Shown here: positions 1 through 45,290 of the stretch, one piece after another
How the letters are laid out: the number at the start of each line of letters is the position of its first letter
How positions within the stretch are numbered: position 1 is the stretch's first letter
Assembly (NCBI GenBank): GCA_937899855.1
Contig: CALCCH010000560.1
Span: forward strand, 1 to 45,290
Direction of reading: 5' to 3'
Source of the DNA: an uncultured Saprospirales bacterium
GTDB lineage: Bacteria; Bacteroidota; Bacteroidia; Chitinophagales; Saprospiraceae
Length of the DNA stretch: 45,290 nt
Made by a program: the position numbers and the translations under genes
Notes under the pieces: generated by a model
What the model was told of the DNA's origin: nothing
The model's database searches: none
The model's input: only the letters and a program-made list of their open reading frames with translations

Positions 1-1
1 G

Positions 2-445
2 GTCGCCATCTCTACGGGCCGGATCGGCGATGTGGTGATCGACAATTACCACCGCCCCAAAACCTTTTTCACCGATTTTGTCCAAACGGGCTGTCCCAAC
101 GTCATGAGCTTTGCCGAAAAGATCGACGGCGGCTTTGGCAAACGCGGTGGCTGTCTGTTTTACGAGGTGGGTTGCCGTGGCCCCATGACTCGGGCTTCTT
201 GCAATCGCATCCTGTGGAATCGCCAGTCGAGTAAAACGCGGGCCAATCACCCCTGCCTGGGTTGTACCGAACCGGGCTTTCCCCACAACGATCTGGTCAA
301 GGGCAGCGTCTTTAAGACGATGAAGTACCTGGGCTTTTTACCGAAGGAAGTACCTACCGGAGAGAGCAAACTGGGCTACTATTTCAAGGCGGGTATCCAT
401 AAGGTACTGCCCACTCCCAAAGCAATTAAGGAGACTTCCAAGTAA
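2..445 (+). CDS. [NiFe]-hydrogenase small subunit, C-terminal part (5' end outside window)
   Basis: This is the C-terminal 147 residues of the electron-transferring small subunit of an uptake [NiFe]-hydrogenase; the frame is open from the window edge. The visible cysteine pattern binds the FeS clusters that carry electrons from the NiFe site. It includes GCRGP, then RASCN, then the HPCLGCTEPGFP block (CxGCxxPxFP), typical of hydrogenase small subunits. The N-terminal part, with any Tat signal and the proximal cluster ligands, is not in the window. There is no hydrophobic C-terminal membrane anchor, unlike the membrane-bound HyaA/HupS type, so the enzyme is probably soluble or attached through partners. 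The large-subunit gene follows after 41 bp. Family is certain; the subgroup (2a-like) is inferred from the neighbouring genes. Confidence 0.93.
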   Translation, partial: VAISTGRIGDVVIDNYHRPKTFFTDFVQTGCPNVMSFAEKIDGGFGKRGGCLFYEVGCRGPMTRASCNRILWNRQSSKTRANHPCLGCTEPGFPHNDLVKGSVFKTMKYLGFLPKEVPTGESKLGYYFKAGIHKVLPTPKAIKETSK

Positions 446-486
446 ACGCGATTGCTTTTATTGAATCAACCTAAAATCAACCAATA

Positions 487-2079
487 ATGGCTTTAAAAGA
501 ATTGAATATCTCGCCAGTCGGTCGGGTAGAAGGGGACCTGGATGTCAAGGGCTACATGGAAAGCGGCGTGGTGACCCGAGCCCACACCCAGGCGGCGATG
601 TTTCGTGGTTTTGAGAAAATTCTGGCGGGCAAAGACCCCCAGTCCGGGCTGATTGTGACGCCCCGCGCTTGTGGTATTTGCGGTGGCTCGCACCTCTACT
701 GTGCCTCCTCGGCGCTGGACGTAGCCTGGCAAACGACCCTGCCGCCCAACGCGCTCCTGCTCCGGGCCATCGGACAGGCTACGGAGACCATCCAAAGTAT
801 TCCGCGCTGGTTTTACGCCATCTTCGCCACCGATATGGCCAATAAGAAATTTGCCAATAAGCCCCTGTACCAGGAAGTGGTCAAGCGCTTTGCGGCTTAC
901 GTGGGCACCTCCTTCCAGACTGGCGTCACGGCCAGTGGTCGGCCCGTCGAAGTGTACGCCCTCTTCGGTGGCCAGTGGCCGCACTCGAGTTACATGATTC
1001 CCGGTGGGGTCATGTGCGCACCGACGCTCAAGGACATCACCCGGGCCCACGCCATCATGAACCAGTTCCGCAACGATTGGCTGGAACCCGTCTGGTTGGG
1101 TTGTTCCATCGAACGCTACATGCAGATTCAGTCCTGGGACGATCTGATGGAGTGGATGGAGGAAAACGAATCCCACCGCAACAGTGACTTGGGCTTGTTC
1201 CTGAGGGCGGGGCTGGAGTTTGGCTTGGACAAATTTGGGCAGGGGGTTGGAAAATTCCTCGCTTGGGGCACCTACCTCCACCACGAGATGTACAACCAAC
1301 CCACCATCGAAGGGCGTAACCCGGCCTGTATCAGCCCGTCTGGATTCTGGGATGGAAAGTACTACGATGCGGATCAAAAACAAGTGACCGAGCACATCAA
1401 GCACGCTTGGTACCTCAACCAGGAGGATGCCCTCCACCCCTTTAGCGAACCCGTACCTACCGCTTCGCCCAACATCCATTCACTCGAGCACACCGACTTT
1501 GGGGGCAAGTACAGTTGGTCCAAAGCCCCGCGCTTTATGGGACACGCTGCGGAGGCCGGGCCCCTGGCCCGCGTCATCATGGCCGCTAATCCCGCCAATG
1601 CGGACCACCAAATCCGCGATCCCCTCTTTGCCGACATCATGGATAAGATGGGCCCCTCGGTCTTTACCCGTGCCATGGCCCGGGTTCACGAGGCGCCGCG
1701 CTTGTACACGATGATCAACGACTGGCTCAGCCAGGTCCGACTCGATGATGAGTTCTACATCAAGCCCACCGAACGGGACGGCATTGGTTGGGGCGCTACC
1801 GAAGCGGCCCGGGGCGCACTGGCCCACTGGATCAAGATCAAAGATGGCGTCATTGAAAACTATCAGATCATTGCCCCCACCACTTGGAACGTGGGGCCGA
1901 ACGATAAAGAAGGCAATCCCGGTCCGATCGAATCGGCGCTGGAGGGTACCGAGATTGAGGATCCGCACGATCCGGTTGAAGTGGGAATGGTGGCGCGTTC
2001 TTTTGACTCCTGCCTGGTCTGTACCGTTCACGCCCACGACAACAAGACGGGCAAGCAACTGGCGAAGTTTAAATTGTAA
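487..2079 (+). CDS. [NiFe]-hydrogenase large (catalytic) subunit
   Basis: A 530-residue catalytic subunit that carries the NiFe(CN)2CO centre and splits H2. The N-terminal ligand motif RACGICGGSH gives Cys62 and Cys65. The C-terminal motif SFDSCLVCTVH gives Cys509 and Cys512, with the maturation-site His515. The 15 residues after His515 (AHDNKTGKQLAKFKL) are the peptide expected to be removed by the protease encoded next. The usual DPCxxC is DSCxxC here. Length, end sequence and the TPR and NHL genes downstream resemble group 2a uptake hydrogenases; groups 1h and 2e cannot be excluded by eye. The ATG at 487 starts just before the conserved ISPVGRVEG block, so it is a good start. Confidence 0.96.
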   Translation: MALKELNISPVGRVEGDLDVKGYMESGVVTRAHTQAAMFRGFEKILAGKDPQSGLIVTPRACGICGGSHLYCASSALDVAWQTTLPPNALLLRAIGQATETIQSIPRWFYAIFATDMANKKFANKPLYQEVVKRFAAYVGTSFQTGVTASGRPVEVYALFGGQWPHSSYMIPGGVMCAPTLKDITRAHAIMNQFRNDWLEPVWLGCSIERYMQIQSWDDLMEWMEENESHRNSDLGLFLRAGLEFGLDKFGQGVGKFLAWGTYLHHEMYNQPTIEGRNPACISPSGFWDGKYYDADQKQVTEHIKHAWYLNQEDALHPFSEPVPTASPNIHSLEHTDFGGKYSWSKAPRFMGHAAEAGPLARVIMAANPANADHQIRDPLFADIMDKMGPSVFTRAMARVHEAPRLYTMINDWLSQVRLDDEFYIKPTERDGIGWGATEAARGALAHWIKIKDGVIENYQIIAPTTWNVGPNDKEGNPGPIESALEGTEIEDPHDPVEVGMVARSFDSCLVCTVHAHDNKTGKQLAKFKL

Positions 2080-2096
2080 ATCAAAATTCATAGTAA

Positions 2097-2130
2097 CGGA
2101 GCCCCGAAATACCTCGGGGTTCCGTTTCTT
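2097..2130 (+). terminator. Hairpin plus T-rich tail after the large-subunit gene
   Basis: An 11-bp stem, CGGAGCCCCGA (2097-2107) with TCGGGGTTCCG (2114-2124), contains one G-T wobble and has a 6-nt loop. TTTCTT follows. It lies 18 nt after the large-subunit stop and 13 nt before the protease ATG. It looks like a Rho-independent terminator but sits inside an apparent operon. It may therefore be a partial terminator or a 3' stabiliser that keeps structural-subunit mRNA in excess over maturation mRNA. That role is an inference. Confidence 0.7.
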
Positions 2131-2142
2131 AACGCGGCGATC

Positions 2143-2637
2143 ATGAGACAGACGATGGAAAGTACAACCCGGCAAACGGCCATTTTAGGATTTGGCAATC
2201 CGGTCCGCGCCGACGATGGGGTAGGGATATACGTCATCGAGCAATTGCAACACCGACTGGGAACGCGCGACGATCTCAGTCTTTTTGATATGTGGACCTC
2301 GGCTTTTGAGGTGCTGTTTAAAATCAGGGGCCACGAACGCATCATTTTGGTGGATGCCGTGATCAATACGGACGAGCCGGTGGGAACGCTTTACAAGGTG
2401 CCCGCCGCCGAATTGGAGGCCCAAATCGAAGACGATCCGCTGGTCTTTCTGCACGGTTTGAAGTGGAATCAGGCCCTGTCCTACGCGCGTAAGATGCTGG
2501 GGGCGGACTATCCCGAAGACATTGAGGTTTACCTGGTGTCGATTGAAAGTACCCGCTTCAACGTCGGGATGAGCGAGGCCGCCATTGCGGCGGGGGATCG
2601 CTTGGTCGACATTATTCTTGGTGACCTCAACTCCTAG
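2143..2637 (+). CDS. Hydrogenase maturation protease (HyaD/HupD/HybD family)
   Basis: A 164-residue nickel-dependent endopeptidase that trims the C-terminus of the large subunit after nickel insertion. It has the family N-terminus GFGNPVRADDGVG, with Asp25 at the position of HybD Glu16. Asp71 (in ILVDAV) and His104 (in FLHGLKW) complete the expected Ni-binding triad. The size is normal for the family (about 150-200 residues). A second in-frame ATG at 2155 is an alternative start; the conserved fold begins at about residue 12, so either would work. It follows its substrate gene directly, as in most hydrogenase operons, and the next gene starts 3 nt after its stop. Confidence 0.93.
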   Translation: MRQTMESTTRQTAILGFGNPVRADDGVGIYVIEQLQHRLGTRDDLSLFDMWTSAFEVLFKIRGHERIILVDAVINTDEPVGTLYKVPAAELEAQIEDDPLVFLHGLKWNQALSYARKMLGADYPEDIEVYLVSIESTRFNVGMSEAAIAAGDRLVDIILGDLNS

Positions 2638-2640
2638 CCC

Positions 2641-3009
2641 ATGTTTATTCCTCCCGACCGACTGAAGTACCATTTTGCACGTTCGGGTGCAGCCCAGAGC
2701 GCGATTCGCCTCCGGGCTTCGCACCTGTTGATCGATACGGTGATGGCGCAGCGGGTCTTTGGCGATACCGCCAATGCCTACCTCGTGTACTACCCGGAGC
2801 GGCACGTCCTGATGCTCGCCTCGGTGGAGGACGAGCTGTTCAAGAGCCTACACAAGGCTTCACAACACCTACTCAAGGACCGCAACCGCCAGGGCGACAA
2901 AAGCATTGCCCTCCACGAGACACTCATCGATCACCAAATTCCGGCGGCGGATCGCGACTTGGAGTACGAGTTTGCAGCCGAGCTGGGGGTTTTAACCGTT
3001 TTTCTTTAA
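2641..3009 (+). CDS. Unknown 122-residue protein in the hydrogenase operon
   Basis: I do not recognise this family. The product is small, soluble and has no signal peptide, membrane segment or cysteine. It is rich in Arg, His, Asp and Glu. The start ATG lies 3 nt after the protease stop, and the next gene begins 7 nt after its end, so co-transcription and probable translational coupling are clear. Its position between the protease and the TPR gene suggests a role in assembly, scaffolding or partner docking of this hydrogenase class. Absence of Cys makes an electron carrier unlikely. The coding call rests on tight packing and base composition matching its neighbours. Confidence 0.75.
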   Translation: MFIPPDRLKYHFARSGAAQSAIRLRASHLLIDTVMAQRVFGDTANAYLVYYPERHVLMLASVEDELFKSLHKASQHLLKDRNRQGDKSIALHETLIDHQIPAADRDLEYEFAAELGVLTVFL

Positions 3010-3016
3010 TCCTAAA

Positions 3017-3349
3017 ATGCCCGCGATGTATTGCTCTCCCGACATTCCCGAGTATGCCTCCCCCGAACTGCTGGGGACCGATCGGGACTTGCGCTTGCTC
3101 CATGAAGACAAGTGGCTACAAGATACCGAGGTGCGCTACCTGCTGGTGGAGCGAAGGAGCCGCTGGCACCTTACGATGATCTACATCGATATTCACAATC
3201 CCCTACGCTTTATCTGTCGAAAAATCGACACCTATCCTTCCGCTAAAAAGGCCACGACCTTTGCGGAAATTTTACAACGGGGCATCCGCAAGGACGCCCG
3301 GGGAACGCTCAAAACGAATCGAGATGCTTTCTATTTTTGCGACAACTGA
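3017..3349 (+). CDS. Unknown 110-residue protein in the hydrogenase operon
   Basis: No family is recognised. The protein is small and soluble, with a basic central part (VERRSRWHLTMIYID) followed by CRKIDTYPSAKKATTFAEILQRG. It has three cysteines (in MYCSPD, FICRK and FYFCDN) that are not in a CxxC arrangement. It begins 7 nt after the previous gene. Its end overlaps the best start of the TPR gene (3324) by 26 nt, indicating translational coupling. An alternative start is the second ATG, 9 nt downstream. Context suggests a hydrogenase accessory protein; function is unknown. Confidence 0.72.
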   Translation: MPAMYCSPDIPEYASPELLGTDRDLRLLHEDKWLQDTEVRYLLVERRSRWHLTMIYIDIHNPLRFICRKIDTYPSAKKATTFAEILQRGIRKDARGTLKTNRDAFYFCDN

Positions 3350-4835
3350 ATACCATTCCCAGATCCACGCCATCCTGGAGCGTGAGGACCGACTGTCCGA
3401 GCTGGTAACGATATACGACCTGCTGGAGCGGGCACCCCGCTCCAGCGCACACTGCCTTATTGTTGATGCGCAGGGCTTACGCCTGCCCATCGACTGGTAC
3501 AATCTGGCCCCTCCCTATCTGCTTCCGAAGCAACTGCCCTTCGAGGCCGAAAATCTGTTGGGATTAATTTTTCTACAACTCGACAATTGGCCCAAGGTCC
3601 AGGAATACCTGGCGGACCGCCCCGAGCTCCTCCCGGAACTGGAGCGGTTTCACGGTCTGAAGAGTGGCCAACAAATTCGCGAGGTCGACCGGTTGGAAGC
3701 GGGGGATACGCCCTGGGAGCGCTACCGGCGGGCGCACAACCAAGCGGTGCTTCGACACTACGGCTACCTGGCGGAGGAACAAACCTTTGCCCGGATTCGC
3801 CAAGCGTACGATACCGCCATTGCCCATTCTCCTCACCCGGAGTACGCTGCCTTTAGTACCAAACACCTCGCCACCCTGCTCCTCGATGCGGGCCGGATCG
3901 AGGACGCCGTAGCGGTTTTACAAGGCGCGGAGCACGAGGCCCTGTCGCCGGATGCTCGGATGGCCCTCCGAGCCCTGTTGAGTCAGGTATGGATGCAGCA
4001 ACTCCGGGTTCCCTACGATCCCAAGCTGATGACACAACTCAAGGATACCCTGTGGGAAGTCATTCAGTACCTTGAGGAAAACGACCGTCCGGTGGAGGCT
4101 GGCTTACACCTAACGGATGCCGCCCACATTGCCAACATCTCCAATAGCTTTACCGAGTCCCTGGGCTACATCAGTAAAGCGATTCGCATTTTCGACGAGG
4201 CGGAGCTGAGTGAGCTGGCGGGCAATGCCCAGTTGCGCAAGGGGACCCTGTTGTACACCTGGGCCCAAAACGGGAATCCCCAGTTTTACAAACCCGCCGT
4301 GGAGGCTTACCAACGGGCCCTGCAAGTATTCCGCAAGGACTTGACGCCCGACGTTTTTGCCGACATCCACCACCACCTCGCCGTGCTGTACGCCGAGATG
4401 CCCAGCGAACCCAAGAAGCGCAGCATCTGGGCTGGCGTGGCTTCCGCTTCTTTCCAGGAGGCCCTCGATTACTACACGGCCGAAAGCCACCCCTACGAGT
4501 ACGGTCGGATTTGCAACAACTACGGCAACGCACTGACCAAGTTCCCCCCCGCGGTACATTCCGACAACTACGAAAAGGCCCTGTTCTACTACGCCGAGGC
4601 CCTCCGCGTTCGCGACGCGCGCTACCCCTACGAACGGGCCATCAGCTTGCTCAACTTTTTGGAAGCCAGCTGGAACGTCAGCAATCCCGACGAATCGTTC
4701 AACGAGGACCGCTACCGCGACATGGTCGGTAAGGCCGAAGAAGTCCTGCAACTCGTCGAGGCCCCGGAAATGATGGAGGCGGCCCGAGGACATTTACAAG
4801 CCCTCGCCCAGCTCAAAGCCGTGGCGGTTAAATAA
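3324..4835 (+). CDS. TPR-repeat protein of the hydrogenase operon
   Basis: A 503-residue, largely alpha-helical protein. Degenerate tetratricopeptide repeats are visible from about residue 160 to the end, for example helix pairs ending in AVEAYQRALQVF, EALDYYTAE and KALFYYAEALRV. TPR arrays bind other proteins, so a scaffold or chaperone role for the hydrogenase subunits is likely but inferred. The frame is open from 3261, but that start would overlap the previous gene by 89 nt. I prefer the ATG at 3324 (MLSIFATTE), which overlaps by 26 nt. There is no signal peptide. Group 2a hydrogenase loci are known from memory to carry a TPR gene, which supports the subgroup assignment. hypA starts 6 nt downstream. 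Confidence 0.85.
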   Translation: MLSIFATTEYHSQIHAILEREDRLSELVTIYDLLERAPRSSAHCLIVDAQGLRLPIDWYNLAPPYLLPKQLPFEAENLLGLIFLQLDNWPKVQEYLADRPELLPELERFHGLKSGQQIREVDRLEAGDTPWERYRRAHNQAVLRHYGYLAEEQTFARIRQAYDTAIAHSPHPEYAAFSTKHLATLLLDAGRIEDAVAVLQGAEHEALSPDARMALRALLSQVWMQQLRVPYDPKLMTQLKDTLWEVIQYLEENDRPVEAGLHLTDAAHIANISNSFTESLGYISKAIRIFDEAELSELAGNAQLRKGTLLYTWAQNGNPQFYKPAVEAYQRALQVFRKDLTPDVFADIHHHLAVLYAEMPSEPKKRSIWAGVASASFQEALDYYTAESHPYEYGRICNNYGNALTKFPPAVHSDNYEKALFYYAEALRVRDARYPYERAISLLNFLEASWNVSNPDESFNEDRYRDMVGKAEEVLQLVEAPEMMEAARGHLQALAQLKAVAVK

Positions 4836-4841
4836 ACATAG

Positions 4842-5225
4842 ATGCACGAAATCTCTTTAGTCCGCAGTATCTTCAATACCCTGTCCGCCGAGTTTTCCCC
4901 GGAGGAGTTGGCCACTTTAGAAGCCATCGACCTCAAGGTGGGACTCCTGTCCAACGTCGAGCCCCTGCTCTTGCAAAATGCCTTTGAGGCGGTTACGACG
5001 GCGGAGCAAAAATTTGAAGCGGTCCAACTCAACGTGGAGGTGATTCCGATTGCCATCCACTGTACCACTTGTGCCCAAGACTCGCCCGTCGAGCGCTACA
5101 AGTTTGTGTGCGCCCACTGCGGGCAAGCGAATAATAACGTAGTTCGGGGAACGGAGCTCCTGATTCACCGCGTCCATTTTGCGGAAGTCGAGCCCGAGGC
5201 CCTTTCATCCAATCAAGCGAAATAA
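4842..5225 (+). CDS. hypA: Hydrogenase nickel incorporation protein HypA
   Basis: A 127-residue nickel metallochaperone that works with HypB to deliver Ni to the large-subunit precursor. The N-terminal MHE places the essential Ni-binding His2. The structural zinc site is two CxxC pairs, Cys74/Cys77 and Cys90/Cys93. Length is typical (about 115-130). It is the first of the contiguous hypABFCDE set, and hypB begins 3 nt after its stop. Confidence 0.96.
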   Translation: MHEISLVRSIFNTLSAEFSPEELATLEAIDLKVGLLSNVEPLLLQNAFEAVTTAEQKFEAVQLNVEVIPIAIHCTTCAQDSPVERYKFVCAHCGQANNNVVRGTELLIHRVHFAEVEPEALSSNQAK

Positions 5226-5228
5226 GTC

Positions 5229-5954
5229 ATGGATAAAATTCAAAAATCAAATCGCGCCGCCCGCGGTACGGTTACTTGCGACAATACGACCCTCCACCTC
5301 CTCAAGGCCAACGACTTTGTAGCCACCAGCATTCGCAATCGCATGGCGGAGCAGAATATCCTGTTGATCAACATCACTTCCTCAGCCGGCAGTGGCAAGA
5401 CCACCTTGCTACAAGAAACGGTCCGGCGTTTGAAAGACCGGGTAAAGCTCAAAATTCTGGTGGGAGACATCGAAACCGAACGCGATGCCGATCGCCTACG
5501 CGAAGTGGGGGGCGATGCCCTCCAAATCGTAACGGGGGGCATCTGCCACCGCGAAGCCCAGATGGTTTGGCAAGCGATGGAAAGCCTCGACCTGGCGGGG
5601 GTAGAACTCCTCATCGTCGAGAACGTTGGCAACCTGGTGTGTCCGGCCTCTTTTGACCTGGGCGAAGATTACCGCGTTACCCTGATCGCTACGACCGAGG
5701 GCGACGACAAGCCCAAGAAATATCCGCGGATGTTTCTCACCAGCGAGTTGATGTTGATCTCCAAAGTGGATTTGCTGCCTTACTTGCCCTTTTCGGTAGA
5801 GGCCGTCACGCGGGACGCCCGCGACATCAATCCCGACATTGGGGTGCTGGAGTTGTCGACCGTCCAGGGGACGGGCGTCGAGGCGTGGTGTGATTGGTTG
5901 ATGGAAAAAGTGGCGGCCAAACGCGGGGTAGCGAATGGAGCCAGGGTGGTATAA
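5229..5954 (+). CDS. hypB: Hydrogenase nickel incorporation GTPase HypB
   Basis: A 241-residue GTPase that drives nickel transfer from HypA. It has a P-loop at residues 51-59 (SSAGSGKTT), switch and metal-site sequences VGDIETERDA and TGGICHREA, then VENVGNLVCPASFDLG and the SKVDLLPYL guanine-specificity region. It lacks the N-terminal CxxCGC high-affinity nickel motif and any His-rich nickel-storage segment. It therefore depends on other nickel sources, perhaps the permease encoded at the end of the operon. The adjoining hypF start lies 8 nt after the stop. Confidence 0.96.
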   Translation: MDKIQKSNRAARGTVTCDNTTLHLLKANDFVATSIRNRMAEQNILLINITSSAGSGKTTLLQETVRRLKDRVKLKILVGDIETERDADRLREVGGDALQIVTGGICHREAQMVWQAMESLDLAGVELLIVENVGNLVCPASFDLGEDYRVTLIATTEGDDKPKKYPRMFLTSELMLISKVDLLPYLPFSVEAVTRDARDINPDIGVLELSTVQGTGVEAWCDWLMEKVAAKRGVANGARVV

Positions 5955-5962
5955 AGACAGCA

Positions 5963-8332
5963 ATGGATACTTGGAATCTACACTTGGAAGGACAGGTACA
6001 GGGCGTTGGCTTTCGTCCCTACGTTTACCGACTCGCTCGGGAGTGGCAACTCCGGGGCTGGGTGAACAATGGGCGGGATGGCGTGCGGATCGTCTTTAAT
6101 GCCGAGGCGGCGCGGGCGCGCGCTTTTGCTCGGGCGGTGGTGACCGGAGCTCCGGTAATGGCCCGGATTACCCATCGCCAACTATCCGCCACTACGTCCC
6201 AGCACTTCGACGATTTTAGCATCCGCACCAGCGATGCTTCTTCACCCGCTCCCACCAAGTTGCTGTTGACTCCCGACGCCGCCATCTGCTCCGATTGCCG
6301 TAGCGAACTCCACGATCCCAACAACCGCCGCCACGATTACGCCTTCACGACCTGTACTAACTGTGGCCCCCGTTACTCCATCATCCGAGCGCTGCCCTAC
6401 GACCGCCCCGCCACCAGCATGGCCGACTTTGGGCGCTGTACCCACTGCCAATCCGAGTACGACCAGCCCGACGACCGGCGCTACTACTCCCAGACCAATT
6501 CCTGTCCGGCCTGTGCCGTGCCCCTGCGATTGTACAATGCCCGGGGTGAGCTACTTCACACGGAAGTGGAGGCGGTACTCGAAGCCGTGGTCCGGGCCTG
6601 GGGAGCGGGAAAGCTCGTGGCGATCAAAGGCATTGGCGGTTACCTGCTGACCTGTTCGGCTCGGCAGGCGACTGCGATACGGGAGCTGCGCCGCCGGAAA
6701 CACCGGGCTCGCAAGCCACTGGCCCTGATGTATCCTCGGGATTACCCGCTGACGGGACTGCGTTTGCGGGAGTTGGAAAAACGCGCCCTCCGGAGTAGTG
6801 AAGCGCCCATCGTCCTGGCCGAGCTAGCGGATCGCAGCCAGATCGATCTGGCCCTGGAAGAGATCGCACCCCGCCTGGATCAGCTGGGTATCCTTTGGCC
6901 TTACGCGCCCCTCTTCGAATTGCTGCTGCAGCGTTGGGGACAGCCCATCGTCGCCACCAGTGCCAATCGGAGCAACGCACCCATCCACTACCGGGATGCC
7001 GACGCCTTGGAAGCCCTCGCCCCGCTGGCGGATTTTATTTTACAACACGATCGGGAGATTCGGATGCCGCAGGACGACAGCTTGGTCCGGTGGACGGCGC
7101 GGACGCAGCAACGGATCGTGCTGCGGCGTTCGCGGGGTTGGGCACCCACTTTTCTACCCAGCGATCCCAGCTGGCGGGGGGAGGGCTTGCTGGCCCTGGG
7201 CGGACTGCTCAAGGGCAGCTTTAGCCTCCGGCATGCGGATCAGACCTACGTCAGTCAGTACCTCGGCGACCTGAATCACTTTGCGGCCCAGGAAAATTAC
7301 CGTCGGACGCTGGATCACCTGCTCGAACTACTCGACGCCAAGCCGCGGATCATTCTGGTCGATCAGCATCCCGCCTACGCCACCACCCAGTGGGGTAAAA
7401 ACCTGGCGAAGGAGTGGCAAGTACCCTGTCGGGAAGTGCAGCACCACGAAGCGCATTTTGGTGCCGTACTGGGCGAAAACGATTTGCTCGATACGGATGC
7501 TGCGGTGCTCGGCGTGATTTGGGACGGAACGGGCTGGGGAAGGGATGGACAGATTTGGGGCGGCGAATTTTTTACCTACCAGCGGCACCAAATGCAACGA
7601 CAAACGCACTGGGCCTACCGGCCCTTGCTGGCGGGGGATAAGATGGCGCGGGAGCCGCGGCTATCGGCCCTGGCCCTGACCCACGGCTTGCTGGAGGCCC
7701 GCTCGCTGGTCCGCCCCAAGTTTACCGATCAGGAGGGGAATATCTACGCGACCCTGCTGGGACGTGGTTCCAAACTCCAGACTTCCAGTGTCGGGCGCCT
7801 CTTTGACGCGGTGGCTTCGCTCCTGGGTATTGTGGAGGTGCAGGACTACGAAGGAGAAGCGGCCATGCAGGTGGAAGCCTTGGCGCGGCAGTACTTCGTT
7901 CGGCACGACTGGCGGATGGATTCCCCCTACCTGGCGGATTACTGTGGAGAAAAAACGATTCCCACCCGGCAGCTCCTCCGGGAGTTGATCGCCGACCTGC
8001 GTCGGGGCCGGGCCACCAACTGGATTGCGGCCAAGTTTCACTACAGCCTGGTCCACCTGATTCGCGTCATCGCCGATCGCTGCCAAATCAAACGGCTGGC
8101 TTTTAGTGGGGGCGTCTTTCAAAATGCGGTGTTGGTGGATTTACTACGGCTGCATTTGGACGGGGCTTACGAGTTGTATTTCCACGAGCAGCTTTCGCCC
8201 AATGACGAAAACATTTCCTACGGTCAGTTGGTCTGCCACCAGATCGAACTGCGGCGTCGGAACATTTCAAAATTACAGATTACATCAAAAAATACCGAAG
8301 ACCATGTGTTTAGCAATTCCCGGAAAAATTAA
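5963..8332 (+). CDS. hypF: Carbamoyltransferase HypF
   Basis: A 789-residue enzyme that uses carbamoyl phosphate and ATP to carbamoylate the C-terminal Cys of HypE, the first step of cyanide-ligand synthesis. Domains in order are: acylphosphatase-like (GQVQGVGFRPYVYRLA, residues 10-25); two zinc-finger segments (CSDC...CTNC and CTHC...CPAC, about 109-185); a YrdC-like domain (IKGIGGYLL onward, about 215-390); and a Kae1/ASKHA-like domain (VQHHEAHFGAVLGE and FSGGVFQN). Although the frame is open from 5894, the ATG at 5963 starts exactly at the acylphosphatase domain and avoids overlapping hypB. The last 29 nt overlap hypC, adding a short non-conserved tail. Confidence 0.96.
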   Translation: MDTWNLHLEGQVQGVGFRPYVYRLAREWQLRGWVNNGRDGVRIVFNAEAARARAFARAVVTGAPVMARITHRQLSATTSQHFDDFSIRTSDASSPAPTKLLLTPDAAICSDCRSELHDPNNRRHDYAFTTCTNCGPRYSIIRALPYDRPATSMADFGRCTHCQSEYDQPDDRRYYSQTNSCPACAVPLRLYNARGELLHTEVEAVLEAVVRAWGAGKLVAIKGIGGYLLTCSARQATAIRELRRRKHRARKPLALMYPRDYPLTGLRLRELEKRALRSSEAPIVLAELADRSQIDLALEEIAPRLDQLGILWPYAPLFELLLQRWGQPIVATSANRSNAPIHYRDADALEALAPLADFILQHDREIRMPQDDSLVRWTARTQQRIVLRRSRGWAPTFLPSDPSWRGEGLLALGGLLKGSFSLRHADQTYVSQYLGDLNHFAAQENYRRTLDHLLELLDAKPRIILVDQHPAYATTQWGKNLAKEWQVPCREVQHHEAHFGAVLGENDLLDTDAAVLGVIWDGTGWGRDGQIWGGEFFTYQRHQMQRQTHWAYRPLLAGDKMAREPRLSALALTHGLLEARSLVRPKFTDQEGNIYATLLGRGSKLQTSSVGRLFDAVASLLGIVEVQDYEGEAAMQVEALARQYFVRHDWRMDSPYLADYCGEKTIPTRQLLRELIADLRRGRATNWIAAKFHYSLVHLIRVIADRCQIKRLAFSGGVFQNAVLVDLLRLHLDGAYELYFHEQLSPNDENISYGQLVCHQIELRRRNISKLQITSKNTEDHVFSNSRKN

Positions 8333-8591
8333 ATCCATCGAAAGTCAGTTCGACGGTCTGGTCCGGATGGCCAAGGTCTCCTTCGGGGGCATCATCAAGG
8401 AGGCGAGTCTCGAAATGGTTCCCCAAGCCAAGGAAGAGGATTACGTTTTGGTTCACGTAGGGGTGGCCATCAGTGTGGTCGATGAAGAAGAGGCCAAACG
8501 TACCTTTCGCTATCTCGAAGAGATGGGCGAAGTCGCCGACGAATTAAACATCAACGATTTTCTCCCTGATAAGGAGGAGTATTCCGATTAA
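8304..8591 (+). CDS. hypC: Hydrogenase assembly chaperone HypC/HupF
   Basis: A 95-residue chaperone that carries the Fe(CN)2CO unit with HypD and holds the large-subunit precursor. The N-terminus MCLAIPGKI has the invariant Cys2, exposed after Met removal. That fixes the start at 8304, inside the 3' end of hypF (29-nt overlap). The remainder follows the small beta-barrel pattern (VSFGGIIKEASL, DYVLVHVGVAISVVDEEEA) with an acidic tail. hypD starts 12 nt downstream. Confidence 0.96.
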   Translation: MCLAIPGKIKSIESQFDGLVRMAKVSFGGIIKEASLEMVPQAKEEDYVLVHVGVAISVVDEEEAKRTFRYLEEMGEVADELNINDFLPDKEEYSD

Positions 8592-8603
8592 AACAACAAG
8601 ATT

Positions 8604-9716
8604 ATGAAATACCTCAGTGAATACCGCGATCCCGAGTTGGCCCAGCGCTACCTGCGTGAGATCGAAAAGACCGTCACCCGTCCCTGGACGATCATGGAGG
8701 TGTGTGGTGGCCAGACCCACAGCCTGGTCAAAAATGGCATCCTCAACCTACTGCCACCGGAGGTCAATATGGTCCACGGACCGGGCTGCCCGGTTTGTGT
8801 GACCCCCCTCAACCTCATCGACAAGGCCGTTTACCTGGCCGAAGAGAAGGACGTCATCCTGTGTTCTTACGGCGATATGTTGCGGGTGCCGGGTTCGGAA
8901 AAGAGCTTGCTGGAGGCCAAGGCCAATGGGGCGGATATCCGCATCCTGTATTCGCCGCTGGAGGCCGTAAAAATTGCCCAGGAAAATCCCGATCGGGAGG
9001 TCGTTTTCTTTGCGGTGGGCTTTGAGACGACGGCGCCGGCCAATGCCCTGTCCGTGGTACACGCCCAGCGCCTGGGACTCGATAATTACGCTATCCTCGC
9101 TTCCCACGTACTCGTTCCGCCCGCCATCGAAGCCCTGCTCAGTGATGAGGAATGTCTGGTCGAAGGCTTCCTGGCCGCCGGGCACGTCTGTACCATCATG
9201 GGGCTGGAAGAGTACTTTCCCCTGGTCGACCGTTTTGGGGTCCCCATCGTCGTTACTGGTTTCGAACCGGTTGATATCTTGCAAGGGATTCTGATGGTGG
9301 TCCAGCAATTGGAACGGGGGGAGGCCAAGTTGGAGAACCAGTACGCCCGGATGGTCCGAGAGGGGGGCAACCCCAAGGCGCGGGAAACGATCTACGAGGT
9401 ATTTGACATCACCGACCGGATGTGGCGGGGCATGGATGTGATTCCCCAGAGTGGCTACGGCGTTTGCCAGGCTTATCAAAAATTTGATGCCCAACGCAAG
9501 TTTTCGGTCGACATTCCCGAAGCTCCCGAGAACGCCAGTTGTATCGCGGGAGACATCATGAAGGGACTCAAGAAGCCCTTTCACTGCCCCAACTTTGGGA
9601 CCCACTGCAAGCCCGAAAATCCACTCGGCGCCCCGATGGTCAGCTCGGAGGGCGCCTGTGCGGCGTACTACCATTTTTCCGATCGCATCCACCAAATCGA
9701 AAAACAATCGGCCTAG
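8604..9716 (+). CDS. hypD: Hydrogenase formation protein HypD
   Basis: A 370-residue iron-sulfur protein that, with HypC, accepts cyanide from HypE and builds the Fe(CN)2CO group. Conserved cysteines are Cys34 (MEVCGGQTH) and Cys62/Cys65 (GPGCPVC). The [4Fe-4S] ligand region near the C-terminus reads [17 protein letters not shown] and [12 protein letters not shown]. The central block GFETTAP is also typical. Length matches the family. The hypE start follows 2 nt after the stop. Confidence 0.97.
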
Positions 9717-9718
9717 TG

Positions 9719-10789
9719 ATGAGTACTTCAAAAAACGCGAAGAAAATAGAATGGCAATTGCAATGCCCCATGCCCAAACTGGACTTTGAGGTGATCACCC
9801 TCGGACACGGTAGTGGTGGATTGTTGACCCACCGCCTGCTAGAGAGTGGGGTTTTTGAGCTGTTGAAGAACGAACAGCTCGATCGTCGGCACGACGGCGC
9901 GCTGCTGCACCTCCAGGGGCCCACGGCCTTTACCACCGACAGCTTCGTCATTTCCCCCATCTTTTTTCCGGGGGGCAATATCGGAGAGTTGGCGGTCAAC
10001 GGAACGGTCAATGACCTGGCGATGTGCGGGGCCATTCCCCGTTTTCTCTCCCTGAGCTTTATCATCGAAGAGGGTTTGCGGATGGAGGAATTTTGGGACA
10101 TCGTGGTGGCGATCAAATTTGCGGCGGAAGCCGCGGGCGTGAAGATCGTGACGGGCGATACCAAGGTGGTGGAACGGGGAAAGGGCGATAAGATTTTTGT
10201 CAATACTACTGGAATTGGCACCTTGCACCCTCGGGCGAAGATCGACCTGGGGCGCGTGGGCGTGGGGGATAAAATCATCGTGAGCGGCAACGTAGCGACG
10301 CACGGCATCGCGATCATGTCGGTACGCGAGGGCTTGGAATTTGAGACGACGATCGAAAGTGATACCCAGCCCCTACACCACTTGGTGACCGCACTGCTGG
10401 ACCGTTTTGGACCGGACGTTCACCTCCTGCGCGATCCGACGCGGGGAGGACTGGGAACGGTACTCACCGAAATTGCGCGGGAAGTGGGCCAGGGCATTGA
10501 ATTGCACCAACGGGATTTGCCGATTGACGAGCAGGTCCGTGGCGCTTGTGAAATCCTGGGACTCGATCCCTTGTACGTGGCCAACGAAGGCATCTTTATT
10601 GGCATTGTGGCGGAGGGGGTAGCGGAGGAAGTGGTGGCGGAGCTGCGTGGCCTACCGGGCGGGGCGGAGGCGGCCATCATCGGGGAGGTCGTAGCGGCCC
10701 ATCCCCGGCAGGTGATCCTGACCAGTGCCATCGGCGGCAAGCGGGTGGTCAATATGTTGGTGGGCGAGCAGTTGCCCCGAATTTGTTAA
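9719..10789 (+). CDS. hypE: Carbamoyl dehydratase HypE
   Basis: A 356-residue PurM-like ATPase that converts the carbamoyl group received from HypF into a thiocyanate on its own C-terminal cysteine. It has the glycine-rich LGHGSGG motif (residues 28-34), ATP-binding segments DSFVISP and GDTKVVERG, and RDPTRGGLGTVL. It ends in LPRIC, the required terminal Cys. The frame is open back to 9539 inside hypD, but the ATG at 9719 gives the normal family length and clean packing. Confidence 0.97.
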   Translation: MSTSKNAKKIEWQLQCPMPKLDFEVITLGHGSGGLLTHRLLESGVFELLKNEQLDRRHDGALLHLQGPTAFTTDSFVISPIFFPGGNIGELAVNGTVNDLAMCGAIPRFLSLSFIIEEGLRMEEFWDIVVAIKFAAEAAGVKIVTGDTKVVERGKGDKIFVNTTGIGTLHPRAKIDLGRVGVGDKIIVSGNVATHGIAIMSVREGLEFETTIESDTQPLHHLVTALLDRFGPDVHLLRDPTRGGLGTVLTEIAREVGQGIELHQRDLPIDEQVRGACEILGLDPLYVANEGIFIGIVAEGVAEEVVAELRGLPGGAEAAIIGEVVAAHPRQVILTSAIGGKRVVNMLVGEQLPRIC

Positions 10790-10813
10790 GACTACTACAA
10801 GCGCCGTGTGGGT

Positions 10814-11215
10814 ATGAAAAAAGCATTGGAAAACCGGGAAGACATTGAGCGATTGGTGCGCGCCTTTTACCAAAAAATGCTGGCCGATCCCGAATTGGGT
10901 CCCCTGTTTCTGCGGGTGGCCCAAATTAGCCTGACCGAGCACCTGCCCCCGGTCTACGACTTTTGGGAGAGTGCCCTTTTCCAAACCGGAAGCTACCGGC
11001 ACAACCTGATGGACATCCACCTGGCGTTTCACCAAAAGCACCGCCTGGAAAAAGCACACTTTGACCGTTGGTTGGAATTGTTTACCCAAACCGTTGATGA
11101 ATTGTTCACCGGCGAGCGAGCCCAGGGGGCGAAGCAACGCGCCCGAACCATCGCCACCATTATTCAACTGAAAATTGACCACCTTGAAAAGCAACGACTC
11201 GAATTTGGCAACTAA
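10814..11215 (+). CDS. Group III truncated haemoglobin (trHb3)
   Basis: A 133-residue globin of the TrHb3 class. Compared with Campylobacter jejuni Ctb, the key residues are present: Tyr19 (B10), His43 (E7 region), Trp51 in the DFW block, proximal His69 (F8) in MDIHLAF, and Trp86 (G8) in DRWLELF. Such proteins bind O2 or NO; roles in NO detoxification or oxygen handling are known for relatives. An upstream GTG (10808) is in frame, but the ATG at 10814 is preferred. It lies 24 bp after hypE and overlaps the start of the NHL frame, so it belongs to the operon. A role protecting the hydrogenase is inferred only from position. Confidence 0.9.
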   Translation: MKKALENREDIERLVRAFYQKMLADPELGPLFLRVAQISLTEHLPPVYDFWESALFQTGSYRHNLMDIHLAFHQKHRLEKAHFDRWLELFTQTVDELFTGERAQGAKQRARTIATIIQLKIDHLEKQRLEFGN

Positions 11216-12317
11216 GGACTTGCCTCAATTGGTGGGGGAGACCCACCTGTTTAAGGGGGCGGAGGAAAGTCCCCTACTGGCTCCCCGTGGGGTCTTTATG
11301 GTTCGGGGACAACTGTGGGTAGCGGATACGGCACAGAACCGCGTCTTTTGCTGGCGGGACCTACCCACCACGGAGTTTGCGGAGCCGGATTTGGTGCTGG
11401 GGCAGGTGCAGAGCGCAGCAACGGGACGCAATGCGCAGGGTAAGGTCAATGCCTCGACCTTGTTTTATCCCTCGGGCTTGTGGTCGGATGGGCAGCGCAT
11501 GATCGTAGCCGATGCTTGGAATCACCGGGTACTGATTTGGCACGATTTGCCCACCCGCGATGGCCAGCCGGCCGACGTGGTACTGGGGCAGCCCGACTTT
11601 AGCCACAATGCGCCCAACGTCGCGGGGATTGGTCATCCCCCCACCGCGCGTTCGCTACACTGGTGCTACGGGGTATACTCCGACGGCGAGCAACTGTGGG
11701 TGGCCGATACGGGCAACCGGCGCGTGTTGTACTACCGCCAGATTCCGCAGTAAAGTTACGCGGCCGCCGACGGCGTCATTGGCAAGTCCAGCTTTACCGA
11801 GCGCGACTACGAAAACGAAGATCCGATTTGGCCCTACTCGGTCAAGATTGGTCCGCGGGGGGAGCTGGCGATTACCGATACCCAATACTATCGGGTGCTA
11901 CTGTGGCGCCACTGGCGGGATGCCCTGACTCAAAAGGCGGAGCGCATCATCGGCCAGGCCGATTTTGCGGGCAACGGGCAGAACCAGTTCCAATGGTTCC
12001 CCCGAGCCAATACACTCAATTGGTGCTACGACACTTGTTTTTACCGCGATGGCCTGTGGGTGGCGGATACGGGCAACAGTCGTTTGCTGTGGTTTGCGCA
12101 GTGGCCGGAGCAATCGAACGTAGCGGCGGATAATTTGCTGGGGCAGGATGATTTTAACACCGGTAGCGAAAATAAAAATACCATTCAGAGTACGGAGGGC
12201 AGTTTTTATTGGCCCTTCCAGACTTGTGTGGAGAAAAAGACGAAGGTGGTCGCCCATACGGACACTCACAGCATCGTAATAAATCTATTGAATTTTTCAT
12301 ATGGAGAATATATTTAA
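11175..12317 (+). pseudogene. NHL-repeat beta-propeller protein, interrupted by an in-frame TAA
   Basis: The same frame runs from about 11175 to 12317 and encodes about 380 codons of NHL repeats. It is broken by one TAA at 11751-11753. Repeat blades are recognisable on both sides by LWVADTAQNRVFCW, IVADAWNHRVLIW, LWVADTGNRRVLYY, LAITDTQYYRVLLW and LWVADTGNSRLLWF, each followed by a VLGQ or IGQADF type linker. NHL genes accompany group 2a hydrogenases and may mediate partner binding. The start is uncertain: TTG 11175 lies inside the globin gene; the conserved part starts near 11230. The tail overlaps the permease ATG at 12301. The stop could be a true mutation, a base error or a readthrough site. 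Translated pieces would be 11175-11753 and 11895-12317. Confidence 0.8.
11751..11753 (+). other. In-frame TAA within the NHL-repeat gene
   Basis: The codons before (IPQ) and after (SYAAADGVIG) this TAA continue the same beta-propeller blade without frame change or missing residues. It is therefore a single-codon interruption at about codon 193, not a gene boundary. Confidence 0.85.
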
Positions 12318-12318
12318 T

Positions 12319-12330
12319 TAGTTATTGTAA
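12319..12330 (+). other. Two in-frame stops (TAG, TAA) near the likely permease start
   Basis: An ATG at 12301 is in frame with the permease and overlaps the end of the NHL gene, as expected in this operon. Reading from it gives MENIFN, TAG (12319-12321), LL, TAA (12328-12330), then SVVGFSHAFEADH. The hydrophobic start of the first transmembrane helix is therefore interrupted twice. The surrounding 12270-12333 stretch is much more AT-rich than its neighbours. Confidence 0.65.
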
Positions 12331-12336
12331 TCGGTA

Positions 12337-12930
12337 GTGGGATTTAGTCACGCCTTTGAAGCGGATCATTTGGTGGCGGTGGGGAGCATCGTGACGCGGC
12401 GCGACCGTTGGGTACTGGCGCTAAAGGATGGCATTTATTGGGGCTTGGGACACAGCTCGACCATCTTGTTGATCGGTTTGTTGATGATCGTGGCGCGGGC
12501 TACTTTCTTAGAAGCTTACTTTGGCTTTTTTGAGGCGCTGGTGGGTTTGATGCTGATTGCGCTCGGTTTTTTTCGCTTGTACCGTCGGGGGAGGGGAGGC
12601 GCCGAGGAGGTGCCGCTTGCGGAGCAGGAAGGGCAGCACCACTTGGCTTACGGAGTGGGTTTGCTACACGGATTGGCGGGGAGCGGTGCTCTGGTGGTGC
12701 TGGTGATGGCGGAGTGGGCGGGTACTTGGGCGAGTATGGGCTACCTCCTGGTGTTTGGCGCGGGTTCGGTAGTGGGGATGTTGGTGGCGGCTGGTATCTT
12801 TGGCCTTCCTTTTTGTCGGCGTTGGACGGTAGGGGGCTGGTGGTCCGGGGGGCTGGTGTGGCTGTCCTCCCTGTTGTGTATGGGCTACGGTGGTTATCTA
12901 TTCATCAGTCAAGTCCAACAATTTTACTAA
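12337..12930 (+). CDS. NiCoT/UreH-type nickel permease (N-terminus probably damaged)
   Basis: A 197-residue integral membrane protein (from GTG 12337) with about five or six hydrophobic helices. The signature HAFEADH (His5-x4-Asp10-His11) matches the HX4DH metal-binding motif of NiCoT/UreH nickel transporters. A second helix carries GLGHSSTILLIG, another typical block. Nickel uptake fits the end of a hydrogenase maturation operon. The natural start is probably ATG 12301, which would complete the first helix, but two stops lie between. Translation from GTG 12337 would give a protein lacking most of helix one before the motif. Whether it is functional is uncertain. Confidence 0.78.
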   Translation: MGFSHAFEADHLVAVGSIVTRRDRWVLALKDGIYWGLGHSSTILLIGLLMIVARATFLEAYFGFFEALVGLMLIALGFFRLYRRGRGGAEEVPLAEQEGQHHLAYGVGLLHGLAGSGALVVLVMAEWAGTWASMGYLLVFGAGSVVGMLVAAGIFGLPFCRRWTVGGWWSGGLVWLSSLLCMGYGGYLFISQVQQFY

Positions 12931-12972
12931 ATGCTACGCTTCCCAAGCAGCAACCATTAAGACATCCGTGCG

Positions 12973-13206
12973 ATGGAAGAATTTGAACCCCGAGCCTTTA
13001 TACGTTTTGCCCTGAGTCATTTTGGGCTTCCCCTACTCCGGGAGGAAGGGCCGTATTTTTACCTCGACCGGGGCTACTGCATCGAACTGGAGGGTCCCCA
13101 ATTGTACAAGCTTTCCCAAAACGATCAAGTGATTGCCCCCTTTGCGGACTTGGAAGAAATGTGTATTTTTATACAAAAGGACCGGCAGCAGTATGAAGAA
13201 GATTGA
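12973..13206 (+). CDS. Unknown 77-residue protein
   Basis: A small soluble protein starting MEEFEPRAFIRFALSHFGLP and ending in a charged QQYEED tail. It has an alpha/beta pattern with repeated aromatic residues and one conserved-looking GYCIELEG strand. I do not recognise the family. It begins 42 bp after the permease and overlaps the following DUF151 gene by 14 nt, which supports real translation and coupling with that gene rather than a hydrogenase role. Confidence 0.7.
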   Translation: MEEFEPRAFIRFALSHFGLPLLREEGPYFYLDRGYCIELEGPQLYKLSQNDQVIAPFADLEEMCIFIQKDRQQYEED

Positions 13207-13753
13207 GCTCAACATCATCGCCTTGGCCAATAGCGAATCCAGTGAAGGAAACTTTGCGTTAATTTTGGAAGAGCAAGCCGGCTTTCGGCGCCTGCCCATC
13301 ATCATTGGCCCCTTCGAGGCCCAGGCCATTGCCATTTCGCTGGAGCGCATGCAACCCAAGCGCCCCCTCACCCACGACCTGTTTAAAAATACCCTGGAGC
13401 TGCTCGGCGCCCAGATCACCGAAATCCTCATTTCCGACCTGGTCGAAGGCGTCTTCTTTGCCACCCTCTACGGCACCCAGTCCGACGGCAGCCCCCTCCA
13501 GGTCGACGCCCGCAGCTCCGACGCCATTGCGCTGGCCGTTCGTTTCCAGTGCCCCCTCTACACCACCGAAGCCAATATGCAAAGTGCGGGCGTAGCGCGC
13601 GTCAGCCCGAGCAAGGCCTTTACCTACAAGCGGGGCAGTTTGTCCGAGTATTCGCGGGAGGAATTGGAGCGGTTGCTGGCCCAGGTGTTGGCCAAGGAGG
13701 ACTACGAGAGTGCGTCGAAGATTCGGGATGCGCTGGGGAAGAAGGGGGGCTAG
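13193..13753 (+). CDS. Bifunctional nuclease family (DUF151/BFN) protein with C-terminal UVR motif
   Basis: A 186-residue protein. The N-terminal 130 residues match the BFN/DUF151 domain: LPIIIGPFEAQAIAI, RPLTHDLF and VDARSSDAIALAVR. The C-terminal part is a UvrB/UvrC-type UVR helical hairpin (REELERLLAQVLAKEDYESA, then SKIRDAL). This combination is common in Bacteroidota. The plant founding member has RNase and DNase activity; the bacterial role is unsettled. The frame is open from 13133, but the ATG at 13193 begins exactly at the domain. It is the last plus-strand gene of the block and probably unrelated to hydrogenase maturation. Confidence 0.92.
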   Translation: MKKIELNIIALANSESSEGNFALILEEQAGFRRLPIIIGPFEAQAIAISLERMQPKRPLTHDLFKNTLELLGAQITEILISDLVEGVFFATLYGTQSDGSPLQVDARSSDAIALAVRFQCPLYTTEANMQSAGVARVSPSKAFTYKRGSLSEYSREELERLLAQVLAKEDYESASKIRDALGKKGG

Positions 13754-13756
13754 GGC

Positions 13757-13999
13757 CTAATCCCCCTCCACCAACACCAACAACTCATACGCCACCGCCG
13801 CCCGCTCATTCCGCGCTTCCTCCCAACTCATCGTACCAAAAGCCAATTCCCGCTACACCACCGCCAGCAGCCGCGCCCACCACACCAGCTTGCGCTCGCG
13901 CTGGGCACACCAATGGCCCAGGCATTGCAGCAGCCGCTGTAATGCCTCCTCTATGCGATCTTCCGCAATGAGCAGTTGAATGGTCTTGACCGGAATCAT
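13757..13999 (-). pseudogene. Decayed EAD11-like effector-associated domain fragment
   Basis: On the minus strand, reading from the ATG at 13999, about 80 codons give MIPVKTIQLLIAEDRIEEAL, then a helical stretch, a TAG at 13853-13855, then RELAFGTMSWEEARNERAAV and YELLVL before the final TAG (13757-13759). The LIAEDRIEEALQRL block and the LAFGTMSWEEARNERAAVAY block resemble both halves of effector-associated domain 11. This is a short helical adaptor found at termini of Bacteroidota and cyanobacterial conflict or signalling proteins. The TAG is probably a changed CAG. Upstream, the frame meets a TAA near 14060, so no effector domain survives. Similarity is judged from memory of the family pattern. 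Confidence 0.6.
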
Positions 14000-14844
14000 C
14001 AGTACGAAGTCTTGAACTACAATTTTCGGATCCCGGTGCCGCTGTCCTTACCCCCGATAGGGCAAGCGATGCAAAGGCGCGGGTGGTTGGGGCGTAGCCG
14101 AAGACCGAGCTGATGAAGGACGTCAAGTCAAATGTTTATCCTAAGATGGGATCAAATATCGGGCTATTCGATCCGGGGGAACGGACCGGGTCGGTCCGCT
14201 TGATATATACAATACGACCAATACAAGCCAAACGCGGCGCCATAAGTTTCGCATACACCGTACTGGTCCAAAAATAAATCGCGGCAAGACTTTACCAGGA
14301 GGGCTGGAGCCTCCCGAAATCATTATTAATGTGGAGGTCCCCACTAATATAGAGCCTTAACATTAGTTTCGAATACCACGCAAAGTGGAGCCGCTGGCAA
14401 AATTTTTTGAATGCTAAATTGGCGACATTGTGGTTTTATTCCTAAATTAGGGTGTTGTTAGTTCTGAACAACCAAAGATACTGCCCTTTATCTCAATATT
14501 CTGCCAGCCGCTAAGTTTGCTTTTTCAAGAGCGGCTTCAACAAAATCACACGTAGTAGCTAAAATTGTCAAAACACGTCTGAGTACGGAACGGTAAGTCC
14601 GGTGCTCAAACGAATCTTACTGTCATTGACCCAACAAATGTTGCGCTCGTGCAGTGCAACCCTAACTGCTTACCTAAGGCTTAACTGTAATCGCCGGGAT
14701 TGATCCCCCCCAATCATTCCCTGATCCGTTGACGCCACGATCCGTTCGTCGTCTCCCAATCCAGTACCACCGGTACTGCTGGGATGTTTATGCCCCAACG
14801 CTAGGCCTTACTTTACTATTGATAAATTGTCTAACTGCTGTCGT
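14000..14844. other. Gene-free region of about 0.85 kb with short inverted repeats
   Basis: No convincing reading frame, tRNA or insertion-sequence end was found on either strand. It is more AT-rich than both flanks, especially 14400-14600. Two short perfect inverted repeats occur: CGGACCG GGT CGGTCCG (14182-14198) and CAGTACC ACC GGTACTG (14762-14778). It separates the plus-strand hydrogenase block and the EAD-like remnant from the giant surface protein. The promoter of the latter should lie here, but no complete Bacteroidota promoter was located with confidence. Confidence 0.55.
14762..14778. repeat. 7-bp perfect inverted repeat upstream of the giant surface-protein gene
   Basis: CAGTACC and GGTACTG are separated by ACC, 66 bp before the ATG at 14845. 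It could be an operator or a small RNA hairpin. There is no T run, so it is not a typical terminator. Confidence 0.4.
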
Positions 14845-16164
14845 ATGAAGCATTTGTTCGCTTTTCTATTGCTGTTGGTACCCCTTTGGTCCCTCCCCTC
14901 GCTTTCCGCCCAAACCCAGGCCGCCTACCTGCGTTCTACCGTAGGTCAGCCCTGGAATAGTGCTACTAACAATACCATTATGGACGATGTGTTCGGCGCG
15001 GGCAGTTGGTCCGATCTGCGCTACGAAACCGTCGATATCGCCACGCTCCTGGCCGATCATACCCTGCTCTTTATGGAGGGCAGCGACGACAATGCCAACG
15101 AGCTGGAGACCTTTCTGACTACCCACCGCCCCGCCATCGAAAGCTGGGTGAGCAATGGGGGCAACATCTTTTTCAACGCCGCCCCCAACGAAGGCAACGG
15201 CATGAACTTTGGCTTCGGAGGCATCAGCCTCAGTTATAACGGAAGCAACAACACCGGCACCGCGCGGGCCTACGACGTTTCCCTGCCCCTCTGCAACGGC
15301 CCCTTCCTCCGCGTACTGGCCAACTGGTCGGGCAATTCCTTTGCCCACGCCACCATCAGCGGACCGGGAATGGATACCCTGGTCGTCGACCTCAGCAACG
15401 CCAGCCGCGTCGTCGTTGCCTCCAAAAATTGGGGGGCCGGGCGCGTTATTTTTGGAGGCATGACCACCGTCAACTTTCACAGCCCCTCCTCCGAATCTTT
15501 TAACCTCCGACGCAATATCCTGGAGTCGCTCAAGTTCAATCCCGTTCCCCTGGATGCCGGTATCGTCAGTGTGGATTCTCCACGCGTCTTTTGCGCGGGC
15601 CCGCACGACATCGAGGTGACCCTGGCCAATCTGGGCCTCGATACCTTGTTCGACGTTACGGTCAACTGGGAGTTCAACGGTGTCGCCGCCACCCCCCTGA
15701 TGTACAATACGCCACTCGATACCTTTGGCAGTGGCAACAATACGGAGAGCCTGGTACTGGGTACGGAAAATTTCGTGGCGGGGCAGTTGTACACCATCAA
15801 GGCCTGGACCACCAACCCCAACGGAATGGCCGATACGGTCAACTTTAACGCTACCTCCACCGTGGTCGTCTCGCCCGGGCTGGCGGGTACCTACACGATC
15901 GGCGGCGCTACGCCCGATTATCCCACCTTCGCTGCGGCGCTCGCGGACCTACACACCTTCGGCGTTTGCGATTCGGTGACCTTTAACGTGCGCAACGGTA
16001 CCTACAACGAACAGCTGGAATTTCTATCCGTGGCGGGTGCGGGGGCCAATAGCCCAATCGTATTCCAATCCGAATCGGGAGACAGCACGCAGGTGATCCT
16101 TAGCTTTTTAACAACTCCAGTTCGACCAACTATACGCTCCTGCTCAACGGTGTCGACTGGCTGA
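14845..16164 (+). CDS. Giant secreted beta-helix/CARDB protein, N-terminal part (before frameshift)
   Basis: The ATG at 14845 (not the upstream TTG 14827) starts a clear signal peptide, MKHLFAFLLLLVPLWSLPS followed by LSA and Gln, so the product is exported. Residues about 25-240 form a globular domain resembling glutamine-amidotransferase/ThuA-like folds (LLFMEGSDDNANELETF, WVSNGGNIFFNAAP); this is tentative. Residues about 245-345 are a CARDB/Ig-like domain. From residue 348 (AGTYTIGGATPDYPTF) the first beta-helix unit begins. The frame then leaves the family pattern after VILSF at about 16110 and ends at 16164. Adding one T to the run at 16105-16109 joins it in frame to the next coding part, giving one protein of about 4,475 residues. 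Confidence 0.85.
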   Translation: MKHLFAFLLLLVPLWSLPSLSAQTQAAYLRSTVGQPWNSATNNTIMDDVFGAGSWSDLRYETVDIATLLADHTLLFMEGSDDNANELETFLTTHRPAIESWVSNGGNIFFNAAPNEGNGMNFGFGGISLSYNGSNNTGTARAYDVSLPLCNGPFLRVLANWSGNSFAHATISGPGMDTLVVDLSNASRVVVASKNWGAGRVIFGGMTTVNFHSPSSESFNLRRNILESLKFNPVPLDAGIVSVDSPRVFCAGPHDIEVTLANLGLDTLFDVTVNWEFNGVAATPLMYNTPLDTFGSGNNTESLVLGTENFVAGQLYTIKAWTTNPNGMADTVNFNATSTVVVSPGLAGTYTIGGATPDYPTFAAALADLHTFGVCDSVTFNVRNGTYNEQLEFLSVAGAGANSPIVFQSESGDSTQVILSFLTTPVRPTIRSCSTVSTG

Positions 16165-19100
16165 CCCTCCGGGGGATGACCCTCGAAGCAAGCGGAACGA
16201 GCTTCTCCCGGGTGATTTCGATGATTGGTGGGGTCAACCACCTCCGCTTGGAAAATAACGTGATCCGGAGTAGTTCGACTACCTCCACGTCGACCAATCG
16301 CAGCTTGGTGTATTTTACCACCAATACGGTCAATGAGTTTTTACATGTTAGCCACAATGTGTTTCAGAATGGGAGTGGTGGTTTGTATTTCAACGGTCCT
16401 ACGAATAACAACAACTACCTCGCCGGCTTGGAAGTGCTCGACAACGAGTTCGTCAATCAATACGCCTTTGGCATGTACCTGGTATACCATACCGGCGCCC
16501 TCATCGATGGCAATCGCTTTGAAGTCGGGGGGACTTACAATTCCTACCGGGGCATCCACCTGTTCCGCAATTACGGTTCGCCACGGATCACCACCAACCA
16601 AATGTACCTCCCCTTTGGTTACCGGGGAATTCTACTCGACGAAGTTTACGGTAGCGTGGCCGATCCCGTCTTGGTGGCCAATAATTTCGTGTCCGTTGAT
16701 GGGACCAGTACTTCGTACGGGATTTACTCGGAGGATGGGACCTACCAAAACATTTTTCACAATACCGTTCGGGTAGGGAGTACTTCCCTTGGCAGTCGTC
16801 CCTTCATGGTGACGAGTGGCAACAACAAGGTGGTGTTCAATAATATCCTGGCCAACTACGGGGGAGGACTGGCCTTTTATACCAATACCCCCTCCGCCAT
16901 CGGCAGCTCGGATTACAACGATCTGTATACCACGGGGCCCAACCTGGGCTTCTGGAGTGGCAACCAGGCTGATCTCGATACCTGGCGTACCAACAGTGGG
17001 CAAGACCTCAACTCGCTGTCGACCGATCCGCTTTTTGCCGATCCTACCAACTACGTAGTTCGCGAGATTTTGCTCAACGCCGCGGCCTTACCGACGCCCC
17101 AGGTACTTGGCGATATCGAAGGAGAACTGCGCGACGCCAGCCCCGATATCGGCGCCGATGAATGGACGCCGCCCAACAGCGACGCGTTCCTCGTTCAATT
17201 TCAACAACCGGAGGCGCCCTTCCCGGTGGGCAACCAGTCCGTAGCGGTCTTACTCAAAAACAACGGTACCGACTCGCTCTTTACCGCCGACATCGACTGG
17301 GCGTTTAACGGCAGTGTACAGTCGCCCTTCAACTGGTCGGGTACCCTGGGAAGTGGGGATACCACTACGGTTGCCATCGGTAGCATGGCCTTTGTCGTCA
17401 ATCAGGATTATGCCCTCCGTGCTTGGGTATCGAATCCCAATGGTGGGGTGGACGCCGTGCCAGACAACGATACTACGCTGGTGGAAAACTTGTACGTCGC
17501 ACTGGGGGGCAACTACACGCTCGGGGGACTCAGCCCGGACTTCAATACCTTTGGCGAAGCCGTGACCAACCTCACCATGGGGGGCGTAGTGGATTCGGTG
17601 ATCTTTGACGTTCGCGATGGTACTTACAACGAACAATTGGTCTTTACCCCCATCCTGGGCGCCGGCGCCGATAAATCCGTTCGCTTCCAATCCGAGTTGG
17701 GCGACAGTACGGCGGTGACCCTTACCTTTGATTCCCCTTCGTCGGCCAACTATACGATCTATCTCAATGGGGTCGACCACCTGAGCTTTGCCAGGATGAC
17801 CCTGGCCGCGACCGATGCCAATTACGGCCGCATCATCCACCTCGACGGGGCTTCCAATCGCATCCGCCTGGAAAACAATCGTTTGCTGGGCGTACCCGCC
17901 ACGTCTACCTCCACAAACCGGGCCTTGATTTACAGTACCAGTGGCTTCGTCAACGATAGCCTTCAGTTGTACCACAATTATCTGCAAAACGGTAGCTACG
18001 GGCTGTACTTCCGAGCCAGTACGAGCCACGTATCGGGAACCGAAGTGGTGGGCAATACCTTTGAAAATCAGTACTACCGGGCCATGGATATGGACGAGCA
18101 CAACCGCCCGGTTATCAACGACAACCTTATTCAAACCAATAGCGCCTCTACGGATTACACCGGTATCTATTCCAATGATTCAAACCTCGGGGCGGAGGTG
18201 CGGCGCAACCGCGTACTGGCCAATGCCTACGGGGCGGGGATGCGCTTTTTTGACATGACGGGGACGATCGCCAACCAGGCCTGGATCGCCAACAATTACG
18301 TGGAGATCGGTGCCAATCAGGGCAATACGGTGTACGGCATCTTTTTTTCCTCCGGGAGTTACCACCAGTTGCACTACAATTCGGTACGGGTTACCAGTAC
18401 CGGACTCAACGCCAGTGCCCTCTACTTTTCGGGTGGGTCAAACAAGCGCTTGAGCAACAACATTTGGTCCAACTACGGTGGCGGATTGGCCTTCTTTACG
18501 AGCTCCACGGGTAATGTTCTCAGTTCGGATTTCAATAACTTTTTCACCCCCGGCCCCAATTTCTTGAGCTGGGGAGGTACCCTGTGGCCGACCTTGAGCG
18601 ATTGGCAAAATGCGGGGAATCTCACCGAAGTCAATTCGATTTCGGTACCTCCTTTCTTCCGAGCCCCGAACGACTACCGCACCGCGCAAAGTGCGCTCAA
18701 CGGGGCGGCCAATCCGCTGCCCGAAGTGCTGATCGATCTGGAAGGGGAAGTACGCGATAGCCTCCAACCCGATATTGGAGCGGACGAATTTGACCTACCC
18801 GCCACCGATGCCGGGGTGAGTGCAGTGCTCATTCCCGACATTCCCTTCCCCATTGGCAACCAATTGATCCAAGCCATTTTACGGAACCACGGTAGCGATA
18901 CGCTGCGGAGCGTCACCATCAACTGGACGGTCAACGGCACCCCGCAGGCGCCCATCAACTGGACCGGGACCCTCCTCGGTAGTGATACCCTCCGGCTTGA
19001 CCTCAATAGCGTCAACTTTGCCCTCAACCAAGCCTACGAACTGCGGGCCTGGACTTCCAGTCCCAACGGCGGTGCCGACCCCATCGCGGTCAACGATACC

Positions 19101-22100
19101 GCCGGAGTGGACAACCTCTACGCCGGTCTGACCGGTACCTACACCATCGGTGGGGTGAGCCCGGACTTTTCGGACTTTAGCAATGCCGCCAACGTACTCA
19201 ACATCGGTGGGGTAGTGGGGCCCGTTACCTTCAACGTCCGCGATGGTGTGTACGAGGAGCAAATTTGGCTCCGCGAATTCCCGGGGAGCGACAGCCTCCG
19301 GCAGGTCCTCTTCCAGTCCGAATCGGGCGACAGTACGGCGGTCACCCTGCGCTTCGCACTCGGCAGCAGCAATAACTATTTGGTGCTCCACGACGGGACG
19401 CAGTGGGTACGCTGGCGTCAGTTGGGTTTTGAAAGTGCGAGTAGCCTCTACCAACGGCTAATGGTCTTTAGCAACGGTGCGGGCCACATCGATCTGGAGC
19501 AGAATTTCCTCCGAGGACCCGCTACCACCTCCACCACCACCCTGCGGGCCCTGGTGTACATGCCCAACAGTAACCTCATCGAGAACCTTCGCCTCCGGAA
19601 CAATCGCTTCGTCGGGGGAAGTCACGGGATCTACCTTTTGGGCAATACGAATGGTGGCAACTACGCGGGCGGAATCGAAGTGGACGGCAATAGCTTTACC
19701 GATCATTACTACCGAGCAATGTATCTCGGTGGGCTGCGAACGGCCAAGGTGCGGAACAATACTTTTCTCAGCAATTCGAACTACTCCAACATCCGGGGCT
19801 TCGAGATTGCCAACAGTTACTTCGGTTTGGAAATGACGGGCAATCGCGTGTCGGGGCAAAATACCGGAATTGGAATCTTCCTCGATGATGTGTACGGTAC
19901 GGTAGATCAAACCGTACTGCTGGCGAATAACTTCGTTCAGGTGGGGGGAACCAACACCGTCCAGGGCATTTACGTGGACCGGGGGAATTACCAAAAGATT
20001 TACCACAATTCGGTCAACCTGACCAATACCAATTCGAACAGCTACGCTTACTTTGCCAACTCGGGGAGTAATCGCCAGGTGTACAATAACATTTTTGCCA
20101 ACGTGGGCGGCGGTCGGACCTACTACACCAACTCGACGACCGGGTCGCTCCAATCGGATCACAATGACCTGTACACCACCGGGCCCACCCTAGGTTTTTA
20201 CGGTAGTACGACCTACGCCGATCTGGCCACCTGGCAAAGTGGGGCCAACCGCGACACCAACTCCGTATCGATCGACCCCTTGTTCGTTTCGGATACTGAC
20301 CTGCACGTTACCAATGTCCTGCTGGACAAACTGGGACTGGGGGTCGCCGAGGTTCCCGTCGACATTGACGGGGAAGCGCGGGATCCGGCCCGGCCGGACC
20401 TGGGAGCGGATGAGTTTTTTACCGCTACCGAAGATGCCAGCCTCGTTTCGATCGACTCGCCAGTGATGCCCTTCGCCGCGGATTTGCAGTCCGTCTTCGT
20501 GACGGTGGTGAACAATGGTTTGGATACGCTCGAAAGTCTGGAGCTCTACTGGGAAGTGAACGGGGTGGTACAGGCGCCTTTCAACTGGACGGGCAATCTG
20601 CTCTCCGGCGAGACGGCGGATTCGGTCAACCTGGGCAACTTTACCTTTGAGTTGGATACTGCCTACACCATCCGCGCCTGGACGGCCAATCCCAACGGAC
20701 TGCCCGACTTGGAAAACTTTAACGATACCACCGAAGTAAGCAATCTTTATGCGGCCCTCGGTGGAGAGTATACCCTGGGAGGAAGCAATCCCAATTTTAT
20801 CAGTTTTAACCACGCCGCTACCAGCCTGGCCAACGGTGGCGTCATCGCACCGGTGACCTTTAACGTCCGCAATGGTACCTACGAAGAGCAGGTCAGCTTT
20901 GGGGCCGTGCTCGGTGCCGATGCGACCAATACCATTACCTTCCAATCCGAACAGGGCGATAGCAGTGCGGTCTTGCTCCGCTACGGCAACACCACCAATA
21001 CCACCAACTACGTCCTCCAGCTCGACGGCGCCGATTACTTCCGCTTCCGCCAACTGAGCTTGGAGTCGACCAGCTCGGTCTACTCGCGAGTGATCTTTCT
21101 GTTCAATGGGGCGAGTTACAACGAGTGGACGGGCAATATCGTCACCGGCCCCAATTTGACTTCGACGGGCACCAACCAAGCCCTGGTCTATTCCACGTCC
21201 ACGGATGATGAATACAATGTCTTCCGCTACAATCGCTTTGTGGAAGGCAGCTACGGCATCTATCTGATCGGAACCAATACGGCCAATACCGAACGCGGAA
21301 CGGTTATCGAGTACAACGACTTTAGGGGACAGTACTACATGGGAATTCGATTCCTCTATCAGGATGCGCCGCGGGTGTCTTACAATACCATCGTTGGGAA
21401 TAGCGTATACTGCTGTAGCTACTACGGGGTGTATACGAACAGCTGTCAGAACGACTGGACCTACCTGGGCAACACCCTGACCGATATCGACCACGGCTTT
21501 GGTTTTTACTTTACCAACACCGACGGGAGCCCAACGGCCCGTGGCCTGCTGGCCAACAACTTTGTGTCGGTGGGTCAGGGAGCGAGTCGGGCGAGCTACG
21601 GCATTTATTTGACCGCCAGCGATTACAACGATATCTACTACAATTCGGTACGGGTGGAATCGAGCAATGGTTCCAGTCGAGCCTTCTTCCTGGCGGGTAA
21701 CGAGACCCGCGTCAAGAACAATATCTTCGCCAATTTTAACCAGGGCCACGCTTACTACAAGCAATCGGGCAACAACCTGGAGACCGACTTCAACGCCCTC
21801 TACGCACCCCAAGCAACCCTGGCCTACTGGGACGGCAGCAATGCGACGGACCTCAGCACCTGGCGGAGCCTCAGTGGGGGGGCAGCCAATTCGCGCAGCA
21901 GCGATCCGGCTTTTGTATCCCCCACCGACCTCCACGTCGACGATGTGGACCTGAACAATACGGGGATCCCCCTGGCCAGCGTCAGCGTCGACTACGACGG
22001 GGAGGCGCGGGATCCCCTTACCCCCGACATCGGTGCGGATGAATTTACCCCCATCACCACCAACGATGCCGAAGTACTGGCCATCCTCAGCCCCCAGCCC

Positions 22101-23660
22101 ACGGTTCCCTTCGCGGCGGGTGTGCAGGACGTGGTGGTCGAAATCAAAAACAACGGGGCCGATACCCTACTGCAAGTCAACATCGACTGGACGGCGAATG
22201 GCTTGCCCCAGCTGCCTTATAGCTGGACGGGCTTCCTTGAGCCGGGCGAACGCGATACCGTGACCCTGGGAAGTTTTAACTTTAACCTGGGCTTCTCCAA
22301 CAACCTGCTCGTCGTTAGCTCCCAACCCAATGGGCAAGCCGACAACAACACCAGTAACGATACGATTCAGGTCCAAGACCTGTATCCGGCGCTTTTGGGG
22401 ACCTACACGATCGGAGGCTCCTTCCCCGATTTCCCTTCTTTTAGCGCCGCCGCCACCTCGCTCAACAACGGGGGTATCCTGGGTCCGGTCACCTTCCAAG
22501 TCCGCAATGGTACCTACAACGAACAGCTGATCCTGGGCTCCATCCGGGGCAGTGGGCCCGCCAACCCGATCCTCTTCCAAGCGGAGAATGGCCAATCCGA
22601 TTTTGTACGACTTGAACACCAAAATAGCAACGTAAGCAATTATGTCGTACGGCTGGACGGTACCGATTACATCACCCTCCAAAACCTGACCCTTCGCTCC
22701 CTGGGCGTCTTTGCGCGCATCATCAGTCTGAACAACGGGGCCAATAACGTAAGCATCCTCAACAACCAACTGATTGCGGCGGGCGACGATAATGACGAAC
22801 TGATCTATTCCCAGAACGATACCGATCAAAACCTGCTCATCCAGGGCAATCGTTTTGTGGATGGTGGGTCCGGGGTCTTTCTCTTTGGGCAGAATACTTC
22901 CCAATTGGAATCGGGGACGCGGATTTTGGACAACGTCTTCGAAAATCAAACCCGCTACGGCATTTACCTCTACTACCACGATGCGCCCCTGGTGCTAGAC
23001 AACCAAATAACGACCAACACTACGCGGAGTCAATACCACGGAATATTTATGCAGCATTGCGACCGGGACTTCCGCGTGGAGCGCAACCGCATTATCGGGG
23101 GCCGCGGCTACGGTATCCAAGCCAACCGCTGCGATGCCAATTTGAACGAACGGGCCCGGATCGCCAACAACTTTATCCAGGTGGGAGGAACGAATGTGGC
23201 CTACGGCATCTACGTCTTCAGCGGGCAGTTTATCAACTTCTACCACAATAGCGTTCACCTGACCAATACCGATCCCAACAGTCGGGTTTTTTACAATTCT
23301 TCGGGGGCGAACAAAAACGTCTTGAACAACGTCTTTGCCAACTCGGGTGGAGGACTGGCCTATTACGCGGCTACCAGCCTGGCTTCGTCCAACTTTAACG
23401 ACCTCTACACCACGGGCCCCAGTTTGGGGTACTGGCTCGGCACGACCGTGAGCGACCTGAGTGCCTGGCGCGCCCTAAGTGGCCGCGACTTCAACTCGGT
23501 CTCGGCCAATCCGCTGTTTTACTCGGATAACGACTTACAAGCACTCCAAGTGGCGCTCGATAGCGCCGCTACCTCCGTAAGTGGCCTGACGATCGACATC
23601 GATGGCGAGGCCCGCGATGCGACCTTCCCCGACATCGGGGCGGATGAGTTTGACTTTCTC
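15886..23660 (+). repeat. Five tandem 1.62-kb coding repeats (beta-helix plus Ig/CARDB-like unit)
   Basis: Unit starts, marked by the Gly of the G-x-YT(I/L)GG motif, are at 15886, 17508, 19134, 20763 and 22398. Spacings are 1622, 1626, 1629 and 1635 nt (541-545 codons after correcting the frameshift). Each unit opens with YTIGGxxPDF and NVRNGTYxEQ, and contains FQSExGDS and NNFV(S/Q)VG. It ends in DIDGEARDxxxPDIGADEF followed by an Ig/CARDB-like domain with W-x-NGxxQxPxxWTG. Units have diverged in DNA but kept length closely, indicating old duplication under structural constraint. Confidence 0.9.
16105..16109 (+). other. Homopolymer frameshift site joining the two parts of the giant protein
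   Basis: The upstream frame reads AGC TTT TTA ACA. With one extra T it would read AGC TTT TTT AAC AAC TCC, giving SFFNNSSSTNYT and then LLLNGVDWLTLRGMTL. That matches the equivalent segment of unit 2, which has NYTIYLNGVDHLSFARMTL. The shift needed is -1. It is explained most simply by a one-base loss in a T6 run, either a real mutation or a sequencing error. Confidence 0.88.
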
Positions 23661-26600
23661 GAGGACGATCTGGGCATCATTGCCTTCCTCGATCCGCAGG
23701 AGGCTTGCGATTTGGGGAATGGCGAAAGGGTGAAGGTGGTGGTCCAAAATTACGGTGGGCTGTCGCAAAGTGGTTTTGATCTGGCTTACCGGATCGGTAC
23801 GGCCGCGCCGGTGGTGGAAAATGCGGGGAGCTTATTGGTCCAACCCGGTGATACGGCGCATTATATCTTTGCCACCCCCGCCGATCTGTCGGCCTTTCAG
23901 GTGTACCAGTTGGAAGCCTATACCCTGCTGACGGGCGACCTCAACCCCGCCACGGACAGCTTTAGCACCAGCCTGCAAAATTACCAAACCCCCGCCGTGG
24001 TGAGCAACATGCTGCCCGCCGATGGGGCCCTCGACATCGATCCCCCGGTCAACTTTTCCTGGTTGCCCGCGGCCGGTGCCCTTCGCTACGACCTCTACCT
24101 CTGGGAAGACGGACAGCCCGAACCCACCGTGCCCCTGGGCCAGGACCTCACCCAGATTACCTTTGCCTACAGCAGCAACAGCTTTATCTTCGGCGCCACC
24201 TACAACTGGAAGATCGTAGCCAAAAATGATTTTTGCGAAACCGAAGGCCCCACCCAGTCCTTCACCCTCCGCGAGCTGCCCGACCTGGTAGTCAACAACG
24301 TTCAAACCATCGCGTCGCCCTTCTCCGGGCAAACGATCGAGGTGACCTGGGAAGTGGAAAACCAAGCGATCGGCTCCACCGGAATGACCCAGTGGTTCGA
24401 CTACCTCTACCTCTCGGCCGACAATGTCTACCAACCCAACGTGGATACTTACCTCGGGGGCTTTGCCAACCTGACCGCCCTCAACTCCATGGAGCGCTAT
24501 TCCCAGATGCAGCTGGTGACCCTGCCCCAGGGCATCCAGGGCGATTTTTACCTCTTCGTGGTCACCGATCGGACCAACCAACTGATCGAAGGCTTTGAGG
24601 ACAATAATGTCGGCACGCCCGCCAACCTCCTCATCAACCTGACCCCACCGGCCGATCTGGTCGTATCCTCCATCATTGCGCCGAACAATGCCTTTTCCGG
24701 CAGCGATATCGACGTGACCTGGACGGTGACCAATCAGGGCCTGGGCGATATCGTCAGCGGTACGCACCGCGACTACATCTTCGTCAGTCAGGAATCCAGC
24801 TACGACCCCGCCACGGCCATTCTGCTGGCCAGCGAGCCCGAATCGAGTGCCCTGGTGGCGGGAGCTTCCTACACCGATACGCGCAGCGTGACCTTACCAG
24901 CCTCGGTCTTTGGCGATTACTTTATCCACGTGTACACCGACTTCCAAAACCGGGTCTACGAGTACGTCTTTGAAGACAACAACGACGAAACCAGCGATAC
25001 CCTCAACGTCATCCTCACCCCACCACCGGATTTGCAGGTCAGCAACATTAGCGTCCCCGATTCGATGGACAACCGGGAGACGATTACCGTCCAGTGGGTC
25101 AATGTCAACCTTGGCGCCACGCCGGCCACGGAGACCTTTAGCGATCGGATCTACATCAGTACCCACGATAGCTTCGACCCGGATTCGGTACAGTTGCTGC
25201 GAACGATCAGTACTTCGGTGGACCTCAACCCCGGTCAGTTTCTCAATCGTTCGACGACCGTCAACGTTCCCAACGAACGTTGTGATACCCAGTACTTTTA
25301 CGTCTTTACCGATTACAACACCCGTGTCTTTGAGCACACCAGCGAGGACAATAACATCAGTCGCAGTGGGGCGGTCATCGCGCGAACGGCGGACGTGGTG
25401 GTCAGCCAGATCAGCCTGGCGGATACGGTCCAATCGGGCGAAACGATTACCCTACAGTGGACGGTGACCAACCAGGGCTTGGGAGATGTGGTCAACTTCA
25501 ACCGGACCGATGGTATTTTTCTATCCACCGATCCCGTACCCAATCCGGCTACGGATGTGAGTCTGGGGAATTTGTCCTACGGGGGCATCCTGGAGGCCGG
25601 ACAGGGGACGAACAAACAATTGGACGTTACCCTACCGAATGGCATCAGTGGTCGCTACTACTTCCACCTGCGCACCGATACGGGGGACGACATTTTTGAG
25701 AAGGATCAGGAGGGCAACAACTCGACGACCGACTCCAGTACGGTCCAACTCGCACCCTGGCCCGACCTCCGGGTGGACGCACTGCTGGGCTTGCCCGATA
25801 CGGCGGAAGCGGGGGAGATCCTCCACTTAGATTACATCGTGCGCAATTACGGAACGGCCGGCGTGGCCGGGACGGGAAGTTGGGAGGATCGCATTTTCAT
25901 TTCCCCCAACCCGGTTTGGAATCCTACCGATGCGGTCGCCCTCCAGACCCGCGACATTCTTCAGCCCCTAGCGCCGGGCGGCAGCTACACCGAACAGACG
26001 AGTTTTGTACTGCCGATGCTCGGTGGCGGTGCGGCGACGGGCGTGTGCTTTATCTACGTCTTTGCCGACGTCAGCAACGATATTTTTGAAAATACCGACG
26101 AGGGCAACAACGTACTACGCAGCAATCCGATCAACGTCTCGGCACCCGACCCGGTCGACTTTGCCATCCTCAGTGCGACCTCCCTACCGGATACCCTCTC
26201 GTCCGGGGAGCTGGTCAACCTGCAATGGATGGTCCAGAACCAGGGGAATACGACGGCCCTGTGGGCTTACCCCCTCTGGTACGACGGCATCTACCTCAGC
26301 CTGGATTCGATCCTGGACCGGAGCAACGACCTCTTCGTGGTGGATTATACCCGCCAGGGGCCCTTGGCCAATCTGGAACTGTACAGCAACAACCAAGACT
26401 TTAACCTGCCCAACGGCATCGAAGGCGATTACTACGTCTTCCTCGTGGCCGATCATACCGAGGTGACCAACGACGCAACCCCCGATAACAGCGTACGCCT
26501 GATTCGACCCAGCAGTCATCCCAGTGGTGCGGCGCGGCCCATCCACATCGAGCTTACCCCCTCGCCCGACCTGCAGGTCTCGACCCTGGTGGCGCCCGCC

Positions 26601-28271
26601 GCCGCAACGGCCGGGCAGCCCATTCAGGTGATCTGGACGGTCGACAATCTGGGGCTGGGCAGTACCGTGGGCACTTGGACCGATAAAATCTACCTCTCTA
26701 CCGATTTTGACATCGACAATGACGATCCGATCATCGGTACGGAAAACCAAATGCGGACCATCCTGCCCGGTGGCAGCTACACCGATACGCTGGAGGTCTT
26801 TATCCCGATCGACGCGGTGGGCAACTTCGTGCTCATCCTCCGGACGGATGCGAACAATGCCCTCTTTGAATTGAACGGGGAGGACAACAATACCTTCTTC
26901 AATTTTATCACCACCAGCTTGCCCCTGCCTTCGGACCTGATCGTCAACAACCTGAGTTTTGATTCCATGGCGATGGTGGGCGAGGCCTTCGTGGTCAATT
27001 ACGAGCTGTTCAACCAGGGCCTCAACCCGGCGGCCGGGGTGATGAGTGACTTGGTTTACCTCTCTACCGATTCGCTGCTCGACGTCTCGGACGTGAAGCA
27101 CATCGGGCCGGTACAGCGCAACATCAATCTGGCGCCCAACGCGAGTCTGAGCCTGAGTCCTTCGGACCGTACCCCCGGGGTGCCGCTGGGCGAATACTTC
27201 GTGATCGTACAGACCGATATCCTGAACAACATTTTTGAAAACAGCGATACCAACAACGTTACCATTTCGAGTCAGAAGGTGACCATCTCGGTGGCCGAAT
27301 TGCCATTGGACGTCGTATTGCAAAAAACCTTGTTCAACAACGAGGGCATCTACTACCGCATCGAGATTCCCGATAGCCTGAGTGGCGAAACCATGCTGGT
27401 GACCCTCGACGCCCTGGGGACGCAGGGGATCAACGAACTGTTCCTGAGCTACGGCCAAGTGCCCACCCGCTCGGTACACGACTTTGCCTTCTCCGACCCC
27501 TTCGCCCCGGATCAGGAAATCATCGTTCCCGAGCTCCAGGCCGGTACCTACTACCTGCTGGGCTACGGGGTCAATGACGGGGCGGCCCAGCAGCAGACCG
27601 TGGACTTTAAGGCCGAGATCATCCCCTTCCAGATTCGCAACGTCGAGGCGACGACGGGGGGCAATACCGGCAATGTAACGCTCAAGATCGAGGGGGCCAA
27701 GTTTACGCCCGACATGGACTTGGAACTCTTTAAGGCGGCCTTGGGTGGGGTGTCGGCGCACCGGCTCACCTACATCAATTCGACCAAAGTCTTCGCCACT
27801 TTCAACCTGGCCGGTGCCAGCCTGGGGGTATACGATCTGATTGGCACCAAGCCGACCGAAACGGCCCTGCTGGCGGATGGTTTTGAGGTGGTGGATGGTG
27901 GTGCGGGTACGACCACGGGCAGCGGTGGCGGTGGCTTTTTCTGCAACATCGTCAACGTGGGCTCGGAAGACAATTTGAGTAAAAACTTCCAACATCCCGC
28001 TCAGGTTCGGGTCAATCGGCTGGTTCCGATTACGATCCAGTTTGGCAACAATGGCAACTCGGACATTCCCTGTCCCTTCCGCTGGTTGCTGAGTATGCGC
28101 GGGGCTCCCCTGTCTTTTGATCCCGATGCGGTGGAGGAAGGGGCGGAGGAATTGTACATCGAGTTTCAGGAGCCGGGTGGCCCGCCGGGTGTACTCCGGC
28201 CGGGGGCGACGAGTGCGGTGACGGTGTATTCTTACTCTTCGCGTCCCTTGCGCTTTATTTTGAAAGAGTGA
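16176..28271 (+). CDS. Giant secreted beta-helix/CARDB repeat protein, main part (after frameshift)
   Basis: This 4,031-codon frame continues the signal-peptide-bearing part that starts at 14845. It completes beta-helix unit 1 and holds units 2-5, each a right-handed beta-helix followed by an Ig/CARDB-like domain and closing with a PDIGADEF-type sequence. After 23660 come another Ig-like domain, a fibronectin-like domain (SWLPAAGALRYDLYLWEDG), and eight CARDB-like domains (24280-27300). A PPC-like domain, an IPT-like domain (VTLKIEGAKFTPDMDLELF) and a short Cys-containing end follow. Many Asp and Asn suggest calcium-stabilised repeats. The end (RFILKE) shows no T9SS sorting domain or anchor. 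It is probably a surface adhesin or matrix protein. The annotated ATG 16176 is internal; the true start is 14845. Confidence 0.85.
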   Translation: MTLEASGTSFSRVISMIGGVNHLRLENNVIRSSSTTSTSTNRSLVYFTTNTVNEFLHVSHNVFQNGSGGLYFNGPTNNNNYLAGLEVLDNEFVNQYAFGMYLVYHTGALIDGNRFEVGGTYNSYRGIHLFRNYGSPRITTNQMYLPFGYRGILLDEVYGSVADPVLVANNFVSVDGTSTSYGIYSEDGTYQNIFHNTVRVGSTSLGSRPFMVTSGNNKVVFNNILANYGGGLAFYTNTPSAIGSSDYNDLYTTGPNLGFWSGNQADLDTWRTNSGQDLNSLSTDPLFADPTNYVVREILLNAAALPTPQVLGDIEGELRDASPDIGADEWTPPNSDAFLVQFQQPEAPFPVGNQSVAVLLKNNGTDSLFTADIDWAFNGSVQSPFNWSGTLGSGDTTTVAIGSMAFVVNQDYALRAWVSNPNGGVDAVPDNDTTLVENLYVALGGNYTLGGLSPDFNTFGEAVTNLTMGGVVDSVIFDVRDGTYNEQLVFTPILGAGADKSVRFQSELGDSTAVTLTFDSPSSANYTIYLNGVDHLSFARMTLAATDANYGRIIHLDGASNRIRLENNRLLGVPATSTSTNRALIYSTSGFVNDSLQLYHNYLQNGSYGLYFRASTSHVSGTEVVGNTFENQYYRAMDMDEHNRPVINDNLIQTNSASTDYTGIYSNDSNLGAEVRRNRVLANAYGAGMRFFDMTGTIANQAWIANNYVEIGANQGNTVYGIFFSSGSYHQLHYNSVRVTSTGLNASALYFSGGSNKRLSNNIWSNYGGGLAFFTSSTGNVLSSDFNNFFTPGPNFLSWGGTLWPTLSDWQNAGNLTEVNSISVPPFFRAPNDYRTAQSALNGAANPLPEVLIDLEGEVRDSLQPDIGADEFDLPATDAGVSAVLIPDIPFPIGNQLIQAILRNHGSDTLRSVTINWTVNGTPQAPINWTGTLLGSDTLRLDLNSVNFALNQAYELRAWTSSPNGGADPIAVNDTAGVDNLYAGLTGTYTIGGVSPDFSDFSNAANVLNIGGVVGPVTFNVRDGVYEEQIWLREFPGSDSLRQVLFQSESGDSTAVTLRFALGSSNNYLVLHDGTQWVRWRQLGFESASSLYQRLMVFSNGAGHIDLEQNFLRGPATTSTTTLRALVYMPNSNLIENLRLRNNRFVGGSHGIYLLGNTNGGNYAGGIEVDGNSFTDHYYRAMYLGGLRTAKVRNNTFLSNSNYSNIRGFEIANSYFGLEMTGNRVSGQNTGIGIFLDDVYGTVDQTVLLANNFVQVGGTNTVQGIYVDRGNYQKIYHNSVNLTNTNSNSYAYFANSGSNRQVYNNIFANVGGGRTYYTNSTTGSLQSDHNDLYTTGPTLGFYGSTTYADLATWQSGANRDTNSVSIDPLFVSDTDLHVTNVLLDKLGLGVAEVPVDIDGEARDPARPDLGADEFFTATEDASLVSIDSPVMPFAADLQSVFVTVVNNGLDTLESLELYWEVNGVVQAPFNWTGNLLSGETADSVNLGNFTFELDTAYTIRAWTANPNGLPDLENFNDTTEVSNLYAALGGEYTLGGSNPNFISFNHAATSLANGGVIAPVTFNVRNGTYEEQVSFGAVLGADATNTITFQSEQGDSSAVLLRYGNTTNTTNYVLQLDGADYFRFRQLSLESTSSVYSRVIFLFNGASYNEWTGNIVTGPNLTSTGTNQALVYSTSTDDEYNVFRYNRFVEGSYGIYLIGTNTANTERGTVIEYNDFRGQYYMGIRFLYQDAPRVSYNTIVGNSVYCCSYYGVYTNSCQNDWTYLGNTLTDIDHGFGFYFTNTDGSPTARGLLANNFVSVGQGASRASYGIYLTASDYNDIYYNSVRVESSNGSSRAFFLAGNETRVKNNIFANFNQGHAYYKQSGNNLETDFNALYAPQATLAYWDGSNATDLSTWRSLSGGAANSRSSDPAFVSPTDLHVDDVDLNNTGIPLASVSVDYDGEARDPLTPDIGADEFTPITTNDAEVLAILSPQPTVPFAAGVQDVVVEIKNNGADTLLQVNIDWTANGLPQLPYSWTGFLEPGERDTVTLGSFNFNLGFSNNLLVVSSQPNGQADNNTSNDTIQVQDLYPALLGTYTIGGSFPDFPSFSAAATSLNNGGILGPVTFQVRNGTYNEQLILGSIRGSGPANPILFQAENGQSDFVRLEHQNSNVSNYVVRLDGTDYITLQNLTLRSLGVFARIISLNNGANNVSILNNQLIAAGDDNDELIYSQNDTDQNLLIQGNRFVDGGSGVFLFGQNTSQLESGTRILDNVFENQTRYGIYLYYHDAPLVLDNQITTNTTRSQYHGIFMQHCDRDFRVERNRIIGGRGYGIQANRCDANLNERARIANNFIQVGGTNVAYGIYVFSGQFINFYHNSVHLTNTDPNSRVFYNSSGANKNVLNNVFANSGGGLAYYAATSLASSNFNDLYTTGPSLGYWLGTTVSDLSAWRALSGRDFNSVSANPLFYSDNDLQALQVALDSAATSVSGLTIDIDGEARDATFPDIGADEFDFLEDDLGIIAFLDPQEACDLGNGERVKVVVQNYGGLSQSGFDLAYRIGTAAPVVENAGSLLVQPGDTAHYIFATPADLSAFQVYQLEAYTLLTGDLNPATDSFSTSLQNYQTPAVVSNMLPADGALDIDPPVNFSWLPAAGALRYDLYLWEDGQPEPTVPLGQDLTQITFAYSSNSFIFGATYNWKIVAKNDFCETEGPTQSFTLRELPDLVVNNVQTIASPFSGQTIEVTWEVENQAIGSTGMTQWFDYLYLSADNVYQPNVDTYLGGFANLTALNSMERYSQMQLVTLPQGIQGDFYLFVVTDRTNQLIEGFEDNNVGTPANLLINLTPPADLVVSSIIAPNNAFSGSDIDVTWTVTNQGLGDIVSGTHRDYIFVSQESSYDPATAILLASEPESSALVAGASYTDTRSVTLPASVFGDYFIHVYTDFQNRVYEYVFEDNNDETSDTLNVILTPPPDLQVSNISVPDSMDNRETITVQWVNVNLGATPATETFSDRIYISTHDSFDPDSVQLLRTISTSVDLNPGQFLNRSTTVNVPNERCDTQYFYVFTDYNTRVFEHTSEDNNISRSGAVIARTADVVVSQISLADTVQSGETITLQWTVTNQGLGDVVNFNRTDGIFLSTDPVPNPATDVSLGNLSYGGILEAGQGTNKQLDVTLPNGISGRYYFHLRTDTGDDIFEKDQEGNNSTTDSSTVQLAPWPDLRVDALLGLPDTAEAGEILHLDYIVRNYGTAGVAGTGSWEDRIFISPNPVWNPTDAVALQTRDILQPLAPGGSYTEQTSFVLPMLGGGAATGVCFIYVFADVSNDIFENTDEGNNVLRSNPINVSAPDPVDFAILSATSLPDTLSSGELVNLQWMVQNQGNTTALWAYPLWYDGIYLSLDSILDRSNDLFVVDYTRQGPLANLELYSNNQDFNLPNGIEGDYYVFLVADHTEVTNDATPDNSVRLIRPSSHPSGAARPIHIELTPSPDLQVSTLVAPAAATAGQPIQVIWTVDNLGLGSTVGTWTDKIYLSTDFDIDNDDPIIGTENQMRTILPGGSYTDTLEVFIPIDAVGNFVLILRTDANNALFELNGEDNNTFFNFITTSLPLPSDLIVNNLSFDSMAMVGEAFVVNYELFNQGLNPAAGVMSDLVYLSTDSLLDVSDVKHIGPVQRNINLAPNASLSLSPSDRTPGVPLGEYFVIVQTDILNNIFENSDTNNVTISSQKVTISVAELPLDVVLQKTLFNNEGIYYRIEIPDSLSGETMLVTLDALGTQGINELFLSYGQVPTRSVHDFAFSDPFAPDQEIIVPELQAGTYYLLGYGVNDGAAQQQTVDFKAEIIPFQIRNVEATTGGNTGNVTLKIEGAKFTPDMDLELFKAALGGVSAHRLTYINSTKVFATFNLAGASLGVYDLIGTKPTETALLADGFEVVDGGAGTTTGSGGGGFFCNIVNVGSEDNLSKNFQHPAQVRVNRLVPITIQFGNNGNSDIPCPFRWLLSMRGAPLSFDPDAVEEGAEELYIEFQEPGGPPGVLRPGATSAVTVYSYSSRPLRFILKE
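24280..27300 (+). repeat. Eight tandem CARDB-like domains
   Basis: Eight copies of about 125 residues each begin with a (P/A/S)DL-V-type strand and a block such as ITLQWTVTNQGLG. They contain D-x-(I/L)(Y/F)(L/I)S and end with a VFEDNN or IFENTDEGNN sequence. These are Ig-like beta sandwiches used as rigid stalks in surface proteins; the DNN/EGNN ends may bind calcium. Confidence 0.85.
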
Positions 28272-28299
28272 TGGCAAGAGTGATTTGGATTGGTAAAAA

Positions 28300-31200
28300 A
28301 TGAGAAAAAAAATTCGCATGCTTCAGTTTAAAAAGATTGTATCGCTGCTGGTATTGGTGCTGTTGGGCACCGCCCTGCTGGCGCAGAAGAACATCACCAA
28401 GCCCAACGTGACTGGCCCCAACGGGGTGAGCGTCAATACTTACACGGGGGGCTTGTTCCACCAGCGGCAGGACTTGATGATTCCCGGTCGGGGTTTGTCG
28501 ATCGACCTGACTTTTAGCTATAATACCGTCAGTCGGGAACGCGACTGGGGCATGGGGCGGGGTTGGACTTTCAACTACAACATGGCCTACCGCTTCGACA
28601 GTCTCGACGTGGTGATTGAGCACATGGATGGGAGTCGCAACCGCTACGTACCGAATGGTTCGGGGGGCTGGTCCTGTCCGGCGGGTGTTTTTGATTCGCT
28701 TGAGCAGTACCAAGTAAATCAGTTTCTGCTGACGCGCAAGGATGGGATGAAGTACTACTTTGACGATGCCAGCCACCGCAAGTTGACCCGACTCGAAGAC
28801 CGCAACGGCAACACCATTTCGCTGGCCTACACCGATTCTCTGTTGACCACCATCACCGATCCTTCCGGTCGTCAGGTCATGCTGAGTTGGACCGACGGTC
28901 GGCTCCGTAAGATCACCGATCCGAACTGGAGTGGGGGGCGGGAAATCCAGTACACTTACGACGTACAGGGCAATCCGACCAGCGTTCGCGATGCCCTGTC
29001 GAATCTGACGGAATACACGTACGACAACCAGTTTCGCATCACGGCCATCATCAACAAAAACGGGAGCCCGGTCAATATTACGTACAACTTTTTGGATGCC
29101 GTGCGGGAGATCATTTCGTGCGTGGGCAAGCAAACCTTGACCTACAACTACGAAAAACTCAAGACCTATCTGGTGGAGGAGATCGAGGGGAAAAAGCAAA
29201 TTACCACGTATCAGTTTAACGAAGCGGGGCAGGTTATCCAACAGTCGGGCAACTGCTGTGGCTTTAACGTGAAATTTGAGTACGACGCGCGCAACAACAT
29301 CACCAAACGGATTGATGCCAATGACAACGCCACCTCCTTTGTGTACGACGATCGAGGGAATGTGCTCCAGGAAATCGATCCGCTGGGAAATGCGATGATT
29401 CGATCGTACGAGCCCGTTTTTAATAAAATGACGAGTGAGCGAGACCGCAATGGCAACCTCACCCAGTACCTCTACGACCCCAATGGCAACCTACTGCGGG
29501 TCAACCACCCCCTGGACATTAGCGAGGTCTACACCTACGACGCATTTGGCAACCTCACTTCGTTTACCGACGGTCGTGGCAACATCAATACGTACACCTA
29601 CGACGTCAACGGGCAGTTGTTGACTTTTCTGGATCCCGCGGGTGGGGTAACGAGTTTTGCTTACGATGGAGTGAGCAACAATACCTCCTTTACGGTACCT
29701 AATGGACACACCACTCAGGTGACTTTTGACCTGCTCAATCGCCCGACGAGTTATACCAATGCCCTCAATGAAAAGATTGAATTTACCTACGATGCGGAGG
29801 GGAACGAACTTACCTCAAAGGACGCCAATGGCAACCTGACCAGTCGCACTTACGATGCCCTCAATCGCCTAATTGAGACGGCTGATCCCCTGGGTAATTC
29901 TTATTCGTACGAATACGACCAGCGGGACAATTTGATCGCGATGGTCGATCCGCTGGGGCAGGCTTATCGCTACGAGTACAATAACCTGGGCCGTTTGGAA
30001 AGGGAGATCAATCCACTGGGCGAACTTACCCTCTACGAATACGATGGAGTCGGCAACCTCATCACCCTCCTGCAAGCCGGGGGGAATACGATCAACATCA
30101 CCTACGATATTCTAAATCGACCCACCTCGCTGATCGATGAGTTGGGTACCATCGCGGCCTATACCTACGATGAAAATTCGAATCGACTGATGCTGTCCGA
30201 TGGCAACGGCAACGTGATCCGCTACGAGTACGATGCCCTCAATCGGAATACCAAGTTGACCGATCCTCTAGGCCGTTCGATTCTGTACACCTACGACGAC
30301 AACGACAACCTGACCCAAATCATTGACCGCAAAGGCGATCCAAGCAACTTTGCTTACGACGCGCTGGATCGACGAGTGGGCAGTACCGATCCGCTGGGCA
30401 ACACCATCAGTTACGGCTACGATGCCAATGACAATTTTACCAGCCTTACTGACGCCCGCGGTAATGCCACGGTCTATACCTACGATGCGGCCAATCGAAT
30501 CGTCAACGAACGCTACCCCGACAATCAGCAGCGTGGTTTTTCGTACGATGCGGCGGGTAACCTTCGCCAAATCACCGAACCCAACGGGGATCAGATCAAC
30601 TACGGCTACGATGCCACCAACCGGATCATTAGCCGGAGCATCCCCGGAGAAGCCAACGAGACCTTTACCTACGACGCCAAAGGACAGCTGACCAGTGCGA
30701 CCAATGCCAATGCGACGGTTTTGCTTACCTACGATCCCGTAGACCGGATGACCAGCGAGCGTTTGAACGGAAAGGTTACCAGTTATCAATACAATACGCC
30801 CGGACGGACCAAGGTCGTCAGCTACCCCAACGGGAAGCTATTTACCGAAACCTTCGACCTCCGCGGGCGACTGGTGAGTGTGGTCGATAACGCCACCCAG
30901 GAGGTCCTGACCACTTACGCTTTTGATGAAGGCAACCGCAAGGTCGGGCAGTCCAATCTCAATGGCACCAGCAGCACCACTGCTTACGATGACAATTCCA
31001 ACGTCATCGGGGTGGGGCACTTGCTGAGTGGGTCGACCAAAGAATGGGAATACGGCCACAACAACAATGACAACAATATCTTCGAACGCAACCTGCACCG
31101 GCCCACCCGCTCCCGTCAGTTTGTTTACGATGACTACAATCGCCTGTTGGAATTTAAACGAGGGACACTCAATGGGGCGGTTATCAATGCACCAAACAAG

Positions 31201-32448
31201 TCGGTAGCTTATGCTTACGATGGTGCCAACAACCGCACGGCCCTCACCGTGGACGCTAACCCCACCAACTATACGACCAACAACCTCAACCAGTACACGG
31301 CCCTGACTGGTAGCGGTGCGGCGACCCTGAGTTACGGCGCCAATGGCAATCTGGAAAACGACGGAGTCTACACCTACGGTTACGACTACGCCAACCGCTT
31401 GGCGGAGGTGGATAATGGCAGTACGGCCCGGTACCTATACGATGCCTTGGAGCGACGAATTGCCAAGGTCATTGGTACCGATACGACGTTTTATTTCTAC
31501 TCCATGCTGCGTCTGGTGGAGGAGCAAAACGCGCTCGGTGCTACGGAAGCCCTTTACGTATACGGTGTAGACAGTGACGAGGTCCTGCTCTCCGAAAAGG
31601 GCAGCAGCCGTTATTTTTACCACCACAACGCGATTGGATCGACGGTCCTGCTCTCCGACGACAGCGGACAGTTGGTCGAGCAGTACGATTACGATGCCTA
31701 CGGGGCGGTCAGTTTCTTTGATGCGGCCGATAGCCCGCTGGTCAGTTCGGCGGTGGGCAATCCGATCCTGTTTACGGGGCAGTATTACGATACGGAAGTG
31801 GGGCTTTATTATTTCCGGGCCCGACATTATGCGCCTGCCCTCGGCCGGTTTTTACAACGCGACCCCTTGGATTATGCCGATGGCCCCTCGCTTTACGAGT
31901 ATACCTTTAGCAATCCCACCAACTGGATTGATCCGCTGGGGCTGAGTAGCAATCCCTGCGACAAGCCCTGGTGGGAAGACTGTGTGGTGGGTGGGGCCTT
32001 GGGGGCCCTGGGTGGTTTGGTGACGGGTGGCCCCGTGGGGGCTGTGGCCGGAGGTGCGATTGGCTGCGTGAGTTCTACGGTATTTGGGACCAATCCGCTC
32101 GATGACATCCGCAATGGTGATTACTTTGGGGCGGCGGTGAATACGGGATTGAACTTTATCCCCGGGGGGATAGGTGGACGGGCGGCCCGCAATGGCAGTC
32201 AGTTTTTGCGCAAGGCCTTTGGCCCTGCCAAGCAGTGGTTACGGGTGGGTCCTTCCTACAGTAAGGCATTGGGACAGGGCATTTCCAAGTCCATTCGCTG
32301 GGGCGCCTCACCGGCGAAAAAGGGAAAATACATCAAGCAGATTGGCAGTCCCCGACTACAGCGTTTTAACCAGTGGTTGCGGAGTAAAAAATTACCCTTT
32401 GGGGGTTGGCGCTCGGCGGACCCTGGACATTTTCACCTCAAAAAGTAA
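28300..32448 (+). CDS. Secreted RHS/YD-repeat protein with variable C-terminal tip (candidate polymorphic toxin)
   Basis: A 1,382-residue protein with a signal peptide (hydrophobic run ending LLA-Q near residue 28; ATG 28318 is an alternative start). The segment GPNGVSVNTYTGGLFHQRQD and PGRGLSIDLTFSYN is the usual N-terminal RHS lead. Residues about 150-1080 are many YD repeats (YDxxGN, YDALNR). The RHS-associated core follows (HHNAIGSTVLL, YDYDAYG, GQYYDTEVGLYYFRARHYAP, GRFLQRDPLD) and ends at DPLGL, residues 1211-1215. The last 167 residues contain a Gly/Ala-rich segment and a basic tip ending SADPGHFHLKK, a possible nuclease-type end that I cannot assign. The candidate immunity gene follows after 13 bp. 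Confidence 0.92.
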   Translation: MRKKIRMLQFKKIVSLLVLVLLGTALLAQKNITKPNVTGPNGVSVNTYTGGLFHQRQDLMIPGRGLSIDLTFSYNTVSRERDWGMGRGWTFNYNMAYRFDSLDVVIEHMDGSRNRYVPNGSGGWSCPAGVFDSLEQYQVNQFLLTRKDGMKYYFDDASHRKLTRLEDRNGNTISLAYTDSLLTTITDPSGRQVMLSWTDGRLRKITDPNWSGGREIQYTYDVQGNPTSVRDALSNLTEYTYDNQFRITAIINKNGSPVNITYNFLDAVREIISCVGKQTLTYNYEKLKTYLVEEIEGKKQITTYQFNEAGQVIQQSGNCCGFNVKFEYDARNNITKRIDANDNATSFVYDDRGNVLQEIDPLGNAMIRSYEPVFNKMTSERDRNGNLTQYLYDPNGNLLRVNHPLDISEVYTYDAFGNLTSFTDGRGNINTYTYDVNGQLLTFLDPAGGVTSFAYDGVSNNTSFTVPNGHTTQVTFDLLNRPTSYTNALNEKIEFTYDAEGNELTSKDANGNLTSRTYDALNRLIETADPLGNSYSYEYDQRDNLIAMVDPLGQAYRYEYNNLGRLEREINPLGELTLYEYDGVGNLITLLQAGGNTINITYDILNRPTSLIDELGTIAAYTYDENSNRLMLSDGNGNVIRYEYDALNRNTKLTDPLGRSILYTYDDNDNLTQIIDRKGDPSNFAYDALDRRVGSTDPLGNTISYGYDANDNFTSLTDARGNATVYTYDAANRIVNERYPDNQQRGFSYDAAGNLRQITEPNGDQINYGYDATNRIISRSIPGEANETFTYDAKGQLTSATNANATVLLTYDPVDRMTSERLNGKVTSYQYNTPGRTKVVSYPNGKLFTETFDLRGRLVSVVDNATQEVLTTYAFDEGNRKVGQSNLNGTSSTTAYDDNSNVIGVGHLLSGSTKEWEYGHNNNDNNIFERNLHRPTRSRQFVYDDYNRLLEFKRGTLNGAVINAPNKSVAYAYDGANNRTALTVDANPTNYTTNNLNQYTALTGSGAATLSYGANGNLENDGVYTYGYDYANRLAEVDNGSTARYLYDALERRIAKVIGTDTTFYFYSMLRLVEEQNALGATEALYVYGVDSDEVLLSEKGSSRYFYHHNAIGSTVLLSDDSGQLVEQYDYDAYGAVSFFDAADSPLVSSAVGNPILFTGQYYDTEVGLYYFRARHYAPALGRFLQRDPLDYADGPSLYEYTFSNPTNWIDPLGLSSNPCDKPWWEDCVVGGALGALGGLVTGGPVGAVAGGAIGCVSSTVFGTNPLDDIRNGDYFGAAVNTGLNFIPGGIGGRAARNGSQFLRKAFGPAKQWLRVGPSYSKALGQGISKSIRWGASPAKKGKYIKQIGSPRLQRFNQWLRSKKLPFGGWRSADPGHFHLKK

Positions 32449-32461
32449 TTGGAAAAGCGAT

Positions 32462-33040
32462 ATGGGAAAAATTAATTTAGGAAGCGGCGTAGTGTGGACG
32501 GATTCGGCCTTCTTGGACCGAAAGCGGGAAGGCGACCTGTTGGATACTCCCTGGACCCGGGCCCTGCAAGCACTATCGGAGGAGAAGGACCTGATCCCGG
32601 AGGGAGCGGTCTGCTACCTCCACGGGATGGGGGCCCAAGTCAAGTCCACTTACGCCAGCCTTCCTCCCTCGGCGGACTACGAACTGCAGTGGTACGATTC
32701 CGTGCTGACGGGCTGGTGGCGGCCGCTCCGCCACGTGATGGCCAGCTACGAGGGTTTAATCAAAATCAAGGCATCAAAATCGATTTTACCCCTGTTCGAA
32801 AAGGTCGTGGAAAATTCCATGGCGGGGCTGTTTATCTTTTCCGCCGCTGACGAAGGTGACTTTGTACAAGCCGTGACCAAAGACCGGGATGCCAGTCGGG
32901 CGGATGCCATCGTCAAGCGCAGCGATCATTTCCTCTGCTATTACATCGATGCGGACAACGAGGAATCCGACACTGGCCGGTACGAAATCTTATCGTACGG
33001 GATCAATTGTAAAGCATCAATCAAGAACATTTGGAGCTAA
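32462..33040 (+). CDS. Candidate immunity protein for the adjacent RHS tip
   Basis: A 192-residue soluble protein without signal peptide, starting MGKINLGSGVVWTDSAF. It is rich in Asp, Glu and aromatic residues (VLTGWWRPLRHVMASYEG, LFIFSAADEGDFVQAV). I do not recognise the family. The role is inferred from position: it starts 13 bp after the RHS stop on the same strand, is cytosolic, and is the only gene between the RHS protein and the next secreted protein. The frame is open upstream to 32174, inside the RHS gene, but ATG 32462 is the first sensible start. The next gene starts 17 bp later. Confidence 0.65.
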   Translation: MGKINLGSGVVWTDSAFLDRKREGDLLDTPWTRALQALSEEKDLIPEGAVCYLHGMGAQVKSTYASLPPSADYELQWYDSVLTGWWRPLRHVMASYEGLIKIKASKSILPLFEKVVENSMAGLFIFSAADEGDFVQAVTKDRDASRADAIVKRSDHFLCYYIDADNEESDTGRYEILSYGINCKASIKNIWS

Positions 33041-33057
33041 CCTTAAAATGGTAATTT

Positions 33058-34788
33058 ATGTTTAGGCAAGTTTTGTACCTCATCTTATTTTTGCTGCCCA
33101 GCGGCACCCTCTTCGCCCAAGACCCCTGCGGTGGCGGAGACGACCGCGGTGACTTTGGCTGCTCTCTACTCTCCTTCATCGGGCTCAAGGAGGAAGGCGA
33201 CGAATTCAACATTCCCCGCGTCCACGCCGTCGACCCCAACGAAATCTCGGGCCCCATCGGCTACGATACCGCCCAGTGGGTAAGCATCAACGACGACCTG
33301 GGTTATACCATCTTCTACGAAAACGATCCGGTCTTCGCTACCGCCCCCGCCCAAATCGTCGAAATTCGCATGCCCGTTGAGCCCGACCTCAACATCTTCT
33401 CCGTCCGGCTGGGCGAATTTGGCTTTGGCTTTTTTAATTTCGACGTTCCGGAGAATACAACCTTTTACAAAAATCGCCTCGACGTGGTCGATTCGCTCGA
33501 CGTACTGGTCGACGTTACCGCCGGTATCGATGTGGTGAGCAAGGAAGTCTTCTGGATTTTTGAATCCATCGACCCCCTCACCGGCCTGCCCCCCGAAGAT
33601 GCCCTCACCGGTTACCTCCCCGTCAACGATACCACCACGCTCTACAACGATACCCTCCCCAAACGCGGCGAGGGCTACGTCACCTTTACCATTCAACCCA
33701 AAAATACCCTGCTCACCGGCGATACCGTCACGACTCAGGCCGCCATCATCTTCGACATCAACGCCCCCCTCATCACCAATACCTGGACCAACCTGGTCGA
33801 CGCCTTTGGTCCGGTCAGTCAAATCGATACGGTCTTTCAAAACGGAGATGATTACCGCTTGATCTGGAGTGGGGTCGACGATGTCGGTGGGGTAGGCATT
33901 GAGTACTACGACCTCTACGTCGCCCAGGACGCGGGGCCTTTCTTGCTTTACCAAAGCGAAATCGACACCACCGTTTTGGAATTCCCCGGGGTGCCGGGTT
34001 CGACCTACGCCTTTTACGTCCGCTCGATCGACCACGTGGGCAACCGCGAAGCGGAAAAAACCGAAGCTGATCCCTACGTTACCATTACCAATAGCATCAA
34101 GGTGTTGGCCAAGGTCTTTCTCGAAGGGCCCTACGATGGCAATACGGGCTTGATGCGCGACCTACTCCGAGCCAACGACCTCCTGCCCACGGGCGAGCCC
34201 TTTACCGCACTCGGTTTTACCCACGTCGATGGCGGGGGCAACGAGGTGGTGAGCGCTGCCGTCTTCGATACCACCGGTCAGGACGCGATCGTGGATTGGG
34301 TCTTTCTCGAACTGCGCTCGCCGACCCAGTCGGACTCGGTGGTGGCTACGCGTGCTGCCCTGGTCCAAGCCGATGGCGACATCGTCGATCTCGATGGCCA
34401 GTCGGCGGTAGGCTTTAGCGGCAAGGCCGTCGGGGAGTACTACCTGGCCATTCGGCACCGCAACCACCTGGGGGTACGAACGGCCGATCGGGTTATGTTG
34501 AATGGGACCCCGGGAACACTGCTCGACTTTACGGCCCTTGGCTTCAACACCTTCGGCATCGATGCCCAAACGGAACTGGCGGGCGTCCGCGCCCTCTATT
34601 CGGGCAATGCCAATCACGATAGCCAGGTCAACGCCGTGGACAAAAACCTCTACTGGCGCGTCCAAAACGGGCAGACCTTTGACTACCTGATTTTTACGGC
34701 CGACTTCAACATGGATGGGGCGGTCAATGCCGTGGATAAGAACCTCTACTGGCGGATCAATAACTCGATTACCCAGCAACTCGATTAA
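33058..34788 (+). CDS. Secreted protein with giant-CARDB-type C-terminal module and dockerin-like repeats
   Basis: A 576-residue exported protein with signal peptide MFRQVLYLILFLLPSGTLFA before Gln. Residues about 55-240 carry the DPNEISGPIGYD, LGYTIFYENDP and FATAPAQIVEIRMP block. In other Bacteroidota and cyanobacteria this domain (I think DUF7619, name from memory) occurs near the C-terminus of giant CARDB proteins. A fibronectin-like domain (about 255-345) follows, then an ELR-rich domain. The C-terminus has two dockerin-like, possibly Ca-binding repeats: NANHDSQVNAVDKNLYWR and DFNMDGAVNAVDKNLYWR. There is no T9SS domain. It may be a detached module of the upstream giant protein, separated by the RHS/immunity pair. 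Confidence 0.85.
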   Translation: MFRQVLYLILFLLPSGTLFAQDPCGGGDDRGDFGCSLLSFIGLKEEGDEFNIPRVHAVDPNEISGPIGYDTAQWVSINDDLGYTIFYENDPVFATAPAQIVEIRMPVEPDLNIFSVRLGEFGFGFFNFDVPENTTFYKNRLDVVDSLDVLVDVTAGIDVVSKEVFWIFESIDPLTGLPPEDALTGYLPVNDTTTLYNDTLPKRGEGYVTFTIQPKNTLLTGDTVTTQAAIIFDINAPLITNTWTNLVDAFGPVSQIDTVFQNGDDYRLIWSGVDDVGGVGIEYYDLYVAQDAGPFLLYQSEIDTTVLEFPGVPGSTYAFYVRSIDHVGNREAEKTEADPYVTITNSIKVLAKVFLEGPYDGNTGLMRDLLRANDLLPTGEPFTALGFTHVDGGGNEVVSAAVFDTTGQDAIVDWVFLELRSPTQSDSVVATRAALVQADGDIVDLDGQSAVGFSGKAVGEYYLAIRHRNHLGVRTADRVMLNGTPGTLLDFTALGFNTFGIDAQTELAGVRALYSGNANHDSQVNAVDKNLYWRVQNGQTFDYLIFTADFNMDGAVNAVDKNLYWRINNSITQQLD

Positions 34789-34819
34789 CCTAACTAACCA
34801 GACGACTCAATGATCGGAA

Positions 34820-34834
34820 GACCGGCCCCCGGTC
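34820..34834 (+). terminator. Small GC hairpin between two secreted-protein genes
   Basis: GACCGG and CCGGTC flank a CCC loop, 32 nt after the stop at 34788 and 19 nt before the next ATG. There is no T tract on the plus strand (an A run follows), so termination is only possible; it may be a mRNA structure near the next start. Confidence 0.35.
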
Positions 34835-34853
34835 GGTCAAAAAAATCGAACTT

Positions 34854-35888
34854 ATGAAACCATTACTTTCCTTTTTGGCCCTTTTCCTGAGTGTTGGCCT
34901 CGCGGCGCAGACCTTTTGCCTACGCCTGTCCGAGGTATCGAACAACGGCAGTAATTACGTCGTACGAATCGAAATCCAGGGTGCCCAATCCTTTAACCTG
35001 GGTTCCAGCAATTTGCAGTGGTCTTTCAACAGTGGAGCCGTTCAAGATCCCGTGTTGCTGTCCTCGCCCCTCGCTCCGCCCCTTTATCAGGTCCCAACGG
35101 TGACCACCCAGGGGGGGACCGAAGCTTCCTTTAATATCGAATTGGGCTTTCCCGGTTTTGGTACCTCGATCGCCGCTTTTCCGGCCTGGACCGAATTGGG
35201 GACGGTCGCTTTTGCGATTACCGATCCGGGAAACATCGGCCTGATGGAATGGAGTTACAACGGGGGCACGACCCAGACCGTCGTTTTTTTGGACGACGAA
35301 GCCACCCAAATTTTTGCCACCACCCTCAACTGTCTCCAGGGCACCGGTGGCGCCCTGCCCGTCGAGCTACTGGATTTCCAGGTCCACAAGAGCGAGCGAG
35401 CGGTGGACCTGCGCTGGTCGACGGCTGTCGAAGTGGACAATGAAGGCTTTGCGGTACTGCGCAGCAAGGACGCCCAAGAGTGGGAACGCATCGACTGGAT
35501 TGCCGGGATGGGGCAAAGTCAGGTACAACAGGCTTACCAGAGCCGGGATGAAAAACCGTACCAGGGTAGCAACTACTACCGCTTGGAGCAGGTCGATTTT
35601 GACGGTCGGGTCGCCCATTCCCCCATCCGCAGCGTCCACTTTGAGCAGGGTGACGAGCTGCGGCTGTCGCCCAATCCTGCGGAATACGAGACCTTTATCC
35701 AGCATCCCGCCAACGAAGAACTGGCCGAAATTGTCATTTATGACCAGATGGGGCAAGAAATTCGCCGCTTTGTGCCCAACAATCCCCTCCTGGCGGTTGG
35801 AGATTTGGCAAACGGTGTTTATTTTGTAGAAATCTGGATGAAAGGCGAACGCCGCTATTATCAAAAGCTCCTGATTCAGCGGCCCTAG
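34854..35888 (+). CDS. T9SS cargo protein with C-terminal sorting domain
   Basis: A 344-residue exported protein with signal peptide MKPLLSFLALFLSVGLAA before Gln. Residues about 20-150 form a cohesin- or Ig-like beta domain (VVRIEIQGAQSFNLGSSNLQ). A linker beginning ALPVELLDFQVHKSE leads into the fibronectin-like stretch typical just before T9SS tails. The last 80 residues are a type A sorting domain: LSPNPAEYETFIQ, ELAEIVIYDQMGQEIRR, LANGVYFVEIW and KLLIQRP. It should therefore be secreted by T9SS and attached to the surface or released. Its substrate or ligand is unknown. Confidence 0.92.
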   Translation: MKPLLSFLALFLSVGLAAQTFCLRLSEVSNNGSNYVVRIEIQGAQSFNLGSSNLQWSFNSGAVQDPVLLSSPLAPPLYQVPTVTTQGGTEASFNIELGFPGFGTSIAAFPAWTELGTVAFAITDPGNIGLMEWSYNGGTTQTVVFLDDEATQIFATTLNCLQGTGGALPVELLDFQVHKSERAVDLRWSTAVEVDNEGFAVLRSKDAQEWERIDWIAGMGQSQVQQAYQSRDEKPYQGSNYYRLEQVDFDGRVAHSPIRSVHFEQGDELRLSPNPAEYETFIQHPANEELAEIVIYDQMGQEIRRFVPNNPLLAVGDLANGVYFVEIWMKGERRYYQKLLIQRP

Positions 35889-35941
35889 TCCCCCCAATCG
35901 CGCTCGTCCGGATGGAGGTTCTGAATTTTTAATCCACTACT

Positions 35942-36220
35942 ATGCCAGTACCATTGGAGCGAGTGGCCATTACCGCCATTGAAGCCTACGAACAGCGGCA
36001 GCTTTCGCTGGGGGATTTACTCCGCCGCATCGAGCGGCTCCTCCCCGATTTGCGGGCTCAACTGTCGACCCCGGACCACCGGCGTTTGTCGGATGCCTGC
36101 TTCGAAATCGAGCAGATCCGCGCCTTTTGCCACGCAGAAGATACCCTCCTCTCCACCGATGACGAAGCCTTTATCGAGCGGGAATTGCGGGCCATGAAGG
36201 ATTTGCTCCATCCGGATTAG
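35942..36220 (+). CDS. Unknown 92-residue helical protein
   Basis: A small soluble all-alpha protein starting MPVPLERVAITAIEAYEQRQ, with predicted helices through RRIERLLPDLRAQL and ALRAMKDLL-type segments and one His/Cys pair (FCHAED). No family is recognised. It lies 53 bp after the T9SS cargo gene and converges with the minus-strand PAP2 gene. A GC palindrome (CCCCGCGGGG, 36228-36237) sits between the two stops. Confidence 0.65.
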   Translation: MPVPLERVAITAIEAYEQRQLSLGDLLRRIERLLPDLRAQLSTPDHRRLSDACFEIEQIRAFCHAEDTLLSTDDEAFIERELRAMKDLLHPD

Positions 36221-36238
36221 CACCTTCCCCCGCGGGGC

Positions 36239-36972
36239 TCAGTGTAGCGCCGGTACCAAGACCCCCCCCACCAAGGCCCCTACGATATAACCCACCAGCA
36301 CGTCGGTGGGGAAGTGTTTGCCCGCCTTGACCCGTAAAAAACCCGTCAGCGCCGGAATGGAAACGGAAGCGGTCCAGACCCAGGGCCGCCAGGGGCTATC
36401 GGGATAATAAGTACTAAAAGTTTGGGCCGTCAGAAAATACATGGCGGCCGTGGTGGAGGTATGGCCGGAGAAAAAGGACATCCGGGCTTTCCGATCCCGT
36501 CGCTGCTCCATGGGGAAGGTAGTGAGGTCGTTGTTGTACATAAAGGGGCGGGGTCGGCGCACCACCCGTTTGGTAAAGCTGGTGATGCCCATGTTGAGGA
36601 CGAAGGATTGGAGGGTCATGAGGGATTGCGTTCCGCGATCGTCATTGGCGGTGGGGCGGTTGAAGAGCAATACCAGGGGGGTATGAGGGAACTGGCCACC
36701 AGGGCATCGGAAATATTGCGGGCCGGTCGGGAAGACTGTTTGGTCGCCCAGCGATCGATGCTCAGCGGAAAACGGTGGCGGGGTTCGGTGTACAGTTGCT
36801 GGATGGTTTCGTCGCTGATGGGGGGAAAATCATTGAGGAAAAGGAGGCCACCACCCGTGAGGGCGATACCTGAGCCCAGGAGGGTCAGCTCGGTGGGGGT
36901 ATTGGGCGAGTACTGGGCGGCAACGGAATGCGATAGGCCAAATAGGCCGAGGAGCAAAATCAAGGTTTTCAT
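36239..36972 (-). pseudogene. PAP2-family phosphatase, frameshifted in a G/C run
   Basis: Two minus-strand frames together encode a complete PAP2 acid phosphatase of 244 residues. The upstream frame starts at ATG 36972 with signal peptide MKTLILLLGLFGLSHSVAA before Gln and runs to SSLIPP. The downstream frame (to 36239) carries the catalytic motifs KRVVRRPRP (KxxxxxxRP), FSGHTS (PSGH type) and RVKAGKHFPTD (SRxxxxxHxxxD type), with several hydrophobic helices. They join in frame if the C run opposite 36676-36681 has seven instead of six bases. The enzyme would dephosphorylate lipid phosphates in the envelope. Whether the frameshift is real or a base-call error is unknown. Confidence 0.85.
36676..36681 (-). 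other. Homopolymer frameshift site in the PAP2 gene
   Basis: On the coding strand the sequence reads ATA CCC CCC TGG TAT TGC. One more C gives ATA CCC CCC CTG GTA TTG CTC TTC AAC, that is IPPLVLLFN, which runs into the PAP2 catalytic half. The needed shift is -1, as at the other frameshift in this window. Confidence 0.85.
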
Positions 36973-37172
36973 GGAGTAAAAATAGCCATTCAAAAGCAGC
37001 TTTTTTGCATCCATTTGGGGGCGATCCCCAGGGATTGGGTCCCGCTGCCTTTTGGGAAGGGCCGGGAGCGGGCCCTTGGGGTGTCACAGACATATTTTTT
37101 TGTGTAATGTATGGCATCCTATTTGTTGGGGGAAGAGAAGGAGAAACGATTTACCCACAAAACCCCCCTACC

Positions 37173-40100
37173 GTGAAAAAAGGATTAAATACCTACCCCT
37201 TCCTCTTCCTACTTTTTAGTTTATTCCTCCCCGATCAAGGCGCACTGGCCCAATGCAGCGGCGGACTGAGTCAATTCTCGGCCTGTTATGGCGATAACGA
37301 GGCGGATCTGGTACTGTTTGAAATTTGTCCCTCCGCGGGTACGGCCATTCGCGCCACCGTCGAACGGGGCAGTTTTGGTACCATTGATGGCGTCGATAAC
37401 CTCACCGTCTACGAAGGGGGCTCTAGCTCCGGTACTTCGGGTACGATTTACTTCGGCCCCCAGAGTGGTGACTTTGCGGGGACCCTGATCACGGGAAGTA
37501 CGAACCAGTGTTTGATTTTTGTGAGCAATAGCAACGGCACTGTAAGCTGTACCAACCTCGTCGAGCGGGAGCTGATCGTTTGCGCCGAAGAAGTGCCCTC
37601 GGGAACGGTTGATTTTACCGGTCCCACCGAAATTTGCATCAACGCCGGCGTACAAATCGGACTCGCCGGTGGTTACCCCCGTGGCGGTACTTACAGCGGC
37701 CCCGGGGTCAACGATAACGGAAACGGAACGACCTACAGCTTCGATCCCGCCATTGCCGGGGTAGGAGTCCATACCCTGAGTTACCAGGGCCCCGGTGGCG
37801 CCATCGCCACCTACGACATTGAAGTATTTGCCTTGCCCGGCCCCAGCTTCACCGCTCCGGCCGACCTCTGTATCGACGCCGGCATCCAAACCGGCCTCGG
37901 CGGCGGTAGCCCCAGCGGTGGCGTCTACAGCGGACCCGGCGTCAGCGACGATGGCAATGGCAGTACCTATTCCTTTAATCCCGGCGTGGCTGGCCTCGGC
38001 GTCCATACCATCACCTACACCGAGGGCAGCGTCTGTGCCCTTACTGCCATCGACAACATCGAAGTACTGGCGGCCTGTGGCTGTCCGACGGGCCAGGATT
38101 CCTACTTCCACTGCTACGACAACAACGAGAGCGACCTGGTCATCTTCGAAGTCTGCCCCAGTGTCGGCTCCGCGGCCCAGGCAACGATCGATCAGGGCGT
38201 TTACGCCTCCTTTATCGATAACCTGACGGTATACCAGGGCACCAGTGGCTCGGGTAGCGGCGGAACCCTCCTGTATGGTCCCGCCAGTGGCGATCTGTCG
38301 GGAACGACCATCACCGGCAACGTGGCGGATCAGTGTTTGATTTTTGTGAGCAACACTGATCCTCTCGTGAGTTGTAAGGATGGGGACGCAGTGGGTTTGG
38401 AGGTTTGTGGGGAAGACATCAGTCCCTTCGTCGTGTTTACCGCTCCGGATGATCTATGCGAGGATGCTGGCGTCCAGACGGGCTTGGGCGGCGGTAGCCC
38501 GACCGGTGGGGTCTACAGTGGCCCCGGGGTGACCGATGATGGCAATGGCCTGACCTACGGCTTTGATCCCGCCGCCGCGGGGACGGGCACCCAGACGATC
38601 ACCTACACCAATGGCAGTGCGGCCAGTGACGACGTGGAAGTATTTGCCTTGGTCGTTCCGGTGTACAATGCTCCGGGAAGTATCTGTATCGACGAAGGCA
38701 TTCAGGAGAACCTCGGTGGGGGTTTTCCCACCGGTGGGGTGTACAGTGGCCTCGGGGTCAGCGATGATGGCAACGGACTCACCTACCGCTTTTATCCCCG
38801 GGTGGTGGGAATCGGCAGCCATACCGTGACCTACACCGATGGCAATTGTGGCAGCTCGGACAGCGATCAGATTGTGGTGACGGCGGCTTGTACCTGCCCC
38901 AGTGGGGAGCAGAGTTTTTACCACTGTTACACCGACAACGAAAGCGATTTGGTGATCTTCGAAGTTTGTCCCAGTGCGGGAGAATTTGCCCAGGCGGAAA
39001 TTACCCAGGGCACTTACCTGTCCGCCGATCGCCTGTCGGTATACGCGGGTGCTACGGGCTCCGGCACCGGTGGAACCCTGGTCTTTGGTCCCCAAAATGG
39101 GAACCTGGCGGGAACCATCATCAGTGGTACCATCGCTGATCAGTGCTTGATTTTTGTCAGCAATAGCGATGCGGTTTTGAGTTGTGCCACGGGCATCCAA
39201 TTGCCCTTGTTGGTGTGCGGTCGGAGCAATGCGTCCAACGTAACCTTTACGGCACCCGAGGACTTGGCGATCAGTGCGGGCATCCAATCGGGCCTGGGCG
39301 GTGGTTTGCCGACGGGAGGGGTATACAGCGGCTCCGGAGTGACGGATGACGGGAATGGCCTGACCTACAGCTTTGATCCTACCGTGGCGGGGCTGGGTGT
39401 CCAAACCCTGACCTACACCGTTGGCGCTTTCTCGGCCAGCGATGATGTGGAGGTCTTGAACCTCGCGCCCCCCAGTTTTTCCAAGAGCTTCAACCCTATC
39501 CAGACCGGTGTGGGGGCGGTCAGTACGCTGACCTTTACGATCGACAACGCTTCGGGCGGGGCCCCGGCCACCAGCTTGGCCTTTACCGATAACCTCCCGG
39601 CGGGCATGACGGTTGCCAATCCCCCCAACCTACAGTTGTCCAATATTTCGGGAACGGTGACGGCAACGGCGGGCGCCTCAAGCATCAGCTTGAGCGATGG
39701 CATCCTGCCCCTCGGAATCACCGGCACCATCAGCGTCGACGTCACCAGCAGCAGTGCCGGTACCCTGGCCAATACCACCGGCGATTTGACCTCCAGCAAT
39801 GGCAACAGTGGAACGGCCTCGGCCAATCTCATCGTATCGACCGACCGCCCCGGGGTGAGCATGAGCTTTTCCCCCAGTACCGTCAATCTGGGGGAACGCA
39901 GTACCCTCACCATCACGATCGACAATGCCACGAACAGCGGCAACCTGATTGGCATTACCATGACCAACAACCTGCCGGCTGGCCTGGAAATCGCCTCCCC
40001 CGCCAACCTCAGCGCCACCAATACCGGTATCGGTACCCTGACGGGAGTGGCGGGTACCCAATTGTTTTCCTACAATACCACGGGCTTTACCCAGGAGATT

Positions 40101-43100
40101 GCGGCCAATGGCTCCTGTACCTTTTCGGTAGACGTGGTGCCCAGTGGCTCCGGTACCATCGTCAACTCGACCGAGGCGATAACCGTCCGCAATAACTTTT
40201 TCCAATTCTTTGAATGTGGAAAAGCCACCGCGGCCCTGACGGTCAATACCCCGACCCAGGTGTTCTTACAAAAGACCTTTTCGACCAACCCCGTGCTTCC
40301 GGGCGGGACCACCACCCTCGATTATACCATCACCAACCTGAGTCGTGACTTTAGTGCCACCAACATCAGCTTTACCGACGATCTGGATGCGGTGCTGACG
40401 GGCTTGGTGGCTACCGGCACCCCCCTGAGCAACGTTTGCGGTACGGGGGCCAGCCTCAGCGGTACCAGTACCCTGACTTTGAGTGGGGGCACCCTGGCTG
40501 CGGGTGCGAGCTGTACCTTTAGCGTACCGGTAACCGTACCCGGTGGCGCCACTACGGGCGCTTACCCCAGTACGAGTAGTGCCATTACCGCCACCTCAAA
40601 CGGGGCCGCCGTAACGGGCAATACCGGTACGGCCGAACTTTTCGTGGCCCCCGTCCCGACCTTTACCAAGACCTTCCTGCAAAACCCCATTCCCGCCGGT
40701 GGAACGGCGACTTTGGAGTTTACGATTACCAACAATAGCACCACCAACACCCTCGAATCCGTCACCTTTACCGATCCGATCGCCGATTTCCTCTCGGGGG
40801 CTACGGTGACCAACCTGCCAGCGGGCAATTCCTGCGGGACTGGCTCCACTTTCTTTACGTCGACCGTCGCGGGGGAACTGGTGTTCCAGGTCAACGGTGC
40901 GAACATCGCGCCCAGCGGCTCCTGTACGTTTACCATCGACCTCGCCATTCCCGATAACGTACCCACCGGAACGTATAACAACACGACGAGCGAACTCTTG
41001 GGCTCCATCGGAGGTCAAACGGTGTCGGCGCTCGCCGCAACGGATGATCTGGAAATCCTGGCGATACCACGCCTGAGCAAAGCCTTCCTCAACGATCCAG
41101 TGGATGCGGGCAGTACGGTCAACCTAGAATTTACCCTCAGCTACGATGCCTTCGCCACCGGCAATGCCACGGGCGTCGCCTTCACCGACGACCTCAACGC
41201 CGTCATCCCCGGGCTGGCCGCCGTCGGCCTCCCCCTCAACGACATCTGCGGGACCGGCTCCTCGATCAGCGGGACGACCAACCTGACCTTTACCGGTGGC
41301 ACCATGGCCCCGGGCGACGTGTGTACCTTTACCGTGCCGGTACAGGTACCCGTCGGGGTGAGTCCCGGCTCCTACACCAATACCACCAGTAGCCTCAGTG
41401 CTACCGTGGGGGGACAAGCCGCTACCTACAGCCCGGCCACGGACGATCTCGACATCGGTGGCCTCAGCGTGACCCAAGAATTTATTGGTGATCCCGCCAT
41501 TCCGGGCGAGCTGGTCACCCTACGTTACACCATCGACAACACCTCCACCTTCGATGCCACCAATATCGTTTTTACGGAAAACCTCACTTCCATACTCTCC
41601 AGTGCCACCGTCGAAGCTCCCCCCACCGCCGCTTGCGGGGGCTCCTTCATCGCCAGTGGGAACACCTTCCTGATCCTAAACGGTGCAGCGGTGACGGCGG
41701 GCTCCAGCTGTAGTTTTGACCTAAACCTGCGCGTACCCAGCTCGGCGACCAGTGGCACTTACAATGGCGTCACCAGCACTGTTAGTGCCACCATCAATGG
41801 CAGTGGCACCACCTTCAGCGCCGTGACCGACCAACTGGTGGTCGATAAAGAGCTGATCCAATTGACCAAAAGCTTTACCGACGATCCCGTACTGCCCGGT
41901 AGCAACGTGACTTTGGAATACACCCTGACCAACTTGAGTAGCACCGCTGCCCTGACCAACGTCGCCTTTACCGACGACCTCGATGCCGTACTCAGCGGCC
42001 TGGCCGCAACGGGGCTGCCCCAAAATGACATCTGTGGGACGGGCTCCCAAATCAGCGGGACCAGCACCGTCAGCTTTAGCGGTGGCAACCTGAGTCCCGG
42101 CGCCAGTTGTACCTTTAGCATTACGGTGCAGGTTCCGGGAAGTGTGGCCTTCGGTAGCGTCCTGAGCAGCACGACGAGTACCGTTACGGGTACCGTCAGT
42201 AGCCTGAGCGTCGAAGGGACTGCCGCCAGCGATGAGCTACGGATTCAGGCCATTCAGTTTGACAAAACCATCACCGGTCCCGTACAAACAGGAAACATTG
42301 CGTCGATCACCTATACAATCACCACCAGCGACCCCAGCAATGCGGTATCCGACCTGGCCTTTACCGATGACCTGGAAGCCTGGATCAGTGGCTTGACCAC
42401 GGTCAATTTGCCCCTGGACGATGCTTGTGGATTGGGGGCCCGGGCCAGCGGCAGCTCCGTCGTGACCCTCGGACGGGGGGAATTGGCGGCCGGTACTTCC
42501 TGTAATTTTGACGTTCAGGTTCAGATTCCTTGTGGGATTGCCGCCGGTACCTACGCCAGTCCGAGTAGTACCCTCAGTGGTTTGTTTGGATCGGGCTCGA
42601 CCAGCGCTACGGCGGCCGCCACCAACCTGACGGTCAATGCCATCGGCACCAGCTTTACGGCGCCGAGTGACCTTTGTACCGACGATGGTATCCAAAACGG
42701 TTTGGGGGGCGGTAGTCCCAGTGGTGGGGTCTACAGTGGCTCGGGGGTCACCGATGATGGCAATGGCTCGACCTACTCCTTTGACCCCAGTGCCGTTGGG
42801 GAGGGCATTTTCACGATCACCTACACCGAAGCCACTTGTGGCGAGGTGGCCAGTGATGAAATCGTCGTCATCGCGGTACCGACCGCACCGAGTACCACTG
42901 GCGAGATGATCGAACGCACCGATCCGGTGGTGACGGGGCTGACCGCAACGGTGGCGGATTGTATCGTGACGCCCAGTCAGTCGGGCACTACTTCGCTGAC
43001 AATTAATACCAGCAATTTGGCTAGCGTCAACTTTAGTTTTGGGTCGGACAACGTGGTCAATTTTGACATGAGCGCCGCGGGTATTCCGGCCGGAGCCGTA

Positions 43101-44201
43101 GTCAAAGATGCTAATCTGGACGGTCTGGCGGTGTCGATCGCCGCGGTATCGGGCAATGCCTTCGTCATTTGCAGCGGTTCGGACGGGGAGGATGCGACCC
43201 TAGCGGTGGCTGGCCCCGACAATACCGCTACCGCCGGGGGCGACGGCCAAAATACGAGCCCCGGCCCCTGGACCATCGCCGCCATCAACACCGCCGCCTT
43301 CGATGGCGAAAGCGCCAGTGGCGTCTGGACCTTTACCCTAAGCGACACCTACGACGACCCCAGCGATTGTAGCGGGGCCGCTCCCGAAAACGAAATTACC
43401 AGTGCCCTTAGCCTGACGGTAGAGTGGGAAGTCCCCACCGTCACCAGCACCGCCAACCTCACCTGGTGGAATGCCGCTACGGGGGGTACCCAGCAGGGTA
43501 CGGGCAGCCCCTTCGATCCGACGGGCACCACGGCCGAAGAAGGCGCGGTCGACGTCAATACCGTGGGGGATTACACCTTTTACGCCCAGAGCGATTGCAG
43601 CTGTGCCGATACCCGTAGCTCGGCTGTACTGAGCGTGACGGCGCGTCTGCCGCTGGACCTACTCCGCTTTGAGGGCTACGCCCTGGGCCAGCAAAACCAA
43701 CTGGAATGGACAACGGCCAACGAATGGAATACGCAGCATTTTCAGGTCGAGCGCAGTGCCGATGGCCAGCGCTTCGTCGCCCTGGGGAATCGCGTAGCCG
43801 CGGCGGGCATTGCGACGGCACAACGGCAGTACGATTTCTTGGATGAAAAGCCGCTAAGTGGTACGAACTTCTACCGGCTGCGGATGGTCGATCTCGATGG
43901 CAGTACGACTTACAGCCGGGTGATTGCCCTGACGGCGGGTGACCGTTGGGAGAGTCAGATGCGGGTCGTTCCCGTACCGGCCAGCGACTGGGCGAGCTTG
44001 CGGATGGAGCGTCCTAAGGCGCAGTTGGCGGAATTACGGATTCTGGATGTACTGGGGGCCGTGGTTCGCGTACGGCCGCTGGAATTGCGGGCCGGAGCGA
44101 ATGCGATAGACTTGGACGTAGCGGACTTGGCGGCCGGGGTGTACTGGCTGCAGGTGACGGGCGAAGGCTGGAGCGATGTGGTGCGGTTGGTGGTCGAGTA
44201 G
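37173..44201 (+). CDS. T9SS-sorted giant repeat protein (CUB-like, Ig-like, DUF11-like repeats)
   Basis: From GTG 37173 this is a 2,342-residue exported protein (signal peptide VKKGLNTYPFLFLLFSLF, then ...ALA-Q). The frame is open from 37005, with an ATG at 37107 as another option, but GTG 37173 gives a normal signal peptide. In order: a Cys-containing CUB-like domain in three copies (CYGDNEADLVLFEICPS, near 37254, 38085 and 38895); Ig/PKD-like GLGGGSPSGGVYSG repeats, five between these and one at 42640; eight DUF11-like repeats (39465-42640); a proprotein-convertase P-domain-like region (about 42900-43430); a fibronectin-like region (LLRFEGYALGQQNQLEW); and a T9SS sorting tail (VVPVPASDWASLRM to VRLVVE). 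Probable surface adhesin or matrix protein. Confidence 0.9.
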   Translation: MKKGLNTYPFLFLLFSLFLPDQGALAQCSGGLSQFSACYGDNEADLVLFEICPSAGTAIRATVERGSFGTIDGVDNLTVYEGGSSSGTSGTIYFGPQSGDFAGTLITGSTNQCLIFVSNSNGTVSCTNLVERELIVCAEEVPSGTVDFTGPTEICINAGVQIGLAGGYPRGGTYSGPGVNDNGNGTTYSFDPAIAGVGVHTLSYQGPGGAIATYDIEVFALPGPSFTAPADLCIDAGIQTGLGGGSPSGGVYSGPGVSDDGNGSTYSFNPGVAGLGVHTITYTEGSVCALTAIDNIEVLAACGCPTGQDSYFHCYDNNESDLVIFEVCPSVGSAAQATIDQGVYASFIDNLTVYQGTSGSGSGGTLLYGPASGDLSGTTITGNVADQCLIFVSNTDPLVSCKDGDAVGLEVCGEDISPFVVFTAPDDLCEDAGVQTGLGGGSPTGGVYSGPGVTDDGNGLTYGFDPAAAGTGTQTITYTNGSAASDDVEVFALVVPVYNAPGSICIDEGIQENLGGGFPTGGVYSGLGVSDDGNGLTYRFYPRVVGIGSHTVTYTDGNCGSSDSDQIVVTAACTCPSGEQSFYHCYTDNESDLVIFEVCPSAGEFAQAEITQGTYLSADRLSVYAGATGSGTGGTLVFGPQNGNLAGTIISGTIADQCLIFVSNSDAVLSCATGIQLPLLVCGRSNASNVTFTAPEDLAISAGIQSGLGGGLPTGGVYSGSGVTDDGNGLTYSFDPTVAGLGVQTLTYTVGAFSASDDVEVLNLAPPSFSKSFNPIQTGVGAVSTLTFTIDNASGGAPATSLAFTDNLPAGMTVANPPNLQLSNISGTVTATAGASSISLSDGILPLGITGTISVDVTSSSAGTLANTTGDLTSSNGNSGTASANLIVSTDRPGVSMSFSPSTVNLGERSTLTITIDNATNSGNLIGITMTNNLPAGLEIASPANLSATNTGIGTLTGVAGTQLFSYNTTGFTQEIAANGSCTFSVDVVPSGSGTIVNSTEAITVRNNFFQFFECGKATAALTVNTPTQVFLQKTFSTNPVLPGGTTTLDYTITNLSRDFSATNISFTDDLDAVLTGLVATGTPLSNVCGTGASLSGTSTLTLSGGTLAAGASCTFSVPVTVPGGATTGAYPSTSSAITATSNGAAVTGNTGTAELFVAPVPTFTKTFLQNPIPAGGTATLEFTITNNSTTNTLESVTFTDPIADFLSGATVTNLPAGNSCGTGSTFFTSTVAGELVFQVNGANIAPSGSCTFTIDLAIPDNVPTGTYNNTTSELLGSIGGQTVSALAATDDLEILAIPRLSKAFLNDPVDAGSTVNLEFTLSYDAFATGNATGVAFTDDLNAVIPGLAAVGLPLNDICGTGSSISGTTNLTFTGGTMAPGDVCTFTVPVQVPVGVSPGSYTNTTSSLSATVGGQAATYSPATDDLDIGGLSVTQEFIGDPAIPGELVTLRYTIDNTSTFDATNIVFTENLTSILSSATVEAPPTAACGGSFIASGNTFLILNGAAVTAGSSCSFDLNLRVPSSATSGTYNGVTSTVSATINGSGTTFSAVTDQLVVDKELIQLTKSFTDDPVLPGSNVTLEYTLTNLSSTAALTNVAFTDDLDAVLSGLAATGLPQNDICGTGSQISGTSTVSFSGGNLSPGASCTFSITVQVPGSVAFGSVLSSTTSTVTGTVSSLSVEGTAASDELRIQAIQFDKTITGPVQTGNIASITYTITTSDPSNAVSDLAFTDDLEAWISGLTTVNLPLDDACGLGARASGSSVVTLGRGELAAGTSCNFDVQVQIPCGIAAGTYASPSSTLSGLFGSGSTSATAAATNLTVNAIGTSFTAPSDLCTDDGIQNGLGGGSPSGGVYSGSGVTDDGNGSTYSFDPSAVGEGIFTITYTEATCGEVASDEIVVIAVPTAPSTTGEMIERTDPVVTGLTATVADCIVTPSQSGTTSLTINTSNLASVNFSFGSDNVVNFDMSAAGIPAGAVVKDANLDGLAVSIAAVSGNAFVICSGSDGEDATLAVAGPDNTATAGGDGQNTSPGPWTIAAINTAAFDGESASGVWTFTLSDTYDDPSDCSGAAPENEITSALSLTVEWEVPTVTSTANLTWWNAATGGTQQGTGSPFDPTGTTAEEGAVDVNTVGDYTFYAQSDCSCADTRSSAVLSVTARLPLDLLRFEGYALGQQNQLEWTTANEWNTQHFQVERSADGQRFVALGNRVAAAGIATAQRQYDFLDEKPLSGTNFYRLRMVDLDGSTTYSRVIALTAGDRWESQMRVVPVPASDWASLRMERPKAQLAELRILDVLGAVVRVRPLELRAGANAIDLDVADLAAGVYWLQVTGEGWSDVVRLVVE
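39465..42640 (+). repeat. Eight DUF11-like repeats of about 0.4 kb
   Basis: Copies start near 39465, 39840, 40258, 40651, 41062, 41460, 41851 and 42250. The consensus is (S/T)K(S/T)F..(D/N)P(V/I)..G....L.(F/Y)T(I/L)(T/D)N, then FTDDL-AVL-GL. In most copies a cysteine pair follows (CGTGS...SCTF) that could form a disulfide. Part of the array matches what I recall as DUF7933. Confidence 0.8.
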
Positions 44202-44234
44202 GGGCGTGGTGATGGGGAGCGGGCTCCGAAGACG

Positions 44235-44450
44235 TCAGACAATTCGCTGTCCACTCTCATCGTAAAGGTTTTTGGGGGGCCTTCCCGTTCCGAGGCGCAT
44301 GGCGTCACCCCAGTGGCCAATGCGGCGCAAGTCGTAGTAGTAGCGACGGCTTTCTTTGGCCAGATGGAAAAGGGATTCCCCCCTCTCCGTTGCCCCAAAA
44401 CGACAGCGGCGGTACGGGTGCCCAGATCGGAGGAGCCCGTACCGCCAGCT
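44235..44450 (-). pseudogene. Possible 3' remnant of an unidentified gene
   Basis: A minus-strand frame ending at TGA (44235-44237) reads, towards its end, LFHLAKESRRYYYDLRRIG, then HWGDAMRLGTGRPP and KNLYDESGQRIV. It looks coding in composition but has no start codon, and a stretch of AT-rich noncoding sequence lies upstream. I do not recognise it. It could be the C-terminal remnant of a gene cut off by rearrangement, or chance. Confidence 0.35.
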
Positions 44451-44483
44451 TGGTCGGTATTTATTTGAGTTCGGGGTACGACT

Positions 44484-45104
44484 TTACAAACTCACCACCA
44501 TGTTCATCCGGTATTCCGAATCCTCGCAGTTGGCGCTGGCGCTTTGGAGTGTGGCTTGGATGGTTTGCTGCAGCCGATCGACTAGGATACGCTCGACATC
44601 GGGGGGAAACGCTTCGTCGAGTTGGATGGCGGAGAGTGCTCCCTCGGCACTGAACTGCAATTGAAAAAAGAGGAGGTCGATTTCGGCGAGCTTGGCCTCC
44701 GTTGCTTGGAGGGTACTCAGCTGGCTACCGATGGTTTCGATGGAGGGTTGAAAGCAGATGGTATAGTTGCAGCCCGACTCCAGTTGGTGGGGAACGCATT
44801 CGGGGAGGTCGTCCCCATCGTTGGTGGTGGGCACAGCAGCAGCGGCGGGTGCCTCGACGATTCGCTCGCGTGGCGGGCTGTCCTCATTAGCGCCCTGGTA
44901 AAGCAGGAAGCCCAGTCCCCATTGTACCAGAATAGCGAGGGCCAATAGCGGGGTTTTTACCGTCGACAAATTGACCAGTGCGTAGCTGCCCAAGCCACAA
45001 CTCCCCACGATCATCAAGACGGTGTAAAGCCAGTTGGGCAAATCCATTCCGATAATGATACCCCCCAGGAAAAGGGCGAAGATCAAGATTTGTTTGATTC
45101 CCAT
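44484..45104 (-). CDS. Unknown membrane protein with extracytoplasmic domain
   Basis: A 206-residue minus-strand protein. The N-terminus has two or three closely spaced transmembrane segments (MGIKQILIFALFLGGIIIGM, WLYTVLMIVGSCGLGSYALV, LLALAILVQWGLGFLLY). A Pro/Ala-rich linker (REIVEAPAAAAVP-like) and a soluble domain with cysteines (ECVPHQLESGCNYTICF) follow, with a helical end (LVDRLQQTIQATLQSA). Four Cys residues outside the membrane suggest disulfides. No family is recognised. It lies downstream of the terminator at 45148-45176, so it probably has its own promoter. Confidence 0.8.
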   Translation of the reverse strand: MGIKQILIFALFLGGIIIGMDLPNWLYTVLMIVGSCGLGSYALVNLSTVKTPLLALAILVQWGLGFLLYQGANEDSPPRERIVEAPAAAAVPTTNDGDDLPECVPHQLESGCNYTICFQPSIETIGSQLSTLQATEAKLAEIDLLFFQLQFSAEGALSAIQLDEAFPPDVERILVDRLQQTIQATLQSASANCEDSEYRMNMVVSL

Positions 45105-45147
45105 GTTTTCTTTTGCGGTTGGTTAAGGTATTTTCGTTTATAAAAAA

Positions 45148-45176
45148 CCGGGAACACCAAAAGTTGATGTTCCCGG
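45148..45176 (-). terminator. Strong terminator hairpin for a minus-strand transcript
   Basis: The stem CCGGGAACA pairs with TGTTCCCGG, extended by CAA/TTG inside. On the minus strand it is followed by GGTTTTTTATAA, a good U tract. On the plus strand the tail is CCATTTTC, weaker. It therefore mainly ends a minus-strand transcript entering from the right edge. Confidence 0.75.
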
Positions 45177-45231
45177 CCATTTTCTCACGGTTCAGGTTTA
45201 TTTAGAAGCCATCTCAAAAATATGCTTCGGG

Positions 45232-45288
45232 CTACGGCAGGGTCATTTTCGCCCCTACTTCGTTGCCAATAGCGTCACGTAGCTTTGG
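45232..45288 (-). CDS. Possible C-terminal end of a minus-strand gene (cut by window edge)
   Basis: A minus-strand frame at the right edge gives KLRDAIGNEVGAKMTLP and then TAG (45232-45234). The terminator hairpin begins 55 nt beyond the stop, which supports a real gene end here. Only 18 residues are visible, so no identification is possible and another frame cannot be excluded. Confidence 0.3.
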   Translation of the reverse strand, partial: PKLRDAIGNEVGAKMTLP

Positions 45289-45290
45289 CT

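Follow-up and report, generated by a model that had tools for sequence, protein, structure and literature searches.

Gene organization of the hydrogenase locus

The window, that is, the whole stretch of 45,290 nucleotides analysed here, contains a group 2a [NiFe] hydrogenase locus of a Saprospiraceae-like bacterium. The genes follow one another in the order hucS (part), hucL, protease, p122, p110, TPR, hypA, hypB, hypF, hypC, hypD, hypE, globin-like and NHL (Table 1), with hypA identified by a family scan and the names from hypB to hypE taken from reading frames and gene order. The p122 and p110 ORFs have the positions and lengths given in an earlier note on this DNA, which also correctly placed them, together with the TPR gene, between the large-subunit protease and hypA. 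The same note considered the three genes to be translationally coupled. Their spacing suggests such coupling: p110 and the TPR gene overlap by 26 bp, with ATG 3324 as the true start of the latter (a longer ORF beginning at TTG 3261 is mechanical), and p122 is separated from p110 by 7 bp, and from the protease gene by 3 bp, close to both and overlapping neither. The 26-bp overlap was of identical length in 14 of 16 relatives with p110 at the same place, the exceptions being L023 (32 bp) and L009, in which the p110 frame shifts near its end.

Table 1. Features of the hydrogenase locus (positions in the window).
Feature	Position	Strand	Evidence
hucS-B, 3' part of the hydrogenase small-subunit gene (contig begins within)	1..445	+	Family match
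Hydrogenase large subunit HucL	487..2079	+	Family match, identities, solved structure match
Codons of the HucL 15-residue C-terminal extension, expected protease target	2032..2076	+	Match to the solved Huc chains ends at residue 515
Large-subunit maturation protease, TIGR00072	2143..2637	+	Family match
p122, 122 aa	2641..3009	+	ORF, homologues, cross-phylum profile link with controls, structure model
p110, downstream form, 110 aa	3017..3349	+	ORF, homologues, profiles, tree, structure model
Overlap of p110 end and TPR start, 26 bp	3324..3349	+	Relatives compared
TPR protein, 503 aa, group 2a type	3324..4835	+	Family scan and homologues
hypA, behind the TPR gene	4842..5225	+	Family scan

The large subunit was 54–58% identical to Huc-like large subunits encoded on plasmids of other phyla, versus 28–38% to HupU or group 1 sequences, and it matched PDB 7uus with an E value of 1e-195. 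The group 2a companions TPR and NHL were both present at the locus. HucL extends 15 residues past the match to the solved Huc chains, so the protease, the gene for which adjoins hucL, has a substrate.

Two hucS genes (A and B) stand in tandem before a single hucL in the window's genome (G000, contig C771, L105 4492–5430 and 5784–6261; window 1–445) and in eight Saprospiraceae/Lewinella-type or related loci (L002, L004, L006, L007, L008, L009, L013 and L030), whereas the other covered Bacteroidota loci have a single hucS. The A copy was 71–77% identical to the B copy of L002. The conserved cysteines are found in both copies wherever the aligned sequence is complete (copy A of L006 was cut short and L013 was left out of the alignment), and fixed differences between A and B occur near the start (K8/Q8 and Y40/W40).

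At the other end of the locus, the small globin-like protein (window 10808–11215), for which PF01152 scored barely above its cut-off, is encoded between hypE and NHL and is retained in several Saprospiraceae-type loci. The NHL gene (window 11175–12317) has an in-frame TAA at 11751–11753, past which the frame continues. Its relatives are single long ORFs, and the stop is either an artefact of sequencing or a recent nonsense mutation. A NicO gene, nickel-transporter-like with a score below the cut-off (window 12337–12930), follows NHL and keeps this position in many relatives.

Distribution of p122 and gene fusions

Searching genome contigs with the TPR protein as query yielded 32 loci, all from Bacteroidota according to their titles. 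We consider both small ORFs to be real genes: homologues of p122 recurred in 31 of these loci, and the remaining one (L033) begins inside the TPR gene. In all 31 loci long enough to tell, p122 was found immediately behind the protease gene. Among 395 genomes drawn evenly from the class, HucL (79–100% identity), p122 and TPR were each confined to the same eight genomes, which came from four families and included the window's own. In each of them the p122 match began about 0.5–0.8 kb past hucL, which leaves space for the protease. Nine further genomes had only distant, partial large-subunit matches (33–38%) and contained none of p122, p110 and TPR. The dedication to this hydrogenase class that the earlier note considered plausible is therefore supported, the homologues being found at hydrogenase loci and not mostly away from them, the outcome that the note had named as refuting.

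Outside Bacteroidota, the comparison was made with plasmid records only. The ten plasmid loci with a group 2a large subunit comprised one each from Actinomycetota, Bacillota and Deinococcota, five from Pseudomonadota and two from Bacteroidota, i.e. eight non-Bacteroidota loci from four phyla, with L037 and L043 near-identical; six Bradyrhizobium records and one from Roseovarius were left out. In all ten loci, and hence in five phyla, p122 was behind, overlapping or joined to the protease gene, with a spacing of −47 to +3 bp except in L034, in which the two are fused. This fusion is that of Mycobacterium intracellulare (plasmid NZ_CP012886.2), in which p122 makes up the C-terminal portion of the protease ORF; the next genes encode an 85-aa relative of p110 (E value 7e-7) and then TPR. 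Sulfobacillus encodes p122 and p110 together as a single 165-aa protein. Each type of fusion was found once, and such fusions are the best hint to the partners of these proteins.

The Bacteroidota p122 profile detected the L041 member with an E value of 1e-4 and the other members outside the phylum weakly or not at all. Nevertheless, the comparison of the Bacteroidota and non-Bacteroidota profiles linked the two forms (probability 97, E value 1e-10), unrelated control families giving probabilities of at most 2, and both forms have the signature LK.RN..GD[RK] with a hydrophobic residue directly after it. In agreement with the earlier note, neither p122 nor p110 is covered by a curated family: no match was obtained in Pfam or NCBIfam at E 1, nor to the HupGHIJ, HyaE and HybE chaperone-type families at the same threshold, and sequence searches against solved structures returned chance rows only.

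The p110 paralogues

Two forms of p110 were distinguished, a downstream form between p122 and TPR and an upstream form located before hucS beside TetR-type genes. They are old paralogues in Bacteroidota and formed separate clades in a tree of 38 rows (split support 100/100). Both flanks were available for 27 Bacteroidota loci (25 scan loci and two plasmids), of which 13 had both forms, 12 the upstream form only, one the downstream form only and one, a Hymenobacter plasmid, neither. The window's genome has both, with the upstream copy on contig C771. The three-gene module that had been proposed is thus reduced to a constant core of protease, p122 and TPR, since p110 occupies this place in 14 of the 27 loci. 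TetR-type regulators flank the upstream form before hucS in L002 (2697–3320 and 3791–4459), L105 (3812–4447) and L040 (6105–6737 and 7169–7789), being annotated as such in L040 and recognised by likeness in L002 and L105.

The non-Bacteroidota form, represented by two sequences, was linked to p110 by profile comparison (probability 94, E value 1.5e-7), unrelated control families again giving at most 2. No p110 could be recognised in the plasmid loci of alphaproteobacteria and Thermus. Away from hydrogenase loci, two alphaproteobacterial plasmid rows at E 0.8 were taken as chance. Within the class sample, p110 was found in nine of the 395 genomes, namely the eight with HucL and one with a divergent copy elsewhere. 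This divergent p110-like gene (genome G207, L106 9449–9928, minus strand, E value 2.4e-12) corresponds to the site matched on the Pontibacter sp. G13 plasmid at E 0.02. No hydrogenase-like ORFs were recognised by eye in the 11 kb around it, and its genome has no HucL match.

The p110 model was of moderate confidence (pLDDT 69.5), with three strands and a helix, and showed no convincing match to known structures. The first VIA row, the inhibitory subunit of methane monooxygenase (Z 7.4, 62 residues, 5% identity), was not trusted, and a single PHROGs row (E 0.03) was at chance level.

Comparison with other group 2a loci

The mycobacterial Huc locus of the M. intracellulare plasmid shares with the window the order hucS-hucL-protease-p122-p110-TPR, the NHL gene and the hyp genes. 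It differs in the fusion of p122 to the protease and in the presence of genes for HucM (a DUF1641 protein) and a NifU-type HucE, whereas Bacteroidota loci have neither of these near the cluster, often have a doubled p110, and have hypA behind TPR. The extended hyp operon of Nostoc (asr0689-alr0693) also has TPR and NHL between the hydrogenase and hyp genes (PMC2408588), but the Bacteroidota loci yielded no relatives of the NifU-type gene or of d and e, two small membrane proteins of alphaproteobacterial loci, of which d matches the NCBIfam asr0689_fam below the cut-off. In Nostoc, the TPR gene adjoins hupSL and the protease gene hupW is located elsewhere (PMC2670836, PMC2408588); the link between TPR and protease is therefore not universal. 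The group 2a locus of Parageobacillus (Phb) is described as having, in order, a protease, a small hypothetical protein, TPR, a hypothetical protein, NifU and NHL (PMC12976888, PMC6036681). The Bacteroidota HucL clade of Islam et al. 2020 very likely comprises the same enzymes, with hypothetical proteins as neighbours, and p122, p110 and the doubled hucS are unnamed in the text examined (PMC7784904).

In the group 2a loci of alphaproteobacteria, hucL and the protease gene are separated by genes for two small proteins that resemble each other (L037 10680–11389; also L038, L041, L042 and L043). Their C-terminal four-cysteine pattern ends in CRLWRI (CKLWRI in one), and no convincing family was found for the member scanned.

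Possible functions of p122, p110 and the TPR protein

We tentatively favour, at slightly short of an even chance, a reading in which p122, p110 and the TPR protein are group-2a-specific cytoplasmic assembly factors that act with the protease on the large subunit and are not stable subunits. Starting from the observed gene order, the exclusive co-occurrence among the sampled genomes, the two fusions, the family links across phyla and the HucL tail, we infer a series of binding and release steps. p122 would act as partner to the HycI/HupD-type protease in the removal of the 15 C-terminal residues of HucL, p110 would pair with p122, and the TPR protein, for which the role of scaffold suggested in the earlier note is plausible, would hold both of them in contact with the immature large subunit until HucL has been clipped and joins HucS. 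All three would then depart from the finished enzyme. Assembly factors are preferred to stable subunits because p122 adjoins or is fused to the protease and is in one case fused to p110, because the purified Huc of M. smegmatis consists of HucS, HucL and HucM only, and because HucM is unrelated to p110 by profile. This composition of the purified enzyme (PMC10017518) fits factors that leave. However, p110 is missing from both places in the Hymenobacter plasmid locus and was not recognised in alphaproteobacteria and Thermus, and the TPR and protease genes lie apart in Nostoc, which argues against such a role, as does the resemblance of the p122 model to a DNA-binding protein discussed below. 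The branch lengths of p122, upstream p110 and TPR were positively linked across 16 loci with both logs and ranks (near-copies L013, L018, L019 and L024 and loci lacking one or more of the compared genes being left out of these tests). This link broke down at 12 or 9 loci, where the control NicO correlated with p122 as strongly; the apparent co-evolution was therefore not robust and is not counted as support.

A serious, if unlikely, rival is that the set matures the small subunit by loading FeS clusters into HucS. A role of this kind was proposed for the cyanobacterial asr0689-alr0692 genes by analogy with HupGHIJ, and specifically for the Nostoc TPR and NifU-like genes (PMC2408588, PMC3126725), and the two small-subunit genes of Saprospiraceae loci would be in keeping with it. 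However, the constant neighbour and one fusion partner of p122 is the large-subunit protease, and the FeS component in that proposal, HucE (NifU-Rieske), was not detected in the clusters of Bacteroidota: four queries gave no match in 34 loci, and NifU or Rieske domains were detected only as separate matches in seven of the eight HucL genomes and not at all in the eighth. HucE is a usual but not a defining companion of group 2a enzymes.

In an extension of the earlier note's idea, which we consider quite improbable, the three proteins would belong to the mature Bacteroidota enzyme as scaffold, oligomer or quinone-delivery subunits and take the place of HucM and HucE. Such a replacement would be favoured by the finding of neither a HucM-like gene nor a fused NifU-Rieske HucE near these clusters. 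Elsewhere in the genome, DUF1641 scored above the cut-off in two of nine genomes searched, both among the eight with HucL. One p110 paralogue also lies upstream of hucS, on the same side as hucM in Mycobacterium and Thermus. Nevertheless, p122 and TPR coexist with HucM in these two genera, the purified M. smegmatis enzyme had no further subunit, and p110 neither matches DUF1641 nor resembles HucM (profile probability 0.3), its predicted fold lacking a coiled-coil stalk. The role in oligomer assembly or quinone docking put forward in the earlier note is not supported: in M. smegmatis it belongs to HucM (PMC10017518), to which p110 shows no relation. A more elaborate scheme, which we regard as highly speculative and the least probable of all, would have the p110 paralogues and, in Saprospiraceae, the second full small subunit take over docking and electron delivery in Bacteroidota enzymes devoid of HucM and HucE, with p110 as a new electron-path or membrane adaptor loaded onto HucL by p122 and TPR.

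The structure model raises a very unlikely alternative, that p122 is an MraZ-like DNA-binding autoregulator of the hydrogenase operon. The model (mean pLDDT 83) predicts a small barrel of two beta-beta-alpha-beta-beta units, the pairing into units being read from the order of the elements; no internal repeat between the halves was apparent in the sequence. The best five VIA-align rows were all MraZ (Z 7.4–7.6, rmsd 2.7–2.9, 89–90 residues; next row Z 4.0), although Z values below 8 can reflect a mere common arrangement, and Foldseek gave no match at E 0.001. This predicted similarity of fold is not accompanied by a sequence signal, as PF02381 (MraZ) had no match at E 1 in 32 p122 members and hhalign gave a probability of 0.2 against four MraZ proteins of HucL-bearing genomes. 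The D..GR motif is the hallmark of MraZ and is present in the MraZ proteins of the HucL-bearing genomes compared, but it is absent from the p122 alignment (A1). The gene context also differs, and a fusion to a protease would be odd for a repressor.

Earlier publications already describe this type of locus, its TPR and NHL genes and the Bacteroidota HucL clade (PMC2408588, PMC6036681, PMC12976888, PMC7784904), and the accounts consulted leave the small neighbouring genes as hypothetical. In the library searched, from which most subscription journals are missing, no paper was found to treat p122 or p110 as a family or to describe the fusions or the tandem hucS genes, and searches on MraZ, on protease fusions and on locus tags of mycobacteria yielded nothing relevant. 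Group 2a enzymes are oxygen-tolerant and can consume even atmospheric hydrogen, and their production in other hosts is wanted. Should p122, p110 and the TPR protein prove to be obligate processing factors, every expression set would need them. They are candidates for a dedicated assembly step of this air-tolerant, hydrogen-consuming class of enzymes.

What the first reader, a model, noticed from the sequence alone, without database searches (positions are those of the whole stretch)
31930..33040. RHS protein with unassigned toxin-like tip and adjacent unknown candidate immunity protein
The 167 residues after DPLGL end in a basic tip with GHFHLKK, a possible catalytic His pair, and a 192-residue cytosolic protein of unknown family follows after 13 bp. 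This is the layout of polymorphic toxin-immunity pairs. The RHS protein carries a Sec signal and sits among surface-protein genes, so delivery would differ from T6SS-type RHS toxins. This is the best candidate here for an undescribed effector pair.
Basis: partly seen in the sequence, partly recalled or inferred. Interest (0 to 1): 0.62.

Follow-up and report, generated by a model that had tools for sequence, protein, structure and literature searches.

The report
New RHS toxin tip with immunity gene
A bacterial surface protein ends in a small, strongly basic, undescribed toxin-like domain followed by a matching protector gene; the same two-gene cassette turns up on an unrelated RHS protein in another phylum, so it is very probably a real, transferable toxin-immunity pair of a family that the searched databases do not contain.

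Summary
The RHS ORF (28300-32448, 1382 aa) ends in a 167-aa tip after DPLGL; 13 bp later comes a 192-aa ORF (32462-33040). Neither the toxin-like end nor the second protein matched Pfam, NCBIfam, PHROGs, PADLOC or PDB sequences. The toxin-immunity reading is well supported by comparison. The last 77 residues (32215-32445; pI 11.8) recur at 73% identity on an unrelated RHS end in Peristeroidobacter (Gammaproteobacteria), again followed (9 bp) by a homologue of the 192-aa protein (33%, E 2e-26). Ten loci from window-family genomes keep the RHS body but carry other tips and no such gene; in two of them the DUF7619 gene that follows the cassette here comes directly after RHS. Tip plus gene are therefore one inserted cassette. 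In Flavobacterium the same tip is followed by a different small protein; a second Flavobacterium keeps only the last ~29 tip residues before a relative of that protein. Enzyme activity, binding and delivery route are untested; a cytosolic nuclease, most likely an RNase, is my best guess. New toxin and immunity families within a well-known kind of system.

The parts
28300..31944 (+). RHS/YD-repeat delivery body with Sec-like signal peptide; DUF6531, 25 RHS repeats, Rhs_assc_core ending in RDPLDYADG...DPLGL
   Evidence: body conserved in 10 loci of family genomes with other tips
31945..32214 (+). 90-aa linker / pre-toxin region with a glycine-zipper-like hydrophobic stretch (CVVGGALGALGGLVTGGPVGAVAGGAIGC), possible membrane-crossing segment
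   Evidence: weak, below cut-off Gly-zipper matches, hydropathy 1.54; not shared with relatives; role inferred
32215..32445 (+). 77-aa toxin-like domain, pI 11.8; conserved KQWxRxGPSxSxA, SIRWGASP, WRxxDPGHxHL
   Evidence: 73% identical in Peristeroidobacter, 51% in Flavobacterium humi, 29-residue remnant in another Flavobacterium
32462..33040 (+). cognate immunity protein candidate (192 aa, acidic, cytosolic), conserved Y..DAD..ES.TG..EI.S.G; predicted beta-alpha-beta central region
   Evidence: homologue follows the same tip in Peristeroidobacter; homologue in an RHS-tip graveyard in a family genome; model pLDDT 65
33058..34788 (+). secreted DUF7619 protein (with a sub-threshold dockerin-like C-terminus); conserved partner of this RHS body, separate or fused
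   Evidence: follows RHS directly in L041 and L043, fused to RHS in L042, L045, L048

Best explanation
This is an exchangeable polymorphic toxin-immunity cassette inserted at the 3' end of a Sec-exported RHS gene. The RHS body (export is shown only by its signal peptide) is inferred to enclose and carry the C-terminal tip and to release it by cleavage at the conserved DPLGL end. The glycine-zipper-like linker is inferred to help the tip cross a membrane of a neighbouring cell. The 77-residue basic domain is inferred to act in the cytosol as a small nuclease, most likely a metal-independent RNase using the invariant His pair of DPGHxHL and conserved Arg/Lys/Trp. The acidic, cytosolic 192-aa protein is inferred to bind and block it in the producer and its kin. 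Shown here: the domain boundaries, co-transfer of the pair between phyla, replacement of the cassette on a conserved RHS body, and remnants of displaced cassettes. Inferred: toxicity, nuclease chemistry, binding, delivery. The confidence given is for the toxin-immunity cassette reading; for nuclease it is about 0.6, for RNase about 0.45.
For: Same tip (73%) plus homologous downstream gene (33%, E 2e-26) on an unrelated RHS end in another phylum. RHS body relatives (best 41% over 1214 residues) in 10 fetched loci of family genomes, all with different tips and none with a P0002 homologue; in two the DUF7619 gene directly follows RHS, by 18 or 52 bp. Flavobacterium humi: same tip, 3 bp, then a different small protein; a second Flavobacterium keeps a short tip end right before a homologue of that protein (42%, E 3e-23). 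P0002 homologue in another genome of the family in a graveyard of RHS tip remnants. Tip pI 11.8 with 17 K/R and 1 D/E; P0002 pI 5.0, no signal peptide. Fits the published rule that toxin tip and immunity gene are swapped together (PMC3482391).
Against: No experiment and no complex model. The tip structure prediction failed (pLDDT 44.7), so nuclease chemistry rests on composition and conserved residues only. The tip plus P0002-type pair is known from just two loci. The immunity homologues are much less conserved (33%) than the tips (73%), and one tip has another neighbour.
Confidence: 0.85

Rival explanations
1. The tip is a toxin, but not a nuclease: another cytosolic activity such as inhibition of translation by binding, or NAD or nucleotide hydrolysis.
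For: No profile match to any nuclease family; fold of the tip not resolved. Unrelated RHS tips converge on non-nuclease activities, e.g. NADases (PMC10539506).
Against: 77 residues with 17 K/R and 1 D/E is small and very basic for a metabolite-acting enzyme; the conserved His pair and Arg/Trp fit a nucleic-acid-cutting domain (inference).
Confidence: 0.33
2. The tip acts on the cell envelope (pore or wall), with the glycine-zipper-like stretch as the active part.
For: Glycine-zipper-like hydrophobic stretch in the linker.
Against: The stretch lies in the part not shared between relatives, while the transferred unit is the soluble basic domain; the partner proteins lack signal peptides and clear TM segments, so protection is cytosolic.
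Confidence: 0.06
3. Not a toxin: tip and downstream gene are ordinary lineage-specific RHS sequence and an unrelated hypothetical gene that happen to be neighbours.
For: No known family, rare, untested.
Against: The same two genes are adjacent in two phyla on different RHS scaffolds, and the tip also sits before a second small acidic protein family elsewhere.
Confidence: 0.05
4. The locus is a decayed or domesticated RHS tip, or the tip serves a non-antagonistic role (kin recognition, surface structure).
For: The neighbourhood is full of adhesin-like and T9SS-tailed surface genes; several RHS relatives have tips without an obvious immunity gene next to them.
Against: Both ORFs are intact, residues conserved across phyla are kept, and the small gene travels with the tip.
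Confidence: 0.08

Closest known systems
RHS polymorphic toxins with 3' exchangeable toxin-immunity cassettes (Zhang et al. 2012, PMC3482391; Serratia Rhs1, PMC10539506)
   Same: RHS core ending in a DPxGL motif, variable C-terminal tip, adjacent small gene, replacement of tip plus gene on a conserved body, displaced remnants
   Different: Toxin and immunity domains match no described family; no T6SS sheath protein found in this genome; the RHS body carries a Sec signal and has a DUF7619 partner
TANFOR/BaCT polymorphic toxins of Bacteroidota (PMC7073777)
   Same: Exported Bacteroidota toxin with cognate downstream gene in a neighbourhood of T9SS cargo
   Different: The carrier is RHS, not TANFOR; BaCT is a DNase family; direct comparison with BaCT was not made
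BECR-fold RNase toxins (barnase/EndoU/colicin E5-D/RelE)
   Same: Small, basic, His/Arg/Lys-rich C-terminal domain with an acidic cytosolic inhibitor
   Different: No sequence match to any such Pfam/NCBIfam family or PDB chain; fold not resolved

Membership tests
RHS polymorphic toxin system | RHS/YD repeat body with Rhs_assc_core ending in DPxGL before a variable tip | tested here: met
   PF05593 2.3e-103; TIGR03696 3.9e-22 at 1131-1215; DPLGL at 1211-1215
RHS polymorphic toxin system | Tip varies while the body is conserved among relatives | tested here: met
   10 loci of family genomes with body 27-41% identical and no tip match
RHS polymorphic toxin system | Immunity gene directly downstream that travels with the tip | tested here: met
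   Window and Peristeroidobacter
RHS polymorphic toxin system | Tip is toxic and the neighbour neutralises it | not testable with these tools
   needs expression and binding assays
T6SS-delivered RHS effector | T6SS in the same genome | tested here: inconclusive
   No VipB (PF05943) match in the own genome, 91% complete; other T6SS markers and divergent Bacteroidota sheaths not searched
Described Ntox/Tox or Imm families (Pfam, NCBIfam models) | Profile match above the curated cut-off | tested here: not met
   No match for tip core, P0002 or their relatives
BECR-fold RNase toxins | BECR fold | tested here: inconclusive
   Tip model pLDDT 44.7, too poor to judge
BaCT / TANFOR toxins | N-terminal TANFOR domain | tested here: inconclusive
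   Pfam scan of the RHS protein shows only RHS-type domains; whether TANFOR is a Pfam model was not checked

The most novel reading that the evidence does not exclude
The 77-aa domain is a new fold or new catalytic family of nuclease toxin that has recruited two unrelated immunity families (the P0002 type and the Flavobacterium 118-aa type), and it is delivered by a Sec-exported RHS shell with a DUF7619 partner tied to type IX secretion instead of a T6SS.
Probability: 0.2. Interest if true: 0.65.

Novelty: new member of a known kind. Interest (0 to 1): 0.42.

Why it matters
It adds an undescribed toxin domain and two candidate immunity families to the RHS repertoire, with defined boundaries and invariant residues, so a bench test is simple. 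The locus also offers a handle on an open question: how Sec-exported RHS proteins of Bacteroidota without a visible T6SS deliver toxins. In relatives the RHS body is followed by, or fused to, a DUF7619 protein, and two of the fused chains end in a tail that resembles a T9SS sorting domain.

Tried and rejected
The first genome-contig scan used a wrong reading frame and says nothing. Plasmids, phages and viral contigs gave no relatives. The weak tip hits in 395 own-phylum, 398 Pseudomonadota and 395 own-class genomes (E 2e-4 to 0.01) mostly cross stops or cover part of the model; the three inspected (L011, L024, L027) do not lie in RHS genes, so all are treated as chance. The AlphaFold model of the tip was unusable. 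Foldseek of the P0002 model gave nothing at E<=0.001; VIA-align 2 best Z 5.7 (NikR, 4.2 A over 92 residues) and many ferredoxin-like shell proteins at Z 4-5, which is background level and suggests at most a common beta-alpha-beta arrangement. An HNH/GHH nuclease was considered because of GHFH and disfavoured because the motif ends the chain, leaving no room for the helix that follows in that fold (own knowledge). Literature: no paper in the library joins RHS, toxin and Saprospiraceae. The other session predictors fold single chains only, so tip-P0002 binding could not be modelled.

Full report
OBSERVATION. The RHS ORF 28300-32448 (+) encodes 1382 aa with a Sec-like N-terminus, DUF6531, 25 RHS repeats and the RHS-associated core. 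DPLGL lies at 31930-31944; 167 residues follow, ending in DPGHFHLKK. After 13 bp an ATG at 32462 opens a 192-aa frame to 33040. All stated coordinates, lengths and spacing are correct.

DATABASES. Neither the tip nor the 192-aa protein (P0002) has a significant match in Pfam, NCBIfam, PHROGs, PADLOC or PDB sequences, nor do their relatives. The only signals in the tip are weak glycine-zipper matches in the linker.

THE PAIR IN ANOTHER PHYLUM. A pattern-based scan of 84,980 species genomes found two tip relatives. In Peristeroidobacter agariperforans (Gammaproteobacteria) a 336-aa RHS end carries the last 77 residues at 73% identity, and 9 bp later a 187-aa ORF is homologous to P0002: 33% over 139 residues, E 2e-26. 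The good match starts at AFGP (window 32215), so the transferred toxin unit is taken as 32215-32445. Elsewhere the two RHS proteins share only general RHS similarity (25-39%).

A SECOND PARTNER. In Flavobacterium humi the tip (51%) ends a 1729-aa listed RHS frame and is followed 3 bp later by a 118-aa protein unrelated to P0002. In another Flavobacterium genome only the last ~29 residues of the tip survive, directly in front of a homologue of that 118-aa protein (42%, E 3e-23). Such a lone tip end before an intact small gene is what displaced cassettes leave behind. The 118-aa family also occurs as part of a longer protein without a visible tip in a third Flavobacterium, so its link to this tip rests on two loci.

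THE CASSETTE IS INSERTED. The RHS N-terminal region was found in 11 of 198 other genomes of the window's family. In the ten loci fetched, the body aligns up to about residue 1214, that is to DPLGL, and the tip and P0002 are absent. In the closest body (L041, 41% over 1214 residues) the next gene, 18 bp away, is the homologue of the window's 33058-34788 gene (47%); in L043 likewise (52 bp, 39%). In L042, L045 and L048 that DUF7619 domain is fused to the end of the RHS protein, and in L042 and L048 the chain ends in a tail that by eye resembles a T9SS sorting domain. So tip plus P0002 gene lie exactly between two conserved neighbours. The same-genus genome (77% complete) had no match for the RHS body, tip or P0002. 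A P0002 homologue (26-27%) in another genome of the family sits in a run of RHS-tip remnants and small genes.

NATURE OF THE TWO PROTEINS. Tip core: pI 11.8, 17 K/R against 1 D/E. Invariant in the three full copies: KQW.R.GPS.S.A, SIRWGASP, WR..DPGH.HL; both His also persist in the remnant. P0002: pI 5.0, no signal peptide or clear TM segment; its Peristeroidobacter relative (pI 5.9) and the 118-aa protein (pI 5.2) are alike in this. The charge complementarity and the cytosolic protector point to a cytosolic, nucleic-acid target. P0002's model (pLDDT 65, pTM 0.67) has a plausible beta-alpha-beta centre (residues 49-139) without a trustworthy structural relative. The tip model failed.

MECHANISM (committed). 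The exported RHS shell carries the tip; the tip is released, enters a neighbour, and degrades RNA (nuclease about 60%, RNase about 45%); P0002 protects the producer. Toxicity, chemistry, binding and entry are inferred. T6SS delivery is not favoured: no VipB match in the genome, and the protein has a Sec signal; the T9SS-like neighbourhood suggests another route, unproven.

COMPARISON. The arrangement and its evolution match the polymorphic-toxin rule that one recombination at the 3' tip replaces toxin and immunity together (PMC3482391) and the Serratia Rhs loci with exchangeable tips and orphan immunity genes (PMC10539506). What is new is the families. The tip is rare: no further convincing copies in 395 own-phylum, 395 own-class, 398 Pseudomonadota and 150 Flavobacterium genomes apart from those named, nor in plasmids, phages and viral contigs. 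An oddity: the tips are 73% identical while their immunity proteins are 33% identical.

Noticed in passing
window 14827-28271: One giant secreted protein (signal peptide, beta-helix and seven CARDB matches) is split by a frameshift between about 16100 and 16176; the second frame continues the same repeat. Assembly error or real break not decided.
   Followed up: partly
window 487-10789: NiFe hydrogenase large subunit, maturation protease, and HypB-, HypF-, HypD- and HypE-like genes in a row.
   Followed up: no
L042, L045, L048: RHS proteins fused at the C-terminus to the DUF7619 domain; in L042 and L048 the chain ends like a T9SS sorting domain, so these RHS bodies look like T9SS cargo rather than toxin carriers.
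   Followed up: partly
L058 172-4763: Run of RHS-tip remnants, including a HEFGHMMG metallopeptidase-like tip followed by a small lipoprotein-like gene, ending in a P0002 homologue.
   Followed up: no
L047, RHS tip after DPYGL: Another RHS tip on the same body family with a HEMDHW metallopeptidase-like motif.
   Followed up: no
window 37005-44201: Large ORF whose end resembles a T9SS sorting domain; its true start is probably inside the listed ORF.
   Followed up: no
window 32215-33040 versus L016 4971-5777: Tip 73% identical but immunity proteins only 33% identical between the two phyla.
   Followed up: no
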